Origin: Batillaria attramentaria | Taxonomy: Eukaryota; Mollusca; Gastropoda; Batillariidae | Direction: 5' to 3' | Assembly: GCA_018292915.2 (NCBI GenBank) | Contig: JACVVK020000213.1 | Span: 58,501-122,500, forward strand | DNA: 64,000 nt | Shown here: one piece after another, positions 1-64,000 of the stretch | How positions within the stretch are numbered: the stretch's first letter is position 1 | Layout of the letters: each line of letters opens with the position of its first letter | Translations under genes and position numbers: made by a program | Notes under the pieces: model-generated | What the model saw: the letters and a program-made list of their open reading frames with translations, nothing else | Database searches by the model: none | What the model was told of the DNA's origin: nothing

Positions 1-637
1 TTTAATGTTTGTCTTGACTCTTGTTAATATTTTGTGGAACAGCACACCTTGTTTAACCGTACATTCACTGTCCAGTCTAAGGACTGTGAAAAAATTATCC
101 TAATTTCATTCATTGCATTGCGTAATCTAGTCTCTCGTTTCAGTTCTGCATAGTTGCAGCACATCTCGTGTTGCCTTACCGACTTTTTAGTTTTCTGTTG
201 TTTTTGCCCGTTGAAAGCCAATTTTTGTTTCCAAGTAAACCCTAGAAGTAGAATACCTTCTTGAAATGCCACTATGATGCTGTGTGGTGGTCCATGCACT
301 GTGCGTTGTAGTCTCTTACGGTAGGACCTCTGCTCATGACCTGAGCAGTTCATACAAATAAGTGCAGTTGTTCTGTTTCACTTGTGTAAATTTTACTAAT
401 TATTATTATTACTACTCTAATTATTAGAGTGTTTTGTCTGCTTCAAGTGCTCACCAGGTCATTGCATGGTTTTCAAGAGAAATGACTGCAGAGCTTAAAT
501 CAAAATCTTATATAATTTACAATAAATTATGAGTTACTGGTGACCTAGCTTCTCACAGCTGAGCAGCTCTGCCAAACCTGTACGCTGCTTCCTCCGTCCC
601 CACGCCAGCGCATGATTGCTTTTCTTTTCTTTTCCAG
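1..637 (+). other. ICE1: ICE1 intron (5' part outside window)
   Basis: AT-rich DNA ending in a TTTCTTTTCTTTTCCAG acceptor. No coding or repeat signal stands out; an ATTATTATTACTACTCTAAT stretch near 400 is low complexity. Confidence 0.6.
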
Positions 638-3600
638 GAAATTGCCAGGTTAAACCAGGAGCATGCCACCAATGAGCTGAACTTCAAGGCCTTGAAGAAG
701 AAAATCATCGCTACAGAGTAAGTTTGTTACCATAACAGGGGTGGCATTTATGGCATATATTTTTCCGTATGTATTGCATTTTGGGGACACCCTATGCCGA
801 TTAAACTAATCTATTGTCAATTACCACAGGAGGGCAGTCACTGAGTCAGCGGTGCGCGATGCGAGTTTGATTACGCTGGTCACTAGCCAGTTGAGTGACA
901 ATAGGAAACGTTTCTGACACTTTGTTTGGTTCCCTTTACAGATTGATGTCATAAAAGTTAAAAAATCATCTGTATTTCTTTTAGTGCCATACGCATTTTT
1001 ACCGATCCCATGCTTTTTCTGTTGCAAAATGCATAACACTGCCACAGCCCTTGTAACATTGCTGAGTTGACCCAGAACGTGCTCTATTTCAAATTTGAAC
1101 ACACATTGTGATAGTAATCCCTACATGTATAACAGTGTACGTGTACCCGTTGCGCGAACCGTGATGAACGGTATGGAGATACAGGGAAGTACCGGTAAAG
1201 TTGACAGTCAGGTCTTACCAAAAGCCAGTTCCTTCTTGGGTACTTCTAAATTTCACCTCGTAAAGTACAGTTAATTTCCAGTAAACACTGTCACCGTTCG
1301 TCTGATCCTGAAGTGTGTCACAGGTTTTTTGGTGTTTTGACTTCGTTAGACAGTGTGTTGGTTGCATTTCAGTCTTTATCGCACATAATTTACATGAACT
1401 AGAGCCACAATAATTGTGACTGTTGTTTGGCAGTTTCTTAATGCTGTGTTCTTTTCTGTTTTTCAGTCAGCTGCTTCGACAGTACAGAGCCAAGTCACTT
1501 GATATCCTTTTGAACGAATTGTTGACAAACATTATACTGACATGGAATAGTCACATGTTTTATCATAGTCCAGGTTTTGTCCCAGATATAGACCGAAAAC
1601 AGTTGCTTTTCTGTTCTTCTTACATAAGTCGTTCCAGAGCATTATATATTTTGGCTTTTACTTTTTTTTCTTTCTGGGTCGCCAGAGTTTGCATAATACA
1701 CTTATTTACACAGTATTTTGTGTTGCGCTTTATTCATACTCTGCATGGGCAGACCTAAAGCCTTAGACCCCAGTTGATCCCTGGCCTTTCAGTATGATTT
1801 GTGAATTGTAAATTCATTTTTTTTTTTTTTTTTAAATACTTTAGGAGGGGGGGGGGGGGTATTTCCAGGTTAGCACTGGTCAGTGTGTCTTCTGCACTGT
1901 ACACGCCGGATAGTTTGCTTTGCTTTGTCATGTTAAGAAACAAACAGAAACTGTGTGCGTTTCCTTAACTCACAGCACAGTGTGAAATGCAGAACAAGCA
2001 GATTGAGGAATGGGTCAGAAAGTACGAGAAAAACCAAAGGTAAGTGCTTCTGCCATAGTGCACCTAAAGTTTCTAGTCATTTTGTTCACACTTTGTCGCA
2101 ACTGACCCCACCCCACAGTAATTAAAGTAAAATTTTTGTACTATTATATAGTTTAGAAGCTGTTAATGTAATTTACACGATTTGTGATAACCGTTTTTGA
2201 TTGACAGTATCTGTAACTTGTCGGCTCTGTGACATGAATTTTGTTAACAGTTTCTTGGACACGGTCCAGTGTGAGTTTTTCCACACACAAAAAAAGATTT
2301 ATTACTGGTAGTGGAAGATTATTTCATTTGGGAGAAGGTTGAAAATTATGCCATGGGTGGTAAATGGTTGTCTGTTTGAAAGCTTGTAAGTTGGGTGGTC
2401 AGCCTTCAGGTGCAAGCTAATTGCCATTCAAAGGGAATGAATTCCCGTTGAAATTGGCAGGTTACCTCCCTTGGATCAGGTGTCTGCTTGCACTCTCTGT
2501 GATTGACATCACTTGCAGCAACTGTAGACACCAACCAGCCATCAGGAATGCCTTTTTCCTGGATTCTGTGACTGTCAGTATCACATCACTCATTGCGCTG
2601 ATCTAGATTAATGATTATGTGTGTTTTTGTGTGAGTTTGCACATTACTTGAAATTATTAAACGGTTGTTCGTGCATGAACTAAAGAGCGATATCTCAATG
2701 TTGATTGTTTACAGGGAGCTGACCGTGCTTGAGGCGCAGCTGATGAACGCCCTTGAAGAGATGGAGCCTGTGAAGAAGGTACAGATTCATTCCTTACATC
2801 CCATTCCCTATTTATCAGGGTTGGGTTTTTATTTTGGGGTTTTTTGTGTTTATTTTTGTCATGTTGTTTGTTTAGCCAACAGAAGCGTAGTCAATATCAC
2901 AGCGAACACACCGAGTGAGTACGTTGTAGCAACACCAACTGCTCAGTCATAGAATATGAATGGTCAGCTGCTTGTGCAAAGTGTACGTTTACATTTACAC
3001 GTACATTGGATCACATTCATCAGGGTGTAAAATCTTCCACCTTTCGGCGGATTTCCACTTTAGCGACAAGTTTTTCTCCCCCCAAAAAGTGTGTTTCCTT
3101 CTCTCAAGCACTGAAAATCATTCCAAAACACACCAAATTGTACAGATTTTTTTTATTTAAAAAAAAAAAAATGGAGCAAGCATATCCCCAGCCACCCCCT
3201 AGCAAAATGCATCTGCTTTGCAGAGGCAGAGGCGCGCTCGTGGCTTTGCCACCTCGTCAATAAATGTCACACACTTTTCATCCTTATGGGTCAAGCCCTG
3301 ATTAGTAGCTCTACTGATCATCGAGATGGAGTATTTCGTGGGTACAAGCGCACTCCTGAGCGAAATTAGTATTTCGCTGCAAAAGTTAATTTGGTTTAGT
3401 AAACATGGAAATGGTGGGTAGATACCACACAACTCTGACAGGCATAGCACACATGCTGCTGGCACTGCTTTACTGGATCAGTTACGCCTGTTGTGTGCTC
3501 TTATGTTCTGATCGTTGCATACATGCTCAGTGTGGAGTCTGGTTTGCATAATTACGTCTTTGTTGCTTGTTTCAACAGGCCAAGAAGGAGCTGGAAGCAG

Positions 3601-6600
3601 CCCTGGGCAAAAAGGATGAAGAGATCGAGCGATTACAAATAAAGTTGGATTCGGCTGAGGTAAGCTGCATCACAGGAAGACGTAGAGCTGTCCATCTGTG
3701 TTGATCGCCCATTGTTTGGTTTGTATTTGTACTGGGTGATCGGTGGTCTAGTGGTTAAGAGACCGCCATCAGTGCAAGAGGTCAGGTTTGATTTCCACTC
3801 AGGGTGAAGAATTTTTCCTTCTCGTACGTGGGCTGATCGCCGGGGGTTCTCTCCAGGTACTCTGTCTTCCTCCCCCTCTGCTTTGGCAATGTTCAACCCA
3901 CGAAATTTGAAAAAAAAAAAAAATCCTAAATTCCAAAACTTAAATAGTTTAGCTAACCCTTTGCACCACATGATAGTAATGTGTTACGGCCAGTGTGTGA
4001 GAGAATGTGTGTGATTCACGTGAGCGTGCGTCTTGGGTTCAGCTTGTGGTGCTTTTGGTCAGTTCAAGACATTGGGTAAAGCGCTCGCACAATACACAGA
4101 TAGTATTCTTACTATAAGTTTAGTGTATGTATCCAAGAATGCTTACGAGTGTTTCATTAGATTCGTTGCCTGCAACGAGCACTAGCTGTTTCAACATGTA
4201 GCAGTGGTAGGAAGTTACAGTAACAGTTTATGAAATGCAGTGTCTTGTACATATATATAGTGATGCCAGCATTCATAATTTAGTTTCCTTTGCAATCTTG
4301 TGGCTACTGTTGGGTTTTGTGTATAATGCAGCCTTTAAAAGATTGTGTTTGATATTGTGTGTTTCAGTCACTCAACAACCAGTACGAGATGCGGCTGGCC
4401 ACTATAGAATTGACACACCGTAACGCCGATGATGCTGTATCTGATAGCAAGAAGAAAATGAACGCTCTCGAGCAAGGGTAAAATAATTTTTTTTTGCTTC
4501 TGCTGGAGAATAGATGCCTTGTCAGTACATGTGCATGAATGTGCACATACACAGACTTGCACACACACATGCATGTGACAGACACACACACACATGCACA
4601 CACACTCATGCAGACACACACGTACACACACACAGCATGGACGAACGTTCTACTTGTAGATTGACTTATTTTTCTCTTTCCTTTTTTTTTAAATGCTTGA
4701 GCATGACGAGAATGCACAAATTAGCACTATGCCTTAATAAGGTGTTGAAAGATGTGTGTTGCTGTCAAAATCAGTGTTTTTTTTCTCTTTCCTTTTTTTT
4801 TTTTTTTTTTAATGCTTGAGCATGACGAGAATGCACAAATTAGCACTATGCCTTAATAAGGTGTTGAAAGATGTGTGTTGCTGTCAAACTCAGTGCATGT
4901 CAGTGCTGTGTTTGGTATGGTTATGATATTAATCTTTCGTTTCTACAGCTAAATGTCTACGTGACTTCTCTGTTTTCTTTTTCAGCAAGAAGAAGCTTTT
5001 GGGGAGAATCAAGAAACTGAAAGGTAAGGATGATTTTTTTTTTTTTTTTTTTTTTAATGCTTTGAATGTGACAAGTTTTGGTTTTGAATACAGTATTCGC
5101 TGAGAGATTGTGAGGGTGTGCTGTTAAGTAATTGCCATGTAATTTTACCGCTGTGAATATTTTACATGAGTAACTTGCGGTGACGAATAACTTTAATCTT
5201 CCCTGTAACTTGTGGTAAGTGCAGTCTTGACAGGAACCTGTTTTTGTGTCAGTATCATCTGGGCAACCACACCTCTCCCGTTGGCATTCAGTTTTACACA
5301 TGTTGTGTACACGTACACTTAGCCATTGAAGCCCACTGACATTTCCTGGCACGTTTTAATATAAATATAATTAAATCTTTATATCTGTACACACTGAGTA
5401 ATGAAGGAAAAAAAATGGGAAGTGGAGAAAGATTTATGACACAGCCGTACTTCCTTTGGTGGCAGAAGAAACCAAATACATGTCCGTAAGTTCTCGCAAA
5501 GTAAATACATGTCCTGAAGTACTGTTCTTGCATAAATCTAACGTCAAAGGAAGAGTAATACTTAGATTTGGATCATGCATTAGAAACAAACAATAAACAC
5601 ACACACAAACACAAACACCAACCCCTTTCCCTGGTTGCACGGAAAACAAAAAATCTCAAAAACTCTAAATGGTTTGTTAAATATCAGAAACATTTTGTTT
5701 TTCCGTTGGCAAATTACATGGCTACGAGGGCTTATAAGAGGATAGTGATGATCTGCATAAAATACTAACACGAAGTACCAAGTGCATGGTCATCAGCCAT
5801 TTTTGATACAACTAACCTCTCTCTCTCGCTCTCTCTCTCTTTCTCTGAAGAACTAATGTTCACTTGTTCACCCTTGTTTCACATTTTCACAACACAACAG
5901 TGGCACAACTCTCACTCTCAGCAGGTGGATATATGAATAATGATACATTACACTCACTCAAAGGTTATTGGCCTAGTAACACTGGCTGCGCGGCAATGAA
6001 ACATACAGGTAGTTTTGAATTTCAGGGTGCACAGCAAACTAGCATAGTACTCTTGGGTAACTCTCAGTTGTTTTCACAATGTCACTGATGACAAAGAAGT
6101 TCTCTTTGAAAACAGTACTAGGCTGTCTTACACAGGAACGCTTCTTGCAGGTAGCGTACTCTGGTTTAATTGTTGGAACTTTGGTGCAACTTGCTTTTGA
6201 GAATAACTATGGTGAAGCACAAAGGTATGCATGTCCAATCAACTGACACATTGTCACAAGTTTGTTATACTAAAACCCCTTCACAGCAGTATTGTATAAC
6301 AATGTCTATGTCATCGTGGACTTCATCATCCTTGAACTGTAAGCCGTTTGGCTTTTCACACCTCCGGTTTCTTTTTTCGCCTTTTTTGGAAGAAGGTGTA
6401 CACTGCACATCCGAAAAATATTACCACCAAACCAGCGTTAATCCCAACGATGATCATCCCTTCCGTAAAGTATGTAGGCATCTCGTACACGTGAATCTCG
6501 GCAATGAGCTTGTGCGCCCCGTCGCTAGTCTGGCACAGGTACTGCCCGTGGAAGTTTTTGGTGGTGGAGACGATCATCAGCGTTCCATTGATGGCATGCA

Positions 6601-7918
6601 TCTGCAGCGATTCATTGGCTGGGATGCGATTCCCACTCGTGTTGGTGTTTCCCACATACCAGATGACCGAGAGACCTTCTAGAGAAGTCTCACACGTGAC
6701 TTCTGTGGTTTCACCGAGTTGTACAGCAGTGATCAGGGCACTGAGGGTTAGAGGTTCCTCCTCTTCATCTTGCGCTGTTGCAGATGTCGCAAGAATTACA
6801 AGAAGCAGCAGCAGAAAATACCGTGATGCAGCCATATTTTGTAATGACGTGTTGCAAATTTGTCCAAAGTTTTCCAAGTTCTCTTAGGGTGCTGCAGTCA
6901 TCTGTAACAGCAAAAAAAAAAAAAAAAAAAATACAATGTGTATACCTAGAAATCATAATACTAATTTGATTTAAATAGGTGCTTTACCTAGTTCTTTGGG
7001 TCAAAAGGCGGCGAACTGAACCTAGCACGCACGCTCACGTGAATCACATGTATTCTCTCACACACTGTACATCAGCACAATCATCACACAAGCTTCAAGG
7101 AGTCAGCTCAGCTATTTGAGAATGAACCAGATTGTACTTGCAAGATTCCCTGCCACAGTTTCAGAAGAGATTCTGAGTTTAGCACATTTCATTTTTGTCT
7201 TGCAAGGCACATACTGCTACCACTAACCTCCTGTACTCTCATCACACTCAAAATGATCTGCAACTTTCCCAATAAATTTTAAAATTTAGGGTTTTTACAA
7301 ACAGCATGCAGCGGGCTGTAGGTCACAGTATGTCTGAACAAGTCCTTTTACATTTTTTACTTTGCCTTTCTCTCCATGCTTGGAAAGGTAATATGATAAT
7401 AAATCACTTCTTATCAGGTCTGTTTGATGGGTTAGATCTTGGCCGCTCGCAACCCGGTGAATGGTCCTGGAAGGGAACACAGCGGCATTCCAATACCTTT
7501 CGGTTTCTGCACAGCTGTAGAACGAAACTTGTCCTCCAAAATAGAAGTAGTCTTCAGTCTTCTTTTATGTGTGTACCATTAAAACGGTTGTGGATATGTG
7601 CATATCTAGGTTGTCCCCACTTGCCTTACATTTGCACCAGGCTTTTTTTTTGTGGGGGGGGGGGGGGGGGTCGCGTATCAGATTGAGAGCGTTTGTACCT
7701 TGTCAATGCACGACTCCCCGCCGAGGAGAATTTGAAACGAGTATGTGCAGACCTGTGCAGTTTGGCAGTTGATTTGTTGTATGGTATCGTTTACAGTACC
7801 TCGTGTCAAAGCGGGGTACGCCTGGCCGAATTCAACAGCTGTGCGTCGCCTTCAAAGGACTGTTGTAAACACCTCGCGGTGTCAATGTTCTGCCCATTCA
7901 TTTTGTCATGCTTACAGC

Positions 7919-7953
<35 letters not shown>

Positions 7954-10900
7954 TCTCTCTCTCTCTTACTCTTATAAAGGTGTTTACCACAATACAGATT
8001 TACCGTAGTTCCAAGATAAATCAGCCGAAAATGGGAATTACATCAAACTCTAGCTTACTGCTGTAGTAAAGCTGGTGCACCTTTCGTAAAGTTTTCTATT
8101 GATTTATGGTAGGCAACCCTCATTCTGATTCCCCGGGGGGAGGGGGGGGGGGAGAAGGGAGAATCAAGGATTCACCGTAGCACCAATTGTCCTAAGGTGG
8201 ACAGCAGTTTCGCTGACTTGTCTTGCTCAGTAGTGTCAGTGGGTCGTTCAGAGTGACATAAAAGGACAGGAATGGCGGGCAAGATTAATCAGGCGTTAAT
8301 CGGGGTGCCCGTCTACTTATCTAACTGTCTGGGAAAAGGCCGTAAAGGGTGCTCGTCAGGACATTGCGTTGGCCCCATTTCTCAAATGACGGTTCATTAT
8401 GTATGACGGTACACACATGTAAAAATGTTTCAACCCAGAAGTTGAACGTGATTGTCGCGGTCTTCTGTAGGGGGTCGGGGTGTGTGTGTGTGTGTGGGGG
8501 GGGGGGGGGGGTATGAGATAATTGTTGCTGAGTGAAGTGGATTCTGCATGTCTGAGCGATCAAGTAAACGCATACCTGTCAGATTCTAGGTGAAGAGTCG
8601 AATGCAGTCAGCAAGGTGCTTCTGTTCAGGCTACTGTGTCACCTAGTGCATACCGACAGAAACTGGCCACAGAAATGGCAGTGGGTCAGAACTTGTACAT
8701 GTACTCTGCTTTGCGCGAACTCAGATTACGCATGCAGGTTTTTGTTTGAACGGACACATGTAGGTGCGGACAGATGTTCTTAGCCATGACCTGGGTCTCT
8801 TGTCATCACATTCTGATCAAAGCAAAATGTTGACCCATATGCATCCAATACCTGATAGCTTAATCAACGTTTGAGTAATATATTGGTGATGGTGCATGCT
8901 GTGTGTGGCCGTGAGCGGCTTGTACTTACGTGTAATCGGTGCATGCAGAAACATCATCATCATAATAATAAATGGTATTTGTAGGGCGCTTTTCTGTACA
9001 GTAGAAATCAATGCACCGATCACTTACCGATGCTCACGCACATTTTTTACGAAGATGGACAGTCATACACTCGTAAAGCTGACTAGTTACATGGGAAATT
9101 GTTGGAAGGCTGTGCAAAATAGGAACGTTTTAAAATTGCTCTTAAATACAGACAGTTTAGGCATGTTTCTCCGATTCACAGGCAGTGAGTTCCATAAGGT
9201 TGGTGCAAAGAGAAAGAGCACTCAGCAAAATATATCAAGCTGTACTTTGGAATTTTGAGAAGTCTCTCAGATGACGACACATGTAAGTTTGTCTCTAGTA
9301 CATGTTTTAACACCCCCCCCCCCCAAAAAAAAAACAAAACAAAAAAAACAACAACAAACAAACAAACATACAAACCAACAACAACAACAAAAGCAACATA
9401 CTAACACGGAAGAAGGGAGGATGGGCGGAAGTCTTGCTTTGTTGTTAAGGCTTCTGTTCAGGGCAGAAATTTGGTTGGGGATTTTTCCCCCAACAAATGG
9501 AGTCATAATTGTGACGATGCCTGCCTGACCTGTGTACACACACACACACACATCAAGTGTGCACATTTAAACAACTGTTCCAAACAGGAAGGGCAGTGGA
9601 ATTGAGAATGGATAACCAGCACGCACAACTACCCGGACACTCGTCCTCAGCAGGTTGACGTTGGACAGAAAAATAGAACAAGAACTTGTGAGAGATATGA
9701 TCAGGGTGTAAGATCTGAGGTCATTACTCATCGTCTTCCATTCTGTCTCCGGCGTTGATAGGTTAAACAATAAGAGGGTGCAAGGTGCTGTGGAATGTAG
9801 GTGACAAGACCGGCTTCTCACAATCATTGAAAACATCAGATATGGACGCCTACATAACTTTGCTTACCTGTATTCGCACACCTCGCTCAGTACTCATTCT
9901 GATGTCACCGTGCCATTGCTACACCCCACTACGATCCAACCGACAGCGAAGTTTCAGCAACAAGTACCCTCCCCAGTTTTAAGTGATCATTGAAGCGTGG
10001 ACGTTGAGCGTTCGTTCACCTTCCACGCTAGGCACTTCTCGTGCACAGGGTTGGGTTGAAACTGAAAGAGGCCCTCTGCTCCAAAGTCAGTGAACCGTTC
10101 ACGTTTACAGCGATAGGACAATGTACCTGTTCCCTGTGTAGGAGAAGTTGGGATATCGAAGCGACAAGCACAGGGGAACCCTTCCAAAACATGTGAAACA
10201 TGTTTATTACAATCCATGGCATTCAGAGCTCAGCAGACTATTGCAGACTTTGTATTCTGAATGTTTGGTTTTGCTGCAAAGAGTGGAAGATTTTTTTTTT
10301 TTTTTTTTTTGCACTTAATGTTTTCCATCATGACTATACAGAACTGAACACTGTAAATGGTGGTTGCTAGCACTTCTACTTACTGGTGCACTTGTGAGTA
10401 CTACTGGGTACTTTGATTGACACCAGTGACTTTTTAAGTGGTCCTCTCTCTGTGTCTCTCTCTCTCTCTGTCTGTCTGTCTCTCTGTCTCTCTTTAAGTC
10501 GCAAGACGGCAGTAAGGTGAGCAGTGCTTAACTTCCTCCTTCATGTGGGGGGGGGGGGGAACTTAAGTAGCGTTGACTTGATGAGCCCCATAATATGATT
10601 AGTAGTCATATTTGCAACTATAGCTGTGGTAGCATAATCTGTACAGTGCAGCTGTTTATCATCAGCAGTGGAATGTTCACTGTAGGTCAGTGGTGTACTT
10701 TAGAGCCCTGGTCATAACCGGGTCGTCACAGTCAGGTGTCCCTGTCTCTCCTCCTGAGGGGAATCCTGATTCGGCTGTTGTGTCTGAATGTCACCGAGTA
10801 GGAATAAACTAAAGTGCGGTCACATTAGGAGGGTACCCTATTGTGCGCACACACACGCACCTGTGTGACAGAGGAAGCCCACATTCTTCATACCATTACT

Positions 10901-11729
10901 ACAGGGGAGAGACACAGACATGGCATTCCCCCCTCCCTCCCTCCCCCTTACACAGTGACACTTTCAAAAAAGACCTGAATAGTATAGTCTGAAGTATAGT
11001 TCAGTATAAGTTGGTTGAAGTAATACATCAGAGTTTCAAGTCTTCCACCTTTGGCGGATTTCCTCCTTTGGCCCCAAAATTTCCCTTCCCTGAAAAACTG
11101 TTTCCTCAGAAACATTTGAAATCATTCCAAAACACCCAAAATCACAGACATGTTAGTATTATTTGTAAAAAAATTGCCTTAAAAAAGGTGTTTCTTTCTC
11201 TAAAGCGCATAATAATGAATATTGTGTAGGCGCTTTTCCCAATTTCATGAATCGGCTCAAAGCGCCGCGAACTGAACCAAACACTCACGTGAATCGCACG
11301 CATCCTCTCATACACTGGACATAAGCACATTACAGTCACGTGGTGCGAAGGGTCAGCTCAGCTATTTAAATTTGGAATTTAGAATTGCGTTTATTTTTCA
11401 AATTTGGTGAGCAGGGTACCTACATTCATTCTAATGTCACCATACCCTACATTTCCACATCAGTTCAAAGCACTAAACTGCACAGATTTTAGGGATTTTT
11501 TTGTTGTGGTTTTTTTTGTTGTTTTTTTTTTTTTTTTGGGGGGGGGGGGTGGTTTGTTTGCTTTTTTTTAAATTTTGGGGGAGCATGCCTGGGAACATCC
11601 CTAGCATACCGGTGTAGCATCCGGTCCGGTCCCCCCTCTGAAGTAGTCCCCCGAAACTGCTCTAAGCAAAGTGTTGTAGCGTTTTATTTACTTTTTAATT
11701 TCTTATAAGTGTCAGGAACATTTCTAGAT

Positions 11730-11770
<41 letters not shown>

Positions 11771-12805
11771 CTCTGAATATAACTGTTGTCTGATACACAT
11801 AAAAAGCAACAAATAAACAAACAAAACACCGTCTCCAGGCTCACCCAAACAGCAACAATAAATACAGGATTCTCGAATTTCAACTCAGAAAAATGTCATC
11901 TAACATCGTGGATGAATTTAGGTTTATTTCTTTGCAAGGGGGGACCATTATAGAGCAGTTTTTGCCACGAATTGGTCCCCCGGGGGACTACTTCAGAGGG
12001 GGGACCGGACCGGATCCTACACCGGTAACATGTTTGCTTTGCAGATGCACTCTAGTGGGTTTACCACTTTGTACTGCAGATGCACTCTAGTGGGTTTACC
12101 ACTTTGTACTGCAGATGCACTCTAGTGGGTTTACCACTTTGTACTGCAGATGCACTCTAGTGGGTTTACCACTTTGTACTGCAGATGCACTCTAGTGGGT
12201 TTACCACTTTGTACTGCAGATGCACTCTAGTGGGTTTACCACTTTGTACTGCAGATGCACTCTAGTGGGTTTACCACTTTGTACTGCAGATGCACTCTAG
12301 TGGGTTTACCACTTTGTACTGCAGATGCACTCTAGTGGGTTTACCACTTTGTCACTAAATGTTTCACACTTTTCCTTGTTTTTGATCATGGACACACTGT
12401 AGCACAAGTTCATTTCAAAATATACAGTATTGCAATCACAACATTACTCACCTGTGCTGATCAGAGAACAGGTCACGTCTGTTCCAAAATCAGATGTCTA
12501 CCCCAGTGGCACACATTTACGTTCTACAGTGCTTAACACTGAACATTTGCAGTCATGCATACGTGTAGAGGATGTCCCATCTCAGGTGTCCTATCTTGGC
12601 TGCGTCCAGCAGTTATGTGTCATAGCTTGAGCCGAAGGGGCGATCGTGATAAGTTTGTATGTACCCTTGACCTCATACCAGGATCCTTAGCCACCCAAAT
12701 CGGATCACAAGTAGGTGTATCGGGCACAGCTCTGCTGCATGTCACCCGACTCGATATGCCTTTGCAGGGGGGCTGTGGTATGCTTTGTAATCACACATAC
12801 ACACG

Positions 12806-12842
<37 letters not shown>

Positions 12843-13679
12843 AATAATACAATTTTTCTGTCTTATTTGGGGCGGTCAGTGGCGTAGAGATAACACCTCC
12901 TGCCACCACTGTAAAAGATTGAGGGTTTGAGTCCCACTTGGGGCAAGGAATTCTTTAACCAAATATGTAGCGCTGCCCATTCAGGCTGATCTTCAGGGGT
13001 TTTATGTAGGTACTCCAGCCTCCTTCCCCCTCCGCTTTGAAAATGTTCAGCCCACAAAAATTCAAAATAAATGCAGTTGTGAATTCCAAAACTTCAATAC
13101 AACATGATTCATGTCGTACTGTGTTTAGATCCTGTGTGTGAGAGAAGGCTTGTGATTCAACTTGTGTTGTGTTCAACTAGTGGCGCTTTTAGCCAAGAAA
13201 TTGGGAAAAAAGCCTACATAATTATGTATTTTTACTTACCTGTGGGGGCGTACACGCACATCACATGTTTAGAGGGTGAGAGAGTCTCCTGTTTTCTATG
13301 CTTTCGCCAACACAAAATTGTTAACATGTTACTCTGACCCCTTTACGCGTGCACACAAAATTAAACAGGGAAATTAAACAACATGTACAAGAGATCTACG
13401 GATTTTCTGCTTCTGTGCCAGCTATCACGCTTTTCAAAGAGCTGCCTTTTACTCACACATTCTACGCTTTTTTGTAATCGGGAGTTCGAGAAATTAGCAT
13501 GAAGGTGCAGCTTCTCCTGCATGTCCTGGGTTTATACCGCCCGGTAGACCAGTTTGCATCCTTTGTCCAACGTTACATTTTTGTTTTTTGTTGTTTTTTT
13601 TTCATGTAGTGCAGGCACACTCAGCCGTGAATTAGTCTTTGTGGCTTGCACGGCTTCAAGCCCTAAAAACTCACTCTGC

Positions 13680-13745
<66 letters not shown>

Positions 13746-16427
13746 CCCTCCCCCCATATCACCATTCCCCACCCTCACACACGTTTACAAATGTCCATAA
13801 CTGAAATGACGTCATGAGAGGCATGTTAAATTATGCTCCTACAAATCAACCATGATTTTGTAAAAAAGGTCCAAGCAACATGGATTATAGAAGCACTTGA
13901 GCCCTGCACTAGAGATCTGCAATGAATAGGGGATGAGCTTTCTGTCCTCTTGACAACATCATCCCCCAAATATGTGACAGTTTTGTTTTGTGTCTTTTGC
14001 AGATGAAAATAAACAAGCGAAACTGGAGGCGACGCAGAGCAAGCGGGCCGTGAATCGACTGGAGGGACGACTCAAGAAAACGGAGGTGCGTCACGGTGCT
14101 ACTCAGAAAATCTCTTCTTTTTTTTTTTGGTTCACTTTTTGTCACTTGAAACCAGTTTCAGTGTTCCCTGTGGTTCGAAAATATTAGGGTCCTTGGGACC
14201 CTCTCTCTTATAATTATTTGAGGGTCCTTTTGTAAACTTTGAGGGTCCATGGTATTTTGGTATAAAAAGTCTGAAAGTCAAAACCATTTGTTGTGGCATG
14301 TTTACAGAAGTACTGATTAAAGTATGAGATATATATATATATATATATACATAGAATTGTAGCATGTCGGCCATAGCGAATTGGCAGGGCGACGAAACTG
14401 CTCACTCCCAAAACAGAGCATTTTGATTGGACAAAAAGTGTCCCAGAGTGCTTAAGCCAGTCTGCGAGAGTGGTGGCAAAATGCTGTCTGTTACGGTGAG
14501 ACAAAAAAAAGTGCGTCCCTTGTGACACGCTGTTCTCAAATTTGTGCGTCAATTTAAGAGTTTTGTGCGTACAAACACGCACACCTGTGCGTAATGGGAA
14601 CACTGCAGTTCGTACCAGATAAGTGATGCAACTTATTATCCCTGCTCATGTATAGAACCCTGGAAGGGCAGTAAACACGTTATATGAACACACACTGTTT
14701 GATGTCTGTGCTAGTATCTTGGTTCATGTGACAATTTGTTTTTCTCTCCTTCATCATGATTGTAGGGCGCCTAGAGCTGGAGTACTTCATGTGTAGACGT
14801 CGTATGAGTCATCTGTATGATGATGATGATAATGATGATTGTCTGGTCCCCGGTTTTCTTTACAACAGTAATACAACAACCACTACCAATAAACGTCTCT
14901 TAATTTACGTACAATGTGTGGAATCAACTATGGTAAATCATTTTGCGATCACTTGCTGAAATAAGCGCACGGTACAGTCATCAGTGTTTTTTCTTGCGCA
15001 CATATATGTGCATCATTTACACAGATTTCAGAATCGGACGTAGAAATTTGAGGCTGTATGTCACTGATTTTGCAAAATGACCCTCTGAATTCAACAAAGA
15101 AGGTCAAAGTGACCCTCAGTTTTGAAAGCTGTAATGAACACTGGGTCATTCTATTTCAGAAGTAAAGTATAAATTTACTGGTCATTCTGTTTCAGAAGTA
15201 AAGTATTTACTGGTCATTCTATTTCAGAAGTAAAGTATTTACTGGTCATTCTGTTTCAGAAGTAAAGTATTTACTGGTCATTCTGTTTCAGAAGTAAAGT
15301 ATTTACTGGTCATTCTATTTCAGAAGTAAAGTATTTACTGGTCATTCTATTTCAGAAGTAAAGTATTTACTGGTCATTCTGTTTCAGAAGTAAAGTATTT
15401 ACTGGTCATTCTATTTCAGAAGTAAAGTATTTACTAGTCATTCTATTTTAGAAGTAAAGTATTTACTGGTCGTTCTGTTTCAGAAGTAAAGTATTTACTG
15501 GTCATTCTGTTTCAGAAGTAAAGTATTTACTGGTCATTCTATTTCAGAAGTAAAGTATTTACTGGTCATTCTGTTTCAGAAGTAAAGTATTTACTGGTCA
15601 TTCTATTTCAGAAGTAAAGTATTAACTGGTCATTCTATTTCAGAAGTAAAGTATTAACTGTGCATATGTTACTTAATCTATTACATGTGTTGATCACTCA
15701 CCTCGTCTGTTTGTTTTGTTTTTCATCCCGAACAGGTTCTGCTGTCGCAGTGTTTGCAGATGTTGGCAGACAATGGTAAGTATATACAGTGCAGTGACCA
15801 TTTAATTTGTAGTACTTACAGGTGATCTTTTGCTGCTGATAAGGGTGGATGTACTTTTGAAATCAAACTCGCGAAATGAATGCATCTGTGGATGAAGGTG
15901 CTGTGCTAGGTAGTTAAGACTTTGCCAGTAGTCTTGCCTGAAATGCATGTACCAGAAAAGTAAAGCAAGAAATTCTGTTGCTTGAAGTAAATGCTTGATT
16001 GGTGTGCATTAAATAAAAATTAAATAACATCTAGAAACAGGGATATCTAAGGCCTGAGTCATTAGAATCAACACACATGGAGAAATGAGAAAACAAAATT
16101 TTCATCAGATTTAGGATCTTAACGTCCTTGGTCAGATTTGTTGTATAGTTGTACATACATGTACAGTAGTTCACTGCAGTTAGAACCTTTTATTTGTGCT
16201 GAATAAAAAGATTTGATTGAGATCATGACGTTCTGCTGGTGTAACTGCATGTGATTGTCATCATGGTCTTCCTGGTTTTTCAGGCCTCATGGCTGCAAGC
16301 AAAGCAAAGAGGGCGCTGGCCAGGGTGGGTCGCCTGGACAAAAAAGTGGACTCGGAAGGGGATTCGGATGAGTACTCAGACATGGACTCGGATCTTACGG
16401 ATACCGAAGAGACCCCTGCTGCAAAAA
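638..16427 (+). CDS. ICE1: ICE1 N-terminal coiled-coil exons 1-10 (of those in window)
   Basis: Ten short exons (35-144 nt) encode residues 1-245 in window numbering. They are dominated by K/E/L heptads such as ELTVLEAQLMNALEEMEPVK and KKELEAALGKKDEEIERLQI, a classical parallel coiled coil. After the coil comes an acidic stretch (DSEGDSDEYSDMDSDLTDTE) ending at 16427. Phases at the junctions are 2,1,2,0,0,2,1,0,1,1, all consistent with one frame. The junction 717/1467 builds the conserved TD pair, and 1501/1979 joins codon G|AG across the AT-AC intron. In the human protein this region mediates assembly; here that is inferred from homology only. Confidence 0.82.
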
Positions 16428-19400
16428 GTAAGTGATGACACAATGCGTTTGTTGCACATGCTTTGTCAGCACAGGTTTAGGTAAATTGATGCAGATTACG
16501 TGTATTAACTCAATTCTTACCGAGGATGTTTGGGGTTGTTGTGCACCAGTGGTCTCACCAATTAAAAAAAAAAAATTTCACCGGCCCCCGTAGTGTAGTG
16601 GTTAGCACTTCGGACCAGGACCGGGAGACCCGGGTTCAAATCCCAGCCGAGACAAGCGGGATTTTTCCTACCTAGGTCGGCTCCTACCCAGAGCGGGTGT
16701 GCTATGGGCCCAATGGGGAGGCTGTTGCCACACAGCCGAGCTTCACCCACTTCACGGGTGCGACTTTGGGGGTGCTTCCCTTGGTATGACACGTCTTATG
16801 ATGTGGATGATTACACGGCCGGCACCGCAGGTGCCGTAGTTCCCGGGCCTGGTGAACACCGGGATATTTATGACAGGAAGCGTGGAATGCGGCCCTGTCC
16901 CGCAGTCCCAAACCACATGGACCTCCATAGCATCATCTTACCATCATCATCTCCATCATCATGCATAATAAAAATTGCCCCAGCCTTCGAGCCCTCCGTG
17001 GATTCCACCCATGACCTGGGAGGAACACCACTGGAGCTGGCAAAAAGAGTTGGGGCAGCAAAAAAAAAAAAATAAAAAAAATTTCAGTTTGGCTTAGTGA
17101 GTGTGTCGATTATACTCGTGCTTGCTGCAACAAGAGCTGTCAAGGAACTGTAAATCATACCTGATTTTCGCATACATGGCCAAAACTGAAAAGGAGTCAA
17201 CAACGTGGGATACGTGTGTGCGGCACGAAATGTGTTAAATGATATAATTTGATGGGGAGGGAATTTCAGATTTCAAAATGGATTGTGTTTAGGTGGTGAG
17301 CATGGATACCGAACGGTTGAAATCGATCTGTAGCAACTCTTCGTATTTTGCATGGATAGACCAGCATTTTGAAGTACAGTCGCAGACATTGGAACCAAAA
17401 ATATATGGGACACCTGTTTTTTAAGGCTTGGCTATTTGTCATAAAGAGAAACTTTTTGCTTTTGCTCACGAGCAAGACATACTTGTTTATGAAATGTGAT
17501 GTGTAGCCCTCAAGCATACTTTATTCAGTTTTGATTTCAATGATTTTTTTTTTTCCAGATGTTAATACTCAAGTTGCTGAACCTGCTGAGAATGGAAAAG
17601 AAAAGGATGCTAAGGCTCCTGAAGTTGTTGCTGAGAAGGCAGTGCCTGTCCGAAAGTTACCGGTACAGAGGACGACAGCAGCTAGTAAAACAAACCCTGC
17701 CCCCAGTGCCGGAGACTGGATGTCTGAGATTGACAGCATGTTTGGATCTCTGCTGCCTCTTCATTCACCGCTGCCAGTGTCACCAGTTCCTGTAAGTGCT
17801 GTTTATTTGTTTTGGTTTATTTACAGTCCATCTTAACGACATGTGCTAGTGCACCTATTGATTTAAACTTACATTTTCCATGTTTCTTTAAAGAGTAACA
17901 GGCCAGTAGAACTGTTCACAGCGTAATAAGCATAGTGTCATTTTAACCCTGTGCTGAGTTTCAGCCTTATTGGAGTTTTCAGCACTGAGTTACAAGCAGA
18001 GGTGTGTGATATCTGTAAGTTTTGGACGTAACCCTTCACACAAATCACCCTGAGATTTGGCGATTATTATCCCCCAAAATAAACCACTGTCCTTCGGAGG
18101 AAAAGTTACTTGTGAGGATGACAAAATCATGTATTGTGGGGTTATGTGTCGGTGCACTGCTGTTCAACCTGCACTCTCTGAACTGTTCTTTTGCATTTCA
18201 GAACCCCATGAGCTGTGAGGAGGACAGTGATGGAGGAGATCTACTGTCTGACCATGCACCAAGCCCAACAGAAGTACGTGAAAACTTGGGCGACGACGTT
18301 TTGTGTTCTCCTGTCAAAGAGGAAGAAAACTCACCAGACATCGAGATGGCGCCTTCAGTCAGCGAAAATCACTCAGTGGTTGATGCTTCAGCTCCTGCTT
18401 GTACTGGAGCAAGCAAGAGTTCTGTGCCAAGGCAACATATTGTGTCAAGTGAGAGTGCTGACGCACATACACAGGATGTTCAGCATACTCTTACAGGTCA
18501 GTCCTTGGAACAGAAACCTGCATTGCTAGGGGAGCCATTGACTACACCTTTGCCAGCAGCGAGGAAACTTGTACGACAGTCATCGACTAGGGTGGAAAGC
18601 TCTGCCTCTGAAATATCACAGAGTGTGGTGAAAGAAAACTCCGTTGTGACTCAGTCACAAAGTGAGGCTAATGACACAGGAGACGTAAACAGTGTCAAAC
18701 AAAACAACCACATCACAGAGCTGCATTGCAAACCCAGTCCCGCCATAGAGAAGGAAAGCCAGGACTTGCCTGTAGACACAGAGCTACCTGTGCAGAGAGA
18801 GACTCGGTGTACATCTCCTGCAACTTCTTTTCTGAGATCAGACAGTATCGCTGATGATCGCCAAACAGCAGAAAGTCATACAGTGAAGGGTGAAAATGAC
18901 GCAAGTTATGCTGATGCTGTTACAGAATTTGAGTCGCCACGTAGAATTACCAGGCAAATGTCTGCGAAGCTTGTCACTGCAGATCCGGAGGTGTCAAAAA
19001 CTGTGCACGAGACGAACACGTGCAGTCCAGCCGTTAAAAACGATGAAGAAAGAATGCAAAATTCTGTCGATATACTACCTCCAAATCTAACGCCAAGGAG
19101 AATTACACGACAGACATCGAAAACTGCCACCGCAGCTTCAGAATCGCAGTCAGCAGCAAGCCCACTCAAGAAAGGCAAATGTGTCAGTGAAAGTATCCCA
19201 GATTCTCGTGTTACTTCATTAGGGGAAAATTCCTCAGAAAATGTGCAGGCTGCTGACAGGAACAAACTAAAGTCACCCCTGAAGATGACGGATAGCAAAC
19301 AGTACAGGGGAAAGATTTTTGCCTCGGAGTCTGAAACTGAATCGGAGATGCATGGAGAGACCAACATCGATGGTGACTGTGATGACTTTTTGTACTCACC

Positions 19401-22400
19401 TTCTGCAGCAAAACTGTCTCCCTTGCGACCGGCGTCCAGGTCAAGATCTCGGAACTTCAGTGAAAAAGAAAACGAAATGCCTTCAAGGGTTACGCCCTCA
19501 CCCGCAAAACGCTGCATTTCTTTCATGCAGAGTGATTCCCTCGTTTCTCCAAGTCTTCCCACAGCGGAATCCAAGCAGGGGAATGTCATGGAAGTGAATA
19601 ACTTATTTGGAGAGGTGGGGGATTTGGAGGACGAGGGGAAAGAGGAGATTAGTCCTGCAAAAGAGCAGAACCTTCCTGGAAGGATTACCCGCAGGACGTC
19701 CGCAAGACTGATGAGTCCTGCACAGTCTGAGGTTGCTGTCAGTGCAGAGAAGACGAAAGAGACAAGGGCTACTATAGAACGATCTGCATCAAAGCCATGC
19801 AGACAGACCTCATTAGTGCCACCATCAAAGGTGAAGAAACCAAGCTCTCTTTCCTTATCAACGTCATCAGAAAGTGATGATCTGTCATCAGACTCCTCTT
19901 TGTCTCCACTGGAAGAGCAGCCGAAGAGACCAGCACCGACAAAAAGACGAGTCGCACGGAAAGCAAAGAAACCCTCTCCTCCAGCATCAAAGCAGAATGC
20001 AGAAAACTCTCCTCGAACGCAGCAGAAGAGGTGTCCTCCTCCTAGGCAGCAGAAGAGGTGTCTGTCGGGCACAGCCGGAGGGTCACGCCCTCTGAATCTT
20101 GCGCTGGCCAAACTGCAGAACAGTCTACCCGAGGATGAGTCATCTTTGGAAAGTCTCCCTGTCGGTTCACCACTGCAAAAAAAGAAGCCACCTCTTATAA
20201 AGGAGTCTGACGAGGAAATGTCCGACAGCGAGAGCGTGTCTGTGGGCGAAACGAGAAACACGCCTGATCATACTGACTCTTCAGGGGACAGATCTTGTGT
20301 TCGTGCAGTCAAAAAATTCTCCTGGGCATCTGAGGGTTTTGCAACAGAGGATGTGCCAACGGAGAATGTGGATGCTGCAGATATCGCCGCCTCCACAGAA
20401 CGTTCGTGGTCTTTCACGTCACAGAGCAGCTGCAGCCCAAAGCAGGAAGGTCCGTGCCCGGTGTCTTCTCTAGCTCTTGACCTTGTAACAGGCAAAAGTG
20501 CTTCAGGAGAGTGTCCATCATTTGACGGCACCAGGTTTCCAGCAGATATCCACAAGCAAGAAATAAGTTGTTCAGCAAGTTCTAGGACGGAAATGGTAGA
20601 GGCCCATAAACGTACCTCACTTGTCGTAGAATCGGACTTAGTCTCTGCAGGTGATAGAAGCAAGTTCACGGAAAACGGTACAACAGAGACTGGTGCTAAT
20701 GAAGGGGTGGTTGAATCTGTTTCTGAACCATCTAAAGCTGTGAACAGCTCTGCTTTGAAGCACAGTATTTCACCAGGAGGTGTAACCGAGAGTGTTGCTG
20801 TCTGTGATACGGAAATAGAAGACGCTGGACTTGGCTCACAAGCAAACTTGAAAAGTGAGCTTGAGGAAAAGCAAGACACCACACAGTCGGTGCTCAGCAA
20901 AGCTGCTGCTTTCACTAGTGTCAGTGGAAGTGACAGGAACGACGTTCGCCCTTCCGGTTCAAGGAGCTTGAAGCCCTGTGATGAAATTTGCCTGAGTGAA
21001 ATTGAGGCTGACTGGAAGACGGAGGACTCTGCTGTCGCTCCGCACATCTTGCGGCCTAAGGCGCGTTTTTTGCCTGTGCATTCCGCTGGCGAGCCATCGC
21101 ATCCTGTCTGCAGTAGTAGCACTGTGACCTTCCCGGTGAATGGTGCTGGTGATTTATCTCCTGCCGGTGATTTAACTCCTGCTGGTGATTTAACCCCAGC
21201 TGGTGATTGTCCTTGTGCGTGTGAGCTTTCGTCTGGAGGAGGGAATGTTGACAAATCTGACAAGCAGTCAGAAGTGAGTTTGACTTCATTGACTGGATTC
21301 ACCACTGTTGACAGGGTTTCTCAGAATGAGAAGAACATAGCTGTATGTGCATCACCGAAGGAGCAATACACTGCTCATCCAAGTTGTGATCTGAAGAATT
21401 CTATAGCGGATGTGCCGGTCTCATCTGCTGACAACCCTCTTTCTTGTGTGATTTCATCATTAACCTCCGAAGAGATCTCACAGAAAATCTACAAACTTGG
21501 GTCTGAAGGTCTACAAGAGACCTCCAAAGAAATCCGTGGACTTGGATCTAAAGGTCTACGAATCAGCGAGTGTGCAGAAGCTTATGTGCAAGATTCTCCT
21601 GTGGCAGGTAGGAAAAGGTTCAAGTCCTCGTCGCCGACAGCTTTTTCATCGAAGAACAACTCCAGACAGGAAGTCAACTGTGATTCATTAGACTTAGCAC
21701 GAGCCCCTGCGAAGCTAGGACTTGACAAGTCTGCTGTGAAGGTACTTGCTGCCTCAGGTGCTGGAAACACTAAATCTGAAAGTTTGCCTGTGGTGACTGA
21801 GAGTCCAGCATCTCCGGTTCCTGAGGCTGATACGGACATGGAGCTAGAGCAGGAGCAGTCAGTCGACAAGAAGCCATCAGTCACTACTGTCAACTCTGGC
21901 AGCAAAGTACAGGTATCTTGCAAAGCTGAACTCACAGACTCTCTGTGTATTTCAGCGTCCAGCCCCTCAAACACGTGTAGAATGTTGGGTGAGTCTGCAG
22001 AAAAACAGCCTGTGTCCGTTCAAGGGCAGATCACTGACAGAACTTCCTCAGTCTCCCCAGAAGCTGGCTCTGCTGACGGTGGTGAAACTGTGGAAGACCC
22101 GACAAATTACAAGAGTGGTTCACGTAGTGTAGTAGCTGAGGCCATAGCGGAGAGACCTTCCTCAGCAGGGAGTGGTGCTGGTACCGCTCTGTGCAGTTCT
22201 CCGTCCAGCTTGCGGCCGCCTTCAACAGACAGCTCCACCACCATCATCATGTGCCAGTCTCCGTCGGGCTGGCGACCTGCCTCCACACACAGTGACACTG
22301 CCATCACTCGGGTGACTTCAGAGGACATGCAGGTCACGCGGCCATCTTCTTCCAGCATTCCCTTGGCCTTTGATGCCGAGTCTGGCGGTAAAGACACTGA

Positions 22401-25400
22401 CATTGTTGCTGGGATGTCAACGCAGGATTCTCTTTCAGCTGGGATGGAGACGACGTCTGCTATGGATTCAGTGAGGTAAGCAAATTACAAATTTAATTAA
22501 AATTTTATGGCAGTTGCAGTGTACCGCAGTTCAAGTTATTGAGATCAGGTGTAGTTCAGACTAAATCGTTTTACACATGTATGTTAGAATTAGCCGATTG
22601 TATGACCGTGATGTAAAGTTCTTTTATTTCAAACTCAGTGCAAAAAATCTTTTCTTTTTTTTATATGCAGGTTTCAGACTTAAAGCTCACTTTCTTTTAT
22701 TTTGTGCAGTTCAGTGTGTCAGTCGTGTTTAGTTTTGAGTTCTGTGCTGTGAATAATTGTAATGTGTCTGCGTTTCTCTGTATTTGAACAACCCAATTTA
22801 CTTTTCAGAATGCAAAACTAAACTCAGTACTTTCTATAGTAATTAGAATAATGATAGGTTGATACTTGGGAAATATATTGCAGAGAATTTATAATGTGTA
22901 ACTGTCTTTGAGTGATCAGATTGATATTTTTCTGATGGTAAGGTCTTTTCTTTTCAGTGCTTGTGAACCTCAAGAGGGTTCACTGTCCTGGATTTTCAGC
23001 ATGTTCCTAGAGATGCCTGACCCTGTGCTTCCTCTCCCCCCATCACCAATACCTTTGGATAGAGTTCCGTCCCCTTCGAGCACTCTCCTGTCTTGGGTGT
23101 CAAAATCAGACAGGCCGGCTGCTACATCCAAACAGTCTTCATTCAAAACAGAACCTCCTTTGTCTCCTGTGTGTGAGGAACCGCCAGTCGTCACAGACCC
23201 AAGGACGCTGTTCACAGAGTACAAGCAAGAACCCTTCGATGGCGTCGAACCTGTGAAGTCAAGACGAAAAAGGAAGAAAAAGAAGAGGGGTGGCAAGTTG
23301 AATCCGGTGGTGCCAGCCGCTCCTCCATCGAACACTTGTGGCGGCTCTGGGTCGACGGCGGCTGGTCCGCGTATAGGTGTCAAGGTCACCGCAAGTTCTT
23401 GGGATGCAAACTGGCCTCAGAGCTCCGCCCTGACTCCTGTGGAGGCTGCCAAGAGGCAGATGGCGCTAAGGCAACAAGCGGCAGCAAAGTGAGTGGGATT
23501 TCAGAAAGACAAGTTTATTGAGACCTTGTGCTCCACTCAGCCATTGCAGAAGTAAAAAAGTAAAAGTGAAGAATTTTATGAAGGATCTGGAAAATTTTGT
23601 TTCCACATCCTATGGTTAATTGGGCAATGGCGCCATGGGCAGCATTTATGTATACATTGTATAGTCGATTGCCAATAAAAATTCTCAAAGATTTTGGGGT
23701 TTTGCAAATTACCAGCAAACAACAATGTTTGATACAGTCAAACCTGTGTAAGGCGGTCACCCAAGGGACTGGGTCAAACTGACTGCCTTAGACAGGTGAC
23801 CGGGTTATCCAGGGTGGCATGTCAACAGCTAGTGTGTCAGGGGATCCTCTGGGGTGACCAGGTTAGACAGTGGTTTGGCTTATACAGGTGACCGCCTTGG
23901 CAGGTTCGACTGTATTACTATTAGTATGTCAGAAGAGTTCTGCAGGTGTTTTGTCTTTCAGCACATTTTTATGAAAGATTTCTTCTAATTTGGTCGTCTT
24001 TTTCCACAGGAGTGATGCTTCAAAATCAAACCCAAGCAGATCTGCCTCACAGAGCATGGTCACATCAGCCCCGCCTACTTTGCCAGCAAAGAGGAAAAGC
24101 TCAGAGCAACTTTGCCCTCCTAGTCAACCAAAAAGGTCTTTGGCCAACTCCGCTGCCAGCAACACACGCAGGAGAGTGGACACAGGCAGCCATAGCGCCA
24201 CACCCACACAGAAAATGGTCACCCATGTTGGTATGGATATACAAACTGGAAAAGGAGCACATGACATAAGTTCTGCTGCTATGTTTTCAGAGAAAGCAGA
24301 AACAACAGACTCTGTCAGTCCGCTCATGATAGTCACAGAGAACGGAGACGCTCTGCATAATCCTGTTTCTGTAGTATCACAGGAAGCAGAAGTGAAACCT
24401 GTCACTATGGTCACGCAGAAGAAGACAGGTGCAGTCAGCGCTGTCTCCGTGGTTACTCAGAAAAAAGGAGACGCAAGCAACCCCGTTGCTATGGATACAC
24501 AGCAAACCGGTGTCTTCAAGGCTGTTTCCATGGTAATGCAAAAGGGGTCCGAGGGTGGTAATCTTCCTACCCAAGCCAAGAACAGAGTGGACAAACTTAA
24601 AGCCAGCCCGAGTACTGTGTCTACAGTACAGACAAGAACAGAGACCACAAAAGCTGTTCCTACATCAACAAAGATGAAAAACGGTGGTGGCAGCCTTGAG
24701 GAGAAAGTTGAAGGTGAGGAAAGAATTATTTCTTACAGTGTTACCCAATTTTGTCTGTGTTTCCGATAGCTTTCACACTAAAGGGTCCTAGGGACCCTAT
24801 TTTAGAGGGTTCTTTTGTAATGTCTGAGAGTATTGTTTTTTTGTTGTTGTTTTTTTTTGCCTTTCTTTTTTGTTTTGTTTCCATTTCTGACCCCTCCGGC
24901 AGTGTTGCTGAGTTTGGTGTTGGGGTTCACATGTTTCGTCATGGTTTAACTTGCCGGTCTCCTCTTCTGGCCAGTTGTTATACTTCGAGTTGAATCATCA
25001 CTAGTCATCACTACTCACGCAAATATTCTGTCGTCAGCTCTGAGCAGAGATCGTGCAAATGGGCAGGGCGGTACCAGAAAAACGTGTGTGTCCCCTGAGA
25101 CACAGTGACTTAAATTGTCTGTGTCATTTTCAGATTTCTGTGCGCACTTTACGCACTATAGTATGTGATCAGAAATTTATGCTGATGGTGGTCGCCTCCT
25201 TGGTGCTTTCAGTTGTCGGGCTTTGTTTTTAAAATGTTCACTGCACCACAGGGCCAGAGGGTGAAGCTTTGAATACTTGCTGCTGTTAAATCTTCATCCT
25301 GCTAGTATACTGTGGCTTGTGCGATTTGCTTCTGGTTTCTGTGCCACCAGACACATGGCTACTCTCCTTCAAAAGATGAACATTCGTTTTTTTAACTTTT

Positions 25401-28400
25401 GTGCACTGCCTTGAGATAAGTGGTGTATATATATAGATATACAAACCAAGACAGACGCCATTCATGCAATTTCTTTTGTTATTATTTATCTGTTTTTCGA
25501 TGCAATGTTTGTACATGTAATTGTATGTTTGTGTGGAATCTGTGTTGACAGACCTGTTGGAGCAGTTCTGTGCGACACCGACCATGCGCGCAGATTCTGT
25601 CTTGGTTCAGCTTCAGCAACTTCAGTCTGTGGCGAGATGCTGGCTACCTCTTGTCCATGCTGTCATCAAGGTAAGCATACGATTACATTCAAGGAATTTG
25701 GGCTTAACTCTTTTCTGAGAATTGTGCAGGAGAAGTGTTATGTGTATGTCGTTATGCTGTCTTCTCAAAACGCAGGTACACCAAAATTCCCCAAACTATA
25801 CTGTTTCATCAGAGGAGGTTAAAGAGATGATGATAGTCTAGACTGCAGTGTCTTAGATCAGACTGATGACATGGTACACAACAGATAGGACATTTTGTAC
25901 CGCGCACAAGTATCCTTCGTTTTTTACTCTTTTTCGGTTTTGGCCCTATGTCAGTATGTGTGAAAATCAGGCAACGGTTCCTTAACAGCTCATTGCAACA
26001 GACGCGAGTATAATCAAAGTGCAAAACTCCCATGAAGCCAGATTAAAATCCTTGCAGACGTCCATGAATTAATTGTGATTTTTAAGGGAGGCTACAGGTG
26101 CCCAACCCCAAACTTACATGATAGAAATTGAGCTAAGCATTTCGTACCACAAGTCTAGATTCCCGATTCTTTTGGTTCCCTCCCACCGCCCGCTTGCTTT
26201 CAGTTTGGGCCACTTTATGCAAGAATCCGGCAAAAATAATGGTTCTTTAACAATTGTTTAACAAAAGAGAGTACTGCATACATTCTCCTTTAAGTAGATC
26301 TGGATACGTTCATGTTTCTGCATTTTGAGAAAAGTCAGACGTTGACTGTTGCTGTGCAGGGGAATAGTTTTATGCATAACCGAGATGTAGCAATTGTGTA
26401 AACTTTGTAAACTGCATTTTACAGCTGCTGCGACAGACAGAGGAAGACCTGCAGCCTGTGATCATTGAAGCGTGCGGCAGCAGTCGACTGAGCGCGGCCG
26501 CCAAGAAAAAGCTGAGTCAGCAGACGTTCATGGCACCCAGGGAAGTCCGCCTGTTGCATTTGCTTCTTCGCCTGATTGAAAGCGAACATGTAAGTTGTTT
26601 TTGTTATTGTTGTTTCAGTTGTATAATTTTAGAGAGCAGTTTTCCATTCACTGGATGAGTGTGAAAGTGTCATGGCTTTTTTTCCCCCTAGGAGGGAGGG
26701 GGGGGGGGGGGTGTCTAATCGTTATGGTTACTCAACCCTGCAGATTCTTCTGTTATGATGTGGCATTTTTCAACAGCGTTCAGACCGGTACCAAAGCAAA
26801 CACACAAGCAAAACAAGAGAGTCTGTGGGACACATTGCACAAACGCATTGATTTTGTTTCCGATTTTTGTACATAACAATTAAAAGTGTCACTGTTTCCA
26901 TAACAAATGTAAATTTTATAAAATACACTTACTGGACATTTTCCCTGCTGACAGGCTTGTGACAGAAAGCAGCTGATGGAGTGTCTATGGGCGGCCATCT
27001 TTGCCCGAGAGACAACACGTGTTGTGGGACAAGCAGCCTTGTGGTGAGTTGGTGTAATGTATAATTTACTGTACATGTAGTTGTCCTCATGATGTCGTTT
27101 CGTGGGTGAGCGATTCAGTCTGTTAGGTTTAGCAGCCTCCTAACTCGTGATATTTTCCTGGTTATCATTTCCCAGCGTATTTTGGTTTGGTGCATTTTTG
27201 TACATCTGTGGACAATTACATTTTTCTTATTTCTGTGTGTGGTTGTGTGTCTCTCACTCTTTGTCTGGCTCACAGTTTGCATACATGTAAATATGTTTGT
27301 TGTCTGAGAATACTTGGCAATTTCTCCTTGAGGGATGAATAAAGTCTACCTTATCTTAATTCTTACCTAACCTTACCTTACCATACTGTACCGTTCTGTA
27401 TCTTAACTACATGTACCACCAGTTGGCTACTTGGAATATGACTTTCTGTGCTAGGTTCAAGGGAAGATGTCATATATCTGAACAAATTTAACAGCTCTTG
27501 CCAACAGCAGGCATACTTGCAGCTGCTTGTAAGGTATTAACGTCAGAGTTCTGTTTCAGCCGTTTGTTCGTGGGTCTGTGCGGAGCTGAGGGACATGTGG
27601 AAGAGGTTCGAGTCCTGGCTTACAATGTCATGCGCTGCAGATACCTCAACTATGTGTCCTTGACCTTTGCCATTGCTGCTGCCTGGCCCAAAGCTCTTAG
27701 CAGAAACGGTGGATCAGGTAAGAGCAGTATGTTGTAAATTTTACTAAAATCTGACGCACAAACAATTCTTGTAAGACAGAAAACTAAAGAAATGAATTGA
27801 TTTGATGAATTGATTTCTTTGCACGTGTTCCAAAACAGTATATGGCCATTGATCTCACCATGAGACGATCTTCAGCTCATCTGAAAATAGTCTAACAGTT
27901 ACATGGTAGGGGGATAAAGTTGTATCAGAAATACTTCAACAGGAGAAAAATTTCCTTGGGATCATTGTTTTAAAGGAAATTATGAATTTAATTTTCTGAT
28001 TATTTTATTACAACTGCCATTTAGGCAGAATGTCTTCTCACTTGATCATTACTCGAGGACATTGTACTTCATGATTTTTTTTGATTTTTTTTTTTTAATC
28101 TTTCTGTTTCAGTTGATGTTGGTATCCTGACTGTGATGGAACATGTTATCATGACCGTAATTTCAGCCAACCCGGCACTGGCAAAGGTGACGTGTTTCTT
28201 AGTGACTGTAATGTATTGTAGTGTGTGAGAGAATGTGTGTGATCTGCATGAGCGTGCGTGTTGGGTTCAGCCCATGGCACTTTAATCCAAGTATTTGGGA
28301 TAAAGCGCCTATATTAATGCGCTCATTATTATTAACTCATTCTACCCAGCGCCCGAGTAGACCACGGGCAGCCTTGCCTGCACTGCCAGCCTGCGCCCGA

Positions 28401-31292
28401 GCTGTACACGTGCATGAAACTCGTTTCGCGAAACCGGATCGTTTGCGGTAAAAGCTAACCTAAGAAACAGTCCAAGGGAAGTAACTCGTAGTCTACTTCC
28501 TTCCTGTTTGACGCACGGAAATTTTGAATCAGAGCGTTTTTCAGGCGCGTATTTGACAAATTTGTGAGCGCTATGTCCAAACATCGGCGCCTGACTGCCA
28601 AGCAAGTGGCAAATGAGATACTTATGGACTCAGATTCAGATTTTGAACCCGAAAATTTGGAAATATTGTCGAATTCAACGTGTTTAGACCTGCATGATGC
28701 TACAAGTCATCTTACTCTTAGTCAACACAAACAGTTGTACACAAATCTGCACTTCACATTCTCATAAAAACAAAACCAATGCACTAAACAATACCAAAAT
28801 CAAGTATAACATACAACAAATACTTGTTGGTCAATGTGTAAATTGTGGTGGATGTAGGATATAAACTGTTTGAGTTACAGGCTTTTTAGTGGAGTGACTG
28901 AAATTTCTTAGCAGTACAGCTGAGACCCCCCCCCCCCCCCCCCCAGGCTGGGGAGGCTGCTTAGCCTGTTATGGCTCAGGGTAGAAAGGGTTAATGCACT
29001 TATGTGACCAGACCCATTACCATTGCCATCTTTATGTTTTGCAGATCGGCCTTTGCTTTGAGCGACTGTGTGGCTGGGTCCCATCCGTCCAGGAGCCTCA
29101 GCACATCTTGGCACGACTGGTGGCTGAATTACAGCTGACGATTAAAACAGCCAGCGCCGAAACAGAAGGCAGAAAGTTCGAACTCTGTCGTGCCATAGAA
29201 CTGCTCTGTAGCACGCAGGAACCGCTGTGGGTGTGCAGTCATTTCGTCGACCGGCCGCTTCGCTCGGCTGCAATGAAATGGCTTGGTAGGGGGCTGGAGG
29301 GCGAATTGGTGCCGGAGTACCTGATTACGCTTTTCCGCGTGTTAGGTAAGTCTGGCATTTATTTCTGTATCTTGTTAACCCATGGTGTGATAAGGAAAAC
29401 AACATGTTTTTGAGTCATGTGTGTAACAAAGTGAGTCTGTGTTATCGTCCAGTGTGTCTGTGTTTGTGTTGGGAGCGATAGGGAGTAATCTATCACCTTG
29501 GCTTTTTTCTCGGAAATTACAAATAGGGGAAACGTCACATTTCGAACAATATTTTTTGAAAGGGCTATCCAGATATGAAGGTCATGGTCACATGGCCATA
29601 ATTAGAGTCTGAAAAGTCCTTATTTCCTCATTTTCTCACCACCCAGAATCGCCAGACAACCCAGGAGAAAATCCACTTAGGGCACTGGAGTTATGGAGGA
29701 CTTTTGTACAATAACAAATGTTTAAAATTCAATTTTCTTGAATGAGAACTTTCAAAAAATCAATTTTGAGGGTTGAAAATTAAGTATTCTGGATTGGGAA
29801 CTTTCACACAAATCAATTTTCCGGTGTGGCAATATCTGCAAGTTCCAGGTGAAGGGTAACCGTTGAGAGTACTTGTAACGCCATATGTAGAGCATAGGGT
29901 GTTCTCAGACCTGGAATACTCTCCCTCAATGAAGAATTACATGCACCTTTTTTGCTACGAAGTATTTACCATTATACTGACTATTGCTCCCCCCCCCCCC
30001 CCCCCCCCACAAACACACACACACACACACTGGGTTTTCCCACTTGCTCCCCTTGAATATCGTTAAAATGATTCTACCGATTTCAGCCAGTTTCTAGGTT
30101 GTGATAGATCTTGATGAGTGAGATAGATTAGAGTGCAGGATGTGTAGCATATGAAACAGTCGTAGCAGTTGTTAATTGTGTATTTTGATTTTTCTTGCAG
30201 GGGCTGTCATCAATCCGAGCTTCCAGTTTACCAAGGAGAACAATCTGATGCGGGGTCTGGAACAGTTCGTCTATCGACAGTGTCGAAAGATCCTCACCTG
30301 CGAACACAGTAAGTGCTGCTTTGCTCACGTCACCTTGCGTTTATCATACTGAGAAGCATCAGCATTCAGCAGTAATTGTTTGATATGTTAAGTTGTTCAC
30401 AACCATGCACCCTGTGTTTGTCCAGAGCCCTTGCATACCGTTGCCAACCACAGACCTAGACCCCAAGTGCTGATGCGTGAGGACACTGCTATTAAGCACC
30501 CACAACCCCATGTTATCTCCACACTCAGTGTAGCTGCTGTGCCCAATTTTACCAGTCAGAAATTTTTTTCCATAAAAGTGCTCTTTCAACCATACAAAAC
30601 ACAATCGGGAAACATCTGAAAAAGACCTCTTTTGAAAAAAAAAAAAAAAATCGAAAAATTGCTAAAATCGCTCGGTTGGCAAGGGTTGTGCACGCACACA
30701 GTGGCTGGGTGACGGGTGCATTCCGTGGCATGCGGTCAAGGCGGGCAATGATTTAAGATGACAGTGGTAGTGGATACATGAGGGATAGGGAGCGGATAGC
30801 CAAGGCTTTGCTTACGCAGTAGGGGAAGGTGACACAGAAGATAGCTGCCCCGGACCAGAACCTGTACTCTCAGTCACTTTTTTCTAAAACTCATCCCTGA
30901 ATAGACGCGTTCACATTTTTTTGAGTTTATAGGTAAGATAAGATAAGATAGATTTATTGCTTCTTAGTTACAATTAAGAAGGTGCACTCACAAGAACAAC
31001 TATTCCAACAGAAAAGTTGTCTTCTGTAAAACGTTAGTAATTTCTGAATAAGGAAGTTTTATGGTTATTGGTTTTGTGCTTCCTGTGTGCAGGGCATCCC
31101 GAGATCGAGCAGAGTTGTGCGGAGCTCCTGCTGCGCATGGCTCCGTTCAGAGCCAACTGGTTCTTCTCCATCTTGCACGCTTGGTGCAGGGCTCGCACCA
31201 CAAGCATTCCGAAGGAGTTCCACGACAGAATCATCGCCCTGGGCAACACGATAAAATCAAGAGGAGTCTATCTGTATTTGGATAATTTTTGA
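638..31292 (+). CDS. ICE1: Little elongation complex subunit 1 (ICE1), 22 exons, 5' end missing
   Basis: ICE1 is the scaffold of the little elongation complex (with ELL and ICE2), which supports Pol II transcription of snRNA genes in Cajal and histone locus bodies. Exons read from the sequence: 638-717, 1467-1501, 1979-2039, 2715-2778, 3579-3659, 4368-4477, 4986-5023, 14003-14085, 15736-15775, 16284-16427, 17559-17791, 18202-22475, 22958-23488, 24010-24713, 25552-25670, 26425-26589, 26955-27043, 27560-27717, 28113-28186, 29045-29345, 30201-30308, 31093-31292. All junctions keep phase; total 7,692 nt, 2,563 codons plus TGA. Identity rests on the N-terminal coil LKKKIIATDQLLRQYRAK, which matches the LK-KII-TD-LL--Y--K pattern I recall from human ICE1, and on the same architecture: coil, long disordered middle with SPxP motifs, helical C-terminus. 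Human ICE1 is about 2,270 aa. The start codon lies upstream of the window. All introns are GT-AG except 1502-1978. Confidence 0.82.
1502..1978 (+). other. ICE1: U12-type AT-AC intron of ICE1
   Basis: The intron starts ATATCCTTT, the minor-spliceosome AT-AC donor consensus, and ends with AC at 1977-1978. TTCCTTAAC, the U12 branch-point consensus, sits at 1961-1969, so the branch A is about 10 nt from the 3' end, the normal U12 distance. Splicing here joins CTT G|AG TGT GAA and keeps the coiled-coil frame. Other nearby acceptors either enter a stop codon or give a non-coil frame. No GT donor near 1501 rescues the frame. Confidence 0.85.
3735..4085 (+). mobile_element. tRNA-headed SINE, family 3
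   Basis: Head GATCGGTGGTCTAGTGGTTA with a degenerate box B, then AGAATTTTTCCTTCTCGTAC, a TCCTCCCCCTCTGCTTTGG body, GTGTGTGAGAGAATGTGTGT and the tail ATTGGGTAAAGCGC. Copies at 12871-13216, 40610-40987, 54261-54625 and 54714-55000. ICE1 intron after exon 5. Confidence 0.65.
4670..4895 (+). repeat. Two-copy ~107-bp tandem duplication
   Basis: TTTCTCTTTCC, a T run, AATGCTTGAGCATGACGAGA through GTTGAAAGATGTGTGTTGCTG occur twice with almost no differences. ICE1 intron between exons 6 and 7. Confidence 0.85.
6165..6170 (-). terminator. Possible poly(A) signal of the nested Ig gene
   Basis: ATTAAA on the minus strand, about 185 nt after the TGA at 6356-6358, is the first reasonable polyadenylation hexamer seen downstream. 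No strong GU-rich element is evident. Confidence 0.3.
6356..6835 (-). CDS. Single-Ig-domain type I membrane protein nested in ICE1 intron
   Basis: This 159-residue protein lies antisense inside the ICE1 intron 5024-14002. Residues 1-21 are a signal peptide (LLLLLVILATSATA, likely cut before Q22). An acidic stub (DEEEE) follows, then one Ig-like domain with Cys48, Trp59 and Cys101 (HGQYLC, the usual YxC context) and N-glycosylation sequons at N65, N74 and N83. A transmembrane helix spans about 127-149, and the short tail QKRRKKKPEV acts as a stop-transfer. ATG at 6833-6835 has a good context (A at -3, G at +4); the frame is open further upstream but without ATG. A strong acceptor (T-run then GCTGTTACAG) at 6902-6930 on this strand implies a spliced 5' UTR exon beginning at 6901. 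It resembles small adhesion or receptor proteins; I do not recognise a specific orthologue. Confidence 0.72.
   Translation of the reverse strand: MAASRYFLLLLLVILATSATAQDEEEEPLTLSALITAVQLGETTEVTCETSLEGLSVIWYVGNTNTSGNRIPANESLQMHAINGTLMIVSTTKNFHGQYLCQTSDGAHKLIAEIHVYEMPTYFTEGMIIVGINAGLVVIFFGCAVYTFFQKRRKKKPEV
6902..6930 (-). promoter_or_regulatory. Predicted 3' splice site in the 5' UTR of the nested Ig gene
   Basis: Read on the minus strand, a ~19-nt T run is followed by GCTGTTACAG. The exon would begin at 6901 with ATGACTGCAGCACCCTAA, a five-codon upstream ORF that ends before the main ATG at 6835. This suggests that the first, non-coding exon lies at higher coordinates in the same ICE1 intron. 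Confidence 0.5.
11205..11405 (-). mobile_element. Family 3 SINE tail fragment
   Basis: TGTGTAGGCGCTTTTCCCAA through CACGTGAATCGCACGCATCC to GCGTTTATTTTTCAAATTTGG, the minus-strand 3' part of family 3. A shorter piece is at 7008-7078. Both are in the ICE1 intron 5024-14002. Confidence 0.5.
11609..12025. mobile_element. MITE with ~45-bp terminal inverted repeats and TA duplications
   Basis: The left end (CCGGTGTAGCATCCGGTCCG, continuing through GGTCCCCCC and CTGAAGTAGTCCCCCG to about 11653) is repeated in reverse complement at about 11984-12025, with few mismatches. TA borders both ends (11607-11608 and 12026-12027), the target of Tc1/mariner or related DDE elements. The 417-bp interior has a (GT)n tract at 11732-11769 and no transposase. 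It lies in the ICE1 intron 5024-14002. Confidence 0.7.
12041..12352 (+). repeat. 35-bp minisatellite, about 9 units
   Basis: Near-identical units of GCAGATGCACTCTAGTGGGT plus TTACCACTTTGTACT. The bases on either side (GCTTTGCAGATGC before, GTCACTAAATGTTTCACACTTTT after) resemble a single-copy version at about 3207-3277, so the array arose inside a dispersed repeat. It starts 15 bp after the MITE that ends at 12025. Confidence 0.9.
12871..13216 (+). mobile_element. tRNA-headed SINE, family 3
   Basis: Starts GGCGGTCAGTGGCGTAGAGA; contains GGTTTGAGTCCCACTTGGGG, a CTCCTTCCCCCTCCGCTTTG body and TGTGTGAGAGAAGGCTTGTG. Diverged tail. ICE1 intron 5024-14002. Confidence 0.6.
13683..13742 (+). repeat. 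(CA)n microsatellite
   Basis: About 29 CA units. Similar tracts in this large ICE1 intron are at 7921-7952, 11732-11769 and 12800-12840. Confidence 0.95.
14159..14605. mobile_element. hAT-like MITE (CAGTGTTCCC ends)
   Basis: CAGTGTTCCC at 14159-14168 and its reverse complement GGGAACACTG at 14596-14605 bracket 447 bp containing AGGGTCCTTGGGACCCT hairpins and a TGTGCGT-rich right part. A related degenerate copy lies at 24737-25165. No clean 8-bp target duplication is visible. It is in the ICE1 intron between exons 8 and 9. Confidence 0.5.
15143..15660 (+). repeat. 32-bp minisatellite, about 16 units, with acceptor-like core
   Basis: Units read TTCTATTTCAGAAGTAAAGT then ATTTACTGGTCA, with A/G variation at one site. 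Each contains a pyrimidine tract with CAG, followed by AAGTAAAGT, so acceptor-like and donor-like signals alternate. The array ends 75 bp before the true acceptor of ICE1 exon 9 (15735). Confidence 0.95.
16583..17080 (+). mobile_element. tRNA-headed SINE, family 2 (full length)
   Basis: The head has a box A-like TAGTGTAGTGGTTAGCAC and a box B GGGTTCAAATCCC, followed by a ~430-bp body ending CTGGCAAAAAGAGTTGGGGC and an A-rich tail. The same unit is at 42061-42601 and, truncated and inverted, at 37184-37393. It lies in the ICE1 intron after exon 10. Confidence 0.75.
18202..22475 (+). CDS. ICE1: ICE1 giant exon coding for the disordered central region
   Basis: This 4,274-nt exon encodes about 1,424 residues (roughly 324-1747 in window numbering). 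The acceptor is TTTCAG at 18196-18201 and the donor GTAAGC follows 22475 (phase 2). The frame is also open upstream from 18022, but that part is intron. Composition is Ser/Thr/Glu/Pro/Lys-rich, without predicted folded domains or membrane segments, as expected for the long disordered middle of ICE1. Internal repeats are visible: four copies of an R-I-T-R-Q/R-x-S motif (near 18561, 18941, 19096 and 19681), four AGDL(S/T)P units at 21148-21210, a duplicated GLGS(E/K)GL motif near 21500-21560, and two SPSxxRPxST copies at 22198-22300. A Lys/Arg patch PTKRRVARKAKKPSPP near 19940 may serve nuclear import. Confidence 0.82.
22958..24713 (+). CDS. ICE1: ICE1 exons 13-14: SPxP motif, basic nuclear signal and degenerate repeats
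   Basis: Exon 13 (22958-23488) opens with a hydrophobic and proline-rich motif, FSMFLEMPDPVLPLPPSPIP, which resembles the earlier one ending exon 11 (IDSMFGSLLPLHSPLPVSPV, 17733-17791). Human ICE1 has comparable LPPPLLSPVPSPP segments, so these are probably conserved docking motifs. A strong basic cluster, KSRRKRKKKKRGGK, lies at about 23257-23298. Exon 14 (24010-24713) contains about six degenerate copies of a roughly 17-19 residue unit with the core VS(M/V)VTQKKG. The intron between them carries a pogo-like MITE. Junction phases (2 in, 2, then 1 out) fit the frame. Confidence 0.75.
23735..23912. mobile_element. pogo-like MITE with TA duplications
   Basis: Left end CAGTCAAACCTGTGTAAGGC and right end, reverse-complemented, CAGTCGAACCTGCCAAGGCG, both continuing into GGTCACC. 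TA flanks each end (23733-23734 and 23913-23914). The CAGTC(A/G)AACCT terminus is like that of pogo/Tigger elements. It is 178 bp, non-coding, in the ICE1 intron between exons 13 and 14; related short motifs recur internally (GGTGACC). Confidence 0.7.
24737..25165. mobile_element. Degenerate relative of the 14159-14605 element
   Basis: It starts CAGTGTTACCC, then shares AGGGTCCTAGGGACCCTAT, a GAGGGT(T/C)CTTTTGTAA segment, and a right part with gtgtcccctgagacac and gtgcgcactttacgcac, all parallel in order to 14159-14605. The right terminus has lost the GGGAACACTG end. It begins 23 bp inside the ICE1 intron after exon 14. Confidence 0.45.
25552..31292 (+). CDS. ICE1: ICE1 C-terminal helical domain, exons 15-22
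   Basis: Eight exons encode the last 404 residues. The sequence changes sharply from disordered to dense, Leu/Ala/Trp/Cys-rich amphipathic helices, for example LLHLLLRLIESEH, KQLMECLWAAIFARETTRVV and WLGRGLEGELVPEYLITLFR. This suggests a HEAT-like or other all-helical fold. Exon borders are 25552-25670, 26425-26589, 26955-27043, 27560-27717, 28113-28186, 29045-29345, 30201-30308 and 31093-31292; the protein ends SRGVYLYLDNF before TGA at 31290. One weak donor occurs (AAG|GTGACG after 28186). A folded C-terminal region is also present in vertebrate ICE1. I cannot assign a precise fold by eye. Confidence 0.75.
28190..28331 (+). mobile_element. Family 3 SINE tail fragment
   Basis: GTGTGTGAGAGAATGTGTGT through GGGTTCAGCCCATGGCACTT to ATAAAGCGCCTATATTAATG. 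It abuts the piggyBac derivative (TTAA at 28332) and starts a few bases after the exon 19 donor of ICE1. Confidence 0.55.
28336..28990 (+). mobile_element. piggyBac deletion derivative with TTAA target duplications
   Basis: TTAA flanks both ends (28332-28335 and 28991-28994). The termini are inverted: CTCATTCTACCC on the left and, reverse-complemented, CCCTTTCTACCC on the right (10 of 12 match). Inside, 28573-28767 encodes 64 residues starting MSKHRRLTAKQVANEI and DSDSDFEPEN, a typical acidic piggyBac transposase N-terminus, then a stop. The catalytic core is missing. A C homopolymer lies at 28927-28944. It sits in the ICE1 intron 28187-29044. Confidence 0.75.
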
Positions 31293-31840
31293 ATGAGATT
31301 AGTATACCAGAGGAGTATTTAGACAGAATCATCTCCCCTTGGCAACTCAAGAGAATCAAGTAGACTGAATGACTGTGTTTTTGGTCATGTGGATGAGAGT
31401 AGTGGACCGCCGGAATAGAATCGTCTCTATTGTCTCTGTGGGCAGCGCAATAAAATTAAACTGTGTATAGAGGATTCTGGATGAATCAGAGTGTGTATGC
31501 CAGTGACACAGAATCCTTTCCCTCGGCAATGTATTATCCCTGGTAGTGCTGAGCCCAGAATATTCCAGGCTATGGCTTTTTCAGCAGAAGACAAAGGGTT
31601 AAAATCAAGGAGACTGTACCTGTATTTTGAGAATTTTGGAACAGAGGAATAACAGCTTGTGATGGTTGAAACCAAAGCATGTTGCCTTTCAAAGTCTAGT
31701 GAATCTTTTCCATCATGCGAGGCTCACACCACAAGGATGCCAAAGGAGTTACGAGTCAGAGTTATCTCCCCAGGCAACACTTTGAAGGAGAGTGTTCCTG
31801 TGTTTTGGAGAATTCGGGATGACCGCAGTGTTGACACCTG
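31207..31840 (+). repeat. Decayed ~98-bp tandem copies of the ICE1 terminal coding segment
   Basis: Units begin at 31209 (coding), 31307, 31406, 31500 and 31740. Each opens CC--AGGAGT----GACAGAATC or a decayed form and contains relatives of CTGGGCAACACGATAAAATC and TATCTGTATTTGGATAATTT. Spacing is 98, 99 and 94 bp, then a longer step with insertions. The last unit also keeps the upstream GGCTCACACCACAAGGATGC segment. Only the first is translated. Confidence 0.75.
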
Positions 31841-32393
31841 ATGCTCTGAACCATGGCAGTATGTTTGTGTTGGGTCAGCATCGACAGAAAGAAAGGCGTC
31901 GTTTTTCGCGGATATACAACATGTGGTACACTGCATGACATAACAGTTGATGACGGATTGCAGATTTGACTTTTGACAATACATGAATCCAGCTTGACGC
32001 TTCAAGCAGGTCTTCTGGTGTTGCTACTCACTGTTGACTACACTCAAACTAAATGTGCTGATACCTTGATCTAAAACCAAGGTTGGTAAATTTCAGCACA
32101 TACAAACACCACAAACACGTACACAGAAAAATCATAGCGCCTCTATGGAGAATTGCTTGCAGAGATAAGACGCACGATGCAACATGCAGTCAACTCTGAC
32201 GTGTGCGAGAGATTCGGTGCCATATAGGGGCTGTGCGTGTGGTGTCTGTGAGCACTGAAAATTTTCTGCCTTGGTTTCAGATCTGGTTGAGAAGTACAGA
32301 TGTTGCATGTGTTAATGCTGTTTGATGCATTATTTCGAAACTGTGGGTGCAGCTGTTGTGAAGTTTGTCTTCATTGTAAGAGCATGCCACTCC

Positions 32394-32430
<37 letters not shown>

Positions 32431-33039
32431 CATGCACGCACATGAAGGAGAGAGAGAGCCTGATGATGATCCGTGTGTGTGTGTTAACTGTGCGCTTGAA
32501 ATAGTGGTGATGTTAATATATCATGAAAGAGAAAGGAGAGAAGCCTACATTTTCTCAGGTTTAAAAATAGTAGAGTAATGATTGCTGACTTTCCACTGAT
32601 ATTCTTTTCCCCATCATGGCTGCTACTCGTAAAATCTAGTCCTATTTATGGTGTCAACTTGTACATTGTATGGTAAAGTGTACATGAGGTACTGTATTTC
32701 CGCAGTGTTTGCGGTTGCCGGTGAACCACTGTGTCTGCAACTTTATAAAAGTTTTTTTTTTTTATTACAAAATGGACAGTGTATGCATGCATATTTTGTG
32801 GGGATACGTGACTGTTCACTCCAGCAGCCTGAGAGAGTATTGTTTTCAATGGTGTGTGTGTGTGTGTGTGTGTGTGTGTCTGTCATGCACCTCAGGCTAT
32901 GATTTTGGGGCAGGTTTGTTGTGTTATAATTTTGTTTGTCATTTGTTTTACTGCTAACAGTTCAAATTTTGCTTAAACACAATTCAGTTACTTCATCCTA
33001 TGTAAAACTTGTTGACATCTCTTTGCAAGCATTTTCAGT

Positions 33040-33290
33040 TTTGTCACACCCACTTTACTGAACTCTCTGCCTGCAAATCTGAAAAACATGCCTACAACTA
33101 CAAGCAGTCTTAAAGCGTTCCTATTTCACAAAGCCTTCCAGTAATTTCCTGTTTAACTAGTCAGGTTTACCAGTGTATTACTGTCTGTATTTGTAAAATA
33201 TGCATGAGTGTCGTTAGTGATCTGCATGTTGTGTTTTATTGTTAAATGCGCCCTATACCATTTATTTTTATGTACCACATAAAAAAAAAA
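33040..33290 (+). mobile_element. 3' remnant of a non-LTR retrotransposon ORF
   Basis: In one frame the sequence reads LLNSLPANLKNMPTTTSS then LKAFLFHKAFQ and stop at about 33144. This matches the NSLP...S...FK..L....F C-terminal signature of CR1/RTE-type reverse transcriptase ORFs. It is followed by about 140 bp and an A run at 33282-33291, as expected of a LINE 3' end. It is inside the ICE1 downstream region. Confidence 0.5.
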
Positions 33291-33297
33291 CAAGAAC

Positions 33298-33299
<2 letters not shown>

Positions 33300-33341
<42 letters not shown>
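33300..33341 (+). repeat. (GT)n microsatellite
   Basis: About 20 GT units after the LINE 3' remnant; another tract at 32396-32427 changes to (GC)n. Confidence 0.95.
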
Positions 33342-33844
33342 CTGTCAGATTTAATCTTGAGATATTACAGCTGGTAGTCTTTCATGGTTGGTGATCTTTT
33401 GAAGATCATACAAGTTGATTCGCAGATAGTGTAATTGGTTTACATGTCAACTACGTAACATTCCAGATAAGGAGAAAGTAATGCATGTGGCACTGCTTGT
33501 ACTTTCCTTTTGCTGATCTGATAGGAAATTTAATTTTTGTTTGATGTTTATGAGTGGATGTTTGCTGTTTGTTCAGCGAAAATAGCAAAAACACTCACGT
33601 GTGAAATTAGCCTTAGGCTGGCCTATCCTGAATGTGATCTGTTGGTTCTGTTGTCACTAATTCATGTATATAGGAAGTTAAGTTAAGGTGTGTGTGTGTG
33701 GGGGAGGGGGGGGGGGAAACTCTTTAAATGTCTCAGTGGGGTTGCAGTAAAATATAGTTGTGCCGGAGCTGGCCTTGAAGTATTGTTTGTTACTGGTTTT
33801 ATATCATGGATGTAAGTGGATTTCAAGCTCTTGTGTTTATCTGG

Positions 33845-33906
33845 AATAAAGAATGAAAAAAAAAATCCCTTATTACTAGAGATGTGTGTGTGTGTGTGTG
33901 TGTGTG
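33845..33906 (+). terminator. ICE1: Candidate ICE1 poly(A) signal with GU-rich downstream element
   Basis: AATAAA at 33845-33850, followed at about 35-55 bp by a long (TG)n tract. This would give a ~2.6-kb 3' UTR. An earlier AATAAA at 31449, inside the decayed terminal-exon repeats, is an alternative that would give a UTR of under 200 nt. Confidence 0.35.
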
Positions 33907-34578
33907 CACTTTATTTGTTGTTGTTTTAGTTAGTTTGTTTCCTATAACTATATCCTGAGGTAAATGTAATGACTTGACCTGGAATAAAATGGATCTGCAA
34001 AAGCACTCCTAACTAAATGACCAATAAGCATGTGTTTGTTTGCAAAAATCCTCATTCAGTTTAATTGCTAATGATTCCTGCATATCCACATCTCACAGTA
34101 GCCTAAATGTCACACCTTATGCACAGCATAATATTAAAAAAATTGTCTCTATTGGTTACCCGCCACTCATAGTATGAATTCCACTAAATATTGTACAGAA
34201 TTGTTTTTTAAATCTGTAGAATTTTTTTTTTAATGGCAATTTATGGCTGTTTGTCAGCGCGGCTTTGTAATTTTATGCCAAGTAATTGTGAAAACGGTGA
34301 AAAATGAGCCTAGCATGCGGACTATTTGTATTCATGCACGGCTGGCACAAGAGCCAGCAGACGACAGAGGAATGATCAATGAGGGGGTAGGTGGTCGCTG
34401 CTAGCAAAACAGCGGAACATTTGATTTTGTCTACTTTCACACTACACATGAGTCTTTACATTTCTAGGGTGTCTTGTGCAGGGTTATGTTTAACAGGAAT
34501 ATATAATTCTAGCGTTTGAAATCGGTATCTGTGCAGCACAGAATTAAAATAATAATAATAATTACGAGATAGCCAACG

Positions 34579-36538
34579 TCAGCCACTGGCCGCAGTCATG
34601 TTGACGTAACATGGAGGAGTAAAGGTGTTGGGTGACGCAAGAACCTTGACGGCGGAGTAAGTGGCGGCAACTCCAGCAACCATTCCAACCAGAATTATCT
34701 CCACATTGAGAACCTTCACGTGTAACGGCACTGGCCTGCACGAGAAAACCCACAAAATTTTAAACCGTACTGGCTGTGATGGTTCAGACTTGATCAGTGC
34801 ATGCTGTTGACTGTAAAATGTACATGCCAGTCAAACCAGTGTCACTTTAGTTAGGGCGCAGTATTAAACAGACGACTTTATGAAGCTAACCACCAACTGA
34901 TCACACAAAAGCAGCAAAACAATGTTAACATTTTCTTGTTGCCTCACAACAGACGACTCCACTCAGCAAGCCCCGAGGCCAAAGCCCCGCTCCTTCACTC
35001 TGTCATGTATTGGCAAAACATTACGTCCATGAGATCGCATCATGGTCTTTATCCTTCAATGACGTCAATGGACTTACTGCTTTCTTTTCATGTTTCAGTC
35101 ATATCAAACTACATGCGCTTCCCTCGGGGAGCCGGGGTGGCCGAATAGTAGAGCGTTCGACTTCTAATGCTCGGGTCACGTCATGAGTTTGTACCAGGCT
35201 GGGGCCAAATATTTGTGCTGGCTTTTTCATCGTTGCCTCGTCTGTGATGTCACCCGTATAAGGTGGAAAAGGACGTTAAACCCTCAAACACCCACCCACC
35301 CTCGTTGCAGCGTCTGGCTAAATGTTTGCTCATTATGCCGCGGTATGCGTTCAGCTGAATACTCTAGGGGCTCGTCACTTTGACTGACAGGAGTGGGTGG
35401 GGGGTGGGTGTCTGGGGGTTTAACGTCCTTTTCCACCACATGGGTGATATCAAAGACGGGGCAACGATGAAAAAGCCAGCACAAATATTTGGCCCCAGCC
35501 GGGATCGAACTCACGACCCGAGCATTAGAAGTCCAACGCTCTACCGCCGTTCGACCACCCCGGCTCCCCCGACTGACAGGAGTGGAGTCGCCAATTATTC
35601 TGGTCCTGGTCAATAACAACAAAAGCGTTTCTGCCTAAATATACATACACGGCTTCCCACTGATCGCTTGCAGTTGACGTGAGCTTGAGGTAGAGCACAG
35701 GCGGCGCTACGAAGGCTAGCAAGGTCAAGAACGAACCTCCGACCAATGAGAGGACAGCGCCAAAGTGAGGCACGCTCTCCGCCACAAACAGCACCAGTAA
35801 ACTGATCATGGTACGTATCAGCACACGCCTCACACTGAAATCTGACGTCAAACAATGAGTCATCTGAAATTTCATGTGACGCAATGAGTTGGACATCGGG
35901 AAATCTGACGTCACACAATGATCACGTCATCTGAAATCTGACTTCACACGATAGGTAGGGTAGCTGTAACCTCATTATTTACGGTCTTTGGTAACCTAAC
36001 GTCTCTCACTGAATAAGTCATTTGACATCTGGCTTCTGGGTGGCTCATCTAAACTCTGACGTCGCACGATATATAGGTCACTGAAATCTGACGTCACACA
36101 GTAATTTCAGTGATCATCTGAAATCTGAAGTCACACAGTAGGTTGTTTACAATCTGACGTCACACACTGAGTAGGTCGTCTGAAATCAGAACAAATTTCA
36201 AACAATCGCAAGGTTTCACTCTGAAAATCAAAGGGTTTCGACCTCCGTAAGTATGTGCAAATAATCCCCAGAGAGGGGAAGATAAAGAAGAAGATGATGA
36301 AGGAAAAAAAAAAAAAAAAAAGCAACTTACTCTTGGATATCCCAATAATGTCTTCCACCTCCTGACAGACAGGGTTGATGACGATGATGTAGCTACAGAC
36401 CAGGTGGCCGGTGATGAGCAGCTCCACAATGAGAAGCGGTGTGCCGGCACTCACTGTCTGTAGCACGTTCTCCTTCACGTTCTGTCCGTACACGTAATAT
36501 CCGGTGATGGCCACGGGCAGGTACATAGCTGCCATGAC

Positions 36539-36575
<37 letters not shown>

Positions 36576-36740
36576 AAATTGAAATAACTTTATTTGAAAA
36601 CGGTGGAAGTTTTGGTCTTGCAACCAATTTTCAAACTTGCCGTTTTGAAGAACAAACAAATAAACAAAAACAAAAACCAAAAAAGCCGAATGATCGAACA
36701 TACTTAAACCTGGAACATGAAACTTCACACACACACACAC

Positions 36741-36771
<31 letters not shown>

Positions 36772-39700
36772 TTTACCGCATGCATGAACTAGTATGTCCA
36801 CATAATTATATGTAAACGTGTCGTACCTTTCTTTTTTTCTTTTTTTCATTATTTATTAGAGAGAGAGAGAGAGAGAGAGAATGAAACAAAAAAAAAACCT
36901 CTTTTTTTCCAAAGGTACACGATATGCTATTCAATCTTGTTCCTTTCAACGGCCCATAAACTGAAAAGAAAAAAAATAATGATATAATAAAAATAAGGGT
37001 GGGCTTGTGTGTTGGAGTACTCGAAGGTTCTCTGCCACAACGTCGTCTCTCTCTCTCTTCTTTCTGTCTGTATCAGTGGCATCCGGGAACCCGTGATTTG
37101 CTTGACAAATGACGATGTTTTTTGTTTGTTTTTTGTTTGTTTGTTTGTTTGTTTGTTTGTTTGTTTATTTGTTTGTTTGTTTTTTGCTGCCCCAACTCTT
37201 TTTGCCAGCTCCAGTGGTGTTCCTCCCAGGTCATGGGTGGAATCCACGGAGGGCTCGAAAGCTGGGGGGCAATTTATATTATGCATGATGATGGAGATGA
37301 GAATGATGGTAAGATGATGCCATGGAGGTCCGTGTGGTTTTGGGACTGCGGGACAGGGCCGCATTCCACGCTTCCTGTCATAAATATCCCGGCATACATA
37401 ACATACCAAGGTAAGCCAGACAGGCGGCTCTTCCAAATTTGGCGGGTTCCCGCATGTCTGTTTGGAACGTGGGGAAAGCCGGATGTCCACACGACGAGAA
37501 AGCGATGGTTCCAAACGCCATGGCGAAGGACAGCAAGTCCACTTCTCGATGAACCACAGGAGCCACTGACCTGGGGTCTGTTGCCATGGCAACGACCAGG
37601 ACAATGCAGGCGAGACCGGTGGCCGTCATGGCGCCAACGGCTACTGGCCTGCGGTACAGTGAAAGTCTTTATCAACATATTACGGATTACAATCACCGTG
37701 CCAAGCTTCGTGCCTATCAACTTACTTGCAAGTTCGAAATCTTTCCAAGGTGACGTAATCTACTGACAATACTGCACCAGCATGTTCTGGGATGATCTAG
37801 AAATTTCCACCGAAATGCAGTGGCTTTTCGCGATCTCCACAACAACTGCCTTGTTTACGAATTCAATTACTACATTCAATGCATTCTGTCCGACCTACCA
37901 GAAGTCTTTGGGAGTGCCTGGCCACGTACAGGGGATGAGTATGCCCGCCAAAACCAGCAACCAGACACAGAAGGACAAGTCCTTGTGGAACAGGTGGGCG
38001 ACAACCAGCTGAAGGTTTTGGGATGCCAGCAGCATGAACACAGTGGCCCCTCCGAACATGGCAGAGTTTGCGGCGATGGATATCAACAGTCTGGAAATAG
38101 ACGATTCTTTCTCGTCAATCAAAGGGGACGAGCCTCCAGAATTCAGCCAATCGCGTGCCGCGGTATAATTTTCCCAACACGTGGCATGATCTGGCAAACG
38201 TTCATGCCAGACACTACAAAGAGGAAAGCACGTGTAATTTGATACGACTGAAACGTGGAACTGAAACGTGGAAAGAAAGCAGTAAGGCCATTGACGTCAT
38301 TTGAGGTAAAAGACCATTACCGATTACGCCAATCTCTTTCGTAGTCAGAGGGATGTGTAAGGTTACGAGCAAATAAAAGGGACTGCAGTTCGAGTAGGTG
38401 ATGTTATGCAAGTTGATAGTTTTGCACTTCTTGTTATGTGACGAACATGCATTAATTTTGTGGTTATGTGGTAAGAAACAGAGTGTCATCCGTGATCGGA
38501 GTTTCGATATTGACTAAGGTAGGCTACCACGGGCTACTGTGGTTTCTTCTTTCTTCTTCTGCGTTCCCTGTTCTGGACTCCGCCTCAGATGATTAGGTTT
38601 GTGGTCTTTATATAAGCAGTGGTCTTCAAGAGGTCTGTTTTTCTGCCCCAGAGTTTCTCTGCCAGTGTGGCTCCGTTCGGCCAGTGTTGTGTCCTTGCTT
38701 CTTTGAAGAGGGGGCAGGACTGTAGAATGTGTTCCGGGGTTTGAGGGGCTGTTCCGCACGGACAGTCTGGTGAGTGTGACAGCCCAAGGCGGCACAGGTG
38801 GGCACGCAGTCTGCAGTGTCCAGTTCGTAGTCTGAAGATGGTGGTCTGTTCATAACGCTGGAGCTGTGGCATCTGGTCGTTAGATGAGGGATTGTGTTGC
38901 GCCGTCCAGATTGTCTTGTACTGATGCTTTACCAGAGTCTTGGCTTCTGTGTAGGAGACTGCCTGCTGGGGTTGCTCTTTTCTGCTGCCAGACTTGGCCA
39001 GTCTGTCTGCCTCTTCGTTTCCTGTGAGACCACAGTGAGCAGGGATCCACTGTACGGCAACCTTCATCTGGTGTGAGAGGGCAGCTAGAAGGTGCTGTGT
39101 GTCTCTTTCCAGCTGCTCACTGGGTGACTGCAGGCTTTGGATGACGGATCTGCAGTCAGTTAGGAAGACGACGTGTGTGGGCAGGGGGGATTCTCTACCA
39201 ATGAGCTTGGCAGCTTCTCGGAGAGCATTGACTTCAGCCCTGAAGTTTGTGGATAGTCGTCCAGCAGGCATGGAGCTTGTTGTGGTGCGGCCATCTGGGT
39301 GGCGGATGAGAATCCCGCTTCCTCCATTCCTGACTGCTGAGTCTGCGGACCCGTCAGTATAGGCGTGTGTCCAGACTGACATGTTGTAGTCCCGATCCAG
39401 CATTTCTAGTGAGAGGGATCTAAGCGTGGCTTGTGGCTGGTCGTCCTTGCTGGTCACTCCTGGAACATCTGTAACAAGGAGCACCCCTTCCAGGTTGGTG
39501 TCCCATTCCTCAGCTGCTTGGAGTGGCTCTTGTTCTTCAGGAGTGGATGGCAGGATGTTCATGTGTGTTCTCATCAGCTGTTTGGCCAGGTGGTTGAAGC
39601 TGCCTCTTTTCAGTCGGTTCTTTGTGTGTTCTTGGAGGTGCTGGTGGGCGGGGTGGGTGGCTAGTCTTTTCAGTTTTTCGCTCTGGGTGAGCACTTTCTC

Positions 39701-41478
39701 CTCCCTTCGTAGCTCAAGAGAATGGAGTCCTGTAGTTGTTTCGAGGGTGTGTACGGGTGTTGTTTTCAGCCCGCCTGTGATGATTCGCATGCCTGCGTTC
39801 TGCACCTTGGCCAACCTGCTGGTGTTGCTCTTTGCTGCGGTGGCCCACGCTGCTGCTCCATACTCCATCACAGGGCGTACATTCCCTATGTACACCCTCC
39901 TCAGGATGCTGCTGTTTGCTCCCCACTTAGTGCCAGCCAGTTTCTTCATGAGAGAGAGTCTTTTGGTGGCCCTTTTCTCCATCTCTCTGATGTGGGGGTT
40001 CCATGTCAGTTTCTTGTCCAGTTTGGTTCCAAGGTATGTTGGTGTGTCTTGCTGGGGAATCTGCTGATTGTTGATGGTCAGTCTGAGAGTCTCCTTGGTG
40101 TTAGAAAGAGAGAAGCAGGTGGCTACTGTTTTCTGGCTGTTGATGGTGACGCACCAGTCCGTTGCCCATTTGGAGGTGGTGTTGAGGGCCTCTTGCATTC
40201 TGACTGTGGCAGAGGAGGTGGACTCTGAGGCGTTCCACATTGCGAAGTCGTCAGCATGCAGGTCTCTGGAGATGTGTCTGGACAGACAACTGGAAATGTC
40301 ATTGATGAAGACAACGAAGAGAGTGGGAGAGATCACCCCTCCCTTCTTCTCCTGGAAGGCGTTCTCTATTGACTGTGCCAGGTAGACGAGCTGGTCTTCA
40401 GTACTCCTGTTCTTCCTGAAGGCAGTCTGTTCTTTGGTGATCAGGTTGTTGGATTCCAGGTGCCACATCAGCCTCTTGTTTATCATCCGTTCCGTTCACT
40501 GTGGTTTCTAATGCTGCATCCTCTTTCAGAATGGCGCTGCCCAATCAGATGGAGTAGTTTGGCTGAGATGTCTTCGCTTATAATGAATCGTGATCATTGT
40601 ACCTAACATGATGATAATAATAATAATGAATATTGTATAGGCGCTTTACCCAATTTCATGAATCAGCCCAACACGCACGCTCACGTGAATCACACGCATT
40701 CTCTCACACACTGGACATAAACACATTACAATCACGTGGTGCGAAGGGTCAGTTCAGCTATTGAAATTTCGGAATTTAGAATTGCATTTATTTTTCAAAT
40801 TTGGTGGGCTGAACATTTCCAAAGCTGAGGGGGAGGAAGCCGGAGTACCCGGAGAGAACCCCCGACGATCGGCCCGAATAAACGGTGCCACATACGAGAA
40901 GGAAAAATTCTTTGCCCCGAGTGGGACTCGAACCTCTGACCTCTCACATTGGTGACAAGTCTCTTACCCACTAGACCACCGACCGCCCCTGTAAGCAGAG
41001 AAACAGAACAAAGGACAGTAGGAAGACAAGCTCACACGAACAACATCATAAAATAAGAACAACCATGACTTTCACCTGCCAGGTGTCCCAAAAGTGATCT
41101 CCCCCATAGCCGGGTACGGGTAGCGCACGTGACCCCTCATTTCCGGGTACCTGTCCTGGACTATTGACCAACATCGGCCCAGGATGGTTCCCGTGTAGGC
41201 GCACGCAGCACAGATGAGGGCGATCACCACGATGCCGATCCAACCTGCAGGACAAAGTCATCATGATCAGCGTTCAGACAACTCTCTCTCTCTCTCTCTC
41301 TCTACCCCCCCCCCCCCCCCCCCCCCCCCCGTAATTCCGTCACGTCCCACTTTCAGAAAAAGAGTGTTTTCCCACTTACATGAAACAGGTTACACCGAGT
41401 CACATGTCTGCATCTCGTAGATAAGAAACTGTCCTTTGTGCGCCCCTTTGTTCTCCAAATTAAAAAAAAAGCAAAAAA

Positions 41479-41574
<96 letters not shown>

Positions 41575-44500
41575 TTTTATTAAGGTTACTTTATTCTTAT
41601 CAGTTTGTTTTTATTTTGTTTCTTCGTGTATTTTGTATTCCTTGTTAACTTTGCTTGCGCAGGCTTTTTAATTTTTTATTTTTATTATTGTTGTTGTTGT
41701 TGTAGCAACGACTGATTGAAAATTTACCACTGTTTGGTGAAATCACTTCCATTGGAAAATAAAAATTAATTCGTTCCTTCGGTCGTTCGGTCAGTCGTTC
41801 GTTCGGTCGTACGTTCGGTCGGTCGTTCGGTCGTTCGTTTGTTCGTTCTCACTGACAACTGACCGGTCTTCTCCAGAGCATCAGGTAAAGCCAGAACACC
41901 CGACCCGGCCATCTGTCCAACCATGAAGATTGCGCATGTTAACACTGTCAGACCGTGTTTGTTGTGCCCCATCAAGGTTTGGTCCTCCTGGAAAGGTATA
42001 GATCTAGACTCGTCACAAGCGGCACTTAACTCATCTGACCCAAGTTATGCACACCATACCGGCCCCCGTAGTGTAGTGGTTAGCACTTCGGACCATGGAC
42101 CGGGAGACCCGGGTTCGAATCCCAGCCGAGGCAAGCGGGATTTTTCCTACCTAGGTCGGCTCCTACCCAGAGCGGGTGTGCTATGGGCCCGATGGGGAGG
42201 CTGTTGCCACACAGCCGAGTTTCACCCACTTCACGGGTGCGACTTTGGGGGTGCTTCCCTTAGTATGACACGTCTTATGATGTGGATGATTACACGGCCG
42301 GCACCGCAGGTGCCGTAGTTCCCGGGCCTGGTTAATGCCGGGATATTTATGACAGGAAGCGTGGAATGCGGCCCTGTCCCGCAGTCCCAAACTACATGGA
42401 CCTCCATAGCATCATCTTACTATCATCCTCATCCCCATCATTATGCATAATAAAAATTGTCCCAGCTTCCGAGTCCTCCGAGGGTTCCACCAGAGACATA
42501 CATATGTATGTATGTCTCTGGTTCCACCCATGACCTGGGAGGAACACCACTGGAGCTGGCAACGAGTTGGGGCAGCAGCAAAAACAAAAAAACAAAAAAA
42601 AAGTTATGCACACACATGAATGTGTTTACCTTAGTGATAGTTTTGACAGTTGCATATATTGATGTGGGGGATGCTTGTTGTGTGTTACAGACATTGAAAA
42701 AGAGAGCAGGAGCAGAAGTCTGCTGGTGGGGCCAGTGGACTCGAACCTGTGGAAACAGATGACCATTGCGGGACTACACATAACTCATCTGACCCGAGTG
42801 CAGCCGCAGCAGTTTATTTATATTTTTACCTCCCTTTCAAACATGTCTGCTGTCAGGTTTCCTTGGTAACCCGGTGAATGCGATGTCAAAGTAAAGTACT
42901 GCATCTGAACAAGATTTCCCCTAAATACAAAATTATTTGGTCCAAATGGTGCAAGTTAGTTAGTTAGGGCTTAACGCCGCGTAGGCAGCAAAGACTAATT
43001 CGCGGCTTCCAAATGGTGAAATGTCCCCACGGTCGATCCTGACGTAAGGTAGATTCCGCGTAGAAAGAGTTAAACGGCCTAATTCCATCTTGGCTAAGAC
43101 AGCTTATTTTTTGGAACAGTTTCGCTCGTCAGAGCGCCCTGTACGCGGGTCGGAATACTCTATCTTGATGATTAGTACAGCTCTTAATGCGACACAATGT
43201 ATACACTTTGCGCGGGCGGTTGAACGTTCAACTTCTACGAGCTGTTGTTCAAATTCTACGACTGCTGTTCAAATTCTAGACTGTTGTTAGAACACAGTGT
43301 GGTCGCCGCGTCATCGATAATGCTTCTGTTGGCTTCTGTTGTCATTACAGACGCTGTCGCTGTCCCAGGCGTCTAAGTAAAGCCCGCTCTTAACTGGGCA
43401 CACTGCGCGAAACACACAAGTGCACATCACAGTCGTTGCGCTCGGTGTGTCTACTAACTACAAAACTGAATACAGCTGTGCTCGGTGACAAACCGATTGA
43501 AGATGCGCTGTCCGCCATGTTTGCACGCCGAGTGACGTAGTACAGCCAATCAGAATCTGTTGTGGAAACCACAGTCACAGTTGCGGCTATTTGAAATCCA
43601 GGTTGCTGTGATAATGCCACAGCGGCGGAAACCCCCCAAATCAATCAAAACTGTGGACAGCACAGTGGCGCTGCGCAGTGCCCAGTTAAGAGCCGGCTTT
43701 GTGTGATGATAGATACAGTACCACGAAAACAGCTAACAACGATATCTGAGGATAAACATGGTAGCATCAGCTTAACTCAGTTCCTAGCAAGTAAGTTTGT
43801 GCCCTCACTTTAAAAAAAAAGTCATAATTAATTCAGTATGTCTGCATGGATTTAAACTGGGCTTAGTGGGGGGGGGGGGGGGGCCGGGGTGGCCGAATGA
43901 TAGAGCGTTGGACTTCTAATGCTCGGGTCGTGAGTTCGTATCCTGGCTGGGGCCAAATATTTGTGCTGGCTTTCTCATCGTTGCCACGTCTTTGATATCA
44001 CCCGTACGTGGTGGAAAAGGACGTTAAACCCCCAAAACACTCACTCACTCACTCACACCCCCCCCCCCTCCCCTGGGCTTAGTGGGGGTGTTGCAAAATT
44101 TCAACCCCTAATAGGCCCCCATGACGCCTGCAGGCACATTTCCATGAATCCACTGAATTCGGCTTGTCCGATATATATAGTGGCATCTGAATGTTGCAAG
44201 TGCGTCAGTGTCCAGTACACGAGCCATCAAAGACATTGTGTGTGCACGATGTGTGTCGCACGGTCGGGGGCGACCACCTACATCCCAGCACGGGGCCTAG
44301 TAAACAAACTCGACAGTTTGACCTGACTTAAAATCCTCCAGGTATAGAGCAAACACTACAACATGTACAGTAAACCAACAAATATATCCTGCTGGACCTC
44401 TGGAAACAGCGTACTTGTTGTGCTTACGGACTCAGTTTTGATAAAGTGAATGAAAAAAAAATAAAAATAATAAAATAAAATAAAAAATTAAAAACCCTCC

Positions 44501-44944
44501 ATTTTTTCGACAAACGTACTACATTTGCTTCTACAGTCAAACAACTGCAGTTTCCACATCCACAATATCAGTCTTCAACATTCACATCGCCATTTTGTTC
44601 AAAGCTTTGCGATGCGTGTTCTTAGTGGATGATAGTTTATCGACTTTTAGGGCGTTTCAAGTACACGGGCTGGGGCCATATATTATTTGTGCTGGCCTTT
44701 GTCTCGTTGCCCCGTCTTTGATATCACCCATATGTGGTGGAAAAGGACGTTAAACTCACGCCCCGAGCATTAGAAGTCCAACGCTCTGCCATTCAGCCCC
44801 CCCCCCCCCCCCCCCCCCCCCCCGGCTCCCCACGAGTATTGCAAGATGTGTCCCTGACTGCCAGTTACTAGTCAGGTAGTCGTTGTTATTTACTCATAAA
44901 AGCAGTCTTACCTCGCTGACGGACCTGTCATCAGACGTCTCCAT
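34579..44944 (-). CDS. AVT/SLC32-36-like amino-acid transporter, paralogue A (8 exons)
   Basis: Exons in transcription order: 44912-44944, 41864-41987, 41076-41244, 37899-38090, 37407-37648, 36331-36537, 35649-35841, 34579-34735. The sum is 1,317 nt, 438 residues and TGA, with all junctions GT-AG and in phase. The product is an AAAP (Aa_trans) permease, expected to move neutral amino acids with or against protons across plasma or vesicle membranes. Visible hallmarks: GSGVLALP in TM1, RYPYPAMGE in the TM2-3 loop, ESVPHFG with LVGGS around TM9-10, and the C-terminal FTPPCYVN. About 11 membrane helices can be counted. The start [11 protein letters not shown] is chosen because paralogue B begins [10 protein letters not shown]; ATGs also occur in frame upstream as far as 45106. 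Intron 3 contains a LINE and intron 5 a SINE next to the donor. Substrate cannot be read from the sequence. Confidence 0.85.
35126..35295 (+). mobile_element. tRNA-headed SINE, family 1
   Basis: Head GGGGTGGCCGAATAGTAGAG then CTTCTAATGCTCGGG, body CCAAATATTTGTGCTGGC, end GTGGAAAAGGACGTTAAAC. It pairs in inverted orientation with 35400-35570. Intron 7 of transporter A. Confidence 0.7.
35400..35570 (-). mobile_element. tRNA-headed SINE, family 1 (inverted)
   Basis: The reverse complement of the family 1 unit, with box B-like GTCGTGAGTTCGATCCCGGC. Head at 35570, GTTTAACGTCC end near 35420. Intron 7 of transporter A. Confidence 0.7.
35842..36190 (-). repeat. Degenerate CRE-containing repeats in intron 6 of transporter A
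   Basis: Roughly 35-75-bp spaced copies of AATCTGACGTCACACA. TGACGTCA is perfect at 35843, 35906, 36089 and 36155, and one-off versions occur between. The exon 7 acceptor (minus strand GACGTCAG|ATTTCAGTG) is itself the first unit. Confidence 0.8.
37184..37393 (-). mobile_element. 5'-truncated SINE, family 2, at a splice donor
   Basis: The reverse complement matches the second half of 16583-17080, from GCCGGGATATTTATGACAGG to GAGTTGGGGCAGC. A (GTTT)n tract at 37125-37182 follows its 3' end. Its 5' edge lies only 14 nt inside intron 5 of transporter A (donor GTATGT at 37401-37406). Confidence 0.75.
38548..40497 (-). mobile_element. 5'-truncated non-LTR retrotransposon (RT plus RNase H)
   Basis: A 633-codon frame (38585-40486, minus) holds the end of a reverse transcriptase and a C-terminal RNase H, an arrangement typical of the I/Nimb-like LINE superfamily. 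RT landmarks are the fingers segment [34 protein letters not shown] (the catalytic box, normally with Tyr before ADD) and YLGTKLD. RNase H landmarks are [25 protein letters not shown] and [19 protein letters not shown]. The palm segment expected between FQEKK and GGVISP is missing in frame. ACTGTGGTTTCT flanks the element on both sides (38536-38547, 40498-40509) as a 12-bp target duplication; the 3' tail is (GAA)-rich. The 5' half (ORF1, endonuclease) is absent. It sits in intron 3 of transporter A on the same strand. Confidence 0.85.
40610..40987 (-). mobile_element. tRNA-headed SINE, family 3
   Basis: On the minus strand the head GGCGGTCGGTGGTCTAGTGG starts at 40987 and the tail GCGCCTATACAATATTCATT ends at about 40610. 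Box B GGTTCGAGTCCCACTCGGGG is well preserved. Intron 3 of transporter A, next to the LINE. Confidence 0.7.
41481..41569 (+). repeat. (GT)n(GA)n compound microsatellite
   Basis: About 30 GT units followed by about 14 GA units, in intron 2 of transporter A. A C run (41307-41330) after (CT)n lies close by. Confidence 0.95.
42061..42601 (+). mobile_element. tRNA-headed SINE, family 2 (with palindromic insertion)
   Basis: Nearly identical to 16583-17080 over head and body. Near 42487-42524 it carries an additional near-perfect palindrome (AGAGACATACATATGTATG then TATGTCTCT) together with a repeat of the GGTTCCACC segment. A-rich tail at 42578-42601. It lies just upstream (5') of transporter A exon 2, in intron 1. 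Confidence 0.75.
43379..43700. mobile_element. MITE with ~23-bp terminal inverted repeats
   Basis: AAAGCCCGCTCTTAACTGGG at the left edge is matched in reverse complement at 43678-43700 (CCCAGTTAAGAGCCGGCTTT), and the inverted arms continue with GCAC and CTGCGC. It is 322 bp with no transposase. A TTAA occurs within each arm, but pairing continues outside it, so it is not a piggyBac border. It lies in intron 1 of transporter A. Confidence 0.55.
43883..44042 (+). mobile_element. tRNA-headed SINE, family 1
   Basis: Follows a G run at 43869-43882. Full head (GGCCGAATGATAGAGCGTTG, GTCGTGAGTTCGTATCC) and body to GACGTTAAACCCCCAAAAC, then CACTCACTCACTC. Intron 1 of transporter A. Confidence 0.7.
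44668..44833. mobile_element. Rearranged family 1 SINE (halves in opposite orientation)
   Basis: 44668-44755 is the 3' body in plus orientation (GGGGCCATATATTATTTGTG to GACGTTAAACTC). 44756-44833 is the head in minus orientation (CCCCGAGCATTAGAAGTCCA ... CGGCTCCCC), with a C homopolymer at 44797-44823. Intron 1 of transporter A. Confidence 0.6.
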
Positions 44945-45817
44945 GATGCGTGCACCTTGCATGGTCATCGCCAGGACTTCCTGTTTCGGTGTACATATAC
45001 GCTGATGTAGCCTGATAACGAATTCCACTGGAAATATGACTTGGCCGAGTTTATGCGTTGAACTCTCTAGCTGTTTATGTTGCCAGTCTGTCACGTTCAT
45101 TTGCATTGCACATACCTACACGTGCTGTTGATACAACTTACGAAAGTGAACGCTATTCCAGGTTACGCCTACAACAAAGTGTACGCATGCAGGGCCGGAT
45201 CAAATCGTTTTTGAGGGGGAGTGGGAGAGGGAGGGGGGGGGGACTAAAAACGAAGGGGGGGGGGGGGGGTCGGGTGGGATGTGGGTGGGTGGGATAGACA
45301 CACTCGATCTTTCGCTCAGTGAGGGGTGGGGGGGGGGGGTGGACTTGAGCGCCCACAGTGCATGAAAAGTGTTTATTTTTGCGAATTCCTGTTTTTTGTT
45401 GTTGTTTTTTTTTCTGAGGGGGGGGGGGGGGGGGCTCAACCTCGATATGATGTTTACTTTGTCGGGTTGAACCACACATACGGTACAATATGCATGAAAT
45501 TATTCAGGACAAACATTGTAAGTACCAAATACAGCAATTATACCAACGTGTTGCCTGCTGCGGAACATACAACCTTTCGACAGTGGCTTTGAAATGGCTG
45601 ACTTGCATACCTCGGTATGATGTTTACTCTGTTCATGCTGGGTCGTACCATACATACGGTTCAATATACGTGAAATTATTCAGGACTAATATCTAGTTAA
45701 CAGTTACAGCAATCAATAACATGTCGCCCGCTGCAGAATGTACGTTGCAATGTGAGATATTCTAGTTCTATGTGTACTTCTGATTTATGTTTTCCGCATT
45801 TTGTGCTGCTACCACTA

Positions 45818-45852
<35 letters not shown>

Positions 45853-46072
45853 GCAGCTATTTCAACTGCCTCTGCTGCAACAAAATGAACACTGAACATA
45901 TTTGTGTTGTTAAAACATCCAGTTTAATAGCTAATTAATTCCACAATTCCATATATTATCGCATTATCCAAACTGTCACAGATTATGCACAGCAAAACAT
46001 TCACAAAATGTATACATTGCTGATCACGGAAACTTTAAAAACAACAACAACAACAACAACAACAAAACCCAA
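44945..46072. other. Spacer between transporters A and B
   Basis: Only 1.1 kb. Contains G-rich runs (45220-45435), the two-copy duplication and an ACT triplet run (45811-45852). It must hold the promoter of A and the 3' end of B (a minus-strand ATTAAA occurs at 45923-45928). Confidence 0.55.
45439..45743 (+). repeat. Two-copy ~170-bp tandem duplication between transporters A and B
   Basis: ACCTCGATATGATGTTTACT ... GAAATTATTCAGGACAAACA ... GCCTGCTGCGGAACATAC is repeated from about 45608 with roughly 15% differences. Confidence 0.7.
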
Positions 46073-47818
46073 TTATCCGCTGGCCGCAGTCAGGTTGACG
46101 TAACATGGCGGCGTGAAGCTGTTGGGTGACGCAAGAACCTTGATGGCGGAGTAAGTGGAGGCAACTCCGCACACGATTCCAACCAGAATTATCTCCACAT
46201 TGAGAACCTTCTCGTGTAACGGCACTCTCCTGCAAAAGGAAACACAACAGTCTCAAACTACGTAACCACACTGCCTGTGATAGTTTGGAACATGCACGGT
46301 ACGAGTATTAAACGTAAAATGCCTTGGGAGAAGTACACACTCCAAAGTTAACCTGCACGTCAGTTTCGATAATGTTTTGGGTAGGACGTGTGTTGTAAAG
46401 CTGCAGCTGGCATTGTCTGCACACACACAAGCGGGTATGTACCGCTAGGCTGGGTCTCTGTTTCACAAAATAATAATAATAAATCTAGAAAATCAGATCA
46501 CCAAACCAATCAAAAATCGCCATCAGACGAGTAAGGACTTATGATCTATCATAACTTTCTTCTTCTTCTTTTTTTTTTTTTTTTTTGCGTCTATGCATCC
46601 CCGGGACCTTTTTCAGAAGCTGACAATTCTGGTCATGTTAGGTCAATAACATCAGAATCTTTTGTGTTAAAAATACATACACGGCTTCCCACTGATCGCT
46701 CGCAGTTGAAGTAAGCTTGAGGTAGAACACAGGCGGCGCTATGAAGGACAGCAAGGTCAAGAACGAACCTCCGACCAATGAGAGGACAGCTCCAAAGTGA
46801 GGCACGCTCTCCGCCACAAACAGCACCAGTGCACACATCACGGTCCGCGACAGCATACGCTTCACACTGAAATCTGACGTCACACAATAATTGCGTCACG
46901 TAAAATCTGACGTCACACAGTGAGTGGGTCTTCTAAAATCTGACGTCAAACAATAAGCCTGTCTCCTGAAAAGGGGTCCTCTGACATCTGACGTCACACA
47001 ATCACTGGATTTACAGAAATATGACGTCACAAAATAAGTTTGTCATCTGAAATCTGACGACACACAGTTAGTGGGTCAGCTGAGATCTGCATAGGTCACG
47101 CAATAAATAGGTCGTTGGAAATCTAACGCCACAAAAAAACCCAGTTAAAAAACAAAAAAGTAGATCTAACTAGTGACATGATCCCTCAAGATCCATCCAT
47201 AGTCATCTGTCTGAGGAGGCTCCCAGCTTGAGCCAAATATTTGTGCTGGCCTTTTTCTGATTGTTCCGTCTATGGTATCACCCATGCGTGGTGGAAAAAG
47301 GACGTTAAGCTCCCAAACACCCTCCCACCCTGACTCGGGAGGCCTGATTCCTACCTTCACATAGGCTGTTCGGAGCATCATGGGGCGGTGGGAATTTTGA
47401 CTGTGTGTCGACTGGGAATCAAAGGTATCACAACCGTAAGATCCTACCGTGACATTGTCTATGGAGTTTGCAGTATACAAACTAATCCAGCAACAAAAAC
47501 AACGCCACTAAAGCTCACGTCTTTCTATCCCGATGATGTCCTCCACCTCCTGACAGACAGGGTTGATGACGATGATGTAGCTACAGACCAGGTGGCCGGT
47601 GATGAGCAGCTCCACAATGAGAAGCGGTGTGCCGGCACTCACTGTCTGTAGCACGTTCTCCTTCACGTTCTGTCCGTACACGTAATATCCGGTGATGGCC
47701 ACGGGCAGGTACATTGCTGCCATTACTGGAGGCAGGGAGAGAACAAACATAAGCATAGGCAGACAGACAGACAGGCAGCCAAGTACGTTGGCGAAAGGTA
47801 GGTACGCACGCGCGCGCG

Positions 47819-47891
<73 letters not shown>

Positions 47892-50800
47892 GTCATTACA
47901 ACTTTAAAATACTACCACTACTGCACTACAATACAATTGCGACTACTACTACATTTACTACCATTACTACATTTTACTACTACTACCCTTACTAGTTTAG
48001 ACTACTACTACAACTTCTTGTGCTGATACTACCACATTTACTACTAACACTACATTTACTACTACTACAACCACTGCTGCTACTACTGTTACTAGTGTTA
48101 GTACTACTACTACTGCTGCTACTGCTGTTACTGCTACTGCTGCTATTACCCCCACTACTGCCACTGTTAGTACTGCTGCTGCTGCTGCCGTTTATAACAC
48201 TACCACTACTACTACTAGTACTACAACTACTACTACTACTACAACTATCACTACTACTACGCGCACCGCTAGTCACAGAGCTTTTCCACAAAGGGCAAAA
48301 ACCCGTCATCTCTGAATACATTTGATTTGGGGCGTCAGAAGGTTGTTTCAGACAAGTTTAAATAAACAAAGAAAGAAGTAAATACATTCAACGTACTAAG
48401 GTAAGCCAGACAAGCTGCCCTTCCAAATTTGGCGGGTTCCCGCATGTCTGTCTGGAACGTGGGAAAAGCCGGATGTCCACACGACGCGTAAGTGATCGTC
48501 CCAAACGCCATGGCAAAGGACAGGAAGTCTGCTTCTCGATGAAAAACAGGGGGCACTGACTTGGAGTCTACTGCCATGACAACTACCAGGATAATGCAGG
48601 CAAGACCGGTGGCCGCCATGGCGCCAACGGCTACTGGCCTGCGGTAGAGTAAAATTCTTTATGAACAGATTTTGGATTATGATTTCTGTGTCAAACTTTG
48701 TGCCTACGTTTATCTGTGCTAGGCTGGTCTGACCTTAAAGTCTCAATGCAGGCATACAGCAGCTTGTGGAAAACTTCATCGAATGCGCTGACTGCGCATC
48801 AGAATCAGTCACTTGGGTCACAATATAGCATCTGAGACCACTGTGGTGACTCTGGCCGGCGTGTTAGTTGTAGAAGTATACTGCGTTCTGAGCAGACGAT
48901 GTTATTTGGTTGCGGACTGCGGACTAGCCAGAAGGCATGATTGGTGGCTATTTTCAGGAACTTTGTCTGGTTCCAGTCTGTTTAGGAATAGGACCGTAGG
49001 CTCAAAGACCATCGTATTTCTCTAATATTAGAAGCCACAAATTCACGAAAACGGTCGCAATGGCAAAGTGAAACATCCTGCTATCTGGCAGACAGCTTTA
49101 CAGCTTTGAACGGGACAATTTTCAGACACAGCGGCGATACGTAAATAAAGGTTTTAATATCGACGCCTGCACGCTCTTCCATTTGCCATTTCCCTTCACC
49201 TCAAACTACTTGACTGTCACGTCAACCCTCTTCTATGTCTACCGTTGAAAAAAAAGATTTACTGATTGAGTGCTTCTTTGATAATAGGCAAGCAGTCCAC
49301 AGTATGTGTGAGACAGATGGCATTTTCACTCGCATTGAATGTCGTGATAGCTACAGTGTCTCGGACGAGGAATGTTCCCCCAAAATAGAGTTAAGGTGGG
49401 TTGGGGGAACTTCGGCACCCTTGCGGTTCGGGGGAAATTCGTCACCCAAGTTTCTTCTATAATTCAATGCACTTACTAAGCTTTCATCCCTCCAAATAGG
49501 CTCTCCCAAGTAACTACAAGATTCCAAACGATAGATGGAACGACCAGTGAAAATACTTGGTACAGCTAGACGCGTCAAATGAGCGCATTCTGACTTGACT
49601 GCTTTTCTCGTCTGCTTCATAACTTCACGTGTCTTTTGCCGGTAAAGTCCCAACTTCACGTGTCTTTTGCCGGTAAAGTCCCAACTATCTTTGTATAGTC
49701 TTATTTTTATGTTTTTGAATGAAATCAAATATATTAAGGGTCTTAAACATAAACATGACTTTATTTTAAAGTTTAAATGTTTCTTTAGCGATGGCACACA
49801 TCAAAACACTGCATAAACACGAAATTACTGAGGGTGACGAAGTTCCCCCGACCAAAAATGTACATGGGGGAAATCCGTCACCATCAACAGGGGAAATTCG
49901 TTTTAAGAGTAAGCTAAGAAGTTGAAATATTCTAACACTAAAATAGCCTTCCAGGATGGTTCTACCATAGACACACTCACATTCCCAGACTGGTCGATTT
50001 GCTTAGCTTAATGAATACACACAAAAATAACCTCTTGTTTTAAGCTCAGTTTTGCCTGAAACAGTCTTCTTCATTCAGAGAGAGGGAGAGAGAGAGAGTT
50101 GTTTAATCACACATGTTAGATAAAAATAAAGAAGAAATCTGACCTACAGTTTGTAGCACATCACATTTAAGGCACTGAAACCATGAAAACAAATACTCTC
50201 AAGCCTAGTGACGAAGTTCGCCAGGTGGTGCCGAATTTCCCCCGAAGGGAGTGACGGAGTTACCCCGAAGGTGTCGAAGTTCCCCCAAACACGCTCACTT
50301 GTTCTCAGAACGATTTTCTGGCAGTAGTCATAATACATTAATACATCATCGAAAATCCCTTTCGGGAAAAGTTAACACTGCTGGCAGAAGACCCGTCACC
50401 CTTACCAGACATTTTGAAAATGGTTGTACGGAAGCAAGTTAAAAAAAAAATTGTCATAAGTATTACAGAACTGTTCTACGATGTGATGTCAACAGCAAAA
50501 TAGTGACGTCAGCAGTTCGTCCAGGTTGCAAAATATAATAAGTGGCCCTCGTATAACGCACTGAAGGACAAACCAAACATGTATTACTGCCTTCTGTTAC
50601 AAACTGGATTGTTGCATTCAGGGCATTCTGCCTCCATTACTTACCAGAAATCTTTCGGAGTGCCTGGCCACGTACAGGGGATGAGTATGCCCGCCAAAAC
50701 CAGCAACCAGAAACAGAAGGACAAGTCCTTGTGGAACAGGTGGGCGACAACCAGCTGAAGGTTTTGGGATGCCAGCAGCGTGAAGACGACGGCCCCTCCT

Positions 50801-51218
50801 AACATGGCTGAGTTTGTGGCTATGGATATCAACAGTCTGGAAATTGGAATTATTAGGAAGAATTATTAAGTATTCTGTTTCCCTAGTTGGAAAAGAAACT
50901 AAAGTTTCACAAATCAGTTCCTTCACCCAAGATTTTTTTCTCATGTGTATAATAAGGTCCATTTTACAGCTATCCCAAACTTACAAACACAAATCTGATT
51001 AACAGTTCACCTGCCAGGTTTCCCATAAGTGATCTCCCCCATGGCCGGGTACGGGTAGCGCACGTGACCCCTCATTTTCGGGTACCTGTCCTGGACTATT
51101 GACCAACATCGGCCCAGGATTGTTCCAGTGTAGGCGCACACCACACAGCTGAGGGCGATCACCACGATGCCGATCCAACCTGCAGGACAAAGTCATCATG
51201 ATCAGCATTCAGACAGCT

Positions 51219-51276
<58 letters not shown>

Positions 51277-52727
51277 ACTGACCAGCGTTCTCCAAAGCAT
51301 CAGGTAAAGCCAGAACCCCTGACCCGGCCATCTCCCCCACCATGAAGACAGCGCACGTGAGTACCGTAAGTCCATGTTTGTGGTGACCCAGCACACCTTG
51401 CTCCTCCTGAAAACATACAGACGAAAAAACTGTCAAAACAACACCACCAAAACTGTACACTCCACGCCAAGGTATGATCCTCATAGCGATGCCGATTTTT
51501 TTCCTTCTTTTTCTTTCTTCATAAAGGAAAACAATACAGTGAAGCAAGCCAGCTCTCACATTGACTCTTTACCCTAACTTGAGGTCTGAACCTTACCGAA
51601 TTTCATGGCATTTAATGGCTAAACATTAGTTGTTGTTGTTTTTTTTGTTGTTGTTGTTTTTTTGTTGTTGTTGTTTTTTTGTTGTTGTTGTTTTTTATTG
51701 TTTTTTTGTTTTTTTTACAAAAATACAGTTTCATATTGGCTATATTGCACATCACACCTCCGCATGGCATGTTCTTCGCTGTTTCATACTAGCTAAATGC
51801 CTGTTTAGTTTCAAATCATTCCTCCTTAAGCTGGGGAGCCGGGATGGCCGAACGGTAGAGCGTTGGACTTTCAATGCTCGGGTCGTGAGTTCGAATCCCG
51901 GCTGGAGTCAAATATTTGTGCTGGCCTTTTTTCTCGTTGCCCCGTCTTTGATATGACACATATGTGGTGGAAAAGGACGTTAAACTCCCAAACACCACTC
52001 TCCTTAAGGTGATAAAGCAGCGCTGTGTCTGTATTTGTTATCCTTCCCCGAAAGATGTTTAACCTAAAGATGGCTATGAAACAGACGGTCAGAGGATTTG
52101 TACATTCTGTTGCCCAAAGCTTTCCGCCCGTCGCTCACGGCCCGTCGCACGTCTCTCGGTAACAAACGGCCGTCGCTCGCTGCCGAACTATGCATTATTT
52201 TAGTTTATGACTGGGCTTACTTGCTACACAGTAAACACATTTCGTAACATATAACATACGTATCACAGAAATATATTCTAATTGTTTAAAATATTGTTTT
52301 AAATTGTTTTTTAACATTTGGTTGGTTTTTTTTTTTACCTTTTTTAAAAACCTTTTTTAAACATTTTTTTTTTAAATCAGCAGTGGGTATACCGGTTTTA
52401 ACAACTCCATCAACCAGTTTTATGAGGGAACTGTTACAAACTGCATCTGCCTCCCAGACATATGTCCATGAAGAAATATCAGAAAACAAAGAGAGAAATA
52501 CTGTAATGATTTTATAAAATGGAACAAAGGGAAGATGATGATGGAAGGAACAAAAAATAAACAAAACAAAACAAAACAAAACAAAAAAGCAAACCTTCCA
52601 AAACGGTCCCATTTAGATCCTCTTACTGATTCCCAAAGAAAAACAACAACAACAACAACAAAACTAAAGAACAACAAAATAAAGCAAGAAACCTCACCGT
52701 GTTGACGGATTTGTCATCGATTTCCAT
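46073..52727 (-). CDS. AVT/SLC32-36-like amino-acid transporter, paralogue B (8 exons)
   Basis: Exons in transcription order: 52698-52727, 51283-51406, 51011-51179, 50645-50836, 48397-48638, 47519-47725, 46681-46873, 46073-46229. The sum is 1,314 nt, giving 437 residues and TAA. Exons 2-8 have exactly the lengths of paralogue A (124, 169, 192, 242, 207, 193 and 157 nt), so the two are tandem duplicates. Approximate helices: 22-43, 53-74, 109-131, 147-163, 174-196, 212-232, 254-270, 286-308, 330-350, 352-375 and 393-416. Family motifs match those of paralogue A ([32 protein letters not shown]). The frame is intact throughout, so it looks functional. A (CT)n tract lies just inside intron 2, next to the exon 2 donor, and CRE-bearing repeats fill intron 6. 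Confidence 0.87.
46874..47140 (-). repeat. Degenerate CRE-containing repeats in intron 6 of transporter B
   Basis: TGACGTCA is perfect at 46875, 46908, 46941, 46989 and 47022, within AAATCTGACGTCACACA units about 33-48 bp apart; decayed units continue to about 47140. As in paralogue A, the exon 7 acceptor is one of the units. Confidence 0.8.
47222..47330 (+). mobile_element. Headless family 1 SINE fragment
   Basis: Only the body survives (GCCAAATATTTGTGCTGGCC to AAAGGACGTTAAGCTCC). Intron 6 of transporter B, between the CRE repeats and exon 6. Confidence 0.6.
47819..48262 (+). repeat. (CG)n(CA)n tract followed by long ACT/GCT trinucleotide repeat
   Basis: 47811-47888 is (GC)/(CA)n. From 47908 to about 48262 the sequence is an interrupted ACT/GCT/ACA triplet array with no real coding signal. 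Intron 5 of transporter B (47726-48396). Confidence 0.9.
49374..50290. repeat. Cluster of GGGGGAA(A/C)TTCGTCACC motifs in both orientations
   Basis: Occurrences near 49403, 49429, 49832 (inverted), 49866, 49890, 50207 (inverted), 50232 (inverted) and 50260-50287 (inverted). The DNA between is not obviously repetitive. Intron 4 of transporter B (48639-50644). Confidence 0.6.
49623..49685 (+). repeat. Two-copy 31-bp direct repeat
   Basis: CTTCACGTGTCTTTTGCCGG plus TAAAGTCCCAA twice, exact. Intron 4 of transporter B. Confidence 0.9.
51222..51270 (+). repeat. (CT)n at the exon 2 donor of transporter B
   Basis: About 24 CT units begin 12 nt inside intron 2 (donor at 51277-51282). Confidence 0.95.
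51833..51998 (+). mobile_element. tRNA-headed SINE, family 1
   Basis: Best-preserved family 1 copy: GGCCGAACGGTAGAGCGTTG, box B GGGTCGTGAGTTCGAATCCC, body and GACGTTAAACTCCCAAACAC end. Intron 1 of transporter B. Confidence 0.75.
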
Positions 52728-52782
52728 AGCAACAGCTCTTCGTTATCCTAGATACTTAAGAAAGGAGCTCCCGAAAGATCAT

Positions 52783-52802
52783 ATATAATTATATATATAT
52801 CT
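52783..52802 (-). promoter_or_regulatory. Possible TATA element of transporter B
   Basis: An alternating TA stretch (ATATATATATAATTATATAT on the minus strand) lies 56-75 nt upstream of the ATG at 52725-52727. It could also be a simple repeat; no initiator is evident. Confidence 0.2.
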
Positions 52803-53179
52803 CTCTCTCTCATTTTGCACTGTCATAGTGATAATTCATGTTTATCATCAACACAAAAAAATAAAGAGAACGCTGTTACACTGTCCCGTAGCTTCATACA
52901 GATGATACTAAGTATATTCCACTACTGAGCTAGGAGAGAGCGCACTGTCATGATTATTTCACACTAACCGGCTTTGAACGTGTGTGTCTACCAACGTCGT
53001 GTGTTTCCGCGCTTACACGTACCAAAGTTCATGCATACAGTTTGATGGCTGATAAGGGCTGGTGTTTTGGATGACTGCGATTAACATAATATTCATTGGT
53101 ATGATGTTTGATAGCGGCTTGTGTATGCCGTACTGTAAACTGAACTCACTCTGTCGTGGTGTAGATTCCTTTAAAAAGG

Positions 53180-53307
53180 ATCGCGCGCGCGCGCGCGCGC
53201 ACACACACACGCGCGCGCGCGCGCGCTCACAGAGTGAAAGAGGGAGTGTGGGGGTGAGGGACTCGGAGACAGAGAGGGTGAGACAGAGAGATAAATATTA
53301 GACAGGC

Positions 53308-53361
<54 letters not shown>

Positions 53362-53528
53362 CAGGATAGGAAAGGACAGGACAGACAGGATAGAAGAAAC
53401 AGAGATAGAGAGAGAGACACAGAGAGAGAATATACATATTGTCTGTGTGTCTGGCTGCCTGCCTGCTTGTTTGTTAGTGTGTGTCAGTGTGTGCGTGCGT
53501 GTGCGCGTGTGCGTGAGCCGCGACGTGC

Positions 53529-53593
<65 letters not shown>

Positions 53594-53670
53594 TGTGCGT
53601 GCGTGCGTGTGTGCGTGCGTGCAAGCGTGCGCGTGTGCGTGCGTGCGTGCGTGTGTGTGTGCTAGGGGGC
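53180..53670 (+). repeat. Compound (CG)n/(CA)n/(GACA)n/(GT)n simple repeat
   Basis: (CG)9(CA)5(CG)8, then GAGA, (GACA)n to 53356, then from about 53470 (GT)n/(GC)n/(GCGT)n. It lies 450-950 bp upstream of the transporter B start. Confidence 0.95.
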
Positions 53671-54260
53671 GAGTGTGTGCTTGTGTGCGCTCGCGTGGAT
53701 CAACCTTTGAAAATAATCCACCCTTTGACCCAGTGACTTCGATTTGTAGTACAAGCCGATATAAAGTGTCACAAGTACGTCAGCCCTCGCCTTCAAAAAC
53801 GTCAGTCGTTATCAGCTATCAGAGAAGACATCACAAAAGCCATCATGACTCAAACTCTGACCGCCCTGATGAAGACTGAACAGCGCACCGTGAAAATAAA
53901 TGAGGGCCTCGGCATATTTTGACATCACCTAACGTACACGTGACCTCATTAAAAAAAAAAAAAAAAAACACCTACCATAAATTCCTAGATAAGCATAGCG
54001 CCATGTGTTATGTAACGAGACTTAACAGTGCTTTTCTGCTTCATGTATACATGTATGCGTTTCCCATTACCGCCCGCAACGTCGATCACTGTGTTCAGTT
54101 TTCTGACAATGGACGGCTCCACTCCTCTCAATCAAAAGTGCCGAGCCCCCGGAATTCAGCCAATCGTGTCCCGCGGCATAATGAGCACAACAAAATTAAT
54201 GGCATGGTCTGGCAAGCTTTTTGCAGACACTACAACGTGGGAAAAGCACGTGTACTTAAT

Positions 54261-54625
54261 AATAATAATAATAATAATCGCATTAATACAGGCGCTTTAT
54301 CCCAAATATTTTGGCTCAAAGCGCCGCGAGCTAAACCCAACACGCACGCTCACGTGAATCACACGCATTCTCTCACACACCGTATTCTCTTCCGTATTTA
54401 AATTTCGGAATTTAGATATGCATTTATTTTTCAAACTTGGTGGGCTGAACATTTCCAAAGCAGAGGGGGAGGAAGCCGGAGTACCCGGAGAGAACCCCCG
54501 ACGATCGGCCCGAATGAACGGTGCCACATACGAGAAGGAAAAAGTCTTTGCCCCGAGTGGGGCTCGAACCCCTGACCTCTCGCATTGGTGACAAGTCTCT
54601 TAACCACTAGACCACCGACCGCCCT
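54261..54625 (-). mobile_element. tRNA-headed SINE, family 3
   Basis: Minus-strand head at 54625 (GGGCGGTCGGTGGTCTAGTG), box B GGTTCGAGCCCCACTCGGGG, tail with AATAATAATAATAATAAT at 54259-54277. Upstream of transporter B. Confidence 0.7.
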
Positions 54626-54713
54626 TTGATATGACTCAAACATGGAAAGACAGCAGTAAGTCCAATGACGTCATTTGAGGGGAAAAGACCATTACATCAA
54701 AGTCTTTCATTAT

Positions 54714-55000
54714 TTATTATTATCATTATTATTGTATAGGCGCTTTACCCAATTTCATGAATCGACTCAAAGCGCCGCGAACTGAACCCAACACGCACGC
54801 TCACGTGAATCACACACATTCTCTCACACGGACATAAACACATTACAATCACGTGGTGCGAAGGGTCAGCTCAGCTATTTAAGTTTCGGAATTTAGAATT
54901 GCATTTATTTTTCAAATTTTGTGGGCTGAACATTTCCGAAGCAGAGGGGGAGGAAGCCGGAGTACCCGGAGAGAACCCCCGACGATAGGCCCGAATGATC
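54714..55000 (-). mobile_element. Head-truncated SINE, family 3
   Basis: Same orientation as, and 88 bp from, the previous copy. It lacks the tRNA-like head, starting at GGGCCTATCGTCGGGGGTTC on the minus strand. Confidence 0.65.
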
Positions 55001-55182
55001 CATAAAATGGTGTCATGGACGTACTGTCGTTTTTGCCAATACACGGCAGAGGAAAGGTGCGAGACTTCGGCCCCGTGTCTAGTCGAGTACGTTGGTCTGT
55101 TTTAAGGATGTCATTCCATAACAATCATCTGCTTCTAATTAATACAGCCTGCAGCGCACCCTCTCCTTTAATTTATTACACA

Positions 55183-55183
55183 C

Positions 55184-55249
<66 letters not shown>
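55183..55249 (+). repeat. (CA)n microsatellite
   Basis: About 32 CA units. Further tracts in the same intergenic region: (GT)n at 57102-57171 and 58290-58344, (CA)n at 63650-63701. Confidence 0.95.
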
Positions 55250-57102
55250 CAATCAAATTTATTGTCGGACTTTGGGTTTTGTTTTACAGATCATCGATAA
55301 TATTATGTGTACCGTAAAAAGAAGAGCACACTTAGTACTAGTCCGGGTAACCCATGAGTGATCGGGGAAGTCACATCCTGGGTCAGGGATCCAAGCGAAG
55401 AAACTTTTTGGTGGCTACATTTTTTTCGTGGTGGCTATGGCACAGGAAAACGTCAGGCTAATATAAGAAAACTGAGAGCGTACCTAAGCTGTACGATGAT
55501 GTTTATAGCTGAACTTGATTGAAATGTTCACGGCTTCAACCGGCCGTCTGCGGAAGTTAGAATGGGATCCCTCATGGCGCACAGCGAAAACTGAAGGGAA
55601 TGAACTCATTGTTATTTCAGAGTTATCTTCCATGTTTTAATTATCTCCCAATTGTCCTCACACCAACCCGCGCGCACTTTCCTGCGACATTTTTCACGAA
55701 AGGATACTAACACGGATACTTCCTCAATCAGTCTCAATCCGCGTTGTGATTTCTTCGTCGTGGTTGAAGGTAAGCAGTGTGTTTGAGTGTACTGTATTTG
55801 TACGTCCATTTTCCCCCTTTATTTCAAAACAATATGATCTGTCAGTTTAGACAGAGATTGTCGTCTGAGTCCGACAAGGAAGCGTGTGAGCCTACAAGCA
55901 AAGTAACGTCGCGTCACTGATACCTTTGTCTTAGCAGCCGACTATTTTAGGACATTGACTAGAGTGCTTTTAGATCTTTAAATGCTAGAACTGAAAAGCC
56001 TGCTTCAAGTTTCAAAGAAAGCCTTTACGGATACATGTCTGCAGTTACTAAATTGTACAGACCAGGCAGGAACCAGATCTATCTATTATCTTGAAATGTT
56101 CGCACTCGATCACTCATACCAGTAACATACTGCTCCCGGATTGTACTTCACAATGTCGCTGGTGGTGTTTGTATAACTCAGAATTACTGCATTTCTTGTC
56201 TATTGCTTCCTCAGCAACCGTTTAGAACACGTCAGCGACTTTGGCAGGCGAGATTCAATTTTCTCAAAATATGACGTTAGCGAAATAGTCAGTGGTTTAC
56301 TGACCTGGGATATTCTGAATATTTTCGCAAAGTCGAAGGACGCGGTCTCGCTCCTCACATCAAACAGCAATATTTATCTACTAGTGGTTTTAAGTTTCTA
56401 TAAATGTTTGTGTGAAAATCTACTTTAGATTTTCGTATCAACAAGATGGCGGCGCGATCATTACGTAATGGGGATAATCGTGGAATTTTGTTCAATATTC
56501 CGGGGAATGGTGCAGAAAGTGAAGATTAGAGTGTGACAAGATTCGTAGATTTTGACGGCGGTTTTCCTGATTCCTTCGGGCATGTAGAAGAATTGGAAGA
56601 AAATGACTCTGATGATGGGAAGGAGGAGGTGATCAATCTACACTAATCAGTCGAGTTCCGGTGGGTGTGGAAGATGTGTACTGTGAAGGGAGTCCAGGAA
56701 AGTTGGAGAGGGATGAGTAGAGGCAGTACTGGGAGGCAACGGAGTAAAACTGGAGGGAGTGCTACATTAGATTCTGACTCTCACAGCAGTTTTAATAATC
56801 ACATACACGGACAGTATCCATTCTACGAAGGTGAGCGTGGTCCTACTGTGTTTTCCCCCTGCTGACTGTGACATGATAGACACTTGGGATATTCTTTTCC
56901 CTGGACTCTGTGTACAGATAGATCTCATGTCAGACTCACCAGCAGCTATTTCAGTAAGCCTGCAGTACAAGTATACCAAAGTGTTTTGTGTGTGTTTGAA
57001 CAGTCTATGAAGTACATGTATCATGCAAGATCAGTACAAATGAGGACTGAAGAGAAACCATGCACACCATCACAATTTTTTTTTTTTTTAAACAGATCTG
57101 TG

Positions 57103-57173
<71 letters not shown>

Positions 57174-58286
57174 AACATCACTTTGATCTGCATGTATGCA
57201 TTTATTTCAGGCCCAGCTCCTGCTCAAAACAACCAGCTCCTGCAAATATGTTTACAAATGTGTCATCATCTGATATCACGTTCAACATGGCGATTATTCA
57301 AGTCAACACGCGGTAAGTTTAGTTAGGTCCACTTTTGCTTTTTTGTTTTAATGTTAAAGTTAGCAAAAAGCATACCAGACAACCTCTATTGTGTCGAATC
57401 CATGTACATGTACTACAAACTAAGAGCAAAGATTACATATTCTTAAACTGGCCTAAATCTGTGTTTAACCGATATGAAATCCCCTCAGAAAGCAATCGCC
57501 AGTGATATCCCTGCCTACCATGGGATTTAAACCTGCTGCAGGATCTACAGACCGGGCATCTTGGACACTAAAATTCCCTCATTAAAATTATCTTTTGTTA
57601 CCATAATGGTGATGTCAAAGCCGGCTGTAATAGGACAAGACCTTTTCCAGTATTGACACTAGTGAAATTCAGTCCCAAAATTCCCTCATCTAATCGGACA
57701 CTTGACGCTAAATTCAAACTGCCATACCCCCGCCCCCACCTTTTTGAAATAAATTTAGTACTAAACTCTGTTTGAAATGTTTGTAGGTGTGCTGGTTGGT
57801 TGTATGTTTGTTTGTACTGCTACATTTTCATTTTGAAGGTTATAACACTGAAGCAAAGTAGACACAATATAGTGTGAATCTGACTTGGATAGGGCTGAAG
57901 GAACAGTGAGAATCTAAAGAATATATTTCAGGTATACATTTTCTGTTATCTGTAGTTTGCTAGTTGTCCAAGCACTTGTTTCACTGTTGTAACATTTGAA
58001 AGAAATGGTATTTAGTTTTGTTTTTGTTTTTACCATGACACATTACTGTATGGTCAGTCCTAAATCTGATCAGTTTCCATGTGCTGTCATGTTTCCAGCC
58101 TGAATGGTAAACTTTGTCCCCATTGGCCAAAATGTTTGTGTTGTAACTGATCAACATGTGTCTAGAAATAAATGTACAAAAGGAAACGTTTGATAATGTG
58201 TGACCTTCCAAGTGATGTCCTAATCACAAGGCTGATAAATTTCAACATACACTACCTGAACATTAAGTCTTTCGATGTTTCTCATT

Positions 58287-58348
<62 letters not shown>

Positions 58349-59984
58349 ATTAAACAGTACAAGTAATACTAAAATATAAATAGTTGGTGTGCCCATGTAT
58401 GCATTTTTGTTTGCAGTACAACAAACCTAGTTGTATATGAATTAAAATATATAATGTGTACTATCTTCCAAACATTAAAAAAAAGTCTTAAATGAAATCG
58501 GACAACCTTCGCCCGTCAGGAATCTGATGTCTGACCATTCGCTGTGTCTGGTCTGACCAACTCAAAGGACAACCAAAAGCCTAATTTACAAAGATCCTCA
58601 TCCACTCACCAAGCATGTTTCGACTGTCTTATCAGCAGTCCCAAGGCACAGACATGAATGCTTTTTAGAAACATACAACAACCGAGGGAAAACCAAAGAT
58701 CATCAATACAATTTTATTGATCATCTTCAGCAAACTGGATCATTTCGCTCCAAAGGAAAAAACATTTGAAAACAAGTGCCCACATACAAACGTGATGCGC
58801 ATGGTGCCATTGACGTCAAGAGTCTGACAATGCGAAGTGGCAACATTTTCAGTTTGAACCATGTTGCTGTTTTCCCCGCTCACGCTGCCAAACATGTAAT
58901 GCTCTTGGTACATTACAGGGACAAAAAAGATGAGAGTCCTGATTTGTATAGGATGGATTTAAATCATCTGTTCAGATTCAACGTTTTCCATTATTAATTA
59001 CTGTTTTGCGTTTGATTAAATGCATGCTAGTTTACACCGACCTTGTCCCTGGAAAGCAAAACTGCACGTACAATTTAACACACTGGATTATGTGACGGTG
59101 ATTTTGTAAAGTTTAAAAAGTACAGCAGCTGTGTAATAGTGCCTGCCGTATTTTACGCTCCGCCCCCTTTTTTCCTTTTATTCTTTCTCCTCACTACCAT
59201 CCTTCCACGTGAATATGCTTGTCGGCTCACAATCTAGATCTAGAGAGACATAAGTGACATAAACTGACACTCACACATCATACTCCACGGAATCTGTAAA
59301 AAAAGGTCACAAAAATTGGAAGAGTTTCAGTTTTAATTGCATCGGGTAGAAAAAAATTGTAAAAGTGTTGTGTAAATTTTCTTTTACATTCTGCCTGTGG
59401 AGAATTTTGCAAAAATTAAATAAAGAAATATTATTTCATAGTTTTGGCTGCACAGGGCTTCCATAGAGTATTCGTCTGCGTGGCGCCGATAAAAACAAAA
59501 AAGTTGCGTCATACTTGCAAGGCCAAGCACTCTGACAATTCTGCACATTACGATCACGTAGCGTCTGCACTGTCGATCACTTTCTTTTGTCTTTTTCTAA
59601 GGGATTTGAGGTTAGTGAAAAGAAATATTTGTACAGCATGAGATTTCATTCGTTTTATTTTTGATGGCTGCTTAGGATTTCTGTTTTGATATTTTAATTT
59701 CATACAGTGTTGGTGAAAATAAGACTATATACCCACGTGTAATTAGATTTGAAAACCAAAAGCGGCGCAGAACACGTTTGGAGCACATCACATTGAGTCT
59801 AATCACTTTACCAATGAAAACCGTTTGTCAGAGGACAAGCTTATGTGTACTGTCATTTATAGATGATCAGGTGTGTTCTTAAAATAAAATATGATTGATA
59901 TTTGGTTATTGCTGTTTCCCAAAAGGGTTGTTCAGGAAGAAAAAAAGTATGTAAGCCTAAAGTTGTCTTAACACCGCTTTATCC

Positions 59985-62265
59985 ATTGAAGCTGTCAGCA
60001 TTGACTCCTGTGCAATTCGTGGAAACACCCTCATCCACGACCAAAACGTCAATGTTCTAGGGGCTAAAGGCGCTGAAGACTTGAACAAAGCCGGTGAACG
60101 GCGTGGGTTGAACATTCACACTGAAAAAGGGCAAAAAGTTCATACCACGTGTCGTAACAAATTCACCAATCCTGCCGCTATCCAGCGTTTGACAGAACTG
60201 AAAGAGGAAACGTGAAACAGCTTGTGTTCGCAGTCTCCCTTCTGACGGAGAGCAATTTGACTTTCTGACATGCTGCTTATTCTGCTCGGAAAACGTAAAC
60301 TTACATACTGATGATGCACGCTACAAAAGCTACCGTGTGCGCACCATTGATTTCCAAAACAGCATAGCAAGTGCTTGCGTTCTTTGACAAGATAAGTCGG
60401 CAAATAGTGTAAACAGCAGGCTGAAATACGCAATTTCAGACTTACATGCAGCTGATGCTGTTTATCACAAAGTCTGTGACATAAACTTCCGAAATGGGGA
60501 AAACATCCCACAGCGATTTCAGCACGAAAGACCGCTTCAGGAGCGCCCGGTGTTAAAAGGCAACGTCCAGGTCGTCCTTTGGATCCAGCCACAGCGACAG
60601 CGTTCCAGAAAGTCATCGACTACGTTACTGAAAACGATGATAAACAGCTGACAGTTGGCAATCTGACTGAGAAAATGTTGGAATATTGCGGCGGCGACGC
60701 TTACACAGTCCCTTACATGAAACAAAAGCTTCTCGACCATTTCGGAGACAAGATCATCATCACTGAAATTAATGGCAAACCTAATGTTGTGACTGTCAAG
60801 GCCACAGCTTCGTCTATTTTAATGTCCCTTTTTGAGACTCCGGAGGAAGACAACGTAGAGACCGAAAAGCTGTGGCTCGTGCAGGCAGCTGCGGCGCTCA
60901 CAAAGAGTGACACCAGAACAAGTACAAACTCAAAGACGTTTTCCCCCAGCGAAGAAGAAATGTCATCTGAGGATTCAAACTTGAAGTTTGTGCCTGAGTC
61001 TTTGTAGGTGTTCATGAGGACAATTTTCAGTGAAAAAGAGGCCAACACCAAGATTGCCGCGACAGGACAAGCAATCGTCCAAGCTGCAAGGGCCAAGAGT
61101 TCTGACTGCGCCACTTCAGATTGGATTCGGAGTTCAGCTTCACCACAACTTTGCCTCGGCGTTCTTGTTAAACACATTGAATTCCATGGGGTTCTGTTCT
61201 TCCTACAAGGAACTGCTGAAGTTTGAAGCATAATTTATGCTGCAGCAACACAGACCAGAGATGTCCCTGGGCTCAGTGAAGGAAGTTGCCTACAATATGT
61301 AGCAGACAACGTCGACCACAACAGCAGAACGCTTAATGGCTAGAATACGTCCCACTGCATGGTAACCCCAGTGCCAGGGGAAATAAGACCCATTCTAAGG
61401 ACCACTGTTTCTAAAGACTACATTGTTGCAAGAGCAAAGATCGACATATCCTATTACAGATCAGGTTGCGTTGCAATCCTGTCTCTTAAGTACCAGCCCT
61501 TGGAAGACTCTCGTGGTGGAGGATCCAACCTGGGAGGTAGACGTCCTGTGGAAGGTTGCTTGGCCACTGCGATCGCCACGACCCGCATGGTCTGGCATGA
61601 TGCAGACTGTTCACACCAACGTACACCCAGGGCTGTCTCAAGTGCAGTTTCTTCCCATGATCGACATGAATCCGAGTGACATGTCATGCGTTTTTTCACC
61701 TTACCGTTCACCACAAAGGAGGCGATCTGACATGGTTTAACGCCCATCCTTCGACCAGCCTCTTTGGTGAAAAGAATCCATCATTGTGTCCATCGAACCA
61801 GAGAGAAGTGACCTGCGTTCCGTTGTGCTGAGGTTGGGAGCCTTCCATACAGAGATGAGGTTTTTAGGGCGTATTGGACATGTGATGGCAAACATCGGAC
61901 TTCAGAACGTCCTTGAGGTGGTATATGCCCCAAACGCTTTTGTTCATATGATACAAGGAAAGGCAGTCATACGAGCGATCCGGGGCCACTTCCTGGTTGG
62001 TTCTGCTGTGAACAGTATGCTTGTTGTCCTGGCATACGGCTGCAACTTACCTGGCCATCAGAGCAAAGCAACATGTGATGCAGTGGATCCTGCAGAAAAG
62101 GAGTCCATACCTCAGCCTGAAGAAACAACATTTGACACTGAGGAGTTACCTGACTCCTTGAACTGGCATCTGGAACCTACAGCCTTGCAAGATACGCCAA
62201 CTGATGTCCAGCAGGTTGTTGCAGAAGCAGACATGAAGGATGAGGCAGTTATCTTTTGCCATTGA
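59985..62265 (+). pseudogene. Decayed member of a multicopy invertebrate protein family of unknown function
   Basis: Successive fragments in shifting frames give a colinear protein: KGAEDLNKAGERRGLNIHTE then VHTTCRNKFTNPAAIQ (60045-60180), FDFLTCCLFCSENV (~60250), the longest open piece 60579-61004 (MLEYCGGDAYTVPYMKQKL, IITEINGKPNVVT), then FASAFLLNTLNSMGFCSSYK (~61150), YVADNVDHN (~61300), FLPMIDMNPSDMSCVFS (~61650), and 61786-62265 with LRLGAFHTEMRFLGRIGHVM. I recognise the DNVDHN, LPMIDMNPSDM and FHTEM(S/R)FLG signatures from repetitive predicted proteins of molluscs and cnidarians, but know no function. Several stops and frameshifts show it is broken. It is probably mobile or mobile-derived, an inference from copy number. 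Confidence 0.6.
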
Positions 62266-63643
62266 CGTCATTCACAGTGTTTTTAACGGCTTTTCTCGGT
62301 TGTCAGAGTGCCTGAATAACGTATGAGTACTGACGAAGTCCGGCCGGAATAGTTTTATACAAAGGCAATATCATCTTGAGGAAAGACGTGACTACATAAT
62401 GAGTGACATGTGAATAACCCCAAACACCCACCCACCCACTCCTTCAACAGTATTCTAGATGTGACTATCAGGATACAGTTAGATTTCAGATATTTTTGTT
62501 CAAGATTTAAACCTGAAACTTTTTGGGAAGGAAATGATATATATATAAAAAATCTCTGTCTTTCTGTCTCTCCACTTAACGGCAGTAATACATGTGCCAC
62601 GTTTGTGCAACGTAGTTTTCGTATTTACCGAGAAATTGGCGGGAAGATTATCATGACCCTTTGACCTTGACCTTTATGGGATGCTATTCGAAGTGATATT
62701 TAAATACCTCTTGTATGCAAGTGCCATGTTAGTTATTTCTATTATTAGCTGTAGTTTCCGAGAAAATACCAGAATTATTGATTACCACGGACACATAAAG
62801 ACGAGAAAAAGCATTCGTTACTAGTGACGTCATATTATCACTCATAACTTTTTTCTCTACAGCACTATAGAAAAAGAAAATATGTCACAATACACTACAG
62901 ACCCTGCCGAAACATCCTATGAACAAAACGAAACTCTTCCAATTTTTGTGAGGTTAGGTATGTTTTTCTCACAGATTCCATGGAGTATCAGTGATCACAT
63001 CAAGTCAGTGGTAATCAGAAATTTTGGTCAGTCATCAAAGAAAAATCTCGTGTGTTTGTGTAGATCTTTCTGCTATGCGGTTGGGAGGAATCAGCATGCC
63101 GGCCTGTCAGATTCGAGGGATCTTGAACTGACTTACGTTTTAGTTGAAAGATCTTTTCGCCGGCTCAGTGAGTCAGTGAATTTTTTTATTAAGAAAAGCT
63201 TGTAGAAAGCAGTACAGGACCTGTGAGATTTTTCAGCCAACTGTTTTTGAGAGACTGACAAATAGATATTACACCAATTCCTGTTATTCTGTCAGCTTTT
63301 GTCTGATCTGCCCACCTTTAGAAATCTCCGACTTTTCCCGCGGTTTTCTATTCAAGCACGCATGCGCCGACACCTTGTAAATGGCTGCCAAGCAGACGAA
63401 CCTCAGCTCGCAGTGTTAGAGTTCGGCATTTTCCACTCAGACAATCATGCACGGTAGCTTGTAAGGCCAAAGTGTATATTTTCATGGAGCGTTATTCAGC
63501 GTCACTTGTATCCTATCAGTATTTAAATATTGGTCCAGCCACCACAGAGATATTAATGTGTTAAATTTTTTTCTACGCTAGGATCCATGACTCTCGATTT
63601 CAGGAGAGAGGAGACCATGACTAACTTAGTACATGATCTTTCC

Positions 63644-63703
<60 letters not shown>

Positions 63704-63877
63704 ATTACTATTTCGTTGTTGTCGTTTTGAACAAACGGCAGTCACTCAGCTAGAGTGTACATGATTAAATAAATTAAATTAACAGCTCACACAAAAATAC
63801 AGATACATGTACAAGAACTAAACATACGCATACATCTGCACATCCATATGTGGTCCATCTATCAATCCTTTCGTTGA

Positions 63878-63922
63878 TACATACATACATACATACATAC
63901 ATACATACATACATACATACAC
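63878..63922 (+). repeat. (CATA)n microsatellite
   Basis: About 11 CATA units, just downstream (3') of the third transporter copy. Confidence 0.95.
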
Positions 63923-63943
63923 GACTAACAATACAAGCCAGCA

Positions 63944-64000
63944 TTATCCACTGGCTGCTGTGAGGTTGACGTAACATGGCGGCGTGAAGCTGTTGGGTGA
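63944..64000 (-). CDS. Third AVT-like transporter paralogue, last exon (cut by window edge)
   Basis: The minus strand reads [18 protein letters not shown] followed by TAA at 63944-63946. This is the same C-terminus as paralogue B ([18 protein letters not shown]) and close to A ([18 protein letters not shown]). Orientation is the same, so at least three copies lie head to tail. The rest of the gene is outside the window. Confidence 0.85.
   Translation of the reverse strand, partial: SPNSFTPPCYVNLTAASG

Follow-up and report, generated by a model that had tools for sequence, protein, structure and literature searches.

A probable U12-type AT-AC intron near the 5' end of a gastropod ICE1 gene

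ICE1 (little elongation complex subunit 1) is, according to papers on human cells and fly, an ELL-binding protein with a supporting role in snRNA transcription. The DNA analysed here, a stretch of 64,000 nucleotides from the snail Batillaria attramentaria (the window), contains this gene, and one of its introns carries the signals of the minor, U12-type class. The locus raises the questions of whether a gene that serves snRNA production is itself spliced by the minor spliceosome, and what such an arrangement would mean for its output.

Structure and identity of the gene

The ICE1 gene model occupies 638..31293 of the forward strand and comprises 22 exons in the window, which form one open frame of 2563 codons followed by a stop. 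Of the 21 introns between them, 20 are GT-AG and one, at 1502..1978 (+), is AT-AC. An exon of 32 residues just upstream of the window (MEEDIP...CEPCKTKDE), the donor of which straddles the window start, is likely the first coding exon; counting this putative exon 1, the AT-AC intron, which is 477 nt long and in phase 1, becomes the third of 22 and lies after codon 70 of about 2595. It is flanked by two very small exons, one of 35 nt (1467..1501, +) encoding coiled coil that ends in DQLLRQYRAKSL, and one of 61 nt (1979..2039, +) that ends in ECEMQNKQIEEWVRKYEKNQ. An exon finder run at lower thresholds added nothing to the exons already in the model. A single exon of 4274 nt (18202-22475) stands out by its length and includes an internal 18-bp coding repeat at 21144-21208.

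The identity of the gene is based on the conserved C-terminal exons (25552..31293, +). In a protein search, the 409 C-terminal residues (2155-2563) matched, with an E-value of 8.6e-33, a Sinanodonta record entitled 'Little elongation complex subu...' and, with an E-value of 3.1e-11, an Owenia protein. For the latter, the ICE1 C-terminal Pfam domain PF25817 is precomputed, and on rescoring it reached 25.6 bits, just under the cut-off of 27. Pfam gave no match to the window's own C-terminal part or to the Sinanodonta protein, and 14 weak matches, all under the cut-off, to the spliced N-terminal part; solved structures gave no match to the C-terminal part. The N-terminal part matches Owenia at 33% over 171 amino acids, and its first 210 residues match proteins of Babylonia areolata (50%) and Nucella lapillus (47%) in a protein search. 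Since the Babylonia and Nucella records are not among the matches of the C-terminal search, their assignment to ICE1 comes from the N-terminal part only. A profile search with members including Sinanodonta and Owenia, which scored the 7977 candidates with the most words in common, returned Owenia only and missed Sinanodonta, and a search of viral contigs yielded four pattern matches and no relative. By its protein matches, the gene is the gastropod orthologue of ICE1.

The window contains several other features. A 175-residue open frame on the opposite strand (6359-6883, -) lies inside a 9-kb ICE1 intron (5024-14002); inspection by eye suggests a signal peptide plus a membrane segment, and there is an Ig-like stretch (Ig_3, E 2.4e-5, under the cut-off). 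A perfect tandem repeat of 35 bp in 8.9 copies lies within an ICE1 intron (12040-12352). Another, of 32 bp in 16 copies with 95% matches (15144-15660), is located just before a real exon at 15736; in its consensus unit a TTTCAG resembling a 3' splice site precedes a donor-like GTAAAG. An open frame at 38588-40495 (-) with matches to reverse transcriptase and RNase H is probably a retroelement fragment. Two matches to the tRNA family on the forward strand, at 16584-16654 (29.5 bits) and 42062-42133 (35.8 bits), score near the gathering threshold of 29; because window positions 42058-42584 match a second genomic copy of the 16584-16654 element plus downstream sequence at 88%, and 37177-37393 aligns with part of the region of that copy, both look like tRNA-derived SINEs.

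Splice signals and the RNAs that could read them

The U12-type 5' splice site has the consensus [A/G]TATCCTT, and the U12-type branch site resembles TTCCTTRAY and lies about 10-15 nt from the 3' end of the intron; the donor is read by U11 and then by U6atac, and the branch site by U12. The original prediction had placed a donor at 1502, a branch site at 1961-1969 and a terminal AC at 1977-1978, and all three are found exactly there: the 5' splice site ATATCCTTTT (1502..1511, +), the core of which, ATATCCTTT, agrees with the consensus, the branch site TTCCTTAAC (1961..1969, +) and the AC (1977..1978, +). With 1968 taken as the branch A, the branch site conforms to the rule at a distance of 10 nt from the intron end. 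Possible alternative ends nearby are an AG at 1974-1975, which is in frame and adds one residue, and an AG at 1979-1980. Scored with approximate matrices built from the U12 consensus, the donor ATATCCTTT obtained 14.3 of a maximum of 15.9, compared with -3.2 or less for the other 20 ICE1 donors; the branch site TTCCTTAAC obtained 14.5, the maximum, and the best sites near other intron ends did not exceed 8.0.

Single motifs were rejected as evidence, their counts in the 64-kb window being at chance level: RTATCCTT occurs three times, with 2.94 occurrences expected, and TTCCTTAAC twice, with 0.57 expected. Neither motif is rare on this scale; it is the ordered donor-branch pair that counts. Two such pairs with the signals at most 500 nt apart are present in the window, that of the minor intron and one at 25910/25978, and of 400 dinucleotide-shuffled versions of the window, 7 had at least one. 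When the 477-nt intron itself was shuffled, both signals appeared in order anywhere in 56 of 607,962 shuffles, a count that does not require the donor to be at the exon end and for which the patterns were picked after the site had been seen. The second pair (25910-26001, +) lies within a GT-AG intron of ICE1 (25671-26424) and consists of GTATCCTTC, then TTCCTTAAC at 25978, with a CAACAG whose last base is 26001; the surrounding 150 nt or so are identical on a second genomic copy. Given the frequency of pairs in the shuffles, both within 500 nt and within 1000 nt (at least one pair in 19 of 400), it may be a chance occurrence or a small minor-spliceosome cassette.

A stretch of 29 identical bases is found once more in the genome, on contig C432. 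Since the DNA around that site agrees with the window at 93-98% over the long blocks of alignment in the retrieved pieces, the second copy is taken to be, apparently, the other haplotype. Between 630 and 2790 the two copies differ in 31 columns, 27 of which fall in major introns; the remaining four form two 2-nt indels in the minor intron that leave its splice signals unchanged, and the four exons compared have no differing column.

The host genome (715 Mb, 863 contigs) was also scanned for the snRNA families U11, U4atac and U6atac. Matches above the cut-off numbered one for U11, two for U6atac and one for U4atac, and each search gave no match in 14 control genomes; three of the four minor snRNAs were thus found, the fourth being U12. 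Potential pairing extends over 8 nt between donor positions 4-11 (1505-1512) and the 5' end of the snail's own U11, and over 7 nt between positions 4-10 (1505-1511) and its own U6atac, in both cases with one G-U pair. For the other 20 ICE1 donors, the best-scoring runs listed with U11 or U6atac are 5 nt or shorter.

Choice of the splice junction and traces in related proteins

The original prediction had also stated that only this splice keeps the reading frame, which is wrong as worded. Joins were enumerated with GT, GC or AT donors starting at 1471-1600 and AG or AC acceptors before 1800-2035; of these, 90 are free of stops and rejoin the downstream frame (14 GT-AG, 8 GC-AG, 42 AT-AG and 26 AT-AC), including the donor at 1502 joined to the AG at 1975. 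When the length of the protein is kept, 68 of 91 placements are stop-free, and four of these have termini within the five classes checked, one AT-AC and three AT-AG; the intron 1502-1978 is the only one of the stop-free placements with a U12 donor. It is homology that separates these joins. Owenia ICE1 aligns without gaps across the 1501/1979 junction, and against it the AT-AC product scores 98.6 bits, that of the join to AG 1975 93.6 bits, two products of internal GT-AG joins 76.6 and 82.8 bits, and the product lacking both small exons 63.9 bits. An AT-AG join of 1504-1980 reaches 100 bits, slightly above the AT-AC product; its donor, ATCCTTTTG, does not follow the U12 consensus. This join and the AT-AG join ending at 1975 are alternatives compatible with the frame.

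Use of the AG at 1975 with the U12 donor at 1502, either throughout or in a minor isoform with one more residue, would keep the frame and end the intron on a CAG (1973-1975), but this AG is just 7 nt from the presumed branch A and its product loses 5 bits against Owenia with one more gap position, so that we regard such a junction as very improbable. We give next to no credence to the view that the signals match by chance and that the major spliceosome makes a GT-AG join instead, shortening the coiled coil: in-frame GT-AG joins do exist and the Sinanodonta protein model is without the stretch at the junction, but no GT-AG placement keeps the length, the two internal joins scored lose 16-22 bits against Owenia, and the exon-3 residues QEKEIEEWVRKYEK are kept in the Babylonia and Nucella models.

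The 1501/1979 junction can also be followed in four relatives obtained from three protein searches (Babylonia, Nucella, Sinanodonta and Owenia), the comparison being one of proteins rather than DNA. Three of the four deviate from the expected protein at or around the junction. The Babylonia protein reads ...FRAK-TV-DILF-C-CAKQEKEIEEW, where DILF corresponds to a G followed by ATATCCTTT and a pyrimidine, in the same frame that yields SL-DILL when the window sequence is read on into its intron; across the proteins of all four relatives (7379 residues), this junction is the one place where ATATCCTTT can be encoded in phase 1. The Nucella protein reads ...FKAN...VWSLTCIQCLKQEKEIEEW, and its residues SLT can encode TCCTTAAC, the branch site minus its first T, about 9 nt before the exon-3 homologue by a hand count that assumes the exon to start with AGTGT as in the window. 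By chance, a 14-residue insert would contain a branch-like 8-mer of this kind about 0.04 times; the full 9-mer TTCCTTRAY cannot be encoded in the Nucella insert. No branch remnant was seen in the Babylonia protein and no donor remnant in the Nucella protein. In the Sinanodonta protein, everything between LLIKK and the next exon is missing, and the Owenia protein is contiguous at the junction with no trace of an intron.

In a reading made after the fact and from proteins, DILF of Babylonia and SLT of Nucella seem to be translated remnants of the donor and the branch site, respectively, which suggests that the AT-AC intron is probably common at least to these snails and often mis-annotated; gene predictors would read into or around it because they seek GT-AG introns. 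If the intron is shared, the Babylonia and Nucella DNA should contain ATATCCTT and TCCTTAAC at the junction. At the resolution of single bases, the locus illustrates how minor introns can disrupt gene models, two of the four records apparently including translated pieces of intron and one lacking the stretch.

The original prediction of a U12-type AT-AC intron in ICE1 is supported by the splice signals, the gene model, the allelic copy and the minor snRNAs of the same genome and, indirectly, by the proteins of the snail relatives. With a probability of about 0.93, in our estimate, this is a genuine U12-type AT-AC intron of gastropod ICE1, probably common to other snails, that is removed by the minor spliceosome.

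ICE1 output and the supply of snRNAs

On this preferred reading, a U12-type AT-AC intron, the donor ATATCCTTT would be recognized by U11 and then by U6atac and the branch site TTCCTTAAC by U12, and joining 1501 to 1979 would yield an uninterrupted N-terminal coiled coil. If the intron is retained, the first in-frame stop is the TAA at 1756..1758 (+). The two flanking exons add up to 96 nt (35 + 61), so that skipping both stays in frame, and skipping either one breaks it. When minor splicing falls short, the transcript might either retain the intron, with a stop at 1756, or skip both small exons and encode an in-frame protein minus 32 coiled-coil residues; skipping of exons that flank minor introns is a reported response to loss of the minor spliceosome (PMC8034651). 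Given the retention stop and the in-frame double skip, ICE1 output should depend on minor-spliceosome capacity, as in other genes with minor introns.

Mouse Ice1 has already been listed as a minor-intron gene (PMC8034651); as far as their available portions go, this is the only one of PMC8034651, PMC6199344, PMC5493778 and PMC3937775 that describes ICE1 in this way. The mouse and snail introns are in the same gene and belong to the same minor class; the available part of that paper gives neither the position nor the terminal dinucleotides. Two other systems invite comparison. INTS7 and INTS10 are likewise snRNA-making genes with minor introns, the retention of which is accompanied by less protein and 3'-extended snRNAs (PMC9881141), but there the evidence is from human patients and Integrator acts in 3'-end processing, whereas the ICE1 complex acts in transcription. 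In SNRNP48 and RNPC3, which contain U11-binding splicing enhancers (PMC8034651), U11 also acts on genes of the minor spliceosome, but it activates an upstream major 3' splice site, in contrast to the single complete minor intron of snail ICE1. Molluscs are relatively rich in minor introns (PMC10639083). Within the literature searched, the molluscan AT-AC form, the potential pairing with the snail's own snRNAs and the apparent annotation remnants are new.

The original prediction went further and proposed a feedback between snRNA supply and ICE1, an idea that is unproven and that we consider doubtful. In its homeostatic form, minor-spliceosome capacity would set ICE1 splicing, ICE1 would set the Pol II transcription of U11, U12 and U4atac, and the intron would have been kept for this regulation, which seems unlikely. 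ICE1 does act as the scaffold in the complex driving Pol II snRNA genes (PMC5493778; PMC3937775). In a fly TDP-43 model, knock-down of its complex partner Ell restores the raised U12 and the splicing of some U12-type introns, but the raised snRNAs do not include U11 or U4atac (PMC6199344). In the sister system, RNU4ATAC patients combine minor-intron retention in INTS7 and INTS10 with 3'-extended snRNAs, but work cited in the same paper saw no change in snRNA levels when Integrator subunits were depleted (PMC9881141). Minor introns occur in four of 14 Integrator subunits (PMC9881141); with background rates between 2% (PMC8034651) and 3.75%, the latter from about 750 genes in an assumed total of 20,000, this gives P = 0.0001-0.0015, a post hoc value for a group picked after reading.

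Several further observations speak against the loop. In Roifman and Lowry-Wood cells, U11, U12 and U4atac are raised about 2-fold and U6atac is unchanged, which the authors regard as likely compensatory (PMC8034651); since a self-reinforcing loop predicts a fall of these snRNAs, the rise disfavours its simplest form. Among the snRNAs it is U6atac that is limiting, and this RNA is transcribed by Pol III with a dependence on Pol II (PMC3728624). Minor introns occur in about 2% of genes (PMC8034651), and their functional biases may largely follow gene age, according to a pan-eukaryote survey (PMC10639083). Feedback between ICE1 and snRNAs was not found among the matches listed for the literature on U12-type introns, ICE1 and snRNA transcription. 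It is a speculative and improbable suggestion that the ICE1 minor intron has persisted in animals from molluscs to mammals for its coupling of the Pol II transcription of minor snRNAs to minor-spliceosome activity, forming, with the minor introns of Integrator, one loop by which the splicing machine senses its own supply.

Should such a coupling exist, the two tiny flanking exons, which are jointly in frame, would allow a coiled-coil-deleted ICE1 to be made under short supply, and the loop would go some way to account for the persistence of minor introns in genes for snRNA production. The present analysis finds, close to the 5' end of a molluscan gene for snRNA transcription, a probable minor intron of the AT-AC type and suggests that the status of ICE1 as a minor-intron gene is common to snails and mammals.
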